A stretch of DNA of 64,000 bases, taken from NCBI GenBank assembly GCA_001310415.1, contig BAXE01000001.1:1-64000 (forward strand), written 5' to 3'. The stretch comes from Enterovibrio sp. JCM 19048 (GTDB lineage: Bacteria > Pseudomonadota > Gammaproteobacteria > Enterobacterales > Vibrionaceae). Made by a program: the position numbers and the translations under genes. Every line of letters begins with the position of its first letter. Within the stretch, counting starts at the first letter, position 1. The notes beneath the pieces are model-generated. The model searched no databases. It was not told where the DNA came from and saw only the letters and a list, made by a program, of their open reading frames with translations. Below, piece by piece: positions 1-64,000 of the stretch.

Positions 1-2
1 CG

Positions 3-1804
3 ATGATGAAACCGGAAAACGTGATGTCTGCGGCGTCGGCGGGCGCGGCTGAACAGGTAACAAAGGCCGGGAAGGAGAGCACGCCTTCCCGGCTTGCTGT
101 GCGTGTCGGGGGCTGTTCTGTCGCAGGACGCAAACCACCGAACCAGGACGCATTTGCCGCCCACGTGCCAAAGAAAATCAATGAACTGAAACACAAAGGT
201 GTGGTGGCTGCTATTGCCGATGGGGTCAGCACCAGCGATGTCAGCCAGAAAGCCAGCGAAATGAGCGTGACACAGTTTATTGAGGATTACCTTGGCACAC
301 CTACCACCTGGACGGTGAAACAGGCTGTCGGCAAGGTGCTCAAGTCGCTTAACCATTGGCTCTATCATCATGGTCAGCGGCTTGGATCTTCATCGAATGC
401 GATGGTCGCGGCTTTCTGTGGTGTGGTGCTGAAATCCAATACTGCCCATGTTTTTCATGCCGGGGATTGCCGTATTTACCTGCTACGGCAGCAACGGCTT
501 GAGCAGATAACGCAGGATCACCGGTATTACCGTAGCAAGACCCAACATCACCTTACCCGTGCCCTTGGCATAGACAGCCATCTGGAGGTGGATTACCAAC
601 CGCTTGCTGTCGAAAAAGGAGACTTGCTGCTGCTGACGACTGATGGCGTCCATGACGTGCTTTCGATACAGGATATGGGCGGTATGCTTCAGCGGAGCGA
701 CTGTACGGAGTTGGAAGCGTTGGCTGCGCATCTGGTCGACAAGGCACTGGAAGCAGGCAGCGACGACAACATAACGTGTCTTTTGATGGCAGTGGATAGC
801 GTGCCGGTGGCGACCTATGAAGAAGCCGTCCGTGATTTAGCGCGGAAGGTGATCCCGCCCGTGTTGTCGGCCGGGCAGCAAATAGACCATTACCGGGTTG
901 TGCGCGTGCTCTACAGCGGAAGCCGCAGCCACATCTATCTCGCCCGCAGTGATTTGGATGGCAAGCAATACGTGCTGAAAATGCCGTCTCCCAATTTTGC
1001 CGACGATGCGGTTTATCTTGCCGGGTTTATCCGTGAAGGCTGGATCGGGGAGCAGATATCGCACCGCGGGGTGATGAAAATCCATCCGCCTTCCCGACAC
1101 TCGCCGTACCTCTACCATGTGTGTGATTACGTTGATGGTGTGACGCTCAGACAATGGATGTTGGATAACCCGACACCCTCGCTGTCGCAGATACGAACCA
1201 TCACAGAGGGTGCGATTCGGGCACTTCGGTATTGCAGCGAATGTCTGTGGTTCATCGCGATATCAAACCTGACAACCTGATGGTGGATGCTGATCTGAAT
1301 GTCACTCTGATTGACTATGGCACGGCTCAATCTATTGGGCTGGATGAAACCGCAGGCGCGCTGAATGAGGAGTATCCGGTTGGCGATCTGAATTACGCGG
1401 CGCCTGAATACCTGAAGGGCAACAGGGCGACCCTGACATCCGATTTGTTTTCATTGGGCGTGACCGTGTACGAGATGTTGACTGGACACCTTCCATATAA
1501 GCCGGTCAACGCCTCCAATCCGCGCTCAGTAAACCGCGGGGAATACATTTCCGCCAGGTTATTCCGCCCGGATGTTCCAGATTGGTTGGATGCAGTATTG
1601 AAAAAAGCCTGTCATCCATCATCCGGCGCACGCTATCAGGCACTTTCCGAATTCAGTCAGGATCTGAATGCGCCCAACCCATCATTGCTAAAACGCCAGC
1701 ACCACCTGCCACTCATGGAGAAACACCCGCTGGGGTTCTGGAAAGGTCTATGCGTAGTACTGCTGTTTATCGTGCTGATTCAGTTTGGGTTTCTGTTGAC
1801 GTAA
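3..1804 (+). CDS. PP2C-type phosphatase fused to Ser/Thr protein kinase (frameshifted, 5' end uncertain)
   Basis: Bifunctional signalling protein of about 600 residues. The N-terminal half is a PP2C-family Ser/Thr phosphatase: QDAF, ADGVS, GDCRIYLL, TTDGVHD and DDNIT mark the metal-binding positions. The second half is a Hanks-type kinase with lysine in YVLKMP, HRDIKPDN catalytic loop, DYG in place of DFG, and an AAPEY activation-segment end. A single hydrophobic helix (GFWKGLCVVLLFIVLIQFGF) at the extreme C-terminus should anchor it in the inner membrane. Just before HRD the frame breaks near base 1232; restoring one T gives a continuous Y-L-Q-R-M-S-V-V-H-R-D. Paired ATG codons lie at 3 and 6, but the window begins there, so the true start could be upstream. 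Its 3' end overlaps the convergent thioredoxin gene by 25 bases. Family assignment is secure; substrates are unknown. Confidence 0.85.
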
Positions 1805-2130
1805 GACAGCAAGTCAGTCACTTCATCGGCGTGAATGGGGCGAACCAAGCGTTCTATCTCCAACCCGTCTTCCAGCAGGATTAAGGTCGGCCACAGTTTC
1901 ACGCTGAACGCCCGACCCAGCCGTTTGCCTTTTCCGTCATAAACCTTAATGTGTTGCAGAGAGGGGTGCGCGGACATCGCTTCTTCCACCGCGGGCGCGG
2001 CTGCCTGGCAATGGCCGCACCATGGTGCACCAAACTCCAGTAGTGCGAATCCCTTTACCCCGCTGACATCCTCAAATGCGGGAGCATCTTCGTCAAATTC
2101 GGGGTTGTAGCCTGTGGTTGTTGCTCTCAT
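1780..2130 (-). CDS. thioredoxin-like protein
   Basis: A 116-residue single-domain thioredoxin-fold protein. The active site is WCGHC within LEFGAPWCGHCQAAAP, and the cis-proline loop is VKLWPTLILLEDG. CGHC is more usual in protein disulfide isomerases than in classical thioredoxin (CGPC), which suggests a less reducing redox potential; that is an inference. No signal peptide is visible, so it is probably cytoplasmic. It ends inside the 3' end of the convergent kinase gene and shares a 128-base divergent promoter region with the metallopeptidase gene starting at 2259. Confidence 0.85.
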   Translation of the reverse strand: MRATTTGYNPEFDEDAPAFEDVSGVKGFALLEFGAPWCGHCQAAAPAVEEAMSAHPSLQHIKVYDGKGKRLGRAFSVKLWPTLILLEDGLEIERLVRPIHADEVTDLLSYVNRNPN

Positions 2131-2258
2131 GGTGGATTCCTTTCCTGTGTTTTGCGGCAGAACTTCCAGTAAGTAAAGTTTGCCCTGTAAGGATCTGCTA
2201 GGTCAGTTTCCTGTTCGCTGCTAGCATTGCCCCGAGTTTTTGAGATAAATCCAAGTTT

Positions 2259-2756
2259 ATGAACACACATCTTCGCTACATCAATGGTTATCCACCACAT
2301 CTGATTGAACAGGTTCAGCGTCTTGTCGAGTCAGAAAAGCTGGGTGCCTGGCTGAAACAGCGCTATCCATCCCATCACGATATCAAGTCTGAAAAAGCGC
2401 TCTATGACTATGTGATGGCAATAAAAAACAGCTATCTGAAAAAGTCAGCGCCGCTTAGCAAGGTGGCGTATGACGGAAAAATCCACGCGATAAACAATGC
2501 ACTCGGCATGCACAGTTTTGTTTCCCGTGTGCATGGCGGGAAACTGAAAGCGAAAAACGAAATTCGCATTGCATCAGTTTTCAAAGATGCGCCTGAACCT
2601 TTCCTGCGGATGTTGGTGGTTCACGAACTTGCCCACATCAAAGAAAAAGAACACAACAAGGCGTTTTATCAATTGTGTTGCCACATGGAGCCTGACTATC
2701 ACCAGTTGGAGTTCGATGCGCGTTTGTTCCTTATCCACCTTGAAACGAAAAAATAA
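2259..2756 (+). CDS. YgjP-like (DUF45) zinc metallopeptidase
   Basis: A 165-residue protein with the zincin signature HELAHIKEKEH: two histidines and the catalytic glutamate, followed by a downstream HMEPDYHQLEFDARLFL segment typical of the YgjP/WLM-like M48-related family. In this family the extra histidine after the helix usually completes the zinc site. No signal peptide, so cytosolic. The substrate of the family is not known. It is complete and in one frame, transcribed divergently from the thioredoxin gene, and ends at a bidirectional terminator shared with the chemoreceptor gene. Confidence 0.8.
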   Translation: MNTHLRYINGYPPHLIEQVQRLVESEKLGAWLKQRYPSHHDIKSEKALYDYVMAIKNSYLKKSAPLSKVAYDGKIHAINNALGMHSFVSRVHGGKLKAKNEIRIASVFKDAPEPFLRMLVVHELAHIKEKEHNKAFYQLCCHMEPDYHQLEFDARLFLIHLETKK

Positions 2757-2760
2757 CCAT

Positions 2761-2797
2761 AAAAAAGCGCCGCTTGAACAGCAGCGCTTTTATTTTC
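2761..2797. terminator. bidirectional terminator between ygjP-like gene and chemoreceptor
   Basis: Inverted repeat AAAAGCGC (2763-2770) / GCGCTTTT (2784-2791). A run of A precedes it and T-rich sequence follows it, so it can stop transcription from both converging genes. Confidence 0.75.
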
Positions 2798-2808
2798 TTC
2801 TTGTGCGG

Positions 2809-4763
2809 TTAACCGATAGAGAACTTACCGACAATCTGGTTCACGCTGTTGGTGATTGATGTGAGGCCGTGTGCTTCTTTGGAAAGCTTATCGGCACCGG
2901 AGGCAGTGCTCTTGCCCAGCTCGTTAAGTTGTTCGACGGATTCACTGATGCCTGCCACCACGGTGTTTTGCTCTTCAGCGGCCACCGCAATTTGATGGTT
3001 CATATCGCGAATGTTGGCGACAGACTCAGTAATGGATGCCAACGCATCGCTGGTTTTGTTGGCCTTTTCGACGGTTTCCTCTGCTTCAGCAGCGCTTTTT
3101 TGCATCGATTCAACAGACCGTTTAGATTCACTTTGCAGGCGGGTAATAAGGGTCTGGATCTCTTCTGTACTCTGCTGCGTGCGACTGGCAAGGCTGCGCA
3201 CTTCATCTGCGACCACTGCGAAACCGCGGCCTTGTTCGCCGGCGCGAGCCGCTTCAATGGCCGCATTCAGTGCCAGCAGGTTAGTCTGCTCTGCAATACC
3301 GCGAATGGTATCTAAAATACTGCCGACATTTTTAGTTTCGTTCTCCAGGTTACTGATGATTTGGCTGACATCACCAATATTACTGACCAGATTCTGGATG
3401 CTGGTGCGGGTATCTTCCAGCACGGCCTGACCTTCCTGGGAATGTCTGTCTGCCACGTTGGCGATGTCTGAAGCGTGCTGCGCATTTTTCGCAATGTCAT
3501 CTACCGTTGCCGTCAATTCCTGCATTGCGGTGGCCGTTTGACCTAGCTGATCGGCCTGTACTTCTGAATTCCGAGCGGTTTCATCCGTGACGTTGACCAA
3601 AATGCCAGAGGCATTGTTTAACGTTTTCACCGAGTTGGCGAGTTCCCCGACAATCTCTCTGAGATTGCCATTCATTTCACCCATTGCAGCAAAGATACCG
3701 GTTGATTTGCCTTTGCTTTCGAAAGACAGGGTGAGGTCACCACTGGCAATGGTTCGGGCAATGTGTTCGATTTGTGTTGGTTCTCCACCTATCGGTCTGC
3801 GGATGGCGCGTGTCACCAGAACGCTCAGAAGCATGCCCACCAGAATGGCGATGCATGAAACGATGATCACCATTCTACTGCGGTTTCGCTGTCTGATTGC
3901 GCTTCAGGGCCAAGTAAATCCTGTGCGTTACGAATGGAGTCTTTGAAATCATTAAAGTTAGTGGTTACCTGTGGACCAATGACATCCAGCGTGTCGGCAA
4001 TTCGCTTGTTTCTGTTTTGAATGATGTCTGCGGTTTTTCGCAATGCAGCAATGTAGCCTGCGTGTGCATTGGCAAATTCATTCACCATTTGGCTTTCTTC
4101 AGGTGAGACCAGCAGGCGTTTCAGGTTATTTAGTGGTGCGACAACTTCCTCCAGTTCCTGCAATGAACGGTTAAAGTCAGTTTCAGCATTACTTATCAAA
4201 AACTTCGCCGCAAACAAGCGTCCCAGCAACAACTTTTCTTGAGCGTGAGCGGCGTAGGAGAGTGAATTCACTTCGCCGTCAGAAGAGGAGTCATCAATAA
4301 TTTTGGTCATTGTCTGACGCATTTTCAGGCCGTTTGGATCCAACTCCTGACTGACCACTGCATTTCTGTCGGCAAAGTCTTTAACGACCAGCGAAAAGGT
4401 TTCACCATACGTCGTCATTAACTTTTTCGACTCTTGGAGTTCATCGATTCGGACAGGATCGGTTTCGTTCACCAGAATCTTGTCGATCACTGTGTCGATT
4501 TTCGACAGCTCTTTATCCACTTTATCAATCTGGGCGGGGTCTTGCGTCTTCAAAAATTTCAGTACTGCAAGGCGGGCACTCAAAAGGGCAGATTGTGCTT
4601 CGCTGGCTTCATTTGAACTTCGTGCAAGTGCACGGTAATTGCCAAAGTTGCTGAACCCTTCAGAAAGGCCTTGATAGCCCACTGCTGAAACGACAAGCAA
4701 CAGTCCCAATACTGCTGCAAAAGATACGGTAAGTTGTTGCGCAAGCTTAAGTTTGCCTAACAT
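2809..4763 (-). CDS. methyl-accepting chemotaxis protein (frameshifted)
   Basis: Chemoreceptor of about 651 residues. Domain order: an N-terminal transmembrane helix (about residues 12-32), a mostly helical periplasmic sensor region to about residue 297, a second transmembrane helix ([19 protein letters not shown]), a HAMP segment (RRPIGGEP), and a long cytoplasmic coiled coil with the invariant hairpin tip [19 protein letters not shown]. The frame breaks at about 3870, exactly before the second membrane helix; adding one A to the AA run gives VEMVIIVS. The C-terminus ends without a CheR-tethering pentapeptide (NWETF type), so adaptation probably relies on other receptors. The ligand cannot be told from sequence. 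It is a single-gene unit. Confidence 0.9.
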
Positions 4764-5175
4764 CTTAGCCTCCTGCTCAATGGCTTATAAACAGACTGTC
4801 ACAATTGACGTACTTTTGGCGTGCGTACAACTTCAGGCCGTGCTGAATGTAATGCGCAGCCACTTCCTTTCTCTCCTGAAAACACGCACTGACTACAAAC
4901 TCAGTTGACTATACAAGTTATTGAGAGTGCGCTCAGCTATTAAACAGATAGCTCACAAATGAAAAACCCACCAATTTTTTGGGGAATAAAACCTTGTCAT
5001 CAATAGCTTGGTTTGATTGGTCATGCCTTTGTTGCGAATAGATACTGATGAGACATTGGTCGGCCTAAATCATTCGGAATTACATGGGATTACATAATGT
5101 GAGAGGGACATATATCAGGTAATGTAAAGTAAAATATTTACATAAGTGTGGGCGTAAGTCGCTGGCAAAGGAGAG
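4764..5175. other. divergent intergenic region, chemoreceptor / MATE
   Basis: 412 bases of A+T-rich DNA between two divergent genes. It should carry both promoters. I see no RNA gene or credible ORF. AAAGGAG at 5168-5174 is the ribosome binding site of the MATE gene. Confidence 0.4.
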
Positions 5176-6545
5176 GTGATGGTTGAAGATAGTTTCAGTT
5201 TCTTTTTAAAACGGGCATTGGTACTGGGACTTCCATTAGCTTTGCAGAGCCTACTCTTTAGCAGCGGCGGCTTTATTGACAACCTGATGGTAAGCCAGCT
5301 TGGCACGCAGGAAGTGGCTGCCAGCAGTATTGGTGCTCGGGTGTTCTGGTTTGTCGGGATCTTTATCTGGGGTATGGGCACCGGCATGGGCGTACTCCTT
5401 GCGCAATTCTGGGGTGCCCAGGACGAAGAAGGATTGCGCAGGAACTTTGCCCTTGGCTCGACCTTCTCTTGTGGCGCGTCGTTGCTTCTTTTCCTTGTAT
5501 GTTGGTTTTTTCCAAGCCTGGTTCCTGCCATGTTCAATGCGCAAGGGGAGACTGCACGCCTGGCAGAGGCTACCTACAAATTATCAGTATTGCCATATTG
5601 TTGGCCGGGCCAACCATTTCGATGGATGCGGCGCTGCGGGCTTTGGGAAAACCAAAACAACCCTGAACTTGTCCATAGTTGAAATAGGCTGAACATCAGC
5701 CTGAGCTTTATTTTGATATTTGGATATTTTGGCGCGCCCGCGATGGGACTGATGGGGGCTGGCTACGGCACCGTAGCAGCGCGTGTGCTCCGTGTGTTGA
5801 TGTCATTGGCCGTGCTCTACGTTAAGTCGCCGGTTCTTGTATTGCGAACTACTGATTTTGCTTTTACCCGTGCCATCTTGCGCAAGTACCTCAATATTAC
5901 TGCACCCATCATTGCGGGAAGCCTGATGTGGAGCGGTGGAATATTCACCTATCAGCTCATCATGGGAGGATGGGTGAAACTGAGCTGGCAACCATGGCCA
6001 TAATCTCTTCGCTGGAAGCCATTTCATTGTGTATCGCTTCGGGTCTTTCAGGTGCCACCGCCATCATTATTGGTAACTCTCTGGGGGCAAACAAACTTGA
6101 AACCAGTGAGAAGTACGCGCGATACGCTATGCAAACAGCGATAACAGTGGGTTTGCTTTGTGCCGTCATTTTGCTGGCATTAAAAAACACCATTTTGTCG
6201 ATATACACCAATGTAAGCAGTGAAGTAATAACGCTGGCCTCCCTCTGTTTTCCTGTGTTGGCGATCAGCTCAATCGTTAGAAACATCAATATTACTTTGA
6301 TTGTCGGGGTATTACGTGCCGGTGGGGATGCCAAATTCTGCATGAATATGGATGTTGTCTGTCAGTGGCTATGGGCGGTGCCGATGACGGCAATGGCTGC
6401 GATGTGGCTGGAGTTTCCGCTGTATTACGTTTTTCTGATGATGACGTCGGAAGAGATCGTTAAGTTGTATCCCACCATCAAGCGCGTTTTTGGTAATAAA
6501 TGGGTGAATAATCTGACAGATAGCCGTATACCCAAGCGAACTTAA
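5176..6545 (+). CDS. MATE family multidrug/sodium antiporter (four frameshifts)
   Basis: Inner-membrane exporter of the MATE family, about 457 residues once the frame is restored. Diagnostic pieces are SGGFIDNLMVSQLG near the N-terminus, GTGMGVLLAQFWGAQ, DAALRALGKPKQP in the middle, and GLSGATAIIIGNSLGAN at the start of the second half, with about 12 hydrophobic helices in two repeats. Four single missing bases break it, at about 5592 (A), 5665 (C), 5690 (C) and 5968 (G); restoring each gives an uninterrupted family-like sequence. The start is GTG 5176 or, better placed behind AAAGGAG, ATG 5179. Its stop codon lies in the left arm of a palindromic repeat. Substrate unknown. Confidence 0.85.
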
Positions 6546-6587
6546 GATGCTCGCTGAATCCTGCATCTTGAGGTTGTTTTGGGCATA
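6527..6587. repeat. REP-like palindrome, copy A
   Basis: Imperfect inverted repeat: left arm 6527-6550 beginning TATACCCAAG and ending AAGATGC, 12-base loop, right arm 6563-6587 beginning GCATCTTGAGG and ending GGGCATA. The loop plus right arm aligns base for base with the element at 19847-19920 (CTGAAT, then GCATCTT-AGGT-GTTT-GG-ATA). The stop codon of the MATE gene (6543-6545) lies in the left arm. No T run follows. Confidence 0.65.
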
Positions 6588-6611
6588 AATCCTCGTAATT
6601 AAAATTATTTC

Positions 6612-6644
6612 AGGAAAGCATGAGAAGTTATTTCATGCTTTCCT
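6612..6644. terminator. 12-bp perfect hairpin downstream of MATE gene
   Basis: AGGAAAGCATGA (6612-6623) pairs perfectly with 6633-6644 across a 9-base loop. It lacks a strong downstream T run, so it may be an inefficient or Rho-assisted terminator or an mRNA-protecting stem. Confidence 0.5.
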
Positions 6645-7183
6645 AATTTATAGTTTTTGGATTTACTAAATTAAGTTACAGGCATTGTTTGTTTTCTAAG
6701 AAAGAAAATTTATTTTGATACGAATATTTTTCCATAAACCCTGAGATCGTAGTCTTAACTTGAACCTAATAGTTCTATTGTCATTATTAGTTCGCCTCCT
6801 GACTATTCAGTGCTTCATTAAAAAGCATGATAAAAAGTTGAACTGCACCTCAGTGCATTGCTCTTGTCTCTCCAATCTTCTAAAACTTTACACCGTGACT
6901 GAACCTTACTCACTAAGTCTTGTGTTTGAGTCATGTGTTGCTCGTTGCGTTATAAAAGTTAAGAAAGACTTTAATTTGTTGACGTTACGGCACAGGCAAG
7001 GAGCAGGTGGGAAGCGGCGAATACTTGTCCAGCGTTTAAAACCAATGAAAAGGGCTGTTTTTCGAAGAGCCCATTTTCGTGTACCTGAACAAAACAAATT
7101 GAATAAACGCTGGGGGTAAACAATTAAGCGCCCCACTCACTGATTAAATTAATAATAAAGATTAACTTTCAGGACATTAAGTT
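6645..7183. other. A+T-rich intergenic region upstream of first RTX gene
   Basis: About 540 bases without a convincing gene. A 119-codon open frame at 6760-7119 has no family resemblance or ribosome binding site. A weak stem, GGGCT / AGCCC near 7050-7075, is flanked by A and T runs. The RTX gene is preceded by AGGACA at 7172-7177 as ribosome binding site. The long A+T-rich leader suggests a regulated promoter, but no known operator is recognised. Confidence 0.4.
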
Positions 7184-8997
7184 ATGAACAAGATTGTAGG
7201 TATCTCTTCAACCCTGGGAATGTTGATTTCCTTAACTTTGAGTGGGAATGCTGCTGCGGAAAGCACTGGTGCCGTTGCTGAAAGCAAGCCTCAGGGCTGT
7301 ATTGTCAGCTTACAAACCGGCGAGAAATACTGTTTGCCTGTGGGTCAGCGCTCTGGCTATTCATTGCCTGAGTCGATTCGTGCCCATGAAGTCCGTGTCG
7401 AAAACGAAGAAGGTGCGGCAGTGATGCTGTCTGACTGGGATAACCTTTCATACAACCGCATTGCTGTATTCGAAGGCACTAAAACCAACCGTCAGTTGGA
7501 AAACGTTCGGGCGCGCAATGGCGAAAACCTGGACTTTTCACGACCACGTTCAATGCGTGTCGTGGCGAGTGACAAGAAACTGGGCTGTATTGTCAGCCTC
7601 GAAAATGGCGAAAAATACTGTCTGCCGGTTGTGAGCGCTCACCTTATGGTCTCCCAAGCTGGATCTACAACCACCAGGTCTATGTCCAGGCAAACCAAGG
7701 TGCGGCCGTAATGCTGTCTGACTGGGATAACCTCTCTTACAACCGCCTTGCTGTATTTCACGGTACAGTGGATAACGCAAAGCTGAAGAATGTCCGCGCC
7801 TACAATGGTCAGGATCTCGATTTCTCACACCCACGCTCAATGCGTGTCGTGGCAAGCGACAAACCTCTGGGTTGTATTGTCAGCCTGGAAACCGGTGCGA
7901 AATACTGTATGCCAGCGGGCGAGCGTTCAGGCTACTCCCTGCCTAGCTGGATTGCTGGTCATGAAGTGGACGTAGTGCCTTCATTGGGTGCAGGTGTCAT
8001 GCTGTCTGACTGGGATAACCTCTCTTACAACCGCATTGGTGGCTTCGGTTGCCGTACGCCAAACCGCCAGCTGGAAAGCGTGCTGGCTTGGAATGGCGAA
8101 TATCTGGATTTTTCACGCCCACGTTCAATGCGCGTCGTCGCTGATAACCGCTCAAGCGATCAGGTTATCGAAGGGACGCCGGGTGATGATGAACTGTATG
8201 GTTGTAACGGCAACGATACCATCACTGGCTACAACGGTAATGATGCCCTGTATGGTGAAGCCGGTAACGACGTAATCAACGGCAGCAACGGTGATGACGT
8301 TATTCATGGCGGTGAGGGCAACGACAGACTGTACGGTGCTGGCGGTAATGATGCACTCTACGGTGATGGTGGTGACGACTTGCTGCAAGCAGGCTATGAC
8401 GATGACATCATTCTCGACGGTGGTACTGGCAAAGATCTGTACATTGGCAGCGAAGGCAATGACACCATGATCTTCGATCAGGAAGACTTCTCCAACGAAG
8501 CATTCCTGACGCAGCACGGCACGATTTACGTGGGTGACCGTGGTTTTGACAAACTGGTCGTGAACGGCAATGCGAACATTGACTTCACTGGCAGCAGCTA
8601 TTACGCAAATGGCGCGGTACCAGGCAGCAAGGCTATTGCACAGGTTGAAGCTATCGTTGCTGATAATGGCGACCAAACGGTAACAGTGAACGCCAACGCT
8701 ATCTTTGCGCAGTCGGACAACTTCCAGACAGTAACCAATGTGGATCCAGGCGATTGGGATGGATTTGTGGCTTACCTGGGTGATGGCGCAGATGTACTGA
8801 ACGTAGAAGCGGGTATCTGGAAATACGATGCAAACGCGACTGCAGGTGTGGTGTTGAGCAATGCGATGATTGAGTTCCTGGATCTTAACTTCTCTGATGT
8901 CACTGAGCTGCGTGCATATGTGTTCACCTATGGCGGTAACAAAGTCACAGTGTGGACTGACGCAGAAACTGTTCAGGCAGATGGCAACAATCTGTAA
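7184..8997 (+). CDS. secreted RTX protein with three crystallin-like repeats (frameshifted)
   Basis: Protein of about 604 residues. Residues 1-25 form a Sec signal peptide with cleavage after NAAA. Three tandem repeats of about 92 residues follow. Each starts GCIVSL, has two cysteines, carries VMLSDWDNLSYNR and ends in PRSMRVV; this pattern resembles beta/gamma-crystallin Greek-key domains, which is an inference. Next come about ten RTX nonapeptides (GNDALYGEAGND type) that should bind calcium, then a C-terminal region of about 200 residues that recurs in the RTX protein at 9436. One G is missing near 7634 in the second repeat; restoring it gives CLPVGERSPYGLPSW. A Sec signal on a protein with RTX repeats is unusual, because type I substrates normally lack one. 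Its function could be structural or adhesive. Confidence 0.7.
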
Positions 8998-9016
8998 TTC
9001 ATTTTCCTGAAAAACC

Positions 9017-9050
9017 AAGCCCCGGTATTATTTAATGCAGGGGCTTTTTT
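9017..9050 (+). terminator. terminator of first RTX gene
   Basis: AAGCCCC (9017-9023) / GGGGCTT (9040-9046) followed by six T in total. Confidence 0.8.
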
Positions 9051-9435
9051 CTGTCAATGTTTCCATTCTATGATGTATAAAAATAAAGACTTTATTTGGG
9101 GTATTTTAACTTTCCTTTATATATTAATCATATCGAACGCATCACTGTAAAAACAAAGAGTGTCATTCTTCTTTACTACTTTCCATAGCACTTAATTCAT
9201 TTCCAATTCAATGCCTATTAAACCAACTCGCTGAGATTCTGCTGAACCAGCGTCCGACAGGTTGTAGAGGGCTGTCTTATCTATAAAACTTTCCTCATAA
9301 CCAGCGCTGAGCGTAAGTCGAGATTCTTGTTTGTAAGATTGCGTTTTATAAATTGAACAGCAATCAGTAACCAGAAAGTAAATACATACATCTCCCCGGG
9401 CAGGAAGCGCACACAAAAAGGACGAGGACAAAGGT
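9051..9435. other. intergenic region between the two RTX genes
   Basis: About 385 A+T-rich bases containing the promoter of the second RTX gene; AAAGGACGAGGAC just before 9436 is its ribosome binding site. No RNA gene, operator or credible small ORF is recognised. Confidence 0.4.
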
Positions 9436-12208
9436 ATGGCAGATATTAAAGGTACTAGCGGTGTTGATTTTCTCTATGGTGACATTGAGAAAAGCGAAAA
9501 CCTACTGATCAACGGTGACTTCGACGCTTGGGGAAATGACACTTCCAACACCTGGGGTCTTTTTCAGGATCATCAGGTTGCAGGCTGGTATACGCCGGGC
9601 TCGATGAAAATTGAACTGCAGCAAGGTACCTTCGGCGGCACACCAACCAATGACGTTTCAAATACTGTGCTAGAGCTGGACTCCAACGGCAATACCTGGG
9701 TGCAACAGGATGTGGATGTGACAAACCTAACCACAGACGGCGATGCAACCCTGAACCTCTCTTTTGATTACGCGAACCGCTATAAAGGCGATAACCACGC
9801 AACCAGCCAGTTTCAGGTCAAGGTGATGGATAACGATGGAAACGTCCTTTACACCCAGTACTTTGAAAACACTCAATCCAATGAGAGCTATGTAAACTTC
9901 GAGATCGACTTTGCGGTACCGGAAGGCACCACGGGCATTTCGCTGCGTTTTGAAGGTAAAGGCGCATCAGACGGTTACGGCGCACTCATCGATAACGTTG
10001 CGCTTACAGCCTCATCCGCGGGTGATATCAACGACACCATCAACGGCTACGAAGCAACGATTTTATCGATGGCCTGACTGGTAACGACACCCTTTATGGT
10101 GGCAATGGTAACGATGAAGTTCACGGCAGTGAAGGTGACGACGTTATCTATGGTAACGATGGTAAGTGGGGCAACGGTGCCCGCGAGCTTATGACCAATG
10201 GCGACTTTGAAGATTACGGCAACAACACCACCAACCACTGGAGCCTGTTGCAAGATCACCAGGTAACCGGCTGGTATACACCGGGTACCAACCCTATTGA
10301 GCTTCAACAGGGTACGTTTGGTGGCACACCACAAAATGACGTGACCAATACTGTGCTGGAACTCGACAGCACCACCAATACCTGGGTTCAGCAGGATGTA
10401 GATATCACAGGCCTGACAGCAGGTGGTGATGAAGTGTTGTCGCTTTCTTTTGACTATGCGAACCGCTACCGCGGCTCAGACACCGCGACCAGCCAGTTTG
10501 AGGTCAAAGTGTTTGACCAGCAAGGCAATGTTATCTACAGCAAATACTTTGATAACACCCAAGCCAATGACCATTACGAATCCTTCACTGCAGACGTTGT
10601 TGTACCGCAAGGCAATGACTTCATTACTATCCGTTTTGAAGGTGAAGGTAAATCCGACAGCTATGGCGCCCTGATTGATAATGTCTCCCTGCAGCAAAAA
10701 GTGAACTGCGAAGGCGACGATGACATGCTTTACGGTGGTACCGGCAACGACACCATTTACGGCGAACACGGCGATGATTACATCGAAGGTAATGAAGGCG
10801 ATGACACCATTTTCGGCGGTGTAGAGTACTCACAGTCTCTGACGCTTTCACACGAAGATGACGCAACTGTCTACCAATTGGGTTGTGATGGCACAGTCAC
10901 CATTTCACTGAGCGATTTCACTCACAGCGCCGCGTACAACAACAGTGTTGGTTACTACGTGCTGGATGAAAATGGCAATGTAGTACGTGCTGAAGTGTTG
11001 ATTGATAACGTGAAAACGGTCAGCGACCTGACTACAGAGATCGACATTTCCGGCGGCGTGTCGTTTGGTATGTTCCTGATCCCTGATGGCGACCGCAAAG
11101 GCTTCGACGTCGGTTCTGTCAATATCGACATTTCAGGTACCGCATCTACAGTGACCCAAGGTGGCGCAAGCTCTGTGGTCTATGTGGCTAACAGTGCAGA
11201 AAATGGCGATGGTTTTGACCACGAAACAGTAAGCGGTGACCGTTCAAGCTGGGAAGATCTTTGGAATCTGGGTGACAACGACTTCAACGACACGGCGTTC
11301 AACATCATTGTGACGCAACAGAACCACTACACCGACAACGACACCATCAACGGCGGTACAGGTAACGACTGGATCCACGGTGGTGACGGCAATGACGTCA
11401 TCCACGGCAACGAAGATGATGACACTATCTACGGTGGTAATGGTGACGACATCATCTATGGTGATGAAGGCAACGACATTATCAACGGCAGCGCGGGTGA
11501 CGACATCCTTTATGGTGGTGACGGTGACGACAAACTGTATGGCGCAAGCGGTAACGATTCGCTCTATGGCGGCGCGGGTAACGACTATCTGCAGGCTGGT
11601 TATGAAGACGATATCGTGATGGATGGTGGTACCGGTGTCGACATTTATATCGGTAGTGAGGGCAACGACATCATGTACTTTGATGAAGAAGACTTCTCTG
11701 ATCTGGCTATTCTCAACACACGCAACAACATGTATGTGGGTGACCGTGGCTTTGATAAAGTGATTGTTACCGGTCAGGAAAATGTCGACTTCTCCGGTTC
11801 CAGCTACCACGCCCTAGGCGCAGTGACGACGGCAAAAGCTGTTGCTCAGGTCGAAGCAGTGATTGCTGATGAAGGTAACCAGACGTTTACCATCAACGCC
11901 CATGCGATTGTTGAGCAGTCAGACAACATTCAAACCACCACCAATGTGGATCCGGGTGACTGGAATGGTTTTGTTGCCTATCTGGGCGAGGGTGATGACA
12001 CCTTCAATCTGGAAGCGGTTAACTGGACTTACAACGCAGCCGCAGCCCCAACGGCAGAATTGTCTGCAGAGATGATTGCTTTATGGACTTGAGCGGCACG
12101 CAGGTGGGTGAACTGAAGGCATACGTGTTTGAGCACGACAACTTTGATGCCATCACCATCTGGACAGATGCTGAGCACGTTGTTTATGACGGTGGCACCA
12201 TCGTTTAA
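9436..12208 (+). CDS. large RTX protein with duplicated jelly-roll-like module and DUF4114-like domain (two frameshifts)
   Basis: About 924 residues with no Sec signal peptide, as expected for a type I secretion substrate. Order: a short RTX-like start (GTSGVDFLYGD); module 1 (about residues 18-195) with GDFDAWGNDTSN, GWYTPG, IELQQGTFGGTP and YGALIDNV; RTX repeats; module 2, a close copy of module 1; further RTX repeats; a DUF4114-like domain ending SSWEDLWNLGDNDFNDTAFN; about eight RTX repeats; and a C-terminal region shared with the gene at 7184. The duplicated module looks like a galactose-binding-like fold and may bind surface glycans (inference). A missing G near 10053 and a missing T near 12081 break the frame; the second restores EMIAFMDLSGTQ and moves the stop to 12206-12208. 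No type I transporter genes are in this window. Confidence 0.75.
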
Positions 12209-12228
12209 TGCGACACTGCAGTCTACTG

Positions 12229-12253
12229 AAAACCGGCGCAAGCCGGTTTTTTT
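12229..12253 (+). terminator. terminator of second RTX gene
   Basis: AAAACCGGC / GCCGGTTTTTTT with a four-base loop, immediately after the corrected stop codon at 12208. Confidence 0.85.
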
Positions 12254-12374
12254 ACGTCTGAGGTTTGAAGGCAAATGACATTGCTGCCTTTGTCTTTTTA
12301 ACGAAGCACCCAAGTTGCAAAAATAGTGGTTATATATACAGTATCTAAATAACAAGATGAATTGGGTAAGAATC

Positions 12375-12929
12375 ATGGAAAGATGTCGCTGGGCAAACGT
12401 AAGCGAGCTGGATCAGAAGTATCACGATGAAGAGTGGGGTGTGCCGGTTCACGACGATCAACAGTTGTTTGAAATGCTGATCCTGGAAGGGGCGCAGGCT
12501 GGGCTGAGCTGGACAACCATTCTGAAAAAGCGCGAAGGTTACCGCGAGGCGTTCGATAACTTCCATATTGAAACCGTTGCCGCTTACGGGGAGGAGAAAA
12601 TTGCCCAGCTATTGGAGAATCCGGCAATCGTTCGAAACAAGCTCAAAGTAAATGGCACGGTGATTAACGCCAAACTGGTGCTGGAAATCCAGAAAGAGTA
12701 CGGCAGTTTCGACGCCTATATCTGGCAGTTTGTCGGTGGCAAACCAATCGTCAATCACCCTGAAACCATCGCAGAGGTTCCCAGTTCCAGCCCGGAATCA
12801 GATGCAATGAGCAAGGCGCTGAAAAAGAAAGGCTTTAAGTTTGTCGGAACCACGATCTGTTATGCATACATGCAGGCCACAGGTATGATCAACGACCACG
12901 TAAAAACCTGCTTCCGTTACGGGAAATAG
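12375..12929 (+). CDS. tag: DNA-3-methyladenine glycosylase I
   Basis: Base-excision repair enzyme that removes 3-methyladenine from alkylated DNA. The 184-residue protein has the family N-terminus MERCRWAN with HDEEWGVP, the LILEGAQAGLSW segment, and the C-terminal FVGTTICYAYMQATGMINDH that includes the conserved histidine and cysteines of the zinc site. An in-frame ATG at 12357 would add six residues, but ATG 12375 matches the family start. Single gene with its own terminator. Confidence 0.93.
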   Translation: MERCRWANVSELDQKYHDEEWGVPVHDDQQLFEMLILEGAQAGLSWTTILKKREGYREAFDNFHIETVAAYGEEKIAQLLENPAIVRNKLKVNGTVINAKLVLEIQKEYGSFDAYIWQFVGGKPIVNHPETIAEVPSSSPESDAMSKALKKKGFKFVGTTICYAYMQATGMINDHVKTCFRYGK

Positions 12930-12938
12930 AATTCTGAT

Positions 12939-12962
12939 AGGCGCTCACCGGAGCGCCTTTTT
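12939..12962 (+). terminator. terminator of tag
   Basis: AGGCGCTC (12939-12946) / GAGCGCCT (12951-12958), loop ACCG, then five T. Confidence 0.85.
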
Positions 12963-12979
12963 CGTCCATGTATGAAAGG

Positions 12980-13896
12980 TCAACTTTTCTTGCGATTGAT
13001 ATTCACAACCGCATAGACCACTAACAGCATGCCGAGTGCGTGCCAGACCGTAAAAGCCTCATCCAGCAAGATGATGGCAAACATCGCGGTAACGGCAGGG
13101 CCTATATTGCTGGTCATACTGAGAACAGATGGGGTCAGCCTTGCCATGGCCGCTGCCACAAAATACGACGGCAGTACGGTACAGAAAATCCCGATAGCAA
13201 TACCCATGGTCAGTAACTCGCTCGACATTGCCGAAAAGCTGGCATCTTTGAGCTGGTATTGGGCAAGGATAACCACACCTGCACTTCCCATCCCAATGCT
13301 GGTAAAGAGCTGCGCCCCCAGTTTCGCGATCACTTTTTGCTCAGTACCAGATAGACCGCAAAAACCAACGCCGATGCAATGGCCATTATGCTGCCCAGCC
13401 AAACCTGCGCGCCGAATGAGCTGAAATCATGCACGACAATCAGTGCCACGCCGACGTAACCGACAGCCACGGAAACAAATGTGCCTTTCTGCGGTTTTTC
13501 CTTCATAAAGAACCAGCTGATCAGCACCACAAAGGTTGGGAACAGGAAAATCAGCAAACGTTCCAGTTGGGCCGAGATATATTCCAGCGCCAGGATATCC
13601 AGCAGGGAAGCAAAGTAATAACCCAGCACACCCACCAATGCCGCTTGCCAGCCAAACTGCTTTACTTTGCTGCGCTCGGTAGGGTCGCGACAAAGCCAGA
13701 TGAGAATTGCAATATAAAGTGGAAGTGATGACGCAGCGCGAAGGCTCATGATTGCAGTGGCATCGCCACCGGCGGCATAAGCGAGTTTAATAAGTACAGG
13801 TTTGATGGAAAAAAGCAGGGTACCGATTAAGGCGTAGATGATTCCCGTTCGGTGATCCGCCGCGTTTTGCGCACTGACGGAGGTTGCGTCGTTCAT
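12980..13896 (-). CDS. EamA/DMT family transporter (frameshifted)
   Basis: Inner-membrane transporter of the drug/metabolite superfamily, about 305 residues and ten predicted helices in two EamA repeats. The first repeat runs from GIIYALIGTLLFSIKPVLIKLAY to about WLGSIMAIASALVFAVYLVLSKK. The second contains GIFCTVLPSYFVAAAMARL and the closing GPAVTAMFAIILLDEAFT. The frame breaks at about 13337-13341, where five A should probably be six; correction gives VLSKKVIAKLGAQL. ATG 13896 sits five bases after AAGGAAG, so it is preferred over GTG 13902. The substrate cannot be inferred. An unusual structured leader precedes it. Confidence 0.8.
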
Positions 13897-14036
13897 TGTC
13901 ACTTCCTTGATGTTGTTTTTGCAGTTAATTCAAGGCTGTGAGTAAACGACATCCGGCTGTTAATCTCACAGCCGGGAACAGAAATCTCTACCGACTGAAG
14001 GGCATAAGCAGAAGAAGCCAGAGTGGTAGAGATTGA
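13897..14036 (-). promoter_or_regulatory. structured 5' leader of the EamA transporter with competing stems
   Basis: Read on the minus strand, a 10-bp perfect stem (13983-13992 with 14025-14034, AATCTCTACC/GGTAGAGATT) encloses a 32-base loop. It is followed by a segment at 13965-13975 that can pair with either of two partners: 13953-13959 (seven bp, CCGGCTG/CAGCCGG) or 13934-13942 (nine bp, GGCTGTGAG/CTCACAGCC). These pairings exclude each other, as in an attenuator or riboswitch. No known riboswitch class is recognised. The ribosome binding site lies just downstream. Confidence 0.45.
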
Positions 14037-14195
14037 AATATCATAATGTGCTCGTTTTACGTGATGAGTTTTTAAGCTATCTCATTGTGAGAGCATGGGC
14101 AAGGGGATATTCGAAATTGTCGACAGGGAATCAGAGACATGGTGGCGGAGTCTGCCACCCATCACCGTGCTTATCCCCCGTCTTGGGCGCTTTTC

Positions 14196-15094
14196 CTACG
14201 CGACCAACGTCGCGGCGTCTGCCGTCGAGCCTTGTTCCATCACCAACTGTTTCACAGCATCTTTGTAGAGATTGAACATATGGGTTTGGGCTGCCTGAAT
14301 ACCCATGTTGTACCCTTCATCAAGTTTGGCCTTTTTCATGGTGAAGCGACCGACAGGGAAATGCTCGGGCGGGGCAATCACATGGACGGTGCAATCTTTG
14401 GGTGGATTTTTAATAAACGCCAATGAAGCGTTATAACGGTCTGCGCGTTTTCGCATGGCTTCGGCCACATGCGGATGTTTTTTCAGTAGCTGATCCATCA
14501 GTTTCGGCATTTTCATCGGTGACATTTCGTAGTCGCCCGGCTGTGAAAGAATCACGGTAATTTCACGAGCGCCCCGTCGGTAGCTTCCGCCACCGGAATT
14601 GAATCAGCCACGCCACCGTCGGTATAACAACCTCCGGAAAAACAGGGTGTTGGACGGTAGGCAATAGGCAGCGCTGTGGTTGCTTCAATCACCTTGGACA
14701 TGTTCTGTGGTTTTACCCAGTAGTAATCGGCATCGCCGGTATCCACATTCGTCACTGCCGCCAAAAGGGGAATGTTGTTAAACAGGGTTTCGGTGTTCAG
14801 TGGATAGCGGCGCAGGGATTCCTGCTCCAGCCATTGCACATCAACCAGGTTACCACCGCGCACGAAACGGGCGGGGTTAAAGAAAGTGTCGTTGGTAGCA
14901 AGGCCAGTGATCACCTGATAGCTGCGCTTTGGTTGCTCTGCAAGATAGCCCAACAGGTTTGATGCACCTGCGGAAACCCCGATTGCAAAATCAAACGGTT
15001 TGAAATTAACGTCCAAAAAAGTATCCAACACACCGCTTGCGAAAATACCGCGCATGGCACCACCTTCAACGACCAAAGCCCTTTTACCCAACAT
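14196..15094 (-). CDS. patatin-like phospholipase, YjjU type (frameshifted)
   Basis: Serine acyl hydrolase of about 300 residues. The oxyanion motif is VVEGGAMRGIFASGV, the nucleophile is in GVSAGAS, and the catalytic dyad aspartate is in YTDGGVADSIP. The family hydrolyses acyl esters of phospholipids; the physiological substrate of bacterial YjjU-like members is not established. A G is missing near 14566, where GGGG should be GGGGG; this restores ATDGGAREITVILSQPGDY. No signal peptide. It is transcribed on its own and divergently from the YbaK-like gene. Confidence 0.83.
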
Positions 15095-15246
15095 CTTTCC
15101 AATCTCTTTGCTTGTTTGCCTACGTGGAAGGATAGGTTGGCGCGCAACGATGAGAAATTGCTATTGTCTATCTCATCAATAGATTTGACTGATTGTTTTC
15201 AGGCTACAATGCTTGTCTGTTTGGAATGGAATCACAGGGACAAAAC

Positions 15247-15693
15247 ATGTCGTTAGAAGCAGTAAGGGATTATTTCTCGCAAAGGGGCATCGACCACCGT
15301 ATCGAGGTGATGGAAGTGTCGACGGCGACGGTGGATGAAGCTGCCAAAGCACATCAGGTGGTGCCGGATCAAATCGCCAAGACGCTTTCATTCAAAGTGC
15401 AGGATGACCCGATTTTGATTGTTGTTTCCGGTGCATCAAGAATTGATAACAAGAAGTACAAACAACGATTTGGGAAGAAGGCCAAAATGCTGACCCCCGA
15501 AGAGGTGTTGGATGTTACCGGTCACGCAGTAGGTGGAGTATGCCCCTTTGGATTGGCGCAGAATGTACCTGTCTATCTGGATGCTTCGCTGAAGAAACAT
15601 GCCGAGGTGATTCCTGCAGCGGGTGCATCAAATTCCGCAATCAGGCTAACGATTGAAGAGCTGGAAGCCCATTCGAATTGTTCTGAATGGTAG
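15247..15693 (+). CDS. YbaK/ProX-type aminoacyl-tRNA editing domain protein
   Basis: Single-domain trans-editing protein of 148 residues, a homologue of the INS domain of prolyl-tRNA synthetase. Signatures are QIAKTLSFKVQDDPILIVVSG with the conserved lysine, KKAKMLTPEEV, and TGHAVGGVCPFGL, the substrate-binding GxxxGGVCPFG loop. Family members deacylate mischarged Cys- or Ala-tRNAPro. An in-frame upstream start at 15193 exists, but ATG 15247 fits the family N-terminus. It is intact. Which misacylated tRNA it uses cannot be decided. Confidence 0.8.
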   Translation: MSLEAVRDYFSQRGIDHRIEVMEVSTATVDEAAKAHQVVPDQIAKTLSFKVQDDPILIVVSGASRIDNKKYKQRFGKKAKMLTPEEVLDVTGHAVGGVCPFGLAQNVPVYLDASLKKHAEVIPAAGASNSAIRLTIEELEAHSNCSEW

Positions 15694-15705
15694 ATGTGTG
15701 TATTG

Positions 15706-16177
15706 CTACTGATAGCGCGCCGCAGTAATAAACTCACCAAAGGATTCACACCAAATCACCACGGTGTTGTATTGAGCTGGGTTGATGTCTTGCGGCACCT
15801 TGACCAAGAAGTTTTCGAAGGTTTTGACATCGCCCACCCGCTGCATCTGGGGTTTTAGTCGGTTAAAGTCAGCTTCTGTTTCAACAAACTGCGGTGAGAG
15901 ATAGAGCTTGTAATCAGGCCCCGGCGCCAGTTCACCAATCAGGGAAATGGTATCCGCTGATGGTAACAACCCCTTCTCCCCAATGGAACGTGTCGCTGTC
16001 GATAAGGTCTTTTCTGAATTCGCCGGTATAGGTGGCGTTGTTGTTTGACGTTTCAATCACTTCAACAGACGGCCCTTCAGGCGCAATCAAGATCGGAAGG
16101 GCGTAAATCCCTGCGGCAAAGCCGATAATCAGGGTAAACAGGTGAGTGAAAAATAGAATGATCCCGTTCTTTGTCAT
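15706..16177 (-). CDS. DM13 domain membrane-anchored protein (frameshifted)
   Basis: About 157 residues. An N-terminal hydrophobic segment (residues 5-27, GIILFFTHLFTLIIGFAAG) anchors a periplasmic DM13 domain. That domain shows YTGEFRKDLIDSDTFHWGEG, GELAPGPDYKLYLSPQF and the single conserved cysteine in VVIWCESFGEFI. DM13 domains are proposed electron-transfer or redox modules. The frame changes near 15960-15970; two bases are missing or one is extra, for example a lost CG after TIS. It is transcribed in the same direction as, and upstream of, nothing else obvious. Confidence 0.78.
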
Positions 16178-16248
16178 CTTGTGCTTCCTGCAAGGATTAC
16201 CTCAATAGAGTGTAATCTAGTAGGGTATAAACAGTGACTCAGTGAGAA

Positions 16249-16276
16249 AATACCCGCTTGGAAAAATCCAAACGGG
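16249..16276 (-). terminator. terminator of the CurA-like gene
   Basis: On the minus strand, CCCGTTTGGA / TCCAAGCGGG (nine of ten pairs, loop TTTT) is followed by TATTTTC. Confidence 0.65.
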
Positions 16277-16310
16277 CATTTAGAGAGATTCTCAAATTTG
16301 CAGCGTGGCT

Positions 16311-17344
16311 TTATCGCGGATCGGCAACTTTGATTACCAGCTTGCCGAAGTTTTTCCCTTCCAGCAGACCCATAAAGGCTTGCGGTGCGTTTTCCAATCC
16401 GTCGACAACCTGCTCTTTGTACTGGATTTTGCCTTCTGCCAGCCATTTCGACATATCGGTCGCGAATTCGTCATAGCGGTGACCGTAATCATCAAAGATG
16501 ATGAAACCTTGCATCTTGATGCGTTTAACCAGCAGGGTACCCATCAGCATATACATGCGATCTGGGCCTTCTGGCAGCTCTGTGGCGTTATATTGGGAAA
16601 TCAGGCCGCAGACTGGAATGCGCGCACCTGTGTTGAGCAGAGGCAATACCGCATCGAACACTTTACCGCCAACGTTTTCGTAATAAACGTCGATACCCTT
16701 GTCACAGGCGGCGGCGAGCTGTTCAGCGAAGTCATCGGCTTTGTGGTCAATACAGACATCAAAACCCAGCGTCTCAACTGCGTGGCGGCATTTTTCTTCA
16801 CCACCGGCAATACCAACCACTTTACAGCCTTTTAGTTTACCAATCTGACCAACAGTCGCGCCGACCGGCCCTGTTGCTGCAGCCACCACTAGGGTATCCC
16901 CCTGTTTCGGCTGACCAATATCGAGCAGACCCATATACGCGGTAAAGCCCGGCATGCCCATGACACCTAAAGCATAGGATGGGTGAGAAGGGGATTTACC
17001 CAGTTTCAGCAGACCTTCACCATTCGATACGGCGTAGCTTTGCCAACCCGTGTATGCCAGTACCCATTCACCCACTTCAAAATCAGGGTGATTTGATACT
17101 TCTACCTGGCACACGGTTGAGCCGACCATCACTTCATTGACTTCCACAGGATCGGCGTAAGATTCGCATCGCTCATACGGCCACGCATGTACGGATCCAG
17201 CGAAAGATAAATGGTGCGCAGAAGCACTTCACCTTCATTTACGCTCGGCACAGGCTGGGATTCTAGGCGGAAGTTATCGGTAACAGGCGCGCCAACAGGG
17301 CGGGATGCAAGAACGATTCGGTTATTCTCTAAAGAAGCTGACAT
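16311..17344 (-). CDS. NADP-dependent enone/double-bond reductase, CurA family (frameshifted)
   Basis: Medium-chain dehydrogenase/reductase without zinc ligands, about 345 residues. It resembles CurA and leukotriene B4 dehydrogenase-type reductases that reduce alpha,beta-unsaturated ketones with NADPH. N-terminal SLDPYMRGRM, nucleotide-binding AAATGPVGATVGQIGKLKG and central YYENVGGKVFDAVLPLLN are characteristic. One A is missing near 17163; restoring it gives SDAKSYADPVEVNEVM. A TetR gene lies directly upstream in the same direction, and a 20-base operator identical to the one in front of that regulator sits 18 bases before this start codon. It probably detoxifies reactive electrophiles under that repressor. 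Confidence 0.87.
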
Positions 17345-17361
17345 AATTCACTTTCCTTTCA

Positions 17362-17381
17362 ATTAGACCAGTCGTCTAGTG
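17362..17381. promoter_or_regulatory. NemR-like operator, copy 1 (reductase promoter)
   Basis: ATTAGACCAGTCGTCTAGTG; the palindromic core TAGAC-N5-GTCTA occupies 17364-17378. It is identical over 20 bases to the site at 18063-18082 and resembles the E. coli NemR box. Confidence 0.8.
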
Positions 17382-17446
17382 ATGGTTTAAAAAATCCGCC
17401 ATCTCAATGTGGCGGTTTTGCTAAGGCGCGGATGCCCCGTTTTTGA

Positions 17447-18043
17447 TTAAAATGCGTTTTTGCCCTGGAGCAGAAGCTCCGTGGTTTTCAACGCTGAGTG
17501 CAAGGGGTCAGTGCTCTGGCTGAGCTTACTGATAAGGCTCGCACCAATCCAAAGCTGATAAAGCTGGCTGGCAGTCGTTGTGGCGTCTGCAACCTTGATT
17601 GAGCCGTCATCAATACCTTGCTGCACGCAATTGGCAACCATGGTGGTGATATTGTTCGCGCCATTAAGCAGCGACAAACGCATTGACTCAGACAGGTCGG
17701 AGACCTCTGCGGAGAGTTTCACCACAAGGCAACGCTGACTGCCACAGCGGCCGTCATTTACCTCGAGCCAGTTCATCCAATAGCCCATCAGTTTGTCGAA
17801 GCCGCTTTTATCCGGGTCACTGAACAAAGTATCCAACCGCTCTTTATATTGGCTGAAATACTCGCTGATCAGCGCTTCACCAAACTGCTCCTTGGATTTG
17901 AAGTAGTGATAAAAAGATCCTTTCGGCACGCCTGCATGGCTCAGCAATTGTGCAAGCCCAACGTTTGAAAAGCCTTTCTCAACGATCAGTTGATAACCTA
18001 CATCCAGAATGTGCTGGCGGGTTGAGTGTGTTTCTGTATTCAT
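17447..18043 (-). CDS. TetR family repressor, NemR-like
   Basis: Repressor of 198 residues. The N-terminal helix-turn-helix (about residues 8-52) shows TRQHILDVGYQLIVEKGFSN and VPKGSFYHYFKSKEQFGEAL. A central cysteine in GSQRCLVVKLSAEVSDLSE matches the region where NemR/AcuR-type proteins carry their electrophile-sensing cysteine; this equivalence is an inference. ATG 18043 with upstream AAGG is preferred over GTG 18061, which would abut the operator. It shares an operator sequence with the downstream reductase gene, so autoregulation plus control of the reductase is the simplest reading. Confidence 0.85.
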   Translation of the reverse strand: MNTETHSTRQHILDVGYQLIVEKGFSNVGLAQLLSHAGVPKGSFYHYFKSKEQFGEALISEYFSQYKERLDTLFSDPDKSGFDKLMGYWMNWLEVNDGRCGSQRCLVVKLSAEVSDLSESMRLSLLNGANNITTMVANCVQQGIDDGSIKVADATTTASQLYQLWIGASLISKLSQSTDPLHSALKTTELLLQGKNAF

Positions 18044-18062
18044 GGGCACTACCTTACACACG

Positions 18063-18082
18063 ATTAGACCAGTCGTCTAGTG
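18063..18082. promoter_or_regulatory. NemR-like operator, copy 2 (regulator promoter)
   Basis: Second exact copy of the 20-base site; core TAGACCAGTCGTCTA at 18065-18079, 22 bases upstream of the preferred start codon of the TetR gene. It indicates autorepression. Confidence 0.8.
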
Positions 18083-18315
18083 TGCGTTCTGTAAATAGAT
18101 TGGCGGGCGGGGCTAAAAAGTAAGTTGGACGTACACGCACATAGAAAATCGACTGCATTTCCAGCGTGCAAAGCTGGATGAAAAAGCAGCGTCTTTACAG
18201 TTGGTTACAGTATCAATGTGTGCGTAAGATCACGCTGTAATTTTTATGGTGTTGCCATGCTTTATCAGGTGTATGAAAATCACGACAATAATAAAAGTGG
18301 AACTGATATCACATA

Positions 18316-18956
18316 ATGGCGAAGGGAATAGTTGTTTTAGCGTCAGTCTTTTTTCTGTTTGGTTGCAGCAAGGACATGGATGGCGAGACGTTCGTGGAAA
18401 GCTGTTTCGACCGCGGAAAGTACAGTTTTGAATGCGATGGTACGGTATTCAAAAACCTTGAAGGGATCATTGAAACGGCCAACGAAGCCTCACTCATTGT
18501 AAAAGTAGGCAAGGAGACGTTTACGCTGGAATATCCGCAAGGCTATGAAAAATTCACGGATATTGACCTTAAATATCTGCAGCACCTCCCCATTTCATTT
18601 TCAGGCACTATCCACGAAGAAGCCTGGGTATCACGGACTTTTTCAGTGTCTGGCGCAGCAATTAAGTCTCTGCCTTTCCAGATAAAGCGCATATGGCTGA
18701 TATTGATGAAGAATTAGCTGCCAAAAAGTCGATGCTTGATGCGCGGGGTGGGGAGTATGAAGCATTCAAATACTGTATTGCGCAGGCAGAGAGTTTCTAC
18801 CATGCCGATTGTGGCTTTGATGACGACAACTACAAATCAGTATGGAGTGATGACACTTTAATCACGACGGTGCACTGCAAAAACGAAATCGGCCATGATG
18901 CGTTCTTTGAATGCCGGACGTTTGATGACAGCACCTTTCTTGATGCTTACTGGTAA
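18316..18956 (+). CDS. putative lipoprotein of unknown function (frameshifted)
   Basis: About 213 residues. The N-terminus has a hydrophobic segment ending in LFGC, a plausible lipobox, so the mature protein would start at the cysteine and be lipid-anchored. The rest is acidic, with several cysteines (ESCF, FECDG, KYCIAQAES, HADCGF, HCKNE, FFECRTF) that could form disulfides. A T is missing near 18679; correction fuses the two halves as SLPFPDKAHMADIDEELAAKK. I recognise no family. It stands alone between the TetR and Spo0M-like genes. Confidence 0.6.
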
Positions 18957-18977
18957 TCAATAAATACCATAAACGTA

Positions 18978-19009
18978 AAAAAGCCTGCACTCGCAGGCTT
19001 TTCGTTTTT
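18978..19009 (+). terminator. terminator of lipoprotein gene
   Basis: AAAGCCTGC (18980-18988) / GCAGGCTTTT (18993-19002), followed by a second T run. The A run on the other side may let it also serve the converging Spo0M-like gene. Confidence 0.8.
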
Positions 19010-19022
19010 AACGCATTGTAAA

Positions 19023-19763
19023 TCAGGCGTTTAGTACTGCCGCCAGGGCTTGCTCAACTTCACCTTCAGACGCGTCTCGGGAGAGGGTAAATGAGCGGTA
19101 GGTATCGCCACGGCCGAACGAGCGGTCAATCTCCGCAAGGCAGTGAATAACGCTGCCACTCAGAATAAACGACAGTTCGATTTCTTTGCGGCTGAACATG
19201 CCACTGCTTTGGAACTCCAGTTCTTGATAGCAGCCGGACTGGGAAGTGAAACCGTTGCCGCGCAATTGTCCTTTTTCTACATCGGCTTTTACCATTTTGA
19301 AGCCTTCACGTTCCAGAATGTTCAGCGCACGTTGCACAGAAGGCAGGGGACGGACTTGCAGGTGATCGCGATCAGTCGGGTCAATGGCAAAGTCGATATC
19401 CAGCGTAGTTTCAATCCAGACGTGGCTTTGGTTGTTGCGGGTGTTTACCGCTGTGATTGGCGTTTCGTCGTGGAGTTTGAACTCAAACGGAACCTGCTTT
19501 TCTTCGCCGGGCTGGATAACAAATGGATCGTTAGCGCGAAGGTGGCCGAGTACAAATGGCTGGTAACTGACGCCGGAATCCGACTCTACTTTTACTTCAG
19601 TGCAGAGCTTTAGGGTGATGGCATCGATTTCCTGTTCTGCGCCGCCACCTTTAATGTTCACTGTGCCTCTTAAGGTTTCGCCCTGATAGAGTGACTCGTT
19701 GTGCAGCACCGTATCTACGGTTGCACCGCCAATGCCTAAAGATGCCTTCAATTTCTTGAACAT
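19023..19763 (-). CDS. Spo0M-like (sporulation-control-type) arrestin-fold protein
   Basis: A 246-residue protein matching the SpoOM family: N-terminal FKKLKASLGIGGATVDTVL, then GETLRGTVNIKGG, and PFEFKLHDETPITAV. The family folds as two arrestin-like beta sandwiches. Despite the name, it is widespread in non-sporulating bacteria, where its function is poorly known. No signal peptide, so cytoplasmic. Intact in one frame. It lies downstream of miaE on the same strand, separated by the palindrome at 19847-19920. Confidence 0.85.
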   Translation of the reverse strand: MFKKLKASLGIGGATVDTVLHNESLYQGETLRGTVNIKGGGAEQEIDAITLKLCTEVKVESDSGVSYQPFVLGHLRANDPFVIQPGEEKQVPFEFKLHDETPITAVNTRNNQSHVWIETTLDIDFAIDPTDRDHLQVRPLPSVQRALNILEREGFKMVKADVEKGQLRGNGFTSQSGCYQELEFQSSGMFSRKEIELSFILSGSVIHCLAEIDRSFGRGDTYRSFTLSRDASEGEVEQALAAVLNA

Positions 19764-19846
19764 AGTGTTCCCTTTCTGTGCAGTTCCTGATGCTTATTTA
19801 TCGAACAATACGCGTATCCGCAAGTACCAGAACTGAAATTAAGAAA

Positions 19847-19920
19847 CAAGCCACGGATATATACCTAAACGACCTCTGAATGCGAGCATCTTCAGGTCGT
19901 TTAGGTATATCCATGGCTTG
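19847..19920. repeat. REP-like palindrome, copy B
   Basis: Long hairpin: left arm 19847-19875, right arm 19894-19920. The arms match over 27 bases apart from one mismatch and a two-base bulge (core CCTAAACGACCT/AGGTCGTTTAGG). Loop 19876-19893. Related to the element at 6527-6587. The miaE stop codon (19901-19903) lies in one arm. No T run follows, so it is not an ordinary terminator. Confidence 0.75.
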
Positions 19921-20705
19921 TGAGTTGATTAGCTGCCAGAGTTGGCACGCCACTGTGGAACCGGAACATGTCGTCCGGTGCTTGGATAAGCTCGGCTTCT
20001 TTTTCACCTATGGCTTTGATGCGGTCACTTATATCACCACCTGCAATGGCGGCTGCCAGCTTCAAATAGTCTTGGTAATGGCGTGCTTCCGAACGCAGCA
20101 GGGAAATATAAAATTTACGCAGCTCTTCATCCAAATACGGCGCGACTTTGGCAAAACGCTCGCAGGAACGCGCCTCGATGTAGGCGCCGATGATGAGCTT
20201 GTCGATCAGCATGGCGGGCTCATGGGTTCGAACTGCAGACATCAGCCTTTGGCATAGCGGCCTGCGTTCAGTGGACGATATGGCATGTCCCGCGCATCCA
20301 TGATTTCAATCACCTGCTCGAAATGGTGAAACTCCTCTTTGATGAGGCGTACCATTTTGTCGATAAGATCCTGACCGTGTTCAAACCCCGCTTTGGGTTT
20401 CAGCGGCGCACTCAAACCATTCTTGGTGGCGTGGAAAATACCATCACGCATACCGCGGTAAACAAAATCCTCGTAAGGCTTTGCCCACTCCAGCAACAGG
20501 GTGCCGCTCGACGCATCAATGGCATATTTGCGGATCAGCCACATGGCGGTCTGGCTGGCTTTCAATTCGCAGTTGGCGTGATCGCGCAGCAGAATAGTTT
20601 CATTTTCCGGCTTTATCGCTCATCAATCCACGCCTGTGGCGTTTCGCAGTGCAGGAACTCGCGTACTGGCTCGAGCAAACTTTCTAATTCAGGACTTAAC
20701 GACAT
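19901..20705 (-). CDS. miaE: tRNA-(ms2io6A)-hydroxylase (two frameshifts)
   Basis: Non-heme diiron monooxygenase that hydroxylates the isopentenyl group of ms2i6A37 in tRNA; about 268 residues once repaired. Start MSLSPELESLLEPVREFLHC at 20705, then WIDEAIKPENETILLRDHANCELKAS, KEEFHHFEQV and IIGAYIEARSCERF with LLRSEARHYQDYLKLA. These supply the glutamate and EXXH-type iron ligands. A G is missing near 20630 and a C near 20243, and both repairs give family-like sequence. The last residues (SHGYT) and the stop are encoded by the palindromic repeat. Monocistronic by position. Confidence 0.9.
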
Positions 20706-20839
20706 CGATTTCTTGATCTTTTAGTGCTTTGAAGCGGCCAAGTATACCGAGCTATCCCCCTCAGAGAAACTCTCCTGACAGGTTCTGTCAGTAGGTGTCA
20801 GTAAGCTTTTCCTGACCCCAAACAAAAGGAGAGAACACC

Positions 20840-21163
20840 ATGGAAAACGTTATCGAGTCTGTGAAATTCAAACTGAAAGCCGGTGCCGATGTTCAGCGCT
20901 TTCTGGCTGATTCAGAATCAACCCTGTCGTTTATTACCAAGAGTGGGGGCTTCCTGTACCGCTCGCTGAGCGTGAATGAAGAAACACAGGAATGGACAGA
21001 CATCACTTACTGGCAAGATATGGAAAGTGCCAAGGCTGCGTTTGACGATTTTATGAAACACGAATCGGCGCAGCAGATGGTTTCCCATATCGAAGAAAAT
21101 TCGGTTGTGATGTCCCACGAACGGGTCAAAATGAATGCACTGGGCGAGTGTGCATCGGCCTAA
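20840..21163 (+). CDS. small dimeric alpha/beta-barrel (ABM-like) protein
   Basis: A 107-residue protein with the layout of antibiotic-biosynthesis-monooxygenase-like barrels: VIESVKFKLKAGADVQRFL, RSLSVNEETQEWTDITYWQD, then AKAAFDDFMKH. Such proteins are cofactor-free oxygenases, isomerases or binding proteins; the activity here is unknown. AAAGGAGAG stands just before the start. It is followed 12 bases later by a YafY-type regulator, so the two probably form an operon. Confidence 0.6.
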   Translation: MENVIESVKFKLKAGADVQRFLADSESTLSFITKSGGFLYRSLSVNEETQEWTDITYWQDMESAKAAFDDFMKHESAQQMVSHIEENSVVMSHERVKMNALGECASA

Positions 21164-21175
21164 CAGGGAGAAGAG

Positions 21176-21862
21176 ATGAGTAAATCGGAGCGCTTGTTTG
21201 AGCTTTTAACCTTACTGCGGAGTAAACGTTACGCGGTGACGGCTAAGGCGTTGGCCGAAGAGTTGTCTGTCAGCGAGCGCACGATTTACCGCGATATTCA
21301 GTCGTTGCAACTTTCCGGCGTTCCCATTGAAGGGGAGGCCGGTATCGGTTATCTGCTCGGGAAAGGTTCACACCTGCCACCACTGATGTTCACTGAAGAA
21401 GAGATGATGGCGATTGAGCTTGGCATGCGCATGGTGCGGGCTTGGTCGGACAAACGCCTCGCTGCGGCATCAGAGTCTGCTTCGCGTAAAATCCATTCGG
21501 TGTTACCGGAAACACTGAAAGCGCAAATCGACGCTTTTCCCCTTGCAGTGCCGGCTTTTCACATAGAAACCGCCTGTGCAGATCATGCAGAGCTTTTGCG
21601 TTTAGCGACGGCGGAAAAGCGCAAAGTGCGGATTGATTACCAAACCGGAGAGGGTAAGAGTACGCAGCGAGTCATACACCCGCTAGGCCAGGTGTTCTGG
21701 GGCAAGGTCTGGACGCTGGTGGCCTGGTGTGAGCTTCGTGATGAATACCGAAACTTCCGGGTTGATCGTGTGCAGCACTGTTGTGTGCTGGAGGAGCATT
21801 TCGATGCGGATGAAATGAAGTCCTTCCAGCACTATTTATCGACGTGTGACAGCCGCGAATAG
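21176..21862 (+). CDS. YafY/DeoR-type transcriptional regulator with WYL domain
   Basis: A 228-residue regulator. Residues 1-60 form an HTH_11 winged helix (RLFELLTLLRSKRYAVTAKALAEELSVSERTIYRDI), followed by a linker GVPIEGEAGIGYLL. The remainder is a WYL-type sensor domain, with VRIDYQTGEGKSTQRVIHPLG and VWTLVAWCELRDEYRNFRVDR. WYL domains bind nucleic acids or small ligands. It probably controls its own operon with the small barrel protein. It converges on the redox cluster with only 13 bases between stop codons. Confidence 0.88.
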   Translation: MSKSERLFELLTLLRSKRYAVTAKALAEELSVSERTIYRDIQSLQLSGVPIEGEAGIGYLLGKGSHLPPLMFTEEEMMAIELGMRMVRAWSDKRLAAASESASRKIHSVLPETLKAQIDAFPLAVPAFHIETACADHAELLRLATAEKRKVRIDYQTGEGKSTQRVIHPLGQVFWGKVWTLVAWCELRDEYRNFRVDRVQHCCVLEEHFDADEMKSFQHYLSTCDSRE

Positions 21863-21875
21863 CCGTTCATCCAAT

Positions 21876-22234
21876 TCAGAAGCTATCCTGTCGTGCTAAA
21901 TAGAAGGCCATGGCTTTGATCTCTTCCGCACTGAAAGGCTGCATTGCCACTTCCATTGGCACGTACAATCCGTTCTGACGCTTCTTGTTTTTGTAATCCA
22001 TCAGCTGGTTATTAAGGTACATCTCCGACTGACCGCCAATCTTGGGGTAAAGCGGAATAACCGGCTCGTTTCCCGTTGCGCCATGCATTGCATGCAGCCA
22101 CCACGACCGGGGTTTTCGTACAAGGACTTTCCCTGTGTAAACAGCGCATCTTCCGCAGCCAATACCGGGGTGCAAAACGTGAAATTCAAAACAGATGCCA
22201 TCAGAATGCCGAATGTTATCGCTGATTTTTTCAT
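21876..22234 (-). CDS. periplasmic class I cytochrome c (frameshifted)
   Basis: About 119 residues. Signal peptide MKKSAITFGILMASVLNFTFC to about ALAAED, then one heme site and a distal methionine candidate (VPMEVAMQPFSAEE). The heme motif CMQCH is interrupted by a missing C near 22083; the repaired sequence reads GGCMQCHGATGNEPVIP. It has the length and YLARQ-type C-terminal helix of small soluble electron carriers. Its ATG overlaps the TlpA stop codon (ATGA). Last gene of the redox cluster, probably the soluble electron shuttle or assembly partner. Confidence 0.8.
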
Positions 22235-22736
22235 TTTTCCGAACTCTCCTCCAAACAAAGCAGCCAATTCCTGAAAGGTGTTGCTTCCTCACCGAGATAC
22301 CCTGCGCCGATATAGGCACCTTGCCATTGACCGCCAATAGGGTTGTGGGCAAACCATGGATGCCGAGCGGTTGGAAGGCGCGTAAATCTTCTACAAAAGC
22401 CGTCCCCAACGATTCCGCGCCGAGTTTTGAGAGCGTATCGGTAACGTGTTCCGTCACTGCGCCGACATGCACGGCCTGAACGCCGATTTCTGGCTCGTCT
22501 CTTAACGAGGCTTTGAGTGATGCCAACATGGGTAATTCTTTACGACAAGGAGCACACCAGATTGCCCATAGGTTGATAAGCTGCACATCGGCATTCAGTC
22601 GCTCAGTCATTACTTCTGGCAACGTAAGTGCATCTCCTACCGCAGTAAAAGGCGCAGGTGCTGGGCAAGACTCAGCGGCATGAGCACTGTTTATCGCACT
22701 AAGTAGAAGCGCCAGGCTGAAAATGAGCCTGCGCAT
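22231..22736 (-). CDS. TlpA-like periplasmic thioredoxin (frameshifted)
   Basis: About 168 residues: signal peptide MRRLIFSLALLLSAINSAHA, then a thioredoxin fold with LINLWAIWCAPCRKELPML (active site WCAPC) and cis-proline GIHGLPTTLLAVNG. TlpA/ResA-type proteins reduce heme-binding cysteines of apocytochromes or the CuA site of Sco/oxidase partners. A T is missing near 22312; repair gives KVPYIGAGYLGEEATPF and a stop that overlaps the following cytochrome start. Start codon overlaps the SCO stop (TAATG). Position between SCO and cytochrome fits a maturation role. Confidence 0.85.
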
Positions 22737-23332
22737 TACTGCTTTGCCTCATTCAGTAGCGGCAGCATTTTTGCCGAGATTTTCTCTGCACCATCTCCGT
22801 AGCCATACACATCCAGCAGCTCGCCAACTGGGCTGTAGAAATAGAGATAGGTGGAATGGAACACTTCATACAGAGCGGGGAGCGGCGGATACACCGGCTT
22901 GCCGTCACGCGAATAGCCATAGGTAGCACGCAAAGATTTCGCGACTGCCTTGGTCTGTGCTTCAGTGCCAACCAATCCAGTCAGCTTTGGGTGGAAGTAC
23001 TGCACGTACTGGCTGAGGTTTTCCGCGGTGTCGCGGTTAGGGTCGATAGAGATAAACAGCGGCGTTACCATATTGGCCTTATCACCCAGGCGGTTCATCA
23101 CGCTGGCCATATCCAGTGCTGTCGTTGGGCAAATTTCAGGGCAGGAGGTATAGCCGACAGCGATAAACAGGTATTGCCCCGGCCAGCTTTTTTCCGTGAC
23201 TTCACCGCGTTTTGCCTCTTTTAACGTGAACGCCAGGGGCGCGGAAACCGCATTGGCACTGAAGAGCATCGCTGCCATCAGCACAATGTTAAAGGTAACA
23301 ATGCGAGAAAATACGGCAAATTTACCGTCCAT
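22736..23332 (-). CDS. SCO1/SenC family copper chaperone
   Basis: Intact, 198 residues from ATG 23332 behind AGGAG. An N-terminal hydrophobic stretch (residues 9-30) is a signal or anchor. The copper site is the CxxxC of YTSCPEICPTT together with the conserved histidine in EVFHSTYLY. SCO proteins deliver copper to CuA centres or act as thiol reductases. In this cluster, with PCuAC and TlpA, it argues that some product contains copper, yet no cytochrome oxidase or NosZ is encoded here. Confidence 0.92.
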   Translation of the reverse strand: MDGKFAVFSRIVTFNIVLMAAMLFSANAVSAPLAFTLKEAKRGEVTEKSWPGQYLFIAVGYTSCPEICPTTALDMASVMNRLGDKANMVTPLFISIDPNRDTAENLSQYVQYFHPKLTGLVGTEAQTKAVAKSLRATYGYSRDGKPVYPPLPALYEVFHSTYLYFYSPVGELLDVYGYGDGAEKISAKMLPLLNEAKQ

Positions 23333-23342
23333 ATTCAACTCC

Positions 23343-24442
23343 TTAGTGACAGATAGTGTTGGTCAGACCCATCGCAATAAGATGGGGAGACTTCAGGCCG
23401 GTATCCAACTCAGGCAGCAGGCTCTCCAAACGTAAATCGACCACCAAAAGCTTGCTGCTGTTGGCTTGGGTGGCAAACAGGGTTTTGGAATCCGATACCA
23501 CAACCACGTCGCCCAGTGGGGCATCAAGCGGGAAATGCTTGGCCGGTTTATCGTCAGTGAGGTTAAACACGTTCAGACCTGACTGGGTGGCGACAACGCC
23601 GATAGATTCCAGCCAGCCGGTGCGGATTTCGGTGGTTTTGTCTTTGAAATCGACTGATTTGACGGTCTGGCCGCTCCAGGTATTCACCACTTTCCCCTGA
23701 CCGTTTTTTGCCGCCAGGATCATGTGTTCACTGTCGGAGCTGACATAAGGCGCCAAGGTGTGTCTGCCAGTTCGATGTTGGCAAATTCCTGCTCCATAAA
23801 CAGATCCCAGACGTTGACGGTGTTCTTGGTCAGGTCGCTCACCATCACCAAGCGGGCATCTGGTGACAGGGTGACTTCAGACACTGCACCGCCGCTGCCC
23901 AGTTGCAACTCTTTGGATGCGGCATCATGCACACGCCAGACCAAGGTGCGTCCGTTGTCTTGCTCTGTGATGTAAAGGTTGTAGCCGCCGGTATCGAAGT
24001 TGACGCTGTAAGGTTGGGCAAGCGGCGCGATAGTTTCGAGACTGCGTTTGGTCAGCGGCTCCATCATCACCAATTTGTTGTTCAGACCGACCGCCACCCG
24101 TGCGCCATCGGGGGCGATAGTGATGGAATACGGAATAGAGTCCACGCCCATCGTCCAGTGCGTTTTTTCAACCAGATCATAGATGTAGACTTGCGGCGTT
24201 TTGCCGTCGATGTAGATCAGCATGTCCTGCACATCGGACACTTCCATCGCGGTTGGTACGGCTTTGAGTGTGAGGGTATCAACGTGGGTGTGGTTGAAGG
24301 TATCAACGACCGCAACCTGCGTGGAGGTTTTGTCTGAGATAAACGCCCAGCGCGCGCCATCGTCATAACGGCCCGGCTCATCAGCGAGTGGGCTGGCACT
24401 GATCAGCAGCAATGCGATTGCCGCGAATTTTTTAATAGCCAT
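23343..24442 (-). CDS. YncE-like seven-bladed beta-propeller protein (frameshifted)
   Basis: About 366 residues. Signal peptide MAIKKFAAIALLLISASPLA, then repeated blades with signatures AFISDKTSTQVAVVDT, QVYIYDL, YSITIAPDGARVAVGLNN, EVTLSPDARLVMVSDL and KTLFATQANSSKLLVVDL. The fold resembles YncE and the d1-heme propellers of NirS/NirF, but I see no heme motif. A T is missing near 23752; repair joins ADTPLAPYVSSDSEHM. It may be the substrate-handling or scaffold subunit of the cluster. Confidence 0.8.
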
Positions 24443-24451
24443 AGAAACTCC

Positions 24452-24475
24452 AATGCCCCCGGGATTGGGGGCATT
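24452..24475. terminator. GC-rich hairpin between Lcl-cytochrome and propeller genes
   Basis: AATGCCCCC / GGGGGCATT with six-base loop. The T run lies on the plus strand, so it would terminate antisense transcription; on the minus-strand mRNA it is a strong intercistronic stem that may adjust expression of the two genes. Confidence 0.55.
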
Positions 24476-24485
24476 TTTTCGAAGG

Positions 24486-26155
24486 TTACGGATTACGGAT
24501 ACAGCGGGTGTAGAACTCGGTTTCCTTGGTCATACCAAGGCCTGAACCAATCTGGTAGCCCTGTGCCCATGCGGCGTTACCGGTATCTTTACGCAGATCG
24601 TACATATCTGGCGTTTGGTCTTTCTTACGCGGCGGCAGAGGGCGGACAAACAGGGTTGGCCCCGGTAAGTCGCTGGTGCTGCTCCAGAAGAAGTACTTGA
24701 TTGGCGTGTTCGGGAAGAACTCCTCATCAATCGCCGGTGAGGTTTTGTTGTAGTTTACAATCGACACCAGTTCTTTGATGTTTGGCAGACGCCAGTCTGA
24801 GTAGCTGCGTAGTCGAGGTTTTCACAGTAATCGACAGAATCCAGCCAGTTGCGGCGCTCGTAATCGATGTTTTGCTGCCACATGCGGTTGGTCAGCTTCT
24901 CGGTGACGGTACCATCTTGGTTATCGACATAAGACATGTTGTGGTACGCCGCGCCGTTGTCGGCACGTACACAGCGAACCAGTTTGGTCGACGCCGTGTG
25001 TTGACCCATGATATGGCCTTCCGGGAAGCCGATATGCCATGCGTGGTCAGGGTGATCACTTACCGGGAAGCCCCATACACCTGAGCTTAGGCGCGGCATA
25101 TTTAGGAATGCATCGGTATTGATGGCCGGGCGGAATTCGCCCAGATCGGCAATCGACTGCAGCTCTTTCATCAGCGGATAGCGCCAGTCGTCGTAGCCGT
25201 CCAGCTCCAGGTTTTCACAGTACTGCTCGCCTTCAACTGCGGTCATCCAGATACGGGAAGAGTCACGTTCCCACATCAGTTTGGTGTTGTTGTCGAGTAC
25301 GGTTTTGCCAGATTCGCTGATGCTGTAGCTCATCGGGTTTTGCGGGTAATCGCTGTCTTCACCTTTCTTGTCGATAAAGTTCTGGATTTGGCCGGTGTCT
25401 GGCAGCTTAAATCCTTCAGGGGCAGGCATCCCTTTGCCCGAGATAAACGCTTTGCGTTCAATCGGTGTGTAGAACATACCGGTAACGTAAGCGACGATAT
25501 CTGCGTAATCATCTTCGCTCATCATCTTGGCAAAAGGCACCATGATGGCCGCTTGGCGGTTGGTTCGCTTACCATCGCGGTAGGCGGTCAGCTGTTCGAA
25601 AACGTACGCAGCATTTGCCTTTCAGTGGCGGGTAAGCCGGGTTGGTGCTTGCGCCTTGCTCGCCATGGCACATTTTACAGCTGGCATCGTATTTGGCTTT
25701 ACCGCGCGCATAGGCGTCGCTTTCCAGTACCTCTTTGCGTGGATTCCATTTCATTGGGCGTTCGCTCAGTACCAGCGAGATATCTGCCATTTCTTTTGGT
25801 GAAATGGTGTAAACCATCTCTTTCATCTGGGATGAAACGCCTGCCTGACGCTCCATGTCCATGTCGACAAACTGGTTGAAGAAATACTGTGGATCAAAAC
25901 CCTCAAGCTTAGGACTGAGGGTTTCCGGCACTTCTTCCACCGCTGGGCGGTGGCAACCCAAATAGCAGCCGTAGATCGCCCGGTTTGCGTTCTGGCGCTC
26001 TTCAGGTGTCAAATCTGCAGGGATACGGTTGATGGTGTAATCTTCGTAGCCGTTATCAATGTCAATGCGCTTTTCTGTTGCCATAGCGGAAACAGAGGCC
26101 AGCCCCAGCGCTACTGCTACTGCAGCAAATACAGCTTTTGGAATACCTTAGCCAT
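24486..26155 (-). CDS. diheme cytochrome c with two Lcl/DUF1566 domains (four frameshifts)
   Basis: About 557 residues. After an N-terminal signal peptide (KAVFAAVAVALGLASVSAMA) come two cytochrome segments. The first has the unusual spacing GCYLGCH (CX3CH), the second the standard CKMCHGEQG. Residues from about 265 on contain two Lcl C-terminal (DUF1566) domains: one around TKLMWERD and YDDWRYPLMKELQSIAD, the other around NRMWQQN and YSDWRLPNIKELVSIVN. Missing bases near 26138 (T), 25622 (G), 25602 (T) and 24802 (G) break the frame; each repair gives coherent sequence. Its start overlaps the stop of the NapC-like gene. It looks like the central periplasmic redox protein of the cluster. Confidence 0.75.
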
Positions 26156-26772
26156 TGTTTACATCTCCCAGTAACGCGGCCATTTCGCGCATCTTCTCTT
26201 CCTGGCGCAGACGCATATAGCGCTTCAGATCAGGGTGAGCGATATCAAAGTGGCAGCTTGAACATTTCCATTCTTTGTCGGTGTCTTTGCGCGCAAGGCG
26301 AGCTTGTGGGTTTGGTCTGAAACCGGCGAAGTCTCGGTGGCGACCTTGGCACGGTCTTCCAGTGTGCGGTGACAGTTCACGCAGCCAGAATCGAACACAT
26401 ACTCAGTGCGTTTCGGATGAAGCTCTTCGTAGTCGAGCGCATCCATCTGCAGCACGTATTCGCCCCAGAGGTGGCGCATGCCAGACGTACCTTTTACGTA
26501 CAGCTCTTCCACCACGTTGGAGTCAGGCAGGTGGCAGGAGACACAATCTGCGACAAAGCCTTGTGAGTTATTGCCTCCGTGGACGGATTCAGCAAAGGTC
26601 TCTGCCATCGGCTCCATAGTGTGGCAGCTGGCACAAAATTCGTTGGTGCTGAAAACATGCAACACTTCAGTCGCTGGCAAGGCAGCCAAAAGGCCCAGCC
26701 CGGTACCGGCAAGCAGCAGCACGGCAAGGACGGCACCCTTTACATTTTTAATGGCTTCAAAAGCGCTTTCAT
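26148..26772 (-). CDS. NapC/NirT-type tetraheme cytochrome c, quinol dehydrogenase (two frameshifts)
   Basis: About 208 residues. One N-terminal transmembrane helix (VLAVLLLAGTGLGLLAAL), then four heme motifs: CASCH, CVSCH, CVNCH and, after repair, CSSCH. NapC/NirT/CymA proteins oxidise menaquinol in the inner membrane and feed electrons to periplasmic reductases. Repairs: one A near 26748 (MKALLKPLKNVKGAV) and one A near 26298 (LRAKDTDKEWKCSSCHFD). Starts ATG 26772, three bases after the PCuAC stop, and its own stop overlaps the next gene. It is the expected electron entry point of the cluster. Confidence 0.85.
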
Positions 26773-26774
26773 GG

Positions 26775-27241
26775 TTATTGACCCGCCTTAATCTGTGCAG
26801 AGGTTTTACTACTGCATCGCATTTCACTTCTGGATCAAACGCCAGCCAAAGCTCAACCGGGTAGGTTTCTCCCGCCAGTGGACGCTTTTTAAGGTTGAAC
26901 AGCATCACATGCTTGCCACCTGGTTTGAGTTCTAGGGCTTCGTTCGGATTCACGCGCAGTTGCGGAATGCGTTGCATGGTCATCACACCATCCACGTGTT
27001 TCATGTCATGCAACTCGGTGTAGCTGGTCAGTGCAGGCACTGAGCCGCCATAGAGTGCTTCCGGCGCCGGAAGACGCAGTGAGCTGGTCTCTTCGGTGGG
27101 TTTATAAACAAGCGTGAAATACAGGCCGGTTTTGTCCGCGCCTGGTGCAGGCTCTCTGATCACACAGTCGGTCACAGTAACTGCCGCTTGTGCAGACAGA
27201 CAGGTGAGGCTCAGCATCACGGAGCAAAGGATTCGCTTCAT
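26775..27241 (-). CDS. PCuAC-family periplasmic copper chaperone (frameshifted near 3' end)
   Basis: About 155 residues with signal peptide MKRILCSVMLSLTCLSAQA. The Cu(I)-binding pattern is visible: ELHDMKHVDGVMTMQRI followed by LKPGGKHVMLFNL (H-x-M). PCuAC proteins hand copper to CuA sites, usually alongside Sco. One base (probably T) is missing near 26806; repair gives DAVVKPSAQIKAGQ and a stop just before the NapC-like start. Without the repair the frame runs falsely into the cytochrome. Confidence 0.87.
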
Positions 27242-27266
27242 GGTGATAATTCCTTTCAGTTAACGG

Positions 27267-28249
27267 TTAGAAAGAGACGATGAGGCCGACGTTGACGTTG
27301 TCGCCTTTAGCAATGTCTGCCGGCTTGTTCACACCCGCTTGGTATGATGCGCCGTACAGCGCACCTTCTGCGAACAGGGCAAAATGCTCGTTGAAGTCAT
27401 GACGCACGTTGGCAAGGTAGAGCGATTCGTTGTCGCGGGCGCCTTTCCAGTCGGCGTATTGGTAGCCGAGGCTGAATGAGGTGTTGTCCAGGGTGTACTT
27501 GGCGGAAACGCCGTAAACGTTGCGGCTGTCGAAAGGCATGTCGTAATCAAACTCTGCGACGGCACCGACGTAAAATTGGTTGAATTCGTAGCTTGTCGCT
27601 ACAAGGGTGCGTTGGCCGTCCTGGGTTGCGCCGCCCAGCATTTCTTTGGATGTCCATGAATGGTTCACCACCAGGCGAAAGGCTTCTTGAGTGTAGAGCG
27701 CGCGCAAGCCGACAATATCTGCGTCAGCGTCATTTTGCTCATCAGGTGAAACCACCGCGGCTTTGAACTGGAATCCGCTAAACACTGGGGTCATGATCGC
27801 CAGCTGGTTGGTCGCATAGCGCTGAGCACCAAACAACATGTTATTGCTGTGGCGTTCCATGTTGTTGCTTTCGAAGATATCGACTTTGCTGTAAAGGTCG
27901 TTCCAGGTGCCTGTGGTACCGGAACCAATGTAAGCGCCGCCAAGGCCCGGGAACATCACTCTGATATTGGCTTCACGAACGATGAGATCGTTATCTTCGC
28001 TCTTTTCGGTCATCGACTCTGAGTATTCCGCTTCCAGTTGGTAGCCGATACCAAAGCTGTTTACTTTCATGTTACCCATCGCACCTACCTGGGCTTGATA
28101 GATATCAGTGGTGTAGTCGCTGTTTTCCTGCCACGCAGCCTGAGCACGGATGTCACCGTAGAGATCAGGCATTGGCATGTCAACTTGGGTAGCGGCTGCA
28201 CTCAACGGAAGGAGTGCGGCTAAGGTTGTAGAACCAATGGTTTTTTCAT
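27267..28249 (-). CDS. Gram-negative porin, first gene of the redox cluster (frameshifted signal peptide)
   Basis: About 327 residues. The signal peptide is restored by one A in an A run near 28242 (MKKTIGSTTLAALLPLSAAA). The mature part begins PMPDLYGDIRAQAAW and consists of alternating beta strands with aromatic girdles, ending NVNVGLIVSF with the typical C-terminal phenylalanine recognised by the BAM complex. It resembles trimeric general/specific porins of the Porin_4 type. As the first gene of the cluster it could admit the electron acceptor into the periplasm; that role is an inference. Confidence 0.8.
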
Positions 28250-28534
28250 AATGTCACTGCAAGATTTATGGGTATTTTTGCAGCGAGTATAGGGATATAA
28301 AAAGCGTTGCAAATTGAAGTCGTTGAATCACGGCTATGCAGAAACTGAATAGGGTGATGGGGGTTATATTTTGGCGCGTGTGCATAAGGAGTGATTGGTT
28401 TTAAGTGTTTGAAATAAATGGTTTTAACAACTCCGTCAACTCTGATTTTCCTGCTGGTAACAGCACTGGATTTACGTGCTTCCGGATGGGCGTGTGCTAT
28501 GATGCTGCCGCCCATTTATCACCAACGTTTGACG

Positions 28535-29448
28535 ATGTCCTTTCCGATAGAAACACTCAGAATGTTCAGCGTATTGGCCGAAACCTTGAATTTCACGGAA
28601 GCGGCAGCGTCTCTGAATATCAGCCAGCCAACCCTAAGCCGTAAAATCAGCCAGTTAGAGCAATCGATCAATGTGCGATTGTTTCACCGTGGAGGAAACC
28701 AGGTACATTTGACGCCACACGGGCGGATGTTTTTGGAGTCGAGTCACCGTATTCTGGATGATCTGGACAGCACACTTGAAAAGCTTCACGACTCTCCGGA
28801 AAGCATCCGGGGTGATATATCTGTAGGCTTGTTGCACCCGATGGCACGTTGGTTGAGTGAGTCTTTTTTTGACGGCTTTTTGAAGCGCCACCCCAATGTA
28901 AGTTTAAGCCTGACGACCTTGCATCCTTCAAATATGCGTGAGATGCCAAACTGCGACATTATGATTTCGCCCATGTTGCCAGAAGATCTGTCGCTGGTGG
29001 CCAAGCCGATGAAAAAGTACCGCCGAATTTTTTGTGCGTCGCCGGAATATATCGCCATGTTTGGTAAGCCATCGTCGCCAAATGAACTGATGTTTCACCG
29101 TTGTATTACCAACACTAACTCACCTAAGCCGGAAAGCTTCTGGCCGTGGGAGGATGCCGCGGGCAATACCGGAAAGATAAATGTGAGCGGTAACATTTCG
29201 ACGGATTCCGTCGATATTTCAATCAATCTGGCAACGGCAGGCTGGGTATCGCCTTTGTACCCAAAAACCAGATCGTCGAGCAGTTGAAAGCCGGTACTTT
29301 GGTGGACTTGTTTGATGGGAAGTATTTCTGTTGGGGAAATCTATATGCCATATACCGTTCGAGAAAGTACCTTCCGATGCGGTTTACGGTGTTGATGGAT
29401 GAGATTAAACAGTTTTTTGAGGATTTCAGCCGGCAAAATGCGGCGTGA
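28535..29448 (+). CDS. LysR family regulator divergent to redox cluster (frameshifted)
   Basis: About 304 residues. N-terminal winged helix: ETLRMFSVLAETLNFTEAAASLNISQPTLSRKISQLEQ. Effector domain begins around RGDISVGLLHPMARWLSE. A C is missing near 29242; repair gives LATAGLGIAFVPKNQIVEQL and extends to the stop at 29446-29448. ATG 28535 fits the family start; the open frame further upstream has no such match. It is separated by 285 bases from the divergent porin gene, the usual geometry for a LysR protein controlling the opposite operon. Confidence 0.85.
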
Positions 29449-29464
29449 ATGGTCAATGAAATAG

Positions 29465-29489
29465 AAGCGGGCCCGAAAGCCCGCTTTTT
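29465..29489. terminator. terminator between LysR and SulP genes
   Basis: AAGCGGGC (29465-29472) / GCCCGCTT (29479-29486) with T run; lies between convergent genes. Confidence 0.85.
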
Positions 29490-29505
29490 ACATTCAGCCT
29501 ATCGC

Positions 29506-31060
29506 TTAAGCCAGTACGTCGGTAGCGACCTTATAGCTTGGATCTTCAATGTGGTTAATTTCAACCAGGCTACCTGCTTTGGTCAGCAGTGCCAGACAAT
29601 CCTGCGACAGGTGACGAAGGTGCAGTGTCTTACCGGCTTTGTTGTAGCGCTCAGCCAGAGTCTCAATGGCTTCGATTGCCGAGTGGTCAGCGACACGGGA
29701 TTTGCCAAAGTCGACAATCACGTCCTGCGGGTCGTTTTGCGCATCAAACAGTTCAAGGAAGTTTGCAACAGAACCGAAGAACAGCGGGCCATTCACTTCG
29801 TACACCTTAGAGCCTTGGTCGTTGGTGTAGCTTGATGCATAGATATGTTTCGCGTGCTCCCAGGCAAACATCAGCGCAGAAACAATCACACCCACGATAA
29901 CGGCAATAGCCAGGTCAGTCATAACCGTAACCACGGTAACCAGTACAATCACAAAGAAATCACGCTTCGGTACGCGACGCGCCAACCCGAAAGTCGCCCA
30001 CTCGAATGTACCGATAACCACCATAAACATCACGCCTACCAGCGCGGCCAGCGGGATCATTTCAATCCACGACGCGGTGAACAGGATAAAGCAGAGTAGG
30101 GCAATGGCAGCGGTGATGCCGGACAAACGACCACGACCACCAGAGTTTACGTTAATCATGGACTGGCCAATCATGCACAGCCGCCCATCGCACCAAATAC
30201 TGAACAGGTGACGTTTGCGACGCCCTGACCCACACACTCGCGGTTACCGCGACCACGGGTGCCTGTCATTTCATCGACCACGGTTAGAGTCAGCAGGGAT
30301 TCAATCAAACCAACTGCGGCAAGGATCAGCGAGTAGGGCAGGATGATGTAAAGGGTTTCCAGATTAAACGGCACTGTCGGAATCGAGAAGGTTGGTAAAG
30401 TACCTGCCAGTGTTGCGTTCTCATCACCACTCATTGAGCGCAAGAAGTCCACCACTGTGCGGGTATCTAGATCGAGCAGGATAACGGCTGCTGTCACACC
30501 TACAATCGCCACAAGGGAAGATGGCACCGACGTGGTGAACTTCGGCAGGAAGTGAATGATAGCATGGTAATAGCAACCAAACCCAGCATCAAATACAGCT
30601 GGCTACCCTGAAGCCACTCCAGTTCCCCGTTTGCTCCCGGCACTTTGAACTGCCCCAGTTGCGCAAGGAAAATCACAATGGCCAATCCGTTAACAAAACC
30701 AATCATGACCGGATGTGGCACCATGCGGATAAATTTACCCAGTTTGAATATCCCGGCAGAAATCTGGATGAGACCTGCAAGCATTACGGCAGCAAAAAGG
30801 TATTGAACGCCGTGCTCAGCAACCAGACTGACCATGACCACAGCCATTGCACCTGTTGCACCGGAAATCATGCCAGGACGACCACCAAGAATAGAGGTGA
30901 CAAGACCCATAATGAATGCGGCGTAGAGACCCACCATTGGGTCAACACCTGCAACAAAGGCAAAGGCAACAGCTTCAGGTACCAGTGCCAGTGCAACCGT
31001 CAGACCTGACAGAATGTCGTTTTTCGCGGAGTGTTGAGGAAACTTGGGAAATTCAAACAT
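29506..31060 (-). CDS. SulP family anion transporter with STAS domain (two frameshifts)
   Basis: About 518 residues. The membrane domain starts [21 protein letters not shown] and includes [19 protein letters not shown] and the signature [17 protein letters not shown]. The cytoplasmic STAS domain (last about 110 residues) contains [20 protein letters not shown] and [20 protein letters not shown]. Family members carry sulfate, bicarbonate or other anions. A G is missing near 30561 ([13 protein letters not shown]) and a C near 30179 (GGCAMIGQSM). ATG 31060 fits family length; an in-frame TTG at 31099 would add 13 residues. Confidence 0.87.
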
Positions 31061-31240
31061 CGTGTTCGGTAACTTCTCTGAAAGTGGGGTTGAAGACAAA
31101 GGGTGTGATAGTACAGAAAAGTGTGATTTTGTTCAATGTTGGTAACGGTTTTGTAAACCGTACAAGAGCTGGAATAGGTATTCGAACAGGGACTTAGCGC
31201 CGTATACACTGGGATGCGGAAGGATTTTGATTACACGTCA

Positions 31241-31274
31241 AATAAAAAAGAGCCATGCAATGCATGGCTCTTTC
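31241..31274 (-). terminator. terminator of rne
   Basis: AAAGAGCCATGCA (31247-31259) / TGCATGGCTCTTT (31261-31273), read on the minus strand with a T run; 13-bp stem. Confidence 0.88.
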
Positions 31275-31292
31275 TGTGCGGTCTACTTCAGA

Positions 31293-34200
31293 TTAGAAGT
31301 TAGGCTTGGTTGCCGGAGCCGCTGCGCTGTTAGTCGCAGTCTGGCTTCCCGCTTGGCGCGTTTCTGCACGTTCACTGCGGAACGATGCGATAGACACTTC
31401 GATAGCAACTTGGTTGCTTTCCGGTGCTGGCGCTTTTGTCATTGGAGAGGTTGCTCGACCCATACGGATTGCGGCAGGTTTTGCCTTTTCAACCGCAGGG
31501 ATTTCGCTTGCTTCCATCACGCTCTTAACGTTGGTTTCAGCAACAACTTCTTCAACCACTGTTTCTACAGCCGGTGTTTCAACTTCTACTGCAGGCGTTT
31601 CCACGATTTCAGGTGCGTTGATCGCGACTGGCAATTCTTCACTCAGTGCATCTGCGCCTTCTGATTTCGCTTTTTCTTCCAGAATGGTTGGTGCAGGACG
31701 GCGAACAATCACTTTACCCATAGCCATTTCAGGGAAGGCAACGCCGCCCAGAGCTGGTGCTTTAACGACTTCAGCAACATCTACTTGCGGTGCTTCAGCT
31801 TCCACTTCTGCAACAACAGGTGCTTTCAGCGCCGTTTTTGATGGCCAAACTTTACCCATCGCCATTTCTGGTGAAGCTACGCCTGATTTCAGAACAACCT
31901 TGCTACGCTTTTCAACGATGGTTACCGCGGTTTCCATCATGTCCAGCTGATCCAGAGCTTGCTCGGTGTTCGCGCTTTCGTTTTCTTCGCGGTTACCGCG
32001 ACGACGGCGCTGGCCGCTTGCACGCAGGTGACGAGGAGAGCGACGGTTACGGCGTTTCTCTTCACGTGGCTCGGCGTTGTCAGTTGCTTCAACAACGTCT
32101 TTGGTTGCTTCAGCTTTTGCTTCCGCAGCGACAGCTTTACCCATTTCTTGCAGTGGGTTCATTGCTGCTACTTCAGTCTCTTCTGAAACATCACCGACAC
32201 GGACTTTTTTGTTCAGCTTGCGGCGTTGGCGGCGTTGTTTAACCTTCTCGGTTTTTTCCGCTTTGTCCTGCTTCTCAACCAGTGTTTCTTCTTTTACTGG
32301 TTTCGCTGCTTTTGCTTGCTGACGCTGATCTACTTTCTCTAGTTTCTCAGTAGGTTTGCGGCTTTGCTTCTTAGCAGGTTTTTCCTGACGCTCGTTAGCA
32401 GCTGCTGCGCGTTCAGTGTTTTCAGGGCGCTCTTTACCGCGACGCTGTTTCTTCTCGCCACGTTCACCGCGCTCGTTACGCTCACCGTTTTTGCTGTTTT
32501 CATCACGCTGGTTGTTGCGTGAACCACGGCGGGTACGGTCTTGAGTGCGTTTGTGATCGCGACGGTTACGGTTTTCGCGTTTTGGTTCTTCTTTCTTCTC
32601 TTCCTCTTCGCTACCTGCAAACAGGCCGGAGATGAAAGAGACTAAACGTGAAAACAGACCAGGTTTTTCTTCTTCTTTTGGTGCGGCTTTAGCTACAGGC
32701 GCAGGAGAAGCTGGTGCTGCAAAGCCTTGAAGTGCCGGCTCTTCGCGTTTCTTCACAACACGCTCTGCTGGCGCTTCATCTTTGCCTTCAGACTCACGCA
32801 TTGCTTCCAGTTGCTCTGGCAGACGGTAAGACAGTGAAGTCACTTCATCGCCACCACGGATACGTACCACTTCAAAGTGCGGTGTTTCCATGTTTGCGTT
32901 AGGTACGATGATGACGCGAACGTTGTGATATTTCTCAACGTGTTGAACAGAGCGACGCTTTTCGTTCAGCAGGTAAGAGGCGACCGGTACCGGCACAACG
33001 GCCATAACCTGAGCGGTGTTCTCTTTCAGTGCTTCTTCTTCAATCAGACGCAGGATAGACAGCGACAGTGATTCGTTATCACGGATAACACCGGTACCTG
33101 TACAACGTGGACAGATGTGGTGGCTCGCTTCTGCCAAAGAAGGGCTCAGACGCTGACGCGACATTTCCAGCAGACCAAAGCGTGAGATACGGCCAATCTG
33201 AACGCGTGCGCGATCCATACGGACAGCTTCGCGAAGGCGATTTTCAACTTCACGCTGGTGGCGAACCGGTGTCATATCGATAAAGTCGATAACAACCAGA
33301 CCACCCAGGTCACGCAGGCGTAGTTGGCGTGCGATCTCATCGGCTGCTTCCAGGTTGGTTTGCAGCGCGGTTTCTTCGATATCAGAACCCTTGGTTGCAC
33401 GCGCAGAGTTGATATCGATAGAGGTCAGTGCTTCTGTCGGGTCGATAACAATTGAACCGCCTGATGGAAGGCGCACTTCACGTTGGAAGGCTGATTCAAT
33501 CTGGCTCTCAATTTGGTAGTGGCTGAACAGTGGAACGTCACCGTCATAGCGTTTAACGCGGCTCAGGAAGTCAGGACGGGTTGCCTGAATACGCTCACGA
33601 GCCTGGTTGTACACTTTCTCGCTGTCGATCAGCACTTCGCCAATGTCACGGCGCAGGTAATCGCGGAATGCACGGGCAATTACATCACTTTCCTGGTAGA
33701 TCAGGAACGGTGCTGCCTTCGACTCTGCCGCACCCTGGATACGTTCCCAGTTGTTCAGCAGGTAGTTCAAGTCCCACTCTAGCTCTTCAGCAGATTTGCC
33801 AACGCCTGCAGTACGCACGATCAGACCCATACCTTGCGGTAGTTTCAGGCCAGACATTGCTTCTTTCAGGTCGCTGCGCTCTTCACCTTCGATACGACGG
33901 GAAATACCGCCAGCACGTGGGTTGTTTGGCATCAGAACCAGGTAGCTGCCTGCGAGAGAGATAAAGGTGGTCAGGGCTGCGCCTTTGTTACCACGTTCTT
34001 CTTTATCAACCTGAACAATTACTTCCTGACCTTCCTTCAACACCTCTTTGATGTTTGGACGGCCTTGATAGCTGTAGTTATCAGGGAAATATTCGCGGGC
34101 AATTTCTTTAAGAGGGAGGAAACCGTGACGCTCTGAACCATAGTCTACAAATGCAGCTTCAAGACTTGGTTCAATGCGGGTGATACGACCTTTGTAGATA

Positions 34201-34319
34201 TTTGCTTTCTTAGATTCGTGACCAGGGCTTTCGATATCCAAATCGTACAAGCGCTGACCATCGACTAATGCGACGCGCAACTCTTCTTTTTGAGTTGCGT
34301 TGATCAACATTCTTTTCAT
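31293..34319 (-). CDS. rne: ribonuclease E
   Basis: Endoribonuclease and scaffold of the RNA degradosome; 1,008 residues, intact. [21 protein letters not shown] is the family start; upstream in-frame codons back to 34418 are leader. The S1 RNA-binding domain (about residues 37-118) includes [20 protein letters not shown]. The catalytic aspartates are in [10 protein letters not shown] and in the [11 protein letters not shown] segment; the zinc link is CPRC. The C-terminal half (from about residue 510) is disordered, Arg/Lys/Glu-rich, membrane- and partner-binding sequence with a twice-repeated PEMAMGKV motif. It is followed by a strong terminator and preceded by a long leader, as in other enterics and vibrios. 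Confidence 0.95.
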
Positions 34320-34830
34320 ATTAAATTGTTCTCGATTATTTGTTGTTATTAGTTGTCGGGTACGAGACAAAGAACTCAATGCTGCCGGGTCCCAAGTCTG
34401 ATTTAAATGCAGCCTCACGGCTGGAGGATCAGGGACGCACTAGGGCACTACTTTATCCACCCACTGACACGGAAATTTGGATTGTCTCCGATTTACACAG
34501 TCGGCTCTTCGCCACAAATGGCGATAGTCTCTATGACACTGGTTATTTATCCCGTCGTGCCAACAAACTAACGGGTGCTATGCTCCTCACGTCTTACGCC
34601 GGGTGCTGCGTGATTTAGTTGCCCTTTCTGTCAACTAGTCAGGTACTACAAAGAAATAGTGCTAAGGACAGTCAGGGAACTTGGGCAAAGCGGTAAAGAT
34701 TTACTCTATTTGTCGGCTTTTTAGCCGTGATGAGCAAAAAAGTTGCAAACTTTTCTGCTTTACGGCGCAACTATAGCAGGGACACTTTTTTGCAGCAAAC
34801 TACTTTGATGCAATGTAGAATCTACGCCCT
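34320..34830 (-). promoter_or_regulatory. long rne 5' leader and divergent rne/rluC promoter region
   Basis: 511 bases separate the divergent rne and rluC starts. In E. coli the several-hundred-base rne 5' UTR mediates autoregulation by RNase E; the length and position here agree. I did not establish its folding. GTTGCAAACTT-like A+T-rich tracts near 34738-34760 may belong to the rluC promoter. No separate gene is seen. Confidence 0.55.
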
Positions 34831-35784
34831 ATGAATACAGAAAAAACCAAAGTGCAATTCATCGACATCTCCGATGACATTGCGGGCCAACGGATCGATA
34901 ACTTTCTCCGAAATAGGCTCAAAAACATCCCTAAAAGTATGATTTATCGCGTTCTCCGCAAAGGAGAGGTGCGAGTGAATAAAAAACGTATAAAACCTGA
35001 ATACAAGCTTCAGGAAGGGGACGTTATCCGTCTTCCGCCTATGCAGATCCCAGAAACGACGCAGGTTGAAGCGCCAAACACCAAGCTAAACCGGGTGGCA
35101 GAATTAGAAAAATGTGTGATTTATGAAGATGATCACATGCTGATTCTGAATAAGCCTCCGGAACAGCCGTTCATGGTGGTAGTGGTCTTCATTTTGGGGC
35201 AATCGAGGCGATGCGTGCGTTGCGTCCTGATGCCCGTTTTCTTGAATTGGTGCATCGTATTGATCGCGACACGTCAGGCATTCTGTTGATCGCGAAAAAG
35301 CGCTCGGCACTTCGCCATTTGCAGGCACAGTTCCGTGAGAAAACAGTACAGAAGTATTACTTCGCATTGACAATGGGCAACTGGAAGCTTCTATGAAGAA
35401 GGTGACCGCACCGCTTCTGAAAAATGAAGTAAACAGTATCGTGCGCGTTAACCCAAATGGTAAGCCGTCGGAAACCCGCTTTAAGGTTCTGGAGCAGTTT
35501 GAACAGGCGACATTGGTGCAGGCGAGTCCAATTACCGGACGTACACACCAAATCCGTGTTCACGCTCAATATGTAGGTCACCCTCTGGCTTGGGATGACC
35601 GATACGGCGACCCGCGTTTTGATGCATACACGAAAAAATTCGGTTTGAACCGCTTGTTCCTGCATGCAGCGAACATCAAATTCACCCATCCGGTACGGAA
35701 GCATTGATGGATATCTCTGCGCCTATGGATAAACAGCTGGAACGAACCCTTGAAGGATTAAGGAAAGCGCCACGTGTTAACTGA
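34831..35784 (+). CDS. rluC: 23S rRNA pseudouridine synthase C (three frameshifts)
   Basis: Makes pseudouridines 955, 2504 and 2580 of 23S rRNA (E. coli numbering). About 318 residues: an S4 RNA-binding domain (about residues 17-80, [20 protein letters not shown]), then the catalytic domain with [16 protein letters not shown], whose aspartate is the nucleophile, and [16 protein letters not shown]. Missing bases: T near 35156 ([14 protein letters not shown]), G near 35383 (WEASMKKV), G near 35697 ([11 protein letters not shown]). The repaired stop is at 35782-35784, overlapping the next gene by 11 bases. Confidence 0.92.
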
Positions 35785-36415
35785 CTATAAGTTGGTGATA
35801 TTTGATTGGGACGGCACCGTGATGGACTCTGTCGCGCGTATCGTTTCCAGTCTTGAGGAGGCTGCCCGTTTGACGGGTGGCCTGCCGTTGTTGTCCGGTG
35901 ACGAACTTAAGCAGATGATTGGCCTGAGTCTGGATCATGGGTTCGGGTTTCTCTATCCAGATGTCCCGTTGGATAAACTGGGTACATGGAAGGCTCATTA
36001 TGGTCAGCAATTCCGTGTTGATAACACGACGCCTATAGATATGTATGCCGGAGCCAAAGCGTGTTTATCTGAGTTGAAGCACCGAGGTCACCTTCTTGCT
36101 GTCGCTACAGGTAAATCCGGCCCTGGCCTTGATAAAGCGATTGCGGACACCCAAACTTCGCATTTATTCAACGCAACCCGCACAGCGGATGTCACTGCAT
36201 CCAAACCTGATCCTTTGATGATCCATGAAATCCTCTCAGAGTTAGGTATCGAGGCTAAAGATGCAGTTATGGTAGGGGACACTACCCATGATATGCATTT
36301 GGCACAAAACGCGGGCGTGGATGCCATTGGTATCACCTGGGGCGTGCATGACAGGGATACCCTCAACCGATTCTCTCCGATTGCGGTCATCGACAGGCTG
36401 GACGAATTACTCTGA
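35774..36415 (+). CDS. HAD-IA family phosphatase
   Basis: A 213-residue haloacid-dehalogenase-type phosphatase. Motif I FDWDGTVMDS has both catalytic aspartates, motif II is VATGK, motif III is around TASKPDP, motif IV GDTTHD. The helical cap follows motif I (C1 type). Closest in pattern to phosphoglycolate phosphatase-like or YcjU/Gph-like enzymes; the substrate is not known. It starts with GTG inside the end of rluC, so it is translationally coupled to it. This neighbour of rluC is common in vibrios and related genera. Confidence 0.85.
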   Translation: MLTDYKLVIFDWDGTVMDSVARIVSSLEEAARLTGGLPLLSGDELKQMIGLSLDHGFGFLYPDVPLDKLGTWKAHYGQQFRVDNTTPIDMYAGAKACLSELKHRGHLLAVATGKSGPGLDKAIADTQTSHLFNATRTADVTASKPDPLMIHEILSELGIEAKDAVMVGDTTHDMHLAQNAGVDAIGITWGVHDRDTLNRFSPIAVIDRLDELL

Positions 36416-36512
36416 TTTAATGGCTTGGGATGACGTCATCAATCGTGTAGAGACGAAAATGGGGCTGCTTGCCCCATCGTTTTTATTGGATGAAATTCGC
36501 TGATCTAAAGTG

Positions 36513-37097
36513 TCAGAGCACATCTATACCTTCAGCCCGCAGCATTTCGCACAGGCGAATTAGCGGTAAACCGACCAAAGTGTTTGGATCCCGTCCTTCA
36601 AGCTTATCAAACAGAGCAATGCCCAGACTTTCACATTTAAAGCTGCCAGCACAATCGAGAGGTCGCTCTCTTTGTACATAGCGCGTGATTTCCTCCTCGC
36701 TCAGCGAGCGGAAGTAAACATGAAAGGGTTCTACATCTGTTTGAGCAAATCCAGTGGCACTGTTTAACAGGGTTAAACCTGTATAGAAGGTGACATGTTT
36801 ACCCGCAGCCGCTTTTAACTGCTCAATGGCTTTTTCTTCTGACCCCGGCTTACCGAGGATCTTTCCATCGATCACACACACTTGATCTGATCCTATGATC
36901 AGGGCGTCAGGGAACATTTTTTGGCATGCCTGCGCTTTTTCCAGTGAAAGACGCTGTACCAAATCTAGCGGTGATTCACTTTCCTTTGCAGATTCATCAA
37001 TATCCGGAGCGTGGAAAGAGAAGGGAATTGCCAACTTTTTAAGCAATGCTTGGCGGTACTTGGATCCGGAAGCCAGTACAATTGTTTGTTTATTCAT
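36513..37097 (-). CDS. yceF: Maf-like nucleoside triphosphate pyrophosphatase
   Basis: Intact, 194 residues. Family motifs: [15 protein letters not shown] at the N-terminus (phosphate-binding loop), [14 protein letters not shown], and [15 protein letters not shown]. YceF-type Maf proteins hydrolyse 7-methyl-GTP, preventing misincorporation of modified nucleotides. It lies on the opposite strand between the rluC-HAD pair and yceD, as in E. coli, and shares a divergent promoter region of 243 bases with yceD. Confidence 0.92.
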
Positions 37098-37340
37098 CTA
37101 ACGATGATCCTTACCCTGAATATTCGTATACGCGGGCAAGTGTAATGTTTTACACTTGCGGAGGCGAGTGGGCTTGGTGTGGTATCACAACGATGTCCAT
37201 TCGATGTTCACAATTGCTAAGTACCTGTAGTACAGAAAGTAACCTTTTTTTGTTTTCGTCAGCTTTCAGGGCTGATGAAAGGAAGTAAAGGCATAAATTT
37301 CTTTGACTCAGGCTACATTGGAGGCTAGAATTCGCGCCCT

Positions 37341-37871
37341 ATGCAAAAGGTAAAGCTACCGCTGACGGTTGACCCGTTTAAAAGCGCGCAAAAGCGACTG
37401 GACTACGATGGTATCTTCGTAATCAAGCTGCTGGAGCGTCTTACGGAGGCGACTGAAGGTGTGATCAGTGACTGTGAAGCTAAGCTTTCATTTGACATTG
37501 ATGCTCAAGGGCTGAAGATTGTACGCGGAAACGCCAAGGTCGACGTCCAACTAGAGTGTCAGCGTTGCTGGGAAGTTTTCCCACACCACTGTGAAATCGA
37601 ATTTATTTACAGCCCGGTTTTCAATGAAGATCAGGTTGGCAATTTACCGGATGCTTATGAGCCGGCATTAGTCGACGAAAATGGTGAGATTAACCTACTT
37701 CAACTTATCGAAGATGAGTTGATTGTGGCTCTGCCACAGGTTGCCATGCACGATGAAGAAGACTGTAAAGTTGATTCTGAAGACATGGTATTCGGGGAAA
37801 TCCCGCTTGCTGATGAGCGTCCGAATCCATTTGCCGTTTTGAAAAACTTAAAGCAAAGTAACGAGGAGTAG
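37341..37871 (+). CDS. yceD: 23S rRNA accumulation protein YceD (DUF177)
   Basis: Intact, 176 residues, acidic. [24 protein letters not shown] is the family N-terminus; the paired cysteines in [19 protein letters not shown] and the C-terminal FAVLKNLK are conserved. The protein is needed for normal 23S rRNA levels in E. coli. It is followed five bases later by rpmF, a nearly universal pairing, and starts the large fatty-acid/ribosome operon. Confidence 0.93.
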
Positions 37872-37876
37872 GGTCA

Positions 37877-38047
37877 ATGGCCGTACAACAGAACCGTAAA
37901 ACCCGTTCTAAGCGTGGTATGCGTCGTTCACACGATGCGCTGGGCACTGCAGCTCTGTCTGTAGATGCAACTTCTGGTGAAACTCACCTGCGTCACAACG
38001 TGACTGCTGACGGTTTCTACCGTGGCCGCAAGGTAATCAACAAGTAA
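37877..38047 (+). CDS. rpmF: 50S ribosomal protein L32
   Basis: Short intact gene of 56 codons: start [20 protein letters not shown], end [10 protein letters not shown]. Basic, with the typical L32 N-terminus. This is the cysteine-free type of L32, without zinc ligands. It lies between yceD and plsX with five- and nine-base spacings, so it is co-transcribed with them. Confidence 0.97.
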
Positions 38048-38056
38048 GGTTGAGCC

Positions 38057-39081
38057 TTGACAGGTCTAACCATTGCACTTGATGCGATGGGCGGGGATTT
38101 CGGTCCTCAAGTAACAGTGCCTGCCTCCGTGCAGGCATTGTTGCATTTCCCCTCGCTAAAAGTCGTACTCGTCGGTGATCAACCCGAGATCACCCGCCAG
38201 CTTGTATCGCTGGGTCAACATACTCATTCCCGCATATCAATCGTTCATGCGGAATCTTCTATCGCCAACGACACAAGGCCATCTCAAGCCCTGCGTGCCA
38301 GCAAAGGCACGTCGATGCGTATTGCCCTTGAATTGGTCGCTGAAGGCAAAGCCGACGCCTGCGTCAGCGCAGGAAATACCGGCGCGCTGATGGCACTTTC
38401 CCGATCCTTGCTTAAACTGCTTCCTGGTATTGACCGTCCCGCACTGATTTCTGAATTGCCAACGATGGGTAACCATCGGAGCTGGCTCCTTGATTTAGGG
38501 GCGAATGTGTCAGTTGACGCGGATACCTTATTCCAGTTTGCAGTCATGGGTTCGGTATTGGCTGAAGAGCAACTGGGTTACAAACCAGTGTCGGTTTGCT
38601 CAACATTGGTGAAGAGGAAATCAAAGGGAACGATTTGGTTAAGCGCTGTGCAGAAATGTTGCAGCAGTGCTCAGCGGTCAATTACATCGGCTATGTGGAA
38701 GGTGATCAGCTTTACACAGGAAAAGCTGACGTAATTGTCTGCGACGGATTTGTCGGCAATGTGAGCCTTAAAACCAGTGAAGGTGTCGCCAGACTGTTTT
38801 TGGAAAGCCTAAAACTCCATCTATTAGCCAATCCATTTAAGAAAATGATGGCTAAATGGTTATTTGGTGGTCTATTTCAGCGGCTGAATCACCTGAACCC
38901 CGACCAGTACAATGGCGCAAGTCTGTTAGGATTGCGCGGCATTGTAGTAAAAAGCCACGGACGTGCTGATACATCCGCTTTCCAACATGCTATTGAGGAA
39001 GCGGTCCACGAGGTCGAACGGCAACTACCTAATAAAATATGTGACCGTTTGGAAGCCGTACTACTCGAGAGGCATTATTAG
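38057..39081 (+). CDS. plsX: phosphate acyltransferase (frameshifted)
   Basis: Converts acyl-ACP to acyl-phosphate for phospholipid synthesis; about 341 residues. TTG start, then [50 protein letters not shown] and [16 protein letters not shown] are family signatures. One base is missing near 38595, before [14 protein letters not shown]. Acts at the membrane periphery with PlsY. First of the lipid genes in the operon, six bases before fabH. Confidence 0.93.
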
Positions 39082-39086
39082 TCTTC

Positions 39087-40051
39087 ATGTACAGTAAGAT
39101 TCTAGGCACAGGCAGCTTTCTGCCTGCGCAAATCCGCACTAATGCGGATCTCGAAAAAATGGTAGAGACCAGTGATGAGTGGATCACTGCGCGTACCGGT
39201 ATTAAAGAGCGCCGTATTGCTTCCGAGCAAGAGACGGTTGCAACCATGGGTTATCACGCAGCGTGCCAGCCATTGATATGGCAGGTATCGACAAAAATGA
39301 TATTGACCTGATCATTGTGGCAACCACCAGTGGTGAAAGCGCATTCCCTGCCGCAGCGTGTGATGTGCAGGCCAAGCTTGAAATCGCGGGCTGTCCGGCA
39401 TTCGATATTGCCGCTGCATGTTCCGGTTTCGTCTACGCGCTGAGCGTTGCGGATCAGTACGTGAAAACCGGCATGGCGCGAAATGCGCTGGTGATTGGTG
39501 CAGATCGCCTGTCACACATGTGTGATCCGGAAGATCGCGGTACGATCATCCTGTTTGGTGATGGTGCGGGCGCGGTTGTTCTAGGCGCAAGCGAAGAGCC
39601 AGGTGTCATTTCTACCCACCTGCGTGCTGACGGCAAATTTGGTGAATTGCTCAACCTGAAATATCCAAAACGTGCCAAAGCACGCAATCAGGTTGAAGAA
39701 GAAGCGTGGCTGGAAATGGCTGGTAATGATGTTTTCAAGGTAGCGGTAACGCAACTGGCAAACATCGTGACTGAAACGCTGGATGAAAATCAGATGGACA
39801 AGTCAGAAATCGACTGGCTGGTTCCTCATCAGGCGAACTACCGCATCATCAAAGCAACAGCGAAGAAGCTGGCGATGTCGATGGATCAGGTAGTGATCAC
39901 GCTTGACAGACATGGCAATACCTCAGCCGCTTCCGTACCGACTGCATTCGATGAAGCAGTGCGAGACGGACGCATTCAACGCGGCCAAACGGTATTGCTG
40001 GAAGCCTTCGGCGGTGGTTTCGCCTGGGGCTCTGCACTGATTAAGTTTTAA
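39087..40051 (+). CDS. fabH: beta-ketoacyl-ACP synthase III (frameshifted)
   Basis: Initiates fatty-acid synthesis by condensing acetyl-CoA with malonyl-ACP. About 321 residues with the triad Cys in [11 protein letters not shown], His in PHQANYRI and Asn in [10 protein letters not shown]. One base is missing near 39271, restoring [15 protein letters not shown]. The first 60 residues contain [15 protein letters not shown] and TGIKERR. It is between plsX and fabD with 13 bases to the latter. Confidence 0.94.
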
Positions 40052-40064
40052 TAAGGAAAAAACA

Positions 40065-40988
40065 ATGTCTAACTTTGCTGTGGTATTTCCAGGCCAAGGT
40101 TCGCAAGCGGTAGGTATGCTGGCAGATCTGGGCGAGCAGTTCCCGATTGTTAAAGAAACCTTCGCAGAAGCGTCAGAGGTGCTGGGTTACGACCTGTGGG
40201 CACTGGTACAAAATGGTCCTGCTGAAGATCTCAACCAAACTAACCGCACCCAACCAGCACTGCTAACTGCCTCTGTGGCAATCTGGCGTGTATGGCAACA
40301 AGAAGGCGGTGCAATGCCTTCTGTGATGGCGGGTCACAGCCTGGGTGAATACTCTGCGCTGGTGTGTGCTGGCGTCATTGACTTCAAACAAGCGGTTAAG
40401 CTGGTAGAACTGCGCGGTGAACTGATGCAAGAAGCGGTTCCTGCGGGTGTAGGTGCAATGTCTGCCATCATCGGTCTGGACAACGAAGCAATTGCAAAAG
40501 CCTGTGAAGAAGCGGCGCAAGGCCAGGTAGTTTCACCTGTTAATTTTAACTCACCAGGCCAGGTGGTTATTGCCGGTAATAAAGAAGCGGTTGAACGTGC
40601 AAACGAGCTGTGTAAAACAGCCGGTGCAAAACGTGCCCTGCCTCTGCCGGTTTCAGTGCCTTCACATTGTGCGCTGATGAAACCTGCTGCGGACAAACTG
40701 GCGGTAGCGCTGGAAGAAATCACTTTCTCCGCGCCATCTGTACCTGTGATCAACAATGCCGATGTTGCGACTGAAACTGATCCCGCTGCTATCAAAGATG
40801 CGCTGGTTCGCCAGCTTTACGGCCCGGTTCGCTGGACTGAAGGCTGTGAAAAAATGGCGAATGAAGGCGTTGAACTGCTGCTGGAAATGGGACCAGGTAA
40901 AGTACTTACCGGTCTGGCAAAGCGTATCGACAAGCGTCTGAACGCGGCAGCAGTAAACGACACAGCTTCTCTGGAAGCGGCAAAATAA
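40065..40988 (+). CDS. fabD: malonyl-CoA:ACP transacylase
   Basis: Intact, 307 residues. FAVVFPGQGSQAVGML at the start, nucleophile serine in AGHSLGEYSALVCAG, catalytic histidine in VSVPSHCALMKPA. Charges ACP with malonyl groups for chain elongation. Followed by a small hairpin and fabG. Confidence 0.96.
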   Translation: MSNFAVVFPGQGSQAVGMLADLGEQFPIVKETFAEASEVLGYDLWALVQNGPAEDLNQTNRTQPALLTASVAIWRVWQQEGGAMPSVMAGHSLGEYSALVCAGVIDFKQAVKLVELRGELMQEAVPAGVGAMSAIIGLDNEAIAKACEEAAQGQVVSPVNFNSPGQVVIAGNKEAVERANELCKTAGAKRALPLPVSVPSHCALMKPAADKLAVALEEITFSAPSVPVINNADVATETDPAAIKDALVRQLYGPVRWTEGCEKMANEGVELLLEMGPGKVLTGLAKRIDKRLNAAAVNDTASLEAAK

Positions 40989-40999
40989 ATTCGGGATAT

Positions 41000-41019
41000 G
41001 CAGCCATTTGCCTGGCTGC
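41000..41019 (+). promoter_or_regulatory. intercistronic hairpin between fabD and fabG
   Basis: GCAGCCA (41000-41006) / TGGCTGC (41013-41019), followed by CTTTTAAAGGA, which is the ribosome binding site region of fabG. It may be a partial attenuator or mRNA-stabilising stem. Confidence 0.4.
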
Positions 41020-41038
41020 CTTTTAAAGGAAAAACACC

Positions 41039-41773
41039 ATGAACCTGAACGGTAAAATAGCGCTGGTAACTGGTGCGAGCCGTGGTATCGGCCGCTCAAT
41101 TGCTGAACTTTTGGCTGAACGCGGTGCAACCGTCGTAGGTACTGCCACTTCTGAGAGCGGTGCCGCAGCAATCAGTGAATATCTGGGCGAGAATGGCAAG
41201 GGTTACGCACTGAATGTAACGTCTGCTGAATCTGTTGAGGCAGTGCTGAAAGCAATCAAGGAAGAGTTTGGCGATATCGATATCCTGGTAAACAACGCAG
41301 GTATCACCCGCGATAATCTTCTGATGCGTATGAAAGATGAAGAGTGGCAGGATATCCTGGATACCAACCTGACCTCTATCTTCCGTATGTCGAAAGCTGT
41401 ACTGCGCGCGATGATGAAAAAGCGCAATGGTCGCATCATCAACGTAGGTTCTGTAGTAGGTACTATGGGTAATGCTGGTCAGGCAAACTATGCAGCTGCA
41501 AAAGCAGGTGTTGTGGGCTTTACCAAATCTATGGCACGTGAAGTTGCATCGCGCGGTATTACTGTAAATACTGTTGCCCCAGGTTTCATCGAAACCGATA
41601 TGACAAAAGCGCTGAACGATGATCAGCGTGCAGCGACACTGGCGCAGGTACCTGCCGGACGTTTGGGTCAACCACGTGAAATTGCAGCGACAGTCGCCTT
41701 CCTGGCTTCTGATGATGCAGCTTATATCACAGGTGAGACACTGCACGTTAACGGTGGCATGTACATGATTTAA
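41039..41773 (+). CDS. fabG: 3-oxoacyl-ACP reductase
   Basis: Intact short-chain dehydrogenase, 244 residues. NADPH site TGASRGIGRSIAELLA, NNAG in LVNNAGITRDN, catalytic Ser-Tyr-Lys in NVGSVVGTMGNAGQANYAAAKAG. Carries out the first reduction of each elongation cycle. AAAGGA precedes the ATG. Confidence 0.97.
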   Translation: MNLNGKIALVTGASRGIGRSIAELLAERGATVVGTATSESGAAAISEYLGENGKGYALNVTSAESVEAVLKAIKEEFGDIDILVNNAGITRDNLLMRMKDEEWQDILDTNLTSIFRMSKAVLRAMMKKRNGRIINVGSVVGTMGNAGQANYAAAKAGVVGFTKSMAREVASRGITVNTVAPGFIETDMTKALNDDQRAATLAQVPAGRLGQPREIAATVAFLASDDAAYITGETLHVNGGMYMI

Positions 41774-41930
41774 ACATTAAAGTTGCACCTCTAAATGATT
41801 CAGGTCAAAATCCGGTGGTTTATCAGCCAAATCGTGGTTTGACCAGCATTTCGGGTGTTGCAACTTCCACGTTATTGAATAAACTACTGCACATATCGCA
41901 TCTGCGAATCTTGTAAGGACTAGTATTAAT

Positions 41931-42167
41931 ATGAGCAACATCGAAGAACGCGTAAAAAAAATCATCGTTGAGCAACTGGGCGTAGACGAAGCTGAAGTTA
42001 AAAACGAAGCATCTTTCGTTGACGATCTGGGTGCAGATTCTCTGGACACCGTTGAGCTGGTAATGGCTCTGGAAGAAGAGTTCGATACTGAGATCCCAGA
42101 CGAAGAAGCAGAGAAGATTACTACTGTTCAAGCAGCTATCGACTACGTTGTTAGCGCGTCTGAGTAA
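41931..42167 (+). CDS. acpP: acyl carrier protein
   Basis: Intact, 78 residues, strongly acidic. The phosphopantetheine-bearing serine is in [19 protein letters not shown]. The 157-base gap before it probably holds its own strong promoter, since ACP is made in excess; a dedicated terminator follows. Confidence 0.98.
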
Positions 42168-42184
42168 TCAGAACAAGATCCTAC

Positions 42185-42215
42185 CAGGCGGTCACCTTGA
42201 CCGCCTGAGTTTTTT
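42185..42215 (+). terminator. terminator/attenuator after acpP
   Basis: CAGGCGGTC (42185-42193) / GACCGCCTG (42199-42207) then GAG and six T. Likely separates high acpP expression from lower fabF expression. Confidence 0.85.
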
Positions 42216-42264
42216 CTAACACCCCGAAATTTCAAAGAATCACCTTTCTCCGGAGAAAATCATC

Positions 42265-43503
42265 GTGTCTAAGCGTCGTGTTGTTGTCACTGGCATGGGG
42301 ATGTTATCACCTGTAGGTAACACCGTTGAATCATCTTGGAAAGCGTTGCTGGCAGGTCAAAGCGGCATTCAGCCAATCACGCATTTCGATACCACTGACT
42401 TCGCAACTAAGTTTGCTGGTCTGGTAAATGATTTCAACAGTGAAGATTACATCTCTAAAAAAGATGCCAAGAAAATGGATCTGTTCATCCAGTACGGCAT
42501 CGCTGCAAGTGTGCAAGCACTTAAAGATTCTGGTCTGGAGATCACAGAAGAAAACGCAGAACGCATTGGCGTAGCCATCGGTTCTGGTATTGGTGGTCTT
42601 GGCCTGATTGAGTCGAACCATCGCGCGTACCTCGAAAAAGGCCCGCGTAAAATTAGCCCATTTTTTGTACCGTCGACCATCGTAAACATGATCGCTGGTC
42701 ACGTATCGATTAACTACGGTTTGCGCGGTCCAAACATCGCGATTTCTACCGCATGTACCACTGGCCTTCACAACATTGGTCACGCAGCACGTATGATTGC
42801 ATACGGCGACGCAGACGCAATGGTTGCAGGTGGTGCAGAAAAAGCATCTACCGAGCTGGGTATGGGCGGCTTCGCAGCAGCGAAAGCACTGTCTACCCGC
42901 AATGACGACCCACAAGCAGCATCTCGTCCTTGGGACAAAGACCGTGACGGTTTTGTACTGGGTGACGGCGCAGGCGTAATGATCCTTGAAGAGTACGAGC
43001 ACGCGAAAGCACGTGGCGCGAAAATCTACTGTGAGCTGGTTGGCTTCGGTATGAGTGGCGATGCTTACCACATGACCTCTCCAAGCGAAGACGGCTCAGG
43101 TGGCGCGCTGGCAATGAAAGCAGCAATCCGCGATGCTGGCATCAATCCTGAAGATATCGGTTACGTGAACGCACACGGTACCTCTACCCCTGCGGGTGAC
43201 GTTGCGGAAACCAAAGGTATCCGTCTGGCACTGGGTGCTGCGGCTGATAAAGCCATGGTTTCTTCAACCAAGTCTATGACTGGCCACCTGTTGGGTGCGG
43301 CAGGCTCTGTAGAATCTATCATTACTGCGATGTCTCTGGTTGATCAGGCTGTACCGCCGACAATTAACTTGGACAACGTAGGTGAAGGTTGTGACCTTGA
43401 CTACGTTCCGCATGAAGCACGTCAGGTGAAGATGGAGTACGCACTGTGTAACTCTTTCGGCTTCGGTGGTACCAACGGCTCACTGATCTTCAAAAAAATC
43501 TAA
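42265..43503 (+). CDS. fabF: beta-ketoacyl-ACP synthase II
   Basis: Intact, 412 residues, GTG start behind TCTCCGGAGAAA. Catalytic cysteine in [14 protein letters not shown], histidines in [11 protein letters not shown] and [11 protein letters not shown]. Elongates acyl-ACPs, including the palmitoleate to vaccenate step used in temperature adaptation. Followed by a very strong terminator. Confidence 0.96.
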
Positions 43504-43555
43504 GCACTTTTCGTAGCTTAGTTTTTTGGCAAAGAAGTATTTTTGCTAGAATAGA

Positions 43556-43589
43556 GCGGCCCGGTAATTCGTTACCGGGCCGCTTTTTT
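43556..43589 (+). terminator. strong terminator after fabF
   Basis: GCGGCCCGGTAA / TTACCGGGCCGC, 12 perfect pairs with a TTCG tetraloop, then six T. pabC starts 25 bases further on, so pabC onward must depend on read-through or a promoter inside fabF. Confidence 0.92.
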
Positions 43590-43613
43590 ATCCCGCGCTC
43601 AAGGAACGATCAG

Positions 43614-44421
43614 ATGCTTTTGATAAACGGACATCCCGATGACAAACTGGCGGCGGTGGATCGTGGCTTTCAGTATGGTGATGGTATCTTTACTACCATG
43701 CTGGTTAGGTGCGGCGTAATCGATGCTTGGCCTCGTCATCTTGAACGGATGAAAAGCAATATAGCGACGTTGCGTATTGAAGGCGTCGACTGGCAGCTCG
43801 TCGGGCAATGGGTAGATCAGGTTGCGCGCTCTGCTCAGTCTGAGACTAATGCTGTGATGAAAGTCATCATACTCGCGGTATTGGCGGGCGAGGGTATAGC
43901 CCCAAGGATGTGTAACTCCCACCGTCGTGGTTTCTTCTCATCCATTTCCGCCCCATTACCTTCAGTGGAAAGAGCAGGGGATCACGCTTGGTCTTTTGAA
44001 GCAGCGTGTTGGATTGTCGCCTCTGGCTGGACTCAAACACCTCAACCGCCTTGAGCAGGTGTTATTGAAAAGCGAAGTCGAAACCCTGGGTGTAGACGAC
44101 GGCATTGCTTGTGATATGAACGGCCACCTGGTTGAAACCTCCGCGTCCAACCTGTTCTGGCGCAAAGATCGCACCTTGTTTACGCCAGTACTGGATAATG
44201 CCGGCGTGGCAGGTACAATGCGCGCGCGCGTTATAGAAACCGCGAAATTACTGGGCTACAAAGTGATCGAATGTCGTGAGCAGGCATCAGTGATTGATGG
44301 GTCTGACGAAATATTCATTACCAACGCTGTGATGGGGTTGGTTCCGGTTCGACAATACCATAACAAAAATTACAACGATTTCGAGGCTTGCAGAGCCATT
44401 ACTCTGAGGTTAACTGCGTGA
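43614..44421 (+). CDS. pabC: aminodeoxychorismate lyase (two frameshifts)
   Basis: PLP enzyme that releases pyruvate from aminodeoxychorismate to form p-aminobenzoate for folate; about 269 residues. DRGFQYGDGIFTTM at the start, the PLP lysine in GLKHLNRLEQVLLKSE, and ETSASNLFWRKD. Missing bases near 43871 (ISRGIGGRGYSPKDV) and 43911 (before TPTVVVSSHPFPPHY). The stop overlaps the mltG GTG. Confidence 0.9.
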
Positions 44422-45430
44422 TTAAAAAACTTGCGCTTATTGTGTTGTTCTTAGCGCTTGCTGCTGAGGGCGCCGCTTATTGGGGCTTTACCCAAATTGA
44501 AGACTATGTAAATGGTGACATCGCTATTCAAGAGCGTACGTTGGTCACCGTCCCTGAAGGTGCGAATTATCACTCCCTGACACGCCAGTTGGTCTCCGAT
44601 GGTGTGATTGAACCTTCGCAATGGGCGAGATGGGCGGCGAAAACCCACCCTGAACTTACCCGATTGAAAGCAGGAACGTTTGAAGTGGAACCCGGCATGA
44701 CGCTTGCCGGCTTGTTTGCGCTCATCCGTGAAGGCAAAGAGCATCAGTTTGCGATTACGTTTGTGGAAGGCAGTACGTTTAAAGAGTGGCGTGAGCAACT
44801 GGCAGAAACGGACAACCTCAAGCACGAAACAGTAAATCTGACTGAAGCGCAAATCGCCAAGAAACTTGGCCTGGATAACGAAAAGCTGGAAGGTTTGCTG
44901 CTCCCTGAAACCTACCACTATGTAGCGGGTGAAAGTGACCTCTCGGTCTTAAAACGTGCATCAAGACAACTTCAGGCGTCATTGAATCAGGCATGGGAAA
45001 GCCGTGACCAGTCACTGCCGATTGATTCCCCTTATGAGCTGTTGACGCTGGCTCCATCATCGAAAAAGAAACGGCCGTAGACAAAGAGCGTACAAAAGTG
45101 GCGTCGGTATTTGTAAACCGACTTAATAAAGGTATGCGACTGCAGACAGATCCAACCGTGATTTACGGCATGGGTGACAATTACGACGGGAATATCCGCA
45201 AGAAAGACTTGCGCACTCCGACACCTTACAACACCTATGTTATCTTTGGTTTGCCACCAACGCCGATTGCGATGCCGGGTAAAGCATCCATTCTGGCCGC
45301 CGCACAACCTTCCGACACGCCATATTTCTATTTTGTGGCAGATGGATTGGGCGGACACACATTTTCTAAGACACTGGCGGAGCATAACCGTGCAGTGAGA
45401 CAGTATCTCAAAGTATTAAGAAGCCAATGA
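44418..45430 (+). CDS. mltG: endolytic murein transglycosylase (frameshifted)
   Basis: About 337 residues, GTG start overlapping pabC. N-terminal membrane helix ([20 protein letters not shown]), a LysM-like region ([16 protein letters not shown]), then the YceG catalytic domain with the catalytic glutamate in [11 protein letters not shown]. It cuts nascent glycan strands to end their polymerisation. A T is missing near 45052, and repair joins [19 protein letters not shown]. Stop overlaps tmk. Confidence 0.93.
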
Positions 45431-46060
45431 ATAACGGAAAATTTATCGTCGTAGAAGGCTTGGAAGGCGCGGGTAAAACCACGGCTATCCAAAACGTGAT
45501 TGCAACGCTGAAAGCACATGGCATTGAGTATATTGAAACTACCCGTGAGCCGGGTGGTACGCCGTTGGCTGAGCAAATGCGTGCACTGGTCAAAGAAGGT
45601 CATCCAGACGAGCCTTTGACAGATATGGCTGAACTGCTCTTGCTATAGCTGCGCGTATCCAGTTGGTGGACAATGTGATTAAACCTGCACTGGCGAAAGG
45701 TGCGTATGTGGTTGGTGATCGCCATGATATGTCTTCACAAGCGTATCAGGGCGGTGGTCGCGGTTTCGATAAAGACTGATGCAAAACCTGCGTGATACCG
45801 TGCTGGGGGATTTTCATCCTGATTTCACCCTGTACCTGGACCTTGACCCGGCAATTGGCCTAGAACGTGCCCGTGCCCGTGGCGAACTGGATCGCATTGA
45901 GCAGATGAAGCTGGATTTCTTCCACCGTACCCGCGCCCGTTATCTGGAATTGGCGCATGCTAACGAAAACGTTGTGATCATCGATGCATCCCAGACCATT
46001 GAGCAAGTGTCAGCTGACATTCGCTCAGCGCTGGAAAATTGGTTGAACCATGCAGGCTAA
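45427..46060 (+). CDS. tmk: thymidylate kinase (two frameshifts)
   Basis: Phosphorylates dTMP; about 211 residues. P-loop [13 protein letters not shown]-like [19 protein letters not shown], and the lid with [12 protein letters not shown]. One base missing near 45647 ([13 protein letters not shown]) and one near 45778 ([12 protein letters not shown]). Essential in bacteria, so the breaks are almost certainly sequencing errors. It overlaps both mltG and holB by a few codons. Confidence 0.93.
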
Positions 46061-47021
46061 GTTGTATCCCTGGCACGCTGATATCTGGCAAAACTGGCAA
46101 CAATTGCTGGGGCAGGAGCGTCTGCACCACGCCATCTTGCTCAGCGCGCCAAAAGGCAGCGGTAAGCTGGAGCTAGCTGCCATGCTGGCGAAAACCATCC
46201 TTTGCAAGAATGGTATTACTGAGCCTTGTGGTATGTGTCACAGCTGCCAGCTTTTCGATGCAGACACCCATCCTGACTTTCACTGGCTTAAGCCTGAAGC
46301 AGAAGGGAAACAACTGGGTGTCGATGCGGTTCGTGCCGGTAACCAATATGCGTGGGAAACCTCCCAGCTGGGTGGTCAGCGCGTCATTCTGATCCAGAAT
46401 GCGGATCGAATGGGCGAAGCGGCGGCAAACGCCTTGTTGAAAACACTTGAAGAACCGCCTGCGAACTGTCACTTCATTTTGCTTTCCCGCTCCATGGATA
46501 CCATGTTGCCAACTGTGGTCAGCCGCTGTAACAAATGGAAACCGCGGTTACCGGAAGAGAGTGTGGTGAAGCGCTGGGTAGAAAGCGATCTGTTTGAAAC
46601 GGTACCACTGCAAGTGCTGCGAATTAACCGTGGCGCACCTTTGGCGGCGAAGGATTTCATTGAGCATGGCGGTGTTGGTAAACACGAAGCGCTCATTGAA
46701 GCTTTCATGCAGTTTGTGACAAAGCGACAAGGCTTGTTCAACCTGACTGAGCTGGTGGTGAAAGCCGAGCAAGAAGGTTTGCAGTGGCTGAGCTTTCTGC
46801 TGCTGGATGTACTCAAAGTACAACAAGGTTCCCAAGAGGCGATTGTCCACTGCGACTCTATGGACGCAGTAAACCAACTGGCCAAAACCCTGCCACAATC
46901 CGTTGTGATGAACCAGTTGATGGCACTGAACCGAATGAAAGCAGAGCTGGCGCGTCATACCGGCCTTAACAGCGAATTGCTGATCAGCCGCTGGTTGACC
47001 GATTTCACCCCTCAGGCATAA
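46050..47021 (+). CDS. holB: DNA polymerase III subunit delta prime
   Basis: Intact, 323 residues. Clamp-loader AAA+ subunit with degenerate P-loop [12 protein letters not shown], a zinc-binding set of cysteines in [18 protein letters not shown], and the SRC-like motif TVVSRCNKW. It overlaps the end of tmk. Confidence 0.94.
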
Positions 47022-47107
47022 AACATCAATGTGCGGGGAGGTGAGCCTTCCCGCTTCATCTATCGTATAATCACCCGCTTTAGAAAAACTGAACTGGAGA
47101 AAGTGAC

Positions 47108-47886
47108 GTGCTAGTCGACTCGCATTGCCACCTCGACAAACTAAATTATGATGATTTGCACACTGATGTCACTGCAGTGGTAGACAATGCCAAGCAGCGT
47201 GGTGTGGATTATCTGCTGTCTGTAGGTGTGACACTCAAAAGCTTCCCTAACATGATGGAGTTGATTCGCCCGTTTGATAACGTTTTCGCCTCCTGTGGTG
47301 TTCACCCGCTCGATATCGAGGAAGGGTTTGATTACGACACCCTGAAAAAACTGGCATCGGACGACCGCGTAGTTGCAATCGGGGAAACCGGTCTGGATTA
47401 TCATTATCAGCCGGAGCTAGCGGAAAAACAAAAGGATGCGTTTCGCCAGCATATCCGCTTGGCCGTGGAGCTGAACAAACCGCTGATCATTCACACCCGT
47501 ATGGCGCGTGAAGACACCCTGCAAATCCTGCGCGAAGAGAATGCGCAGAAAGTGGGTGGTGTGCTGCATTGCTTTACTGAAAGTTTTGAGATGGCAGAAG
47601 CGGCTATTGAACTGGGGTTCTACATCTCTATATCAGGCATTGTCACGTTCAACAAAGCCTCTGAGCTGAAAGACGTGGTTCGCCGCTTGCCGCTTGAAAA
47701 GCTACTGGTAGAAACAGATTCACCTTATCTGGCGCCGGTTCCATTCCGTGGAAAAGAGAACCAACCAGCTATGTTCGCGAAGTTGCTGACTATGTGGGTT
47801 TGCTGAAAGGTGTTTCAGGCGAGGAAGTGGCCAAAGTCACGACTGAAAACTTCTTTAATCTTTTCTCCCACGCCAAACAGCGATAG
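47108..47886 (+). CDS. TatD family metal-dependent hydrolase (frameshifted at 3' end)
   Basis: The YcfH member of the TatD family, about 259 residues. Metal ligands in VDSHCHLD, ETGLDYHYQ, HTRMAREDT, LHCFTES and ETDSPYLAP. Family members act as 3' exonucleases or D-aminoacyl-tRNA deacylase-like hydrolases; the precise role is unsettled. A T is missing near 47772; repair gives QPAYVREVADYVGLLKG and the stop at 47884-47886. GTG start. It follows holB as in E. coli. Confidence 0.92.
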
Positions 47887-47907
47887 TTGAAAATGATTAA
47901 CTAAATG

Positions 47908-47932
47908 AAGCCGGGGATTTCCCCGGCTTTTT
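47908..47932. terminator. bidirectional terminator between tatD-like and M16 peptidase genes
   Basis: AAGCCGGGG (47908-47916) / CCCCGGCTT (47921-47929), loop ATTT, T run on the plus side. Confidence 0.87.
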
Positions 47933-47936
47933 GCTG

Positions 47937-50698
47937 TTAGTTGGGTAAGTTTGTAACATTGAAGCGAGTAATGTCGCCGCTGGTAAACTGGTACATAAAC
48001 TGCTGCAACTCTTCTAAGGTTAAGTCTTTCAGCGTGTCTTGCTGGGCGTCAATGTTAAGTAAATCGGAACGGAACAACGCATCGTTAAACAGCAACTGAG
48101 TCCGTATTTTGGGCTTATTGGCATTTATCTTCAGCTTTGTGGAGAGTTGCTCTTTTGCAGTGACATACTCCGCTTCCGAAATAGAGCCTCTCATGGCATT
48201 TAAGATGGCATCGAGAGTCTGCTTTGCCTGTTTTCTTTTAATGACTGGCGCTTGTGTCGTTAACGTCAACGCCATTTGGTTCGCACCGTCAGGCCATTCT
48301 ATGTTGGCGCTGGGCGTGTAATCGAACCCTGTTGATTCCCGAAACGCTTTAATTAACCGGCCGGTCATGATGCTGCGTGTCATTTCGGCCAACAAACCGT
48401 CTTTGGCTGATTTGACGTTAACAGGCGAGATCAATGTCGTCACTAACCACAAATTGTTGGTTTGATGCCCCGCGTGAGCAATGGTGATGTTGTCTGAAGC
48501 TGACCGATAACCAACATCATATTTAACGGCAGGCGCCGCTTTTTTAAGCGAAACACCTGCAACATATCGACGTACGAGTGGCTTGAAGTCTTCAACCGTG
48601 ATGTTTCCTGCAACAAGATAGGCCATCTCACGATTGACCTGAAACAGAGCTTGGTACGCTGATTCAATGTCGTTTAACTGTGTGTTCGCGTAACTTTCAG
48701 GTGACAGGAGCGCTCTCACTGAATCTGTCGTGTAAAAGCGGGCATCCATAGCAAGTTGAGACTTCCCAAGATTCGATTCAGCGTAGCGGGATTGCTCAAG
48801 GGTCATTTGCGCTCTTACTTGCTCATACGCTCTCTTATTGAAAGTGGCGTTTTGATAGGCGTGGTGGATGACAGACAACAATGTCGGCAAAGCATTTGCG
48901 GGTGATTCACCGGCGAAGTAGTGCTGGTTTTCCTCAACATACGGCTGGACATAGACTTGTTTAGCAGACATCAGACGTTTTAGCTCTGCGTTTGTCAGAC
49001 CCGCCAAACCACTCGACAGGTAGGTTGTCGGAAGCATGCGGGCAGCGGCGCGCAATGCAGGCGGCAATGAAGCCAGTCCACCTCGAGACCCTGAATAGAC
49101 ATAAACGTTATCTTCACTGTCAGGCAAGGTATGGAGATAAAGCGTGACACCGTTACTCAGTTTCCATTCAGTGATGTTTTCTTCCACCTCAACGATAGAC
49201 ACTATTTCGCCAGACTGAACAGGATCAGGGAGAATTTTAATGTCTTCGGACAATGCAATTTCTTGCCCGGTTCTCAAATACATTTCCTTGAACACAAGGA
49301 GGGTGTCCTGAGCCAATGAACGTTTTTTCTCATCCAGGATTTCCTTGGCATCGGTACCTAGCACCATGAAAGCATTATTGCGTGACAAAAGGGTGTGGAG
49401 TTGCTCGTTCACCCAGGCAGGAGTGGCTTTGCTCTTAAAATTCCGGAAAAGTACTTTCTGAGTATCTTCTGATAGCGTTTTTCTCTGTGACCAGAGGTCT
49501 AAAAGCCTTCCCTCAGCCACTTCACTTGCAGATAATTTAGATTGTGCTGCCAACGCTGACTCCATTTGCCTGAAGTCGATTCTATTTCAAGCGGAAGAAA
49601 ACCATGATCGCGAGTCGCTGCCAGTTCATAGGCCAGAAATGCATGGGCATCATCCTGCCAGGTGCGATCGTAGCTCAATGCAATGTTAAGAAAGCGAGCT
49701 TCACTCCAAGAGTTAACCGAAACATCAACGTTATGGATAGGTACAAATGCTTGAGCTGCCCTTAGTTTTAAGCGTTCAGAAATCGCCGTGGCAGCAAGGA
49801 GCTGGAAGGTGTTTTGTTCATAATCCTGTTGTGTAGCCAACGGGTTGGCACCTAGGTCTAACATCAACCAAAGTGCTGGTGATTCCAAAGGCGAAACCCG
49901 AGTGATGAAAGGCTCCCCAGGCAGCACGGCATCAGGATGAGAAGCTCTGTTAGCTGTTTTGGGAGTTACCCAGTCTTCAAAGGCATTTCGGATCTTGGCC
50001 TTTACGTGGGTGAGGTCAAAGTCACCCGTGATGATGATTTCTGAGCGCTCAGGGGTATAGTTTGAGTAGTAGAACTCTCTCAGCGCTTGGGGTGATAGAT
50101 GTCGGATGCTATCAGGTGTGCCAATGATATTTGAATGTCCGCGGTAAGAAGCAGAAGCAATGGCGGCGAATGTTTTTGCTTCCAGGGTAGTGGGGCGCCC
50201 CCATTGACGTTGTTCTGCTAACACAACGCCTTTTTCATTTTCTATCTCTTTGTCTGACAGTGTCAGTGATGTAGCGATTTCGCCAAACCAGGTTATTGCA
50301 TCATTGAGCTTGTCGTCATCCGGCATATCTAACAGATAGACAGTCTCGGTGTGGGAAGTAAATGCATTGATGTGATCGACGAATGAAATCCCTGACTCTT
50401 CAAAAGCTTGCAAAGCCTCATTGCCAGGAAAACTGGGTGTGCCATTGAATGCCATATGTTCGAGAAAATGAGCATAGCCTGCTTGCTTAGGTGTTTCATG
50501 ATAACTGCCAGCACGCACCAGAAATCGTATGGAAACAGCTTCTCCGGGAATGCTCTTTAAGTGCGCTTTAAAACCATTGTTGAGAGTAAGGGTCTGCCAG
50601 GATTCATCTTCAGGAATAGTTCGGCTCTTCGTTAGACCAGTGCACCCAAAGATAAAGGTTGCGAAAAAGAGAAGTACAACTGATTTGAAAATCTGCAT
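47937..50698 (-). CDS. M16 family zinc metalloprotease, lipoprotein (frameshifted)
   Basis: About 920 residues. N-terminal lipoprotein signal with lipobox-like IFGC. The first of two M16 halves has the inverted zinc motif HFLEH in YAHFLEHMAFNGT and a downstream glutamate in NEKGVVLAEQRQWG. The second half (from about residue 520) is the inactive-type domain, beginning WKLSNGVTLYLH. A G is missing near 49568; repair gives TSGQMESALAAQSKL. Such insulinase-like proteases are periplasmic or outer-membrane-tethered and degrade peptides. It interrupts the otherwise conserved tatD-ptsG adjacency. Confidence 0.9.
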
Positions 50699-51173
50699 TG
50701 CATTGCCCGTGTTACAAATGAGGTTTCAATGTAATTGAGGTTACGTATTCATTCCCAGTGTGACAAAGTTGCTGCGATCCAAATTGCTTTGTCATGTAAC
50801 CAATTGAAATTTATAGATAAGAAACCAAGGTCTTAGTGAGAAAATCACAGATACAATCAGTTAATTGTAATCTTATTTCGTTACATAAAAAAACAAAGCG
50901 ACGGGATTTTTGAGGATGGGTGAAAATCATGCTGATAATTGTGTTATTTAAATATAATTCAATTAAAACAGATGGTTATGAAGTATCACAAATGCAATAT
51001 AGCGGTAATTGTGTGTGATCTATATTTAGTTTCTGATCACTTAACCGCTGTTACGTAGTGTCGGTAAAGAAGCAGTTTTATATTACTCAGCGAATTACAT
51101 AGTTACGGGGTTGTCGAGAGCTCACACTTGAATTGAGTATCAGGACAACTCGACATTAATCAGGAGCGTTTTT
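50699..51173. promoter_or_regulatory. divergent regulatory region M16 peptidase / ptsG
   Basis: 475 A+T-rich bases. GTGATC (51015-51020) and GATCAC (51035-51040) form an inverted pair, possibly an activator or Mlc/CRP-like site. Closer to the gene, TGTCGAG (51112-51118) pairs with CTCGACA (51149-51155), enclosing a smaller stem; the ribosome binding site CAGGAG follows at 51161-51166. These assignments are inferences. Confidence 0.4.
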
Positions 51174-52603
51174 ATGTTTAAAAACCTGTTTGCAAATATG
51201 CAAAAAGTCGGTAAGGCGCTGATGCTTCCAGTATCAGTAATGCCAGTAGCCGGTATTTTGCTGGGTGTTGGTGCTGCGGATTTCTCATGGCTGCCAAGTA
51301 TTGTTTCAACCATTATGATGAACGCGGGTGACGCGGTATTCGGTCATATGGGTCTGCTGTTTGCTGTTGGTGTAGCCTGGGCTTCACAAACAACGACGGT
51401 GTTGCAGGTCTGGCTGCTATCGTTGGTTACTACATCATGACCAACACCCTGAAAGTAATGGCGGGTGTATACGGTCTTGAAGGTATCGAAACTGGCGTAC
51501 TGGGCGGTATTCTGGCGGGTGGTGTTGCTGCATGGGCATTCAACCGTTTCTTCCGTATCCAATTGCCTGACTACCTGGGTTTCTTCGCAGGTAAGCGTTC
51601 TGTGCCAATCATCACCGGCTTCCTGAGCATCGGTCTGGCAATTGCACTGTCTGTTATTTGGCCACCAATCGGTTCTGCAATCGCAGCATTCTCTGAATGG
51701 GCATCTGTACAGAACCCAGAAGTTGCATTCGGTATCTACGGTCTGGTTGAACGTTCACTGATCCCATTCGGTCTGCACCACATTTGGAACGCACCATTCT
51801 TCTACGAAGCGGGTCAATGTGTAACGCCAGCAGGTGAAGCACGTACCGGTATCCTGACTTGTTACATGGTTGCTGACGAAGCTTCTCGCGCAGCAGGTAA
51901 CGGTTTCGGTCAGCTGGCTGGTGGCTTCATGTTCAAGATGTTCGGTCTGCCAGCAGCTGCAATCGCAATGTGGCACACTGCTAAACCAGAAAACCGCGCG
52001 AAAGTGGGTGGTATCATGGTTTCTGCAGCGCTGACTTCATTCCTGACAGGTATTACTGAGCCAATCGAATTCGCATTCCTGTTCGTTGCTCCAGTACTGT
52101 ACGTAATCCACGCTGTTCTGGCGGGTACTGCATACGTTCTGGTTAACATGCTGGGCATGGTTCACGGCACTTCTTTCTCACACGGTCTGATTGACTTTGT
52201 GGTGCTGTCTGCGAACTCTCAGAAACTGTGGCTGTTCCCAATCCTGGGTCTGATGTACGCAGCGTTCTACTACATCATCTTCCGCGTAGCTATCGTTAAG
52301 CTGGACCTGAAAACTCCAGGTCGTGAAGACGAAGACGAAAGCGCAGCAGCGGTTGGTGGCGAGTCTGAGATGGCGAAAGAGCTGGTTATGGCATTCGGTG
52401 GTAAAGAGAACATCACTAACCTGGATGCATGTATCACTCGTCTGCGTGTTGCGGTAGCAAGCGTTGATAAAGTAAACCAAGATCAACTGAAGAAACTGGG
52501 TGCAGCAGGTGTTGTTGTTGCAGGCGGTGGTGTTCAGGCAATCTTCGGTACCAAGTCTGACAACCTGAAATCAGACATGGACGAGTGGATCCGCAATAAC
52601 TAA
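51174..52603 (+). CDS. ptsG: PTS glucose-specific transporter subunit IIBC (frameshifted)
   Basis: About 476 residues. The IIC membrane domain (residues 1 to about 385) starts [28 protein letters not shown] and contains [14 protein letters not shown], with substrate-binding region [13 protein letters not shown]. The IIB domain at the C-terminus has the phosphocysteine in [15 protein letters not shown] is missing near 51379; repair gives [23 protein letters not shown]. No IIA domain, so it uses a separate Crr protein. It imports and phosphorylates glucose. Confidence 0.93.
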
Positions 52604-52636
52604 TAGCAGCAATGTTCCCCCGCATTGTTGAACCCC

Positions 52637-52668
52637 AAAGGAGAGCTTAGGCTCTCCTTTTTCTTTTC
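52637..52668 (+). terminator. terminator of ptsG
   Basis: AAAGGAGAGC (52637-52646) / GCTCTCCTTT (52651-52660), loop TTAG, T-rich tail. The following 270 bases to the lysO terminator hold no recognisable gene. Confidence 0.88.
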
Positions 52669-52936
52669 CAGACACCAAAAGTTTGCGCTGTCAGAGCCCC
52701 GGCTTTTGCTTTTCACCATTCAATTCCTTCTCCCTTAACATCCATATAGACAGCCACGATCTCTGCCAAGTGTAACGGTGGCTCCCAACCATCTTACCGT
52801 TTACTGTGCTGGTAAGTACCGTCAGTACCATTGTTCAAATGCAGGTATAGAGATATATCGAGAACAAGCAACGTATGAAAAGAGAAAGGCGCAGTACGAC
52901 GCTTTAAGCCGCAGCAAGTGGTGCTTACAGGGAAGC

Positions 52937-52962
52937 AAAAGAAAAGCCCACAGAGGTGGGCT
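52937..52962 (-). terminator. terminator of lysO
   Basis: On the minus strand AGCCCAC / GTGGGCT followed by TTTTCTTTTG. Confidence 0.7.
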
Positions 52963-52993
52963 AGATCATGTAAGGATTCATTCAGTAATGCAG

Positions 52994-53890
52994 CTACAGC
53001 GCGACAAAAAACAGCATCAATATCGGCACCAGCAGGCTCAGGATAAAGCCGCTTACAATGGCGATAGGAACGCATTTCACACCGCCGGTGGTCTGGATAA
53101 TAGGGAGGGTGAAATCCATGGCGGTAGCGCCGCCATAGCCGATAGCCGTTAGTGGATAACGCGCTATCAACAAAGGGATAAGAATGATGGCGACCAGCTC
53201 TCTTGCCAGTTCGAGCAGGAACGATGCGCCCCCATAAATTGGCCCCAGTGTGTCTCCCATCAAAATGCCTGCGAGCGAATACCAGCCAAAACCGGATGCC
53301 ATTGCCAAACCGTAGTTATAAGGTAAATCAAGCAACCAGGCAGCGAGCAGTCCACCCATCCAGGAAGTCAGTATAATCACCAAGGCAATACTCATGCCTT
53401 TCTTGTTGATGATGATCTGCTTCAGGCTCATGCCGCTGTTGCGCAACTGAATACCAATCAAAAACAGTAGTACCAGCAAGATAGCTTCACTGGCTGGGTC
53501 AACCCAATCAAGTCCTATAGGCAGCATCAGACCAAGAATAAGGCCACCTGCCACAACAAAAACGAGTTTCACTGACTCCATAATCATGTGGGAAAGCGGT
53601 ACTTCCCGTTTATGTTGTTTGGTTTCCGTTCTCATCACTTTATCAAGCAGCGGAAGCGCAAGCAGATTGGCAACGCCAATGCACAGAAAGAAGGTGACGG
53701 CCAACAAAAGGATTTGGTTCAAGTTGTTGAAAAGGTCGTCTAATCCGGCAAGGCTAAGCCCCATCAAGCGAGAATGATGAAAACTAAGCGGGAAGTAGAA
53801 GTGTTGATTTTTTCCAGCAGATTGGCATTTTTATCGTGATGAGATAACCAAACACCAAGGTAGAAAAATGTACAGCATGCCGGGGAGCAT
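52994..53890 (-). CDS. lysO: L-lysine exporter LysO (three frameshifts)
   Basis: Inner-membrane lysine exporter of the DUF340 family, about 299 residues after repair, equal to the E. coli protein. The N-terminal part MLPGMLYIFLPLVFGYL is recovered by adding bases near 53850 and 53825, and a third missing T near 53768 joins FIILALMGLSLAGLDDL. Later signatures: LLDLPYNYGLAMASGFGWYSLAGI and GPIYGGASFLLELARELVAI. Exports lysine and the toxic analogue thialysine. The proposed start ATG 53890 rests on family length. Confidence 0.87.
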
Positions 53891-53979
53891 CGCGCTAAGA
53901 CCTTATTGATTAAAAGAAAATTGTGATGAGATTAACAGCCACAATTCAATCAGGTCAATCGATGCGCCCCGTCAAATAG

Positions 53980-54897
53980 TCAAAAACCGCAATTATTCAC
54001 TATGTTAGTCAATTGGGAGCGGAAGTCGTTTTCGTTAAGGTTTGACAGTTCATAGAGTGCTTCTGCTCCTGCCAAGGTGATTTCAACCTCATGATCAGCA
54101 ATATCTTCGTCATTTGCACGAAACAGGAGGAGATGATTTGCCATTTTCGCAATATCTAAATATGTGATGTCATCCTCGGCTTTGCGTATGCGACGATTTA
54201 CTGACACTTCAACAAAGTCGATGTCAAAATCCCAACTCTTCAGAATAAAACGGCTGGCTTCTTTACTTACGGAATAGAAAACATGGCTGGCAATTTCAAA
54301 ATCAAGGTAATTGCTTCATCGGTATAGGCTTGGTATGCCTTTACAGCACTGTAAATGCCGATATCTGCCAGTAAGCCTATCAATAGCGACTTTTCAACTT
54401 CCAAATGCGTATTTTCGTCATCATAACTACGCACCTTTTGACACAGCAGCGCCATCGTCGAACCAAACTCTCGTGATGCCAGCGCGCTTTTGCGAAGCAA
54501 TCCATTGCATTCAGCAGTAAAGGGAGAGGTGGTTTTCAGCGTTTGAATAGCGTGCGCTGTGCTAACGCCAGTACACGTTTCATACCCAGACGGGACACTG
54601 CCATTGTAATGTCGTGGCAGGGGCGCTGGTTACGGGGGCTGAATACGGCTGAGTTGGCTGAGCGAATCACAGATGCGGTTAGCGTCGCATCATCAATAAC
54701 AAGGTCGCGACGTCCCGAATGGTGGTATTGGGATCGTTGCACATACGCTGGAGCGAGATGACAACGTCTGGGATTGGAGGGAGCTCCAACGTGCCGTCTT
54801 TCACAGAGCGATAAACGCGTTGGAAGAAGTCAGTTTCTATTGCTTTTAGGTATTTTTCGCGGTTGGGAGAGACCCAGAATAACGATAGGTGATCCAT
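53980..54897 (-). CDS. HDOD domain protein (three frameshifts)
   Basis: About 306 residues. Central HDOD domain: ELPPIPDVVISLQRM, ATLVIDDATLTASVIRSANSAVF, ITMAVSRLGMKRVLALAQ and SLLIGLLADIGIYSAVKAY. HDOD domains are non-catalytic relatives of HD phosphohydrolases used in signalling. The C-terminal 90 residues are acidic and of unknown function. Missing bases near 54702, 54547 and 54291 break the frame. ATG 54897 (MDHLSLFWVSPNREKYL) is preferred; an earlier in-frame codon at 54942 exists. Confidence 0.75.
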
Positions 54898-55346
54898 CTT
54901 TTTAGACTCAAAAGAACGCTGACAGAATAGTAAACGTCGCACGCCTCAAAAGAAATACATCTGTTGTCAAATTTGAACGAAAAGCAATTTGCACTTTACT
55001 GCCCAGACATCCAGTCATCACTATCGGTGACAATATTATTAATAGACAAAAAGCAAGTTGCAGTCCCTTGGAGTTGATTTTTTTGAAGTAGCATAACGTT
55101 TATCCGGAAACTTCGGTGCAAAAAAAGGCATCAAATTGCGAGTGCTATGGTGCATTTAACACGCTGTAAACATAAAAATTACATCAGATATTCGTGACGG
55201 CTGTTGCAAAATAGCGACAATATTTTGGCGGTAGTGATCTAGTGCATGGTTTTCTGTGCCTTAATCGGTCATCATTATTTTGCGTTGAGAAATTACACTT
55301 TTTAAACCGATAGTTTGGTTTGATTTTGGGGAGAAAGGAGGCTTAA
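54898..55346. other. intergenic region upstream of tfoX-type gene
   Basis: 449 A+T-rich bases between divergent genes. In some vibrios a c-di-GMP riboswitch precedes a tfoX paralogue; I looked for its conserved core here and did not find it. GAGAAAGGAGG at 55331-55341 is an unusually strong ribosome binding site. Regulation may act through leader structure or an sRNA, which I could not determine. Confidence 0.4.
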
Positions 55347-55930
55347 GTGTTGGAAGTTAAAAGTGGTTTTGTGGATTATCTGTCTCAATTTGGCGAGATG
55401 GAAAAACGCTCCATGTTTGGCGGCACAGGCTTTTTTGTTAGCGGCGCAATGTTTGCCTTATCAAAGAAGATCGTATCTACCTTCGTGGTGGAGCGGAATT
55501 GACCCCCAAACTGTTGGACAAACAGTGCAAAAAGTATGTACACGTCAAGAAAAGTTCGACGGCTATCGTCAATTACTATGACATCACCGACCTTTATGAA
55601 GGGGAGGATAAGTCGTTAGGTGACATGGTAAAAAAGTCCGTAGACACGTCTGTAGCGGAGAAGGAATATCGCGATTCCAAACTCAACAAACGTCTGCGCG
55701 ATTTACCCAACTTGCGTTTGACCATTGAACGCATGCTCAAAAAAGCCGGTGTTGAAGACGTGGACACATTCTTTTCGATGAGCCCGGAAGAACTCTTCCG
55801 TAAAGTGCAGGAAGCACATGGCTATGATGTTGACGTGAAACTGCTATGGATGTTTGCAGGTGCGCAAAACGGTACGCATTGGACATTACTGAGCGAAGAA
55901 ACTAAACAGCAACTGCTTCGCGCAATTTAA
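55347..55930 (+). CDS. TfoX/Sxy family regulator (frameshifted)
   Basis: About 194 residues. The N-terminal TfoX domain shows MEKRSMFGGTGFFVSGAMFAL and, after restoring one A near 55463, IKEDRIYLRGGAELTPKL. The C-terminal TfoX domain is LRDLPNLRLTIERMLKKAG. TfoX/Sxy proteins work with CRP to switch on competence genes; the paralogue TfoY controls type VI secretion and motility. I cannot tell which paralogue this is. GTG 55347 lies six bases after AGGAGG; TTG 55350 is possible. Confidence 0.85.
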
Positions 55931-55949
55931 TTACCCCTTTTTAAAATAG

Positions 55950-55980
55950 AAAGCCGCTGCTCTCAGCGGCTTTTTTGTTT
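55950..55980 (+). terminator. terminator of tfoX-type gene
   Basis: AAGCCGCTG / CAGCGGCTT with a four-base loop and a six-T run. Confidence 0.87.
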
Positions 55981-56187
55981 TTTGCAAGATTGGAATTACC
56001 CACCTTTCTGTTTCAGGTCTGTCTGTTAGCGTTTTCTGCAGCGCAACCGCCCACCCCCTGCATCCTTTCAGCATGCCCGTTAACGTTGGGAAAAAATAAA
56101 CGTCTTCCAAGTGTTTTTTAAGGTTGGTTTTAACTTAGTCCCGCCATGATGGGTTCAGAGTCTAAAACTGCGAGAAGGAAAACACGC

Positions 56188-56760
56188 ATGACTAAAGGGA
56201 ACGATTCAGTACAAGTGTGGGACATCCTGGTGAGGATATTTCACTGGACGCTTGCTATGGCATTCTTGGTGGCATGGCTGAGCGCTGAAGAACTAGACAC
56301 ACTGCATTATTGGGCGGGGTACACTATCGCAGCCCTTGTCACTTTCCGCGTTATTTGGGGGGTTATCGGAACCCATTATGCAAGGTTCAATTCGTTTGTA
56401 TTTCGCTGGAAGACAGTTAAATCCTACCTGAAAGAATTTATTTCATTAAAACCCTCACACTATGTTGGTCATAACCCCGCTGGTGGGTTGATGGTGATCC
56501 TGCTTTTGATTTCTCTCGCAGTGGTTGCATTTACGGGTATGGCAATGATCGCTTCCGATGGATTGGGGCCGCTAGCAGGCTCTTGGTTCAGCCAGTTTTC
56601 CGGGGAATGGATAGAAGATTTTCACGAGCTACTTGCCAACTTCACGTTGGGACTTGTGGTCTTCCACATTGCAGGTGTTGTGGTGAGCAGCATTATCCAT
56701 AAAGAAAACCTGATCAGAGCAATGATTACAGGCAAAAAAAGGCCAAGGAGGTTTAGATGA
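56188..56760 (+). CDS. b-type cytochrome, membrane electron donor of SHP/DHC cluster
   Basis: A 190-residue membrane protein with four helices, of the cytochrome b561/Ni-Fe-hydrogenase b type. Probable heme-ligand histidines are in VRIFHWTLAMAFLV, TLHYWAGY, EDFHELLANF and VVFHIAGVVV. ATG 56188 follows GAGAAGGA at good spacing; an in-frame ATG at 56146 lacks such a site. Its stop overlaps the start of the DUF1924 gene (ATGA). It would pass quinol electrons to the diheme cytochrome. Confidence 0.87.
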   Translation: MTKGNDSVQVWDILVRIFHWTLAMAFLVAWLSAEELDTLHYWAGYTIAALVTFRVIWGVIGTHYARFNSFVFRWKTVKSYLKEFISLKPSHYVGHNPAGGLMVILLLISLAVVAFTGMAMIASDGLGPLAGSWFSQFSGEWIEDFHELLANFTLGLVVFHIAGVVVSSIIHKENLIRAMITGKKRPRRFR

Positions 56761-57146
56761 AAAAGCGCAGTCAACTGGGTTCTTTCATTGCGGGTATCGC
56801 ACTCAGCACCTTCGTGTTTGCAACATCGGTAAGCGAAACCATGATTGAGGCCTACACAAGCCAAACCGGACAGGCGGCAAGCGCCCGACAAGGTGAAGTT
56901 CTCTGGATGAGCCAAAATGAAGGAAGGCGCTGTTCGGATTGTCATGGCGAAGATCTAACCAAAGCAGGAAAGCACATACGCACGAAGAAGGTCATCGGTC
57001 CAATGGCGCCTTCCGTAAACACAACGCGGCTTCGCGACAAAAAGAATATCGAAAAGTGGTTTAAACGTAACTGTCTGTGGACTTTAAAACGCGAATGCAC
57101 ACCACGGGAAAAGGCCAATATTTTAGCTTGGCTTGCGAGTCAGTGA
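56757..57146 (+). CDS. SHP-type monoheme cytochrome (DUF1924)
   Basis: A 129-residue periplasmic protein: signal peptide to about residue 24, then CSDCHGEDL, the heme site, and the conserved tail KKNIEKWFKRNCLWTLKRECTPREKANILAWL with two further cysteines expected to form a disulfide. It matches sphaeroides heme protein, which binds oxygen and other small ligands on reduction through an asparagine ligand that leaves. Intact; ten bases before the diheme gene. Confidence 0.87.
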   Translation: MKKRSQLGSFIAGIALSTFVFATSVSETMIEAYTSQTGQAASARQGEVLWMSQNEGRRCSDCHGEDLTKAGKHIRTKKVIGPMAPSVNTTRLRDKKNIEKWFKRNCLWTLKRECTPREKANILAWLASQ

Positions 57147-57155
57147 GGTAGGGAT

Positions 57156-57725
57156 ATGAGCAAAGCTTCAAATAAATCTCAATGGATTATCGGTACAGTG
57201 TTGCTGATAGGAGCCTTTGGCATCGCGATAGTGGGCATGGCAGTTGCTGACTTTGGTGAAAATGAAGATCGGGTGCTTGTCGGTGCTTCAGCAAACAGCG
57301 AAGCACAATACACATCTGAATGCGGTGCTTGTCATATTGCCTATCTAGCAGGCTTTCTGCCTGAGCGGAGCTGGAAAAATATCATGGGCTCGCTGGATAA
57401 CCATTTTGGCGAAAATGCGGAACTAGATACGGATACGGGAACCATTATCACCGGCTATCTAGTCGCAAACGCGGGAGAAAACAGCACTAACCGCAAGGCA
57501 CGTAAATTTATGCGCAATATTGTGGCAACCGATGTACCGCTTCGGATCACCGGGCTTTCATACTTTAAACGCAAGCACGATGAAGTGCCGGTGCGATACG
57601 TAAAAGACAACCCAGATGTTGGCAGTTTCAGCCAGTGTCAGGCATGTCATGGAGATAAGGCAGCATCAGGTATATTTAATGAACATACGGTCAATATTCC
57701 AAACTATGGTCGCTGGGACGATTAG
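57156..57725 (+). CDS. diheme cytochrome c (DHC-type)
   Basis: A 189-residue protein with an N-terminal membrane helix (IIGTVLLIGAFGIAIVGMAV) and two heme motifs: ECGACHIAYLAGFLPERSW and QCQACHGDKAASGIF. DHC is the usual redox partner of SHP and accepts electrons from a b-type cytochrome. Its last 47 bases overlap the start of the next gene in another frame. Confidence 0.88.
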   Translation: MSKASNKSQWIIGTVLLIGAFGIAIVGMAVADFGENEDRVLVGASANSEAQYTSECGACHIAYLAGFLPERSWKNIMGSLDNHFGENAELDTDTGTIITGYLVANAGENSTNRKARKFMRNIVATDVPLRITGLSYFKRKHDEVPVRYVKDNPDVGSFSQCQACHGDKAASGIFNEHTVNIPNYGRWDD

Positions 57726-57999
57726 TCTCGGGTTGTTTACGACTTGTGCATATGCCGATGCCGACTATTCACCTGCACAAGTTCGTGAGCTTATTGATAA
57801 AGGAGAGATTCTGGCGCTGTCTGAAATTCAGTCCATGCACAGTGCACGGCTTGCTGGGCGAATATTAGATGTAGAACTGGAAAGGAAAAGGGGCACGCTC
57901 ATCTATGAGTTTGAGGTGTTTGGCAAGGATGGCGTCGTCCGTGAAATCTATATCAACGCAGCCGATGGTCGCGTACTGAAAGAGGAGATAGAGGACTAG
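57679..57999 (+). CDS. PepSY domain periplasmic protein
   Basis: A 106-residue protein with signal peptide MNIRSIFQTMVAGTISLGLF to about CAYA, then a PepSY domain (ARLAGRILDVELERKRGTLIYEFEV and NAADGRVLKEE). PepSY proteins often sit beside two-component systems or oxidases and may act as regulators or inhibitors. ATG 57679 lies inside the 3' end of the diheme cytochrome gene. Its stop overlaps the response-regulator GTG by one base. Confidence 0.85.
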   Translation: MNIRSIFQTMVAGTISLGLFTTCAYADADYSPAQVRELIDKGEILALSEIQSMHSARLAGRILDVELERKRGTLIYEFEVFGKDGVVREIYINAADGRVLKEEIED

Positions 58000-58658
58000 T
58001 GCATGTGCTTCTGGTGGATGATGACGCAGACTTAATTGACCAAACCCGCCCCAAACTTCAACGGGCAGGCTATGCCGTGGAAGTGGCAGGGAATGGAGTT
58101 GATGCTGAGTTTTTGGCGAAGGAAATGCCTTTCGATGGAATTATTCTCGATTTGGGTTTACCGGGTAAAACCGGTATAGAAGTGCTGAAAAGTTTGCGGG
58201 CAACAGGCATTGATACACCGATACTTATCCTGACGGGACGGGATACCTGGCAGGAGAAAGTTGAAGGGTTAAAACTGGGTGCAGATGATTACCTGACCAA
58301 GCCCTTTCAGTTCGAAGAACTGGCAGCCCGCCTAGAAGCCGTTTTGCGCAGAAACCAAGGTCGCGCAGACAACACGCTGCGTTGTGCTGGCCTCTCGTTG
58401 GATGTCGACCGTCAGATAGCCATGACAGACGATGGCAATGAAGTGACATTAACCGGCAAAGAATTCCGTCTCCTTCGCTATCTTATGTCCCATCCACAGA
58501 AAGTTATCTCAAAGACCGAACTCAGTGAGCATGTTTACGAAGAGGAAATGATCAAAGACAGCAATGTTATAGAGGTCTATATCAACCGCTTGCGTCAAAG
58601 TTTTGGCAAAGAGGTTATCGAGACACGACGTGGGCAGGGATACCGAATTCGTGGCTGA
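57999..58658 (+). CDS. OmpR-family response regulator
   Basis: A 219-residue regulator. Receiver domain: DDDADL acidic pair, phosphoacceptor Asp in IILDLGLPGKTG, conserved lysine in LTKPFQFEEL. The winged-helix DNA-binding domain covers about residues 126-219 (TGKEFRLLRYL, YINRLRQSFG, TRRGQGYRIRG). PhoP/QseB-like. GTG start overlapping the PepSY stop, and its 3' end overlaps the kinase by eight bases. Confidence 0.93.
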   Translation: MHVLLVDDDADLIDQTRPKLQRAGYAVEVAGNGVDAEFLAKEMPFDGIILDLGLPGKTGIEVLKSLRATGIDTPILILTGRDTWQEKVEGLKLGADDYLTKPFQFEELAARLEAVLRRNQGRADNTLRCAGLSLDVDRQIAMTDDGNEVTLTGKEFRLLRYLMSHPQKVISKTELSEHVYEEEMIKDSNVIEVYINRLRQSFGKEVIETRRGQGYRIRG

Positions 58659-60000
58659 TAAACCCATTCACCCACCGGTGACATATTCTATCCAACGCCG
58701 GCTGCAATCACGTCTTCTTTGGCTTCTCCTCCTCCTCGCCTTACTGACACTTGTTCCTGTCCATTTTGCAGTGCGTGGATTTGTCGATGGGATCGTGGAA
58801 AACCGCCTGGAACATGATGCGGAAACCATTATCTCTGCCTTGAATCGAGACGCTAAGGGCCAGTGGAGCCTCAACGAAACGCGGATTCCGGCCATCTATC
58901 AACGGGTATCTTCGGGGCACTATTTTCGTTTAGCGAGCCCCGTTTTCAGTGCGGATTCCCGCTCAATCTGGGATCGGGACTTTACTGTTCCCCGCCTGAA
59001 AACGGGAGAGCGTCTGCCTGAGGTTATGGCGCTGGGAACTGACGAACGCCTGATGACACTGAGTCTGGGGTTTGAAAAGGGAAGTGAGCCTTTTACTGTT
59101 TGGGTGGCCGAAGACCTCACAGAGCACTACCGTGACCAAACCCTATTGGAATTCGCGATAGCATTCATGCTGTTTGTGGTGATTGGCGTCATTATCTGGC
59201 TTCAAAGAAAAATGATAGCCGCGGGCTTTGCCCATTTAACACCTATCCAAAAGGCACTGGATAGGGGGGACATTATCGCGGGGGTGTCCCTTCCGGAACA
59301 GACCCCGGAGGAGATTGTCCCACTTGTGAATGCGCTGCGCAGAGTGCTGGAAAGGTCGGCAGCCCAGGTTGTGCGCTCACGAACCAGCATGGGTAACCTT
59401 GCCCATGAATTAAAGCGCCCGATTCAAAAGCTTCATTGGTTGGCTGATGATGTTCAGGATAAAACCCTGTCAGTCAACATCCAGGACGCTGCGACCGAAT
59501 TGGAACACTTGATGAACCGCGAGCTTCGCCGGGCACGGATATCAGGGAACCCAACACCTGGTCGGCTATTTAACCCCAGTCAGGATTTGTCCCACCTGAT
59601 CGCCTTGTTCAACCGAATATATTCTGAACGCATTGAAATTAAAACGGGATTACCCGATGGTGATTTGCCCTATGACCGTGATGATCTGTTAGAGTTGGTT
59701 GGAAATATCGTCGACAACGCTTGCCGATATGCGAAGGCACAAGTGCATCTGCATATTGACTACGACAGTCACGGGAATGTGTGGTGCATCGAAATCGATG
59801 ACGATGGTGTAGGCGTTAAAACTGAAGACCTGACGCGATTGCGTGAACGTTGTGTCCGTCTTGATGAGAATGATTCACAGGGCGGTTCTGGTTTAGGAAT
59901 TTCTATCAGCTATGCCGTCGTAGAAAGTTACGGGGGAGAGATGATATTTCTGGCATCGCCGCTTGGCGGCTTAAGAGTGACAATTAACTTACCGGTTTAA
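58651..60000 (+). CDS. sensor histidine kinase of PhoQ/QseC type
   Basis: About 449 residues. Two membrane helices (LLWLLLLLALLTLVPVHFAV and LEFAIAFMLFVVIGVIIWL) bracket a periplasmic domain of about 130 residues. Phosphoacceptor histidine in NLAHELKRPIQKLHW; ATPase motifs NIVDNACRYA, DDDGVGV and GGSGLGISI. Its translation begins with GTG 58651 inside the regulator gene. It presumably senses a condition linked to the heme proteins upstream and may be modulated by the PepSY protein. Confidence 0.92.
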   Translation: MADKPIHPPVTYSIQRRLQSRLLWLLLLLALLTLVPVHFAVRGFVDGIVENRLEHDAETIISALNRDAKGQWSLNETRIPAIYQRVSSGHYFRLASPVFSADSRSIWDRDFTVPRLKTGERLPEVMALGTDERLMTLSLGFEKGSEPFTVWVAEDLTEHYRDQTLLEFAIAFMLFVVIGVIIWLQRKMIAAGFAHLTPIQKALDRGDIIAGVSLPEQTPEEIVPLVNALRRVLERSAAQVVRSRTSMGNLAHELKRPIQKLHWLADDVQDKTLSVNIQDAATELEHLMNRELRRARISGNPTPGRLFNPSQDLSHLIALFNRIYSERIEIKTGLPDGDLPYDRDDLLELVGNIVDNACRYAKAQVHLHIDYDSHGNVWCIEIDDDGVGVKTEDLTRLRERCVRLDENDSQGGSGLGISISYAVVESYGGEMIFLASPLGGLRVTINLPV

Positions 60001-60013
60001 AACTATAACTATT

Positions 60014-60924
60014 ATGAAACTGCCTCAACTTTCTTCCTCTTTGCTTGCCGGGCTTCACTGCTTTTCCGTGGTGGCTGAAACCATGAGTTTCACCCGTGCC
60101 GCGCAGGAACTCCACCTCACCCAAAGTGCGGTTTCCCACCGGATTAAAAAGCTGGAACAACGGCTGGATGTTTCACTCTTTGTCCGTCGTCCCCGCCATC
60201 TTTCGCTGACCAATGAAGGGGAACAACTGAAGCTGGTGGTGACAGAGCAGTTTTCAGCGATAAGCATGAAGTTGCAAGAAATTAACCGAGCTAAGCCTTC
60301 GGGTGATTTTATTGTTTCAGCCCCACCAACTTTTGCCCAAAAATGGTTGGTTCCTCGTTTGCACGCTTTCACCGAGCGCTTTCCGGATATTACCTTTCAT
60401 CTAAGAACTCGCAACGACCTGATTGATTTCAAAGCGGAAGCGTTCGACTGTGCCATTTACTTTGGTCATGGGCGGTACACAGGGCTTGTCAGCCAGCACC
60501 TGATGGACGATGCCATCGTCCCGGTTTGTAGCCCAAGGTATGCTGAGCGCCATGATCTTTTCGACCAACCTGAAAAGCTTGCCCAATGCCAGCTCTTGCA
60601 CGATGCCGCCCCTTGGGCCAGTGCCAGTCTGAGCGACGAATGGTCATATTGGGCGAACACCAATGGCATCACTTTAAATGGCACCAATCACAGCTTTGAT
60701 CGGGCAGATCTCGCGTTGGAGGCGGCCTGTGGTGAAATGGGTGTTGCTATTGGCCGGATGGCCTACATTCAGGATTATCTGAGTACGGGTCGTCTGGTTG
60801 CGCCGGTAGATTTACCCGTAAAATCGCCGTTCAGCTTCTATCTGGTATACCGCGAAGAGCATCAGGCAATGCCAAAATTCTCGCTTTCAGGCACTGGCTG
60901 CAAAACCAATTGGATGAAAAATGA
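60014..60924 (+). CDS. LysR family regulator, DsdC-like (frameshifted at 3' end)
   Basis: About 303 residues. Winged helix: GLHCFSVVAETMSFTRAAQEL and SQSAVSHRIKKLEQRL-type recognition segment. Effector domain with GVAIGRMAYIQDYLSTGRL. The pattern FDCAIYFGHG, IVPVCSPRYAERHDL and CQLLHDAAPWAS resembles DsdC-like regulators. An A is missing near 60877; repair gives AMPKILAFRHWLQNQLDEK and the stop at 60922-60924. It follows the kinase by 13 bases but its target is unknown. Confidence 0.85.
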
Positions 60925-61060
60925 TAGAACGGCCTAGCCTTTTTCAATCATTTATCATTTACATCACAAAACAAGGATATAATCGTAACCGTTTTAATCG
61001 CCGATTGGCAGGAAAGCCAAGGGATCCGGTGATAAAGGAAATGTCTGGGAAGTAAAACGG

Positions 61061-61526
61061 ATGGCGAAAAATACTAAAGAGGGCGCGCTGCAAACAGAGG
61101 CGCTGGTCTATCAATCGATTATTGAGATCTTCTTTCAAGACGGCTGGGATGCCGTTACTTATGGAGCCATAGCCAAACATACCGGCTTGAGCCGCAGTGG
61201 AATTCAGCGGGTGGTTCCAAGTAAAGATTCGATGGTGGATGCGTTTCAGGGGCAAGTGGTTGACTATGTGAACGGCCTCATTGATGCAAGCAGTCCAGAA
61301 ACGATCAAAGCTTCTTGGCTGGCAGGGCTGGAGCAGGAAAAGTTTGCCCATTGTGTGCGTTTTTTGTTGGGGTCAGTCTATATGGAAACCCAAGCAAAAC
61401 AAAATTGGCAATGGCGTAGAAATCCTGATCGACAAATACGGCGAAAAGGTCATTATCGAATTGATCGGGCTTTCGGCACTGAGTTTACTGGGTGTGGAAA
61501 CCGGAAAGAAGAAAGGCCTCGATTGA
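61061..61526 (+). CDS. short TetR family regulator (frameshifted)
   Basis: About 155 residues. Helix-turn-helix in QSIIEIFFQDGWDAVTYGAI and GLSRSGIQRVVPSKDSMVDAF. The C-terminal ligand domain is short and, after correction near 61400 (two bases missing or one extra in A runs), continues GNGVEILIDKYGEKVIIELIGLS. The short size and layout recall the LuxT-type TetR proteins of vibrios, but I cannot confirm that. The stop codon lies in the terminator stem. Confidence 0.75.
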
Positions 61527-61536
61527 GGCCTTTTTT
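61512..61536. terminator. terminator overlapping end of TetR gene
   Basis: AAAGGCCTC (61512-61520) / GAGGCCTTT (61525-61533) with T run; the loop GATT includes part of the stop codon region. The opposite strand also has a T-rich tail, so it can serve the convergent outer-membrane protein gene. Confidence 0.85.
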
Positions 61537-61554
61537 ACACTGATTGCTTTTTTA

Positions 61555-62112
61555 TCAGTATTTGAAGCGGGTAGTGAACATGAATTGGTCGCCGTACACG
61601 TCGTTAAAACGCATTTGTGAACCGATAGAGAACAGTTCTGTTGCGTGGAAGCGGGCGTATACCGAACCGAAAATGTCCTCGTCATCTTGGATAGACAAAT
61701 GGCCAATCTCGCCACCTACTTCCAGTTGTGGGCTCAACCACTGACGCAGACCCAGGTTCACTTCAACACCAAATTCGGTGTCATGGTTGAAACGGCCACG
61801 TTGTTTCACAGTACGCATACCCAGCTCGCCGTATACGTCTGCCCAGTTGTTTACTGGCGCATGGAAGCCGATTGCGGTTGAAACGTCGTAATCAGATTCA
61901 AATTCAGTGTCAATCTCTGCACGAATGTGAGCATTTGGGTGGATAGAGGTGCTGAAACCCACACCGTAAGTCACAGGGCTGACACCCACGCGAGCCTCAA
62001 AATAGTCGTAGCCGAAGTTGCTCATGGTTGGATCGTTCGCAAGGCTTGCAGCCGAAAAAGCAGACGAAGATACCGCCGCGATAATAATACCGGCAATCTT
62101 TGATTTGCGCAT
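61555..62112 (-). CDS. small outer-membrane beta-barrel protein
   Basis: A 185-residue protein. Signal peptide from ATG 62112 (KIAGIIIAAVSSSAFSAASLA), then eight or so alternating beta strands (YDYFEARVGVSPVTYGVGFS, HIRAEIDTEFES, ADVYGELGMRTV, EFGVEVNLGLRQWL) and a terminal tyrosine in MFTTRFKY, the expected outer-membrane sorting residue. It probably forms an eight-stranded barrel. Function unknown. Intact. Confidence 0.75.
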   Translation of the reverse strand: MRKSKIAGIIIAAVSSSAFSAASLANDPTMSNFGYDYFEARVGVSPVTYGVGFSTSIHPNAHIRAEIDTEFESDYDVSTAIGFHAPVNNWADVYGELGMRTVKQRGRFNHDTEFGVEVNLGLRQWLSPQLEVGGEIGHLSIQDDEDIFGSVYARFHATELFSIGSQMRFNDVYGDQFMFTTRFKY

Positions 62113-62280
62113 GAAAGGTCTCGTGAAGAATAAAAAGTGTGACTGGTATTCTAATAGAAGTGGCTTTTGTGAAACAACAGCATAGCGGCTTAAATATGCA
62201 GCTATGCTGTCAAAATTAGGCAAAAATTCGCCAATTAGTGAGCACTATCTGTTTAACGATTCTGACAATAGGGCTTGGCA

Positions 62281-62781
62281 CTAATTATCTGAATAGTTGA
62301 GACGGTTATCACTGATCGCTTTCAGGATGCGTTCAGCATCCAGCACACTGATCCAGGACATCAGATTTGGGTCTTGTTGGATAACAAAAGTGCTCAATTG
62401 ATCCATGACCACGTTTCTCAACGCATCCCCCTGCCAAGGCTTCGCAATATAGTAATCCAGGCTGGAGTGATTCACTGCCTGAATGGTCTCTTCAAGGCCA
62501 GCTTGACCGGTCAACAGCAGTTTTCTTGCCGCTGCAGTAGCCGGTGACTGGCTGAGTTCGATAAGAAAATCGACCCCCAGATCTTCCGGCATAATATGGT
62601 CACAGAGGATCAGGGCCAGTTGCAGTTCATCGGCGTTGGCTTCGGCAAGAATTTCTCTCGCTTCTGCGACGGACTCCGCTGCTTCAATCACGAAATGTTC
62701 TTCCAGTTCTGCCAGATCATTGACCACGCTGTCCAGAACGTCGCGTTCATCATCCACGCACAAAATCAGGTACTTGTTCAT
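62281..62781 (-). CDS. stand-alone receiver response regulator
   Basis: A 166-residue protein with a receiver domain: ILCVDDERDVLDS, phosphoacceptor Asp in ALILCDHIMPEDLG, conserved Thr/Lys in LLTGQAG and YIAKPWQGDAL. The 40-residue tail has no recognised output domain. Start codon overlaps the stop of the upstream kinase (ATGA), so the two are translationally coupled. It could act through protein contacts, as in stress or chemotaxis-type phosphorelays. Confidence 0.88.
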   Translation of the reverse strand: MNKYLILCVDDERDVLDSVVNDLAELEEHFVIEAAESVAEAREILAEANADELQLALILCDHIMPEDLGVDFLIELSQSPATAAARKLLLTGQAGLEETIQAVNHSSLDYYIAKPWQGDALRNVVMDQLSTFVIQQDPNLMSWISVLDAERILKAISDNRLNYSDN

Positions 62782-64000
62782 TGTTCCTCCATTAATGGCG
62801 TGATTATTTGGGTGTAAGGTAGGGTCACTGTCATTGCCGTAAATTCACCGGGTGACGAACTGACAGAGATGGTTCCGCCGTGATGCTCAACGATTTGTCG
62901 GCAAACCGACAGGCCAATTCCCAGGCCAAAATGGCCTTCCCGTTTGGTGGTGTAATTTAATTCGAAAATCTTATTCTTGATGGATTCAGGAATACCTGAG
63001 CCGTTATCCCGCACCGTCACTTTTACTGCCTTCCTGCTGCGAAAAACGGTTTCGCGGGTGGTTACATGAATTTCACCGTTTTGGCTGATAGCGTCCAGCG
63101 CGTTGGAGATAAGGTTTGTCCATACCTGCTGCAGTGCGATGGGTTTGCAGCGGATTGGCCTGAGGTCCCCATAATCTTTGACCAGCTTGATACGTTTTAG
63201 CTGGTTCTCAAACATGATCAGGGTGTCTTCAATGCCTTCATGAATGTCCACCTCGTGCATGGTTTCATCATCCTGTCGGGCATAGGTTTTGAGGCTCTTT
63301 ACCATGTCGGCAATCCGCTGGGCGCAGACGTTGGTTGAGCGAAGCAAACTCCCTGCCTGTTGGAACATATCCCATTGGTTGAGGGTGTTATGAAATTCGC
63401 TCCCCAGCTGTTTGTTCCATCGTTGGATTTCCGCCCCGTCAATTAGCCCCATGTTGACCGCTTTACGCGCCAGGTTGCGGTTGCCAATCATAGGCTCAAT
63501 TTCTTTCGCCATTTTACGTGCATCGGCGGTAGAAACCGGACGGGAGAGCAGGGCATTGGCCATGATTTGGTTTGCCTTGTCCCTTGCATCATCCGCGAGT
63601 TCGACATTGATCAGGGTGCCGATATTGTCTTTCAGCGTGTCGCTGTTGCGCAAAATGGCAGACACGGGATTGTTCAGCTCATGGGCAACCCCGGCCACTA
63701 GCTGACCAAGCATGGCCATTTTCTCTTTTTCCATCAGCTGTTTGTGCGCCTGCTCGAGCGAGAGCAATGTCTGCTGGAGTTTGACTTCCGTATTGATGCT
63801 TCGCTTGAGGCGACGGTTGAAGTGTCGGAGGAGGTAACTGGAAAACAGCGGTAGCAGGTCGTTGCGTGCACGCATTACCTCAGAAAACAGGGAGCGGTTG
63901 AGCTTTAACACCCGGGTGGGTTTGAGTGTAATGCCAGTAGAAAAGGAGACATCACCCGTCACAAATGACATGCCCCCAATCAAGCTGCCTTGCCCTAATC
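62778..64000 (-). CDS. sensor histidine kinase with probable cyclic-nucleotide-type N-terminal domain (partial)
   Basis: Runs off the window end. The first visible residues (GQGSLIGGMSFVTGD and TRVLKLNRSLFSEVM) look like the end of a cNMP-binding fold. A coiled coil follows, then the H-box VAGVAHELNNPVSAILRNSD, an inserted helical region of about 110 residues, a second signature (DMVKSLKTYARQDD) and the ATPase domain with NLISNALDAIS, DNGSGIPE and FGLGIGLSVCRQIVEHHGG. This is a soluble-looking kinase, since no membrane helix is seen. Partner: the receiver protein at 62281. Confidence 0.88.
   Translation of the reverse strand, partial: LGQGSLIGGMSFVTGDVSFSTGITLKPTRVLKLNRSLFSEVMRARNDLLPLFSSYLLRHFNRRLKRSINTEVKLQQTLLSLEQAHKQLMEKEKMAMLGQLVAGVAHELNNPVSAILRNSDTLKDNIGTLINVELADDARDKANQIMANALLSRPVSTADARKMAKEIEPMIGNRNLARKAVNMGLIDGAEIQRWNKQLGSEFHNTLNQWDMFQQAGSLLRSTNVCAQRIADMVKSLKTYARQDDETMHEVDIHEGIEDTLIMFENQLKRIKLVKDYGDLRPIRCKPIALQQVWTNLISNALDAISQNGEIHVTTRETVFRSRKAVKVTVRDNGSGIPESIKNKIFELNYTTKREGHFGLGIGLSVCRQIVEHHGGTISVSSSPGEFTAMTVTLPYTQIITPLMEEQ

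Follow-up and report, generated by a model that had tools for sequence, protein, structure and literature searches.

The eight genes at 21876-28249 on the minus strand of the window (the whole 64,000-nucleotide stretch analyzed), together with a divergent LysR gene, are best read as a compact module of marine bacteria, complete in itself and apparently mobile by horizontal transfer. It would build a quinol-fed periplasmic oxidoreductase, most likely a terminal reductase for an anaerobic or microaerobic respiration not yet described. We hold this reading at about even chances. The enzyme that is built seems to be copper- and heme-dependent, to lie outside the inner membrane and to be fed from the respiratory chain; a cytochrome c4-type protein fused to Lcl domains is the candidate for its catalytic subunit. 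The direction of electron flow, the destination of the copper and the catalysis itself are what we infer from sequence.

Composition and spread of the unit

All eight genes named in the original prediction were found by Pfam and NCBIfam profile matches and by comparison with intact copies in relatives. In the window copy (genome G000, 87.5% complete), they begin with a porin of the Porin_4 family (27267..28249; start codon near 28249, tblastn with intact porins spanning 28187-27270) and a PCuAC copper chaperone (26771..27241; 69.5 bits with Pfam, H-X10-M-X21-H-X-M in the translation). A NapC/NrfH-type tetraheme quinol dehydrogenase of the Cytochrom_NNT (NapC/NirT) family follows (26151..26771; PF03264 match and tblastn of intact copies), and then the c4-type cytochrome fused to two Lcl_C domains (24486..26155; families Cytochrom_C and Lcl_C), an exported β-propeller (23343..24442), an SCO protein of the SCO1-SenC family (22736..23338; CXXXC and His, 114.7 bits), a TlpA-like thioredoxin with a WCAPC motif (22285..22736) and a small monoheme cytochrome c (21876..22267; 56-71% identical to intact copies by tblastn when read in the frame of its 3' end). 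This list had left out one member of the unit, the divergent LysR regulator on the plus strand at 28535..29481, its partner in all 16 relatives.

Those relatives are 16 other Vibrionaceae genomes, every one with seven of the genes and the divergent LysR, and 14 of them with the porin. As the original prediction had envisaged, gene order is conserved apart from any recurring reductase: it is kept in 15 of the 16 intact neighborhoods. The genes on either side were compared among the loci and checked for CXXCH and TAT motifs, those of locus L017 also being searched with family libraries; no further gene family recurred in three or more of the 16 neighborhoods, and no CXXCH was present in their 183 flanking ORFs. 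The distribution is patchy (17 of 329 Vibrionaceae genomes, G000 included). The tree of the unit mixes genera, as judged by genus labels, and the unit has apparently moved horizontally among Vibrionaceae. Among named genomes, scanned with only two peptide patterns taken from the cytochrome part, the carriers include Enterovibrio coralii, Photobacterium obscurum and Vibrio rotiferianus. Beyond the family, a sample of 369 genomes of the class (E up to 1e-25) gave five matches, G000 and four that match in the Lcl part only. A sample of 398 genomes of the phylum, queried with the Lcl protein of the divergent locus L055 (E up to 1e-40), gave two, both Vibrionaceae carriers; this search is blunt, since G000 itself falls short of its cut-off. 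Literature searches, whose matches were mostly unrelated, showed no account of the gene set among the matches listed.

Upon tblastn of intact copies, the window copy shows about ten frame changes, about nine in the eight genes and one in LysR (about 29250). Those read from the sequence lie in an A run just after the start codon of the porin, at the PCuAC/NapC junction where NapC starts, and at the start of the Lcl cytochrome (near 26135). Those located by tblastn lie near 26290 toward the end of NapC, at about 25612 and 24803 in the Lcl cytochrome, at about 23750 in the propeller, at about 22300 in the C-terminus of TlpA and at about 22150 in cytochrome c. The breaks were first taken as marks of possible pseudogenes. 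Sequencing error is likelier than decay of the G000 copy, given the number of breaks, the split ORFs also seen elsewhere in the window and the high identity on both sides of the breaks to intact copies L054, L057 and L060 (80-90% for the Lcl cytochrome, 73-84% for the propeller). The co-translation predicted from overlapping stops and starts holds for intact relatives and for SCO/TlpA in the window, where the TlpA start shares one base (22736) with the SCO stop. In L021 the overlaps are 4 bases each at PCuAC/NapC, NapC/Lcl and SCO/TlpA and, taking the longest ORF as the gene, 31 bases at TlpA/cytochrome c. Some of the overlaps in the window do not count toward it: those at 24755-24767 and 23720-23756 are artefacts of frame changes rather than junctions between genes.

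The Lcl cytochrome and its partners

Lcl_C (PF07603) is matched above its cut-off, in two stretches with 159.8 bits in L021 and with 88.3 bits in the window copy. The cytochrome part (25591..25974, minus strand, by alignment) matches cytochrome c4 (PDB 8uf3, 6q2u and 1etp; E 6e-24). Its first heme motif is CX3CH (near 25965) and its second CXXCH (near 25675), an arrangement found in all 16 intact relatives; the protein thus departs from cytochrome c4, defined by CXXCH in each of two c-type domains, although it possibly works like one. The description of this cytochrome as diheme is therefore uncertain.

Lcl domain 1 contains a candidate metal site, the His cluster SDHPDHAWHIGFPEGHIMGQHTASTK (24985..25065, minus strand; from sequence and alignment), in which H366, H369, H376 and H381 do not vary across the 16 sequences from intact relatives, all of them fairly close, with at least 60% identity to L021. 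The sole divergent sequence that tests the cluster comes from L055 (genome G449, Photobacterium genus group), a locus encoding a tetraheme NapC, a diheme c, a double-Lcl protein (37% identity), SCO and a monoheme c, with no PCuAC, TlpA, propeller or porin. Its Lcl protein keeps H369, H376, M378 and the upstream DH; H366 and H381 are absent. The combination of H369, H376 and M378 occurs in none of the nine generic Lcl proteins compared, of which one (L063, 6262) has His at the places of H369 and H376. Other Lcl matches proved to be generic Lcl proteins with no NapC or SCO neighbors; the generic loci are eight in six genomes outside the family plus L068 (G001), L071 and L072, with the matches in G037 and G048 left out.

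The propeller looks like an accessory, because it is missing from L055, where NapC, the diheme c, the Lcl protein and SCO are all retained. Of the terminal complex originally proposed, Lcl cytochrome plus propeller, the first half therefore survives in L055 and the second does not. The best structural matches of the propeller are NirF and cytochrome cd1, at 12-14% identity and tied with WD40 folds; AztD and hydrazine synthase β are also among its matches. No heme d1 genes are present in the unit.

NapC/NirT proteins have four CXXCH motifs, the first as CXXCHxM. NapC scores 75.9 bits with PF03264 in the window ORF (cut-off 24.1), and all 16 cluster copies have four CXXCH with CXXCHTM. The copper-chaperone genes are as predicted, with motifs intact in all 16 copies: the PCuAC motif with a spacing of 18-23, the CXXXC and distal His pattern of SCO, and WCXXC in the TlpA-like protein, which is over the cut-off of PF00085 and under those of both the NCBIfam TlpA and ResA models. 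Passages of PMC6696091 define the PCuAC motif as H-X10-M-X21-H-X-M and describe TlpA, SCO and PCuAC as assembly factors for dicysteine CuA sites in other bacteria. Of eight carriers searched, seven have a stronger PCuAC match outside the cluster, so the cluster chaperones are extra copies in them; in G000 that match adjoins a second SCO. The cluster PCuAC of G027 is its only one.

From these parts, a working scheme can be proposed. LysR would sense the substrate, or a small molecule related to it, that the porin would let in. The NrfH/NapC-type tetraheme protein would draw electrons from quinol and pass them to the c4-type domain or domains of the Lcl cytochrome; the small cytochrome c would act as a shuttle or as another partner. 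TlpA, SCO and PCuAC would reduce and copper-load a site, most plausibly in the Lcl cytochrome, either the invariant His cluster of domain 1 or the CX3CH site; the propeller may assist in assembly or in delivery of a metal or cofactor. A more specific and tentative proposal, which we consider possible but on the doubtful side, is that c4-Lcl would be the first Lcl/DUF1566 protein with a catalytic role: a periplasmic copper reductase that the His cluster of Lcl domain 1 has made out of a lectin-like fold, and whose own cytochrome domains connect it to quinol. In a sharper form, the first cytochrome domain may have altered its heme motif to CX3CH so as to hold a dicysteine copper site, the kind of site that a TlpA-SCO-PCuAC module would serve. 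Counting against a catalytic Lcl, such domains are best known for surface ligand binding, and this part could bind rather than catalyze.

Known enzymes and alternative readings

The absence of NosZ from the unit, noted originally, is supported by its distribution: PF18764 matched in two of 17 carriers (G439 and G462) and in 25 of 312 other Vibrionaceae genomes, with no match in the other 15 carriers, including the incomplete G000. NosZ was rejected as the missing copper enzyme since its presence does not track the unit.

A known reductase adjoining the unit, which by its own terms would refute the original prediction, occurs in one of 16 loci. In L017 (G027), the unit sits between two reductive dehalogenase (RDase) genes, over the TIGR02486 cut-off and with TAT signals, with NosR-like and flavodoxin-type partners alongside. 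The unit could then serve organohalide respiration through electron supply and maturation, passing electrons from quinol through NapC and the cytochromes to an RDase elsewhere or adjoining. RDases over the cut-off are indeed enriched in carriers (10 of 17 versus 23 of 312 others; within three genera, G027 left out, the Mantel-Haenszel OR is 13, p 7e-6), in counts that share ancestry and a test prompted by the L017 observation. However, no RDase reaches the cut-off in seven of the 17 carriers, six of them with genomes 99-100% complete; the full unit is absent from 23 of 33 RDase genomes, and the RDases of the other nine RDase-bearing carriers lie outside the fetched neighborhoods. RDases are also cobalamin/FeS enzymes that need no copper. 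With adjacency in a single locus and presence in only 10 carriers, dependence on a dehalogenase was dropped as the main reading, and we regard it as unlikely. Alternatively, the genes might be extra copper-insertion factors for a CuA cytochrome oxidase, with the cytochromes as oxidase donors, a role open to c4/c5 cytochromes. The chaperone trio is that of CuA assembly in the passages of PMC6696091 noted above, and COX2 gave a strong match in seven of eight carriers searched; among G027, G000 and G621, in which the CuA motif was inspected, it was read in G621, with a frame-broken CuA-like stretch in G000. The sole COX2 match of G027 is CyoA-like and has no CuA motif, so a CuA-type COX2 is not common to the eight, yet G027 carries the whole unit except the porin. 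The second PCuAC-SCO pair of G000 also speaks against oxidase assembly as the main reading, and LysR, porin and an Lcl fusion are unexpected in an assembly operon, which makes this explanation very unlikely.

Perhaps the Lcl part binds a polymer, humic matter or a metal, and the cytochrome passes electrons in a sensing or surface electron-transfer device, copper being incidental. Lcl appears as a surface glycosaminoglycan binder in the abstract of PMC11162425, and no CXXCH ORF adjoins the Lcl gene in the 11 generic loci (one lies 4.7 kb off, in L018), which fits such a role. The three copper genes, present in every one of the 16 copies, a porin of the Porin_4 type and the lack of an outer-membrane multiheme cytochrome in the unit argue against it, and it is improbable. 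The propeller might instead be the enzyme, a cd1/NirF-like protein with a tetrapyrrole or copper that takes electrons from the Lcl cytochrome and passes them to nitrite or an oxyanion like it; we give this explanation little credence, hardly more than a slim chance. Counting against the main reading, a terminal reductase built by the module, are the lack of PCuAC, TlpA, propeller and porin in L055, the enrichment of RDases in carriers and the strong COX2 matches.

Relation to known systems

If the main reading is true, a respiratory module has spread among Vibrionaceae, apparently by horizontal transfer; its candidate terminal enzyme would lie outside the enzyme families tested and employ a fold best known for binding. 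A catalytic Lcl would define a class of respiratory reductase. Nap, Nrf and TorCA are NapC/NrfH-linked periplasmic reductase systems, which the unit resembles in its tetraheme quinol dehydrogenase serving a periplasmic partner, its small cytochromes and its conserved operon. Unlike them, it has no molybdenum enzyme, NrfA or other known reductase; its partner is the c4-Lcl fusion, and it brings its own TlpA-SCO-PCuAC. Clusters of the sulfite reductase MccA/SirA likewise pair a copper chaperone with a periplasmic respiratory enzyme that uses copper and heme, as is proposed for the unit; MccA is an octaheme protein, and a catalytic subunit of that type is absent from the unit. Compared with the CuA metallation module, as far as passages of PMC6696091 describe it, the same three chaperone families are present with intact motifs, but no oxidase subunit accompanies them, a second PCuAC-SCO pair lies elsewhere in G000, and the only COX2 match of one carrier has no CuA motif. 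The propeller is nearest to NirF and cytochrome cd1 at low identity, with WD40 folds tied and heme d1 genes missing. The cytochrome part is that of cytochrome c4 but for its CX3CH first motif and two fused Lcl domains. Those domains, in turn, place it with Lcl/DUF1566 proteins by two Lcl_C stretches over the Pfam cut-off, whereas the nine generic ones compared have neither the whole His cluster nor the cytochrome fusion that set the candidate enzyme apart.

Conservation of the unit in intact relatives

The eight genes named in the original prediction (porin, PCuAC, NapC, Lcl cytochrome, propeller, SCO, TlpA and cytochrome c; 21876..28249, reverse strand) were found in place, subject to correction for frame changes. 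About nine such changes fall in these genes and one more in the divergent LysR gene, so that ORFs do not equal genes there: PCuAC and NapC are fused as one ORF, the Lcl cytochrome is in three main pieces and the propeller in two. Indel errors seem to affect the whole window rather than the cluster alone, since a SulP-like transporter (29506-31099, identity read from its translation) is spread across three ORFs and elsewhere neighbouring ORFs on one strand overlap in different frames (e.g., 57999-58658/58603-60000). The assembly, 5.27 Mb in 70 contigs, is 87.5% complete. Because the window copy is frame-broken, the analysis was based on intact relatives.

Sixteen intact neighbourhoods were annotated (L017, L020 to L027, L054 and L056 to L061; L020 and L056 are near copies). 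LysR and all genes of the unit except the porin are present in every one, and the PCuAC, SCO and TlpA motifs are intact throughout. The porin was found in 14 and not in L017 or L027; that of the otherwise intact L057 copy is in two ORFs (11611-12599). Gene content, order, conserved motifs and the presence of a chaperone set are thereby shown; order is identical in 15/16, the propeller-SCO-TlpA-cytochrome c block being set apart in L025. Flanks, mostly 4-11 kb per side (almost none on one side of L024 and L025), were clustered at 30% identity and 50% coverage for ORFs of at least 90 residues over 17 loci, including the divergent locus L055. In this clustering, no other protein family occurred in three or more loci except a small gene of L055, L021 and L022. 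Among 183 flanking ORFs of 16 loci, none had CXXCH and one, a dehalogenase of L017, had a TAT-like motif. Flanking genes were annotated with family libraries in L017, and by clustering and motif scans elsewhere. In these neighbourhoods the order is conserved apart from any recurring linked enzyme family.

The Lcl cytochrome and a divergent locus

The N-terminal part of the Lcl cytochrome resembles cytochrome c4 (match to 8uf3, E 6e-24). Its second domain has CXXCH, and the first has CX3CH in 16/16 copies, with M105 aligning to the M200 region of the second. One heme is secure; the CX3CH site may bind a heme through an atypical motif, or else a metal. Two Lcl_C stretches lie in the C-terminal part, the first containing H366, H369, H376 and H381, invariant in all 16 copies, within HPDHxWHxGFxxxHxMGQH or RHDHxWHxGFxxxHxMGQH. 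None of nine generic Lcl proteins (lacking the cytochrome fusion) aligned by BLAST combined H369, H376 and M378; in that of L063 (6262) the H369 and H376 places are both His, and each of those from L018, L064 and L067 has a His at just one place of the cluster. In Enterovibrio coralii, a second Lcl protein, free of cytochrome, is encoded ∼25 kb away from the cluster (G001:C30:6962-7171; L068 6329-7881).

L055, in genome G449, encodes at 8507-12067 a tetraheme NapC (PF03264, E 2e-71), a two-CXXCH cytochrome, a double-Lcl protein, SCO (E 4e-39) and an 84-residue one-CXXCH ORF; no PCuAC, TlpA, propeller or porin was found beside it. The double-Lcl protein has no cytochrome and is 37% identical to the L021 protein; it has the motif's DH, WH, H and M but lacks H366 and H381. 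As L055 retains NapC, diheme c, Lcl, SCO and monoheme c, this core is the likeliest part to carry function, and the locus may represent another system of this type.

Known terminal enzymes and the copper module

In L017 (genome G027), two reductive dehalogenase genes bearing TAT signals enclose the unit. The adjoining segments (208-5275 and 14481-16389) also contain small anchor-like ORFs and genes for a NosR-like FMN/4Fe4S protein and a flavodoxin-type reductase. Dehalogenases were searched across 329 Vibrionaceae genomes by the TIGR02486 cut-off, because PF13486, which matched nothing in the window's genome, gave no match even for its control. They occur in 33, comprising 10 of the 17 carriers of the unit versus 23 of 312 others, G449 included (Fisher p 3e-7); this comparison was prompted by L017, and its statistics ignore shared ancestry inside genera. 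Within Enterovibrio, Photobacterium and Vibrio the link persists (Mantel-Haenszel odds ratio 13, p 7e-6; p 0.17, 0.011 and 0.005, respectively). It exceeds chance counts, yet a dehalogenase is neither needed nor sufficient for the unit, and the window's genome has none over the cut-off. Among the paper titles listed in literature searches, none concerned Vibrionaceae dehalogenases. NosZ (PF18764), whose absence had been remarked, is not associated with carriers (2/17 versus 25/312; Fisher p 0.64). The interpretation in the original prediction, an undescribed periplasmic respiration with the Lcl cytochrome and propeller as possible terminal complex, is partly supported: the order is conserved without a recurring reductase, whereas L017 places the unit between two dehalogenases.

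The TlpA, SCO and PCuAC families have a role in building copper sites. According to PMC6696091, ScoI and COX II are reduced by TlpA during oxidase assembly in Bradyrhizobium, and in Thermus Sco reduces the site before PCuAC loads copper. Eight carriers were searched for extra SCO, PCuAC and COX2. Each carries two or more SCO matches above the cut-off, and seven have a stronger PCuAC match elsewhere; the single PCuAC match of G027 is the cluster's own. In the window's genome a second PCuAC adjoins a second SCO (contig C3), and a COX2 piece terminates in a CuA-like stretch that is interrupted by a frame break. G621 COX2 has the full CuA motif; the sole COX2 match of G027 is a CyoA-like protein without it. 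Given the second PCuAC-SCO pair and the G027 COX2, the purpose of the unit's chaperones, judged from these genes, is not simply CuA.

Distribution and proposed route

A nine-row Lcl cytochrome profile (E up to 1e-60) matched 18 of the 329 family genomes: 16 full-length, the frame-broken window copy and the divergent partial match of G449. No full-length protein was found outside Vibrionaceae in samples of 369 class and 398 phylum genomes. All seven loci of a named-genome scan are also Vibrionaceae (E. coralii, Enterovibrio sp. ZSDZ35, Photobacterium obscurum, P. alginatilyticum, Vibrio sp. 99-70-13A1, V. rotiferianus and V. renipiscarius), and Photobacterium sp. DA100 has the cluster too. The distribution is patchy. 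Copies of the three genera are intermixed in the Lcl tree, which gives good support to 7 of its 14 inner branches. The window's genome and E. coralii belong to the same genus group; yet in the tree the window copy sits among those of Vibrio and Photobacterium (87-90% identity over ∼269 residues), not with the two other Enterovibrio copies (77-78%). Because well-supported branches force at least 3, 3 and 2 changes for the three genera, between-genus transfer appears the likeliest reading, as judged from the Lcl tree alone.

NapC-type proteins oxidize quinol. Electrons from quinol would reach the c4 domain via NapC and continue, in the reducing direction, to a copper site within the Lcl protein; the porin would admit a small substrate sensed by LysR. 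We give this route an even chance. The unit is best regarded as a variant of the NapC-linked periplasmic redox systems, in which the candidate catalytic subunit, the Lcl cytochrome, falls outside the enzyme families compared here.
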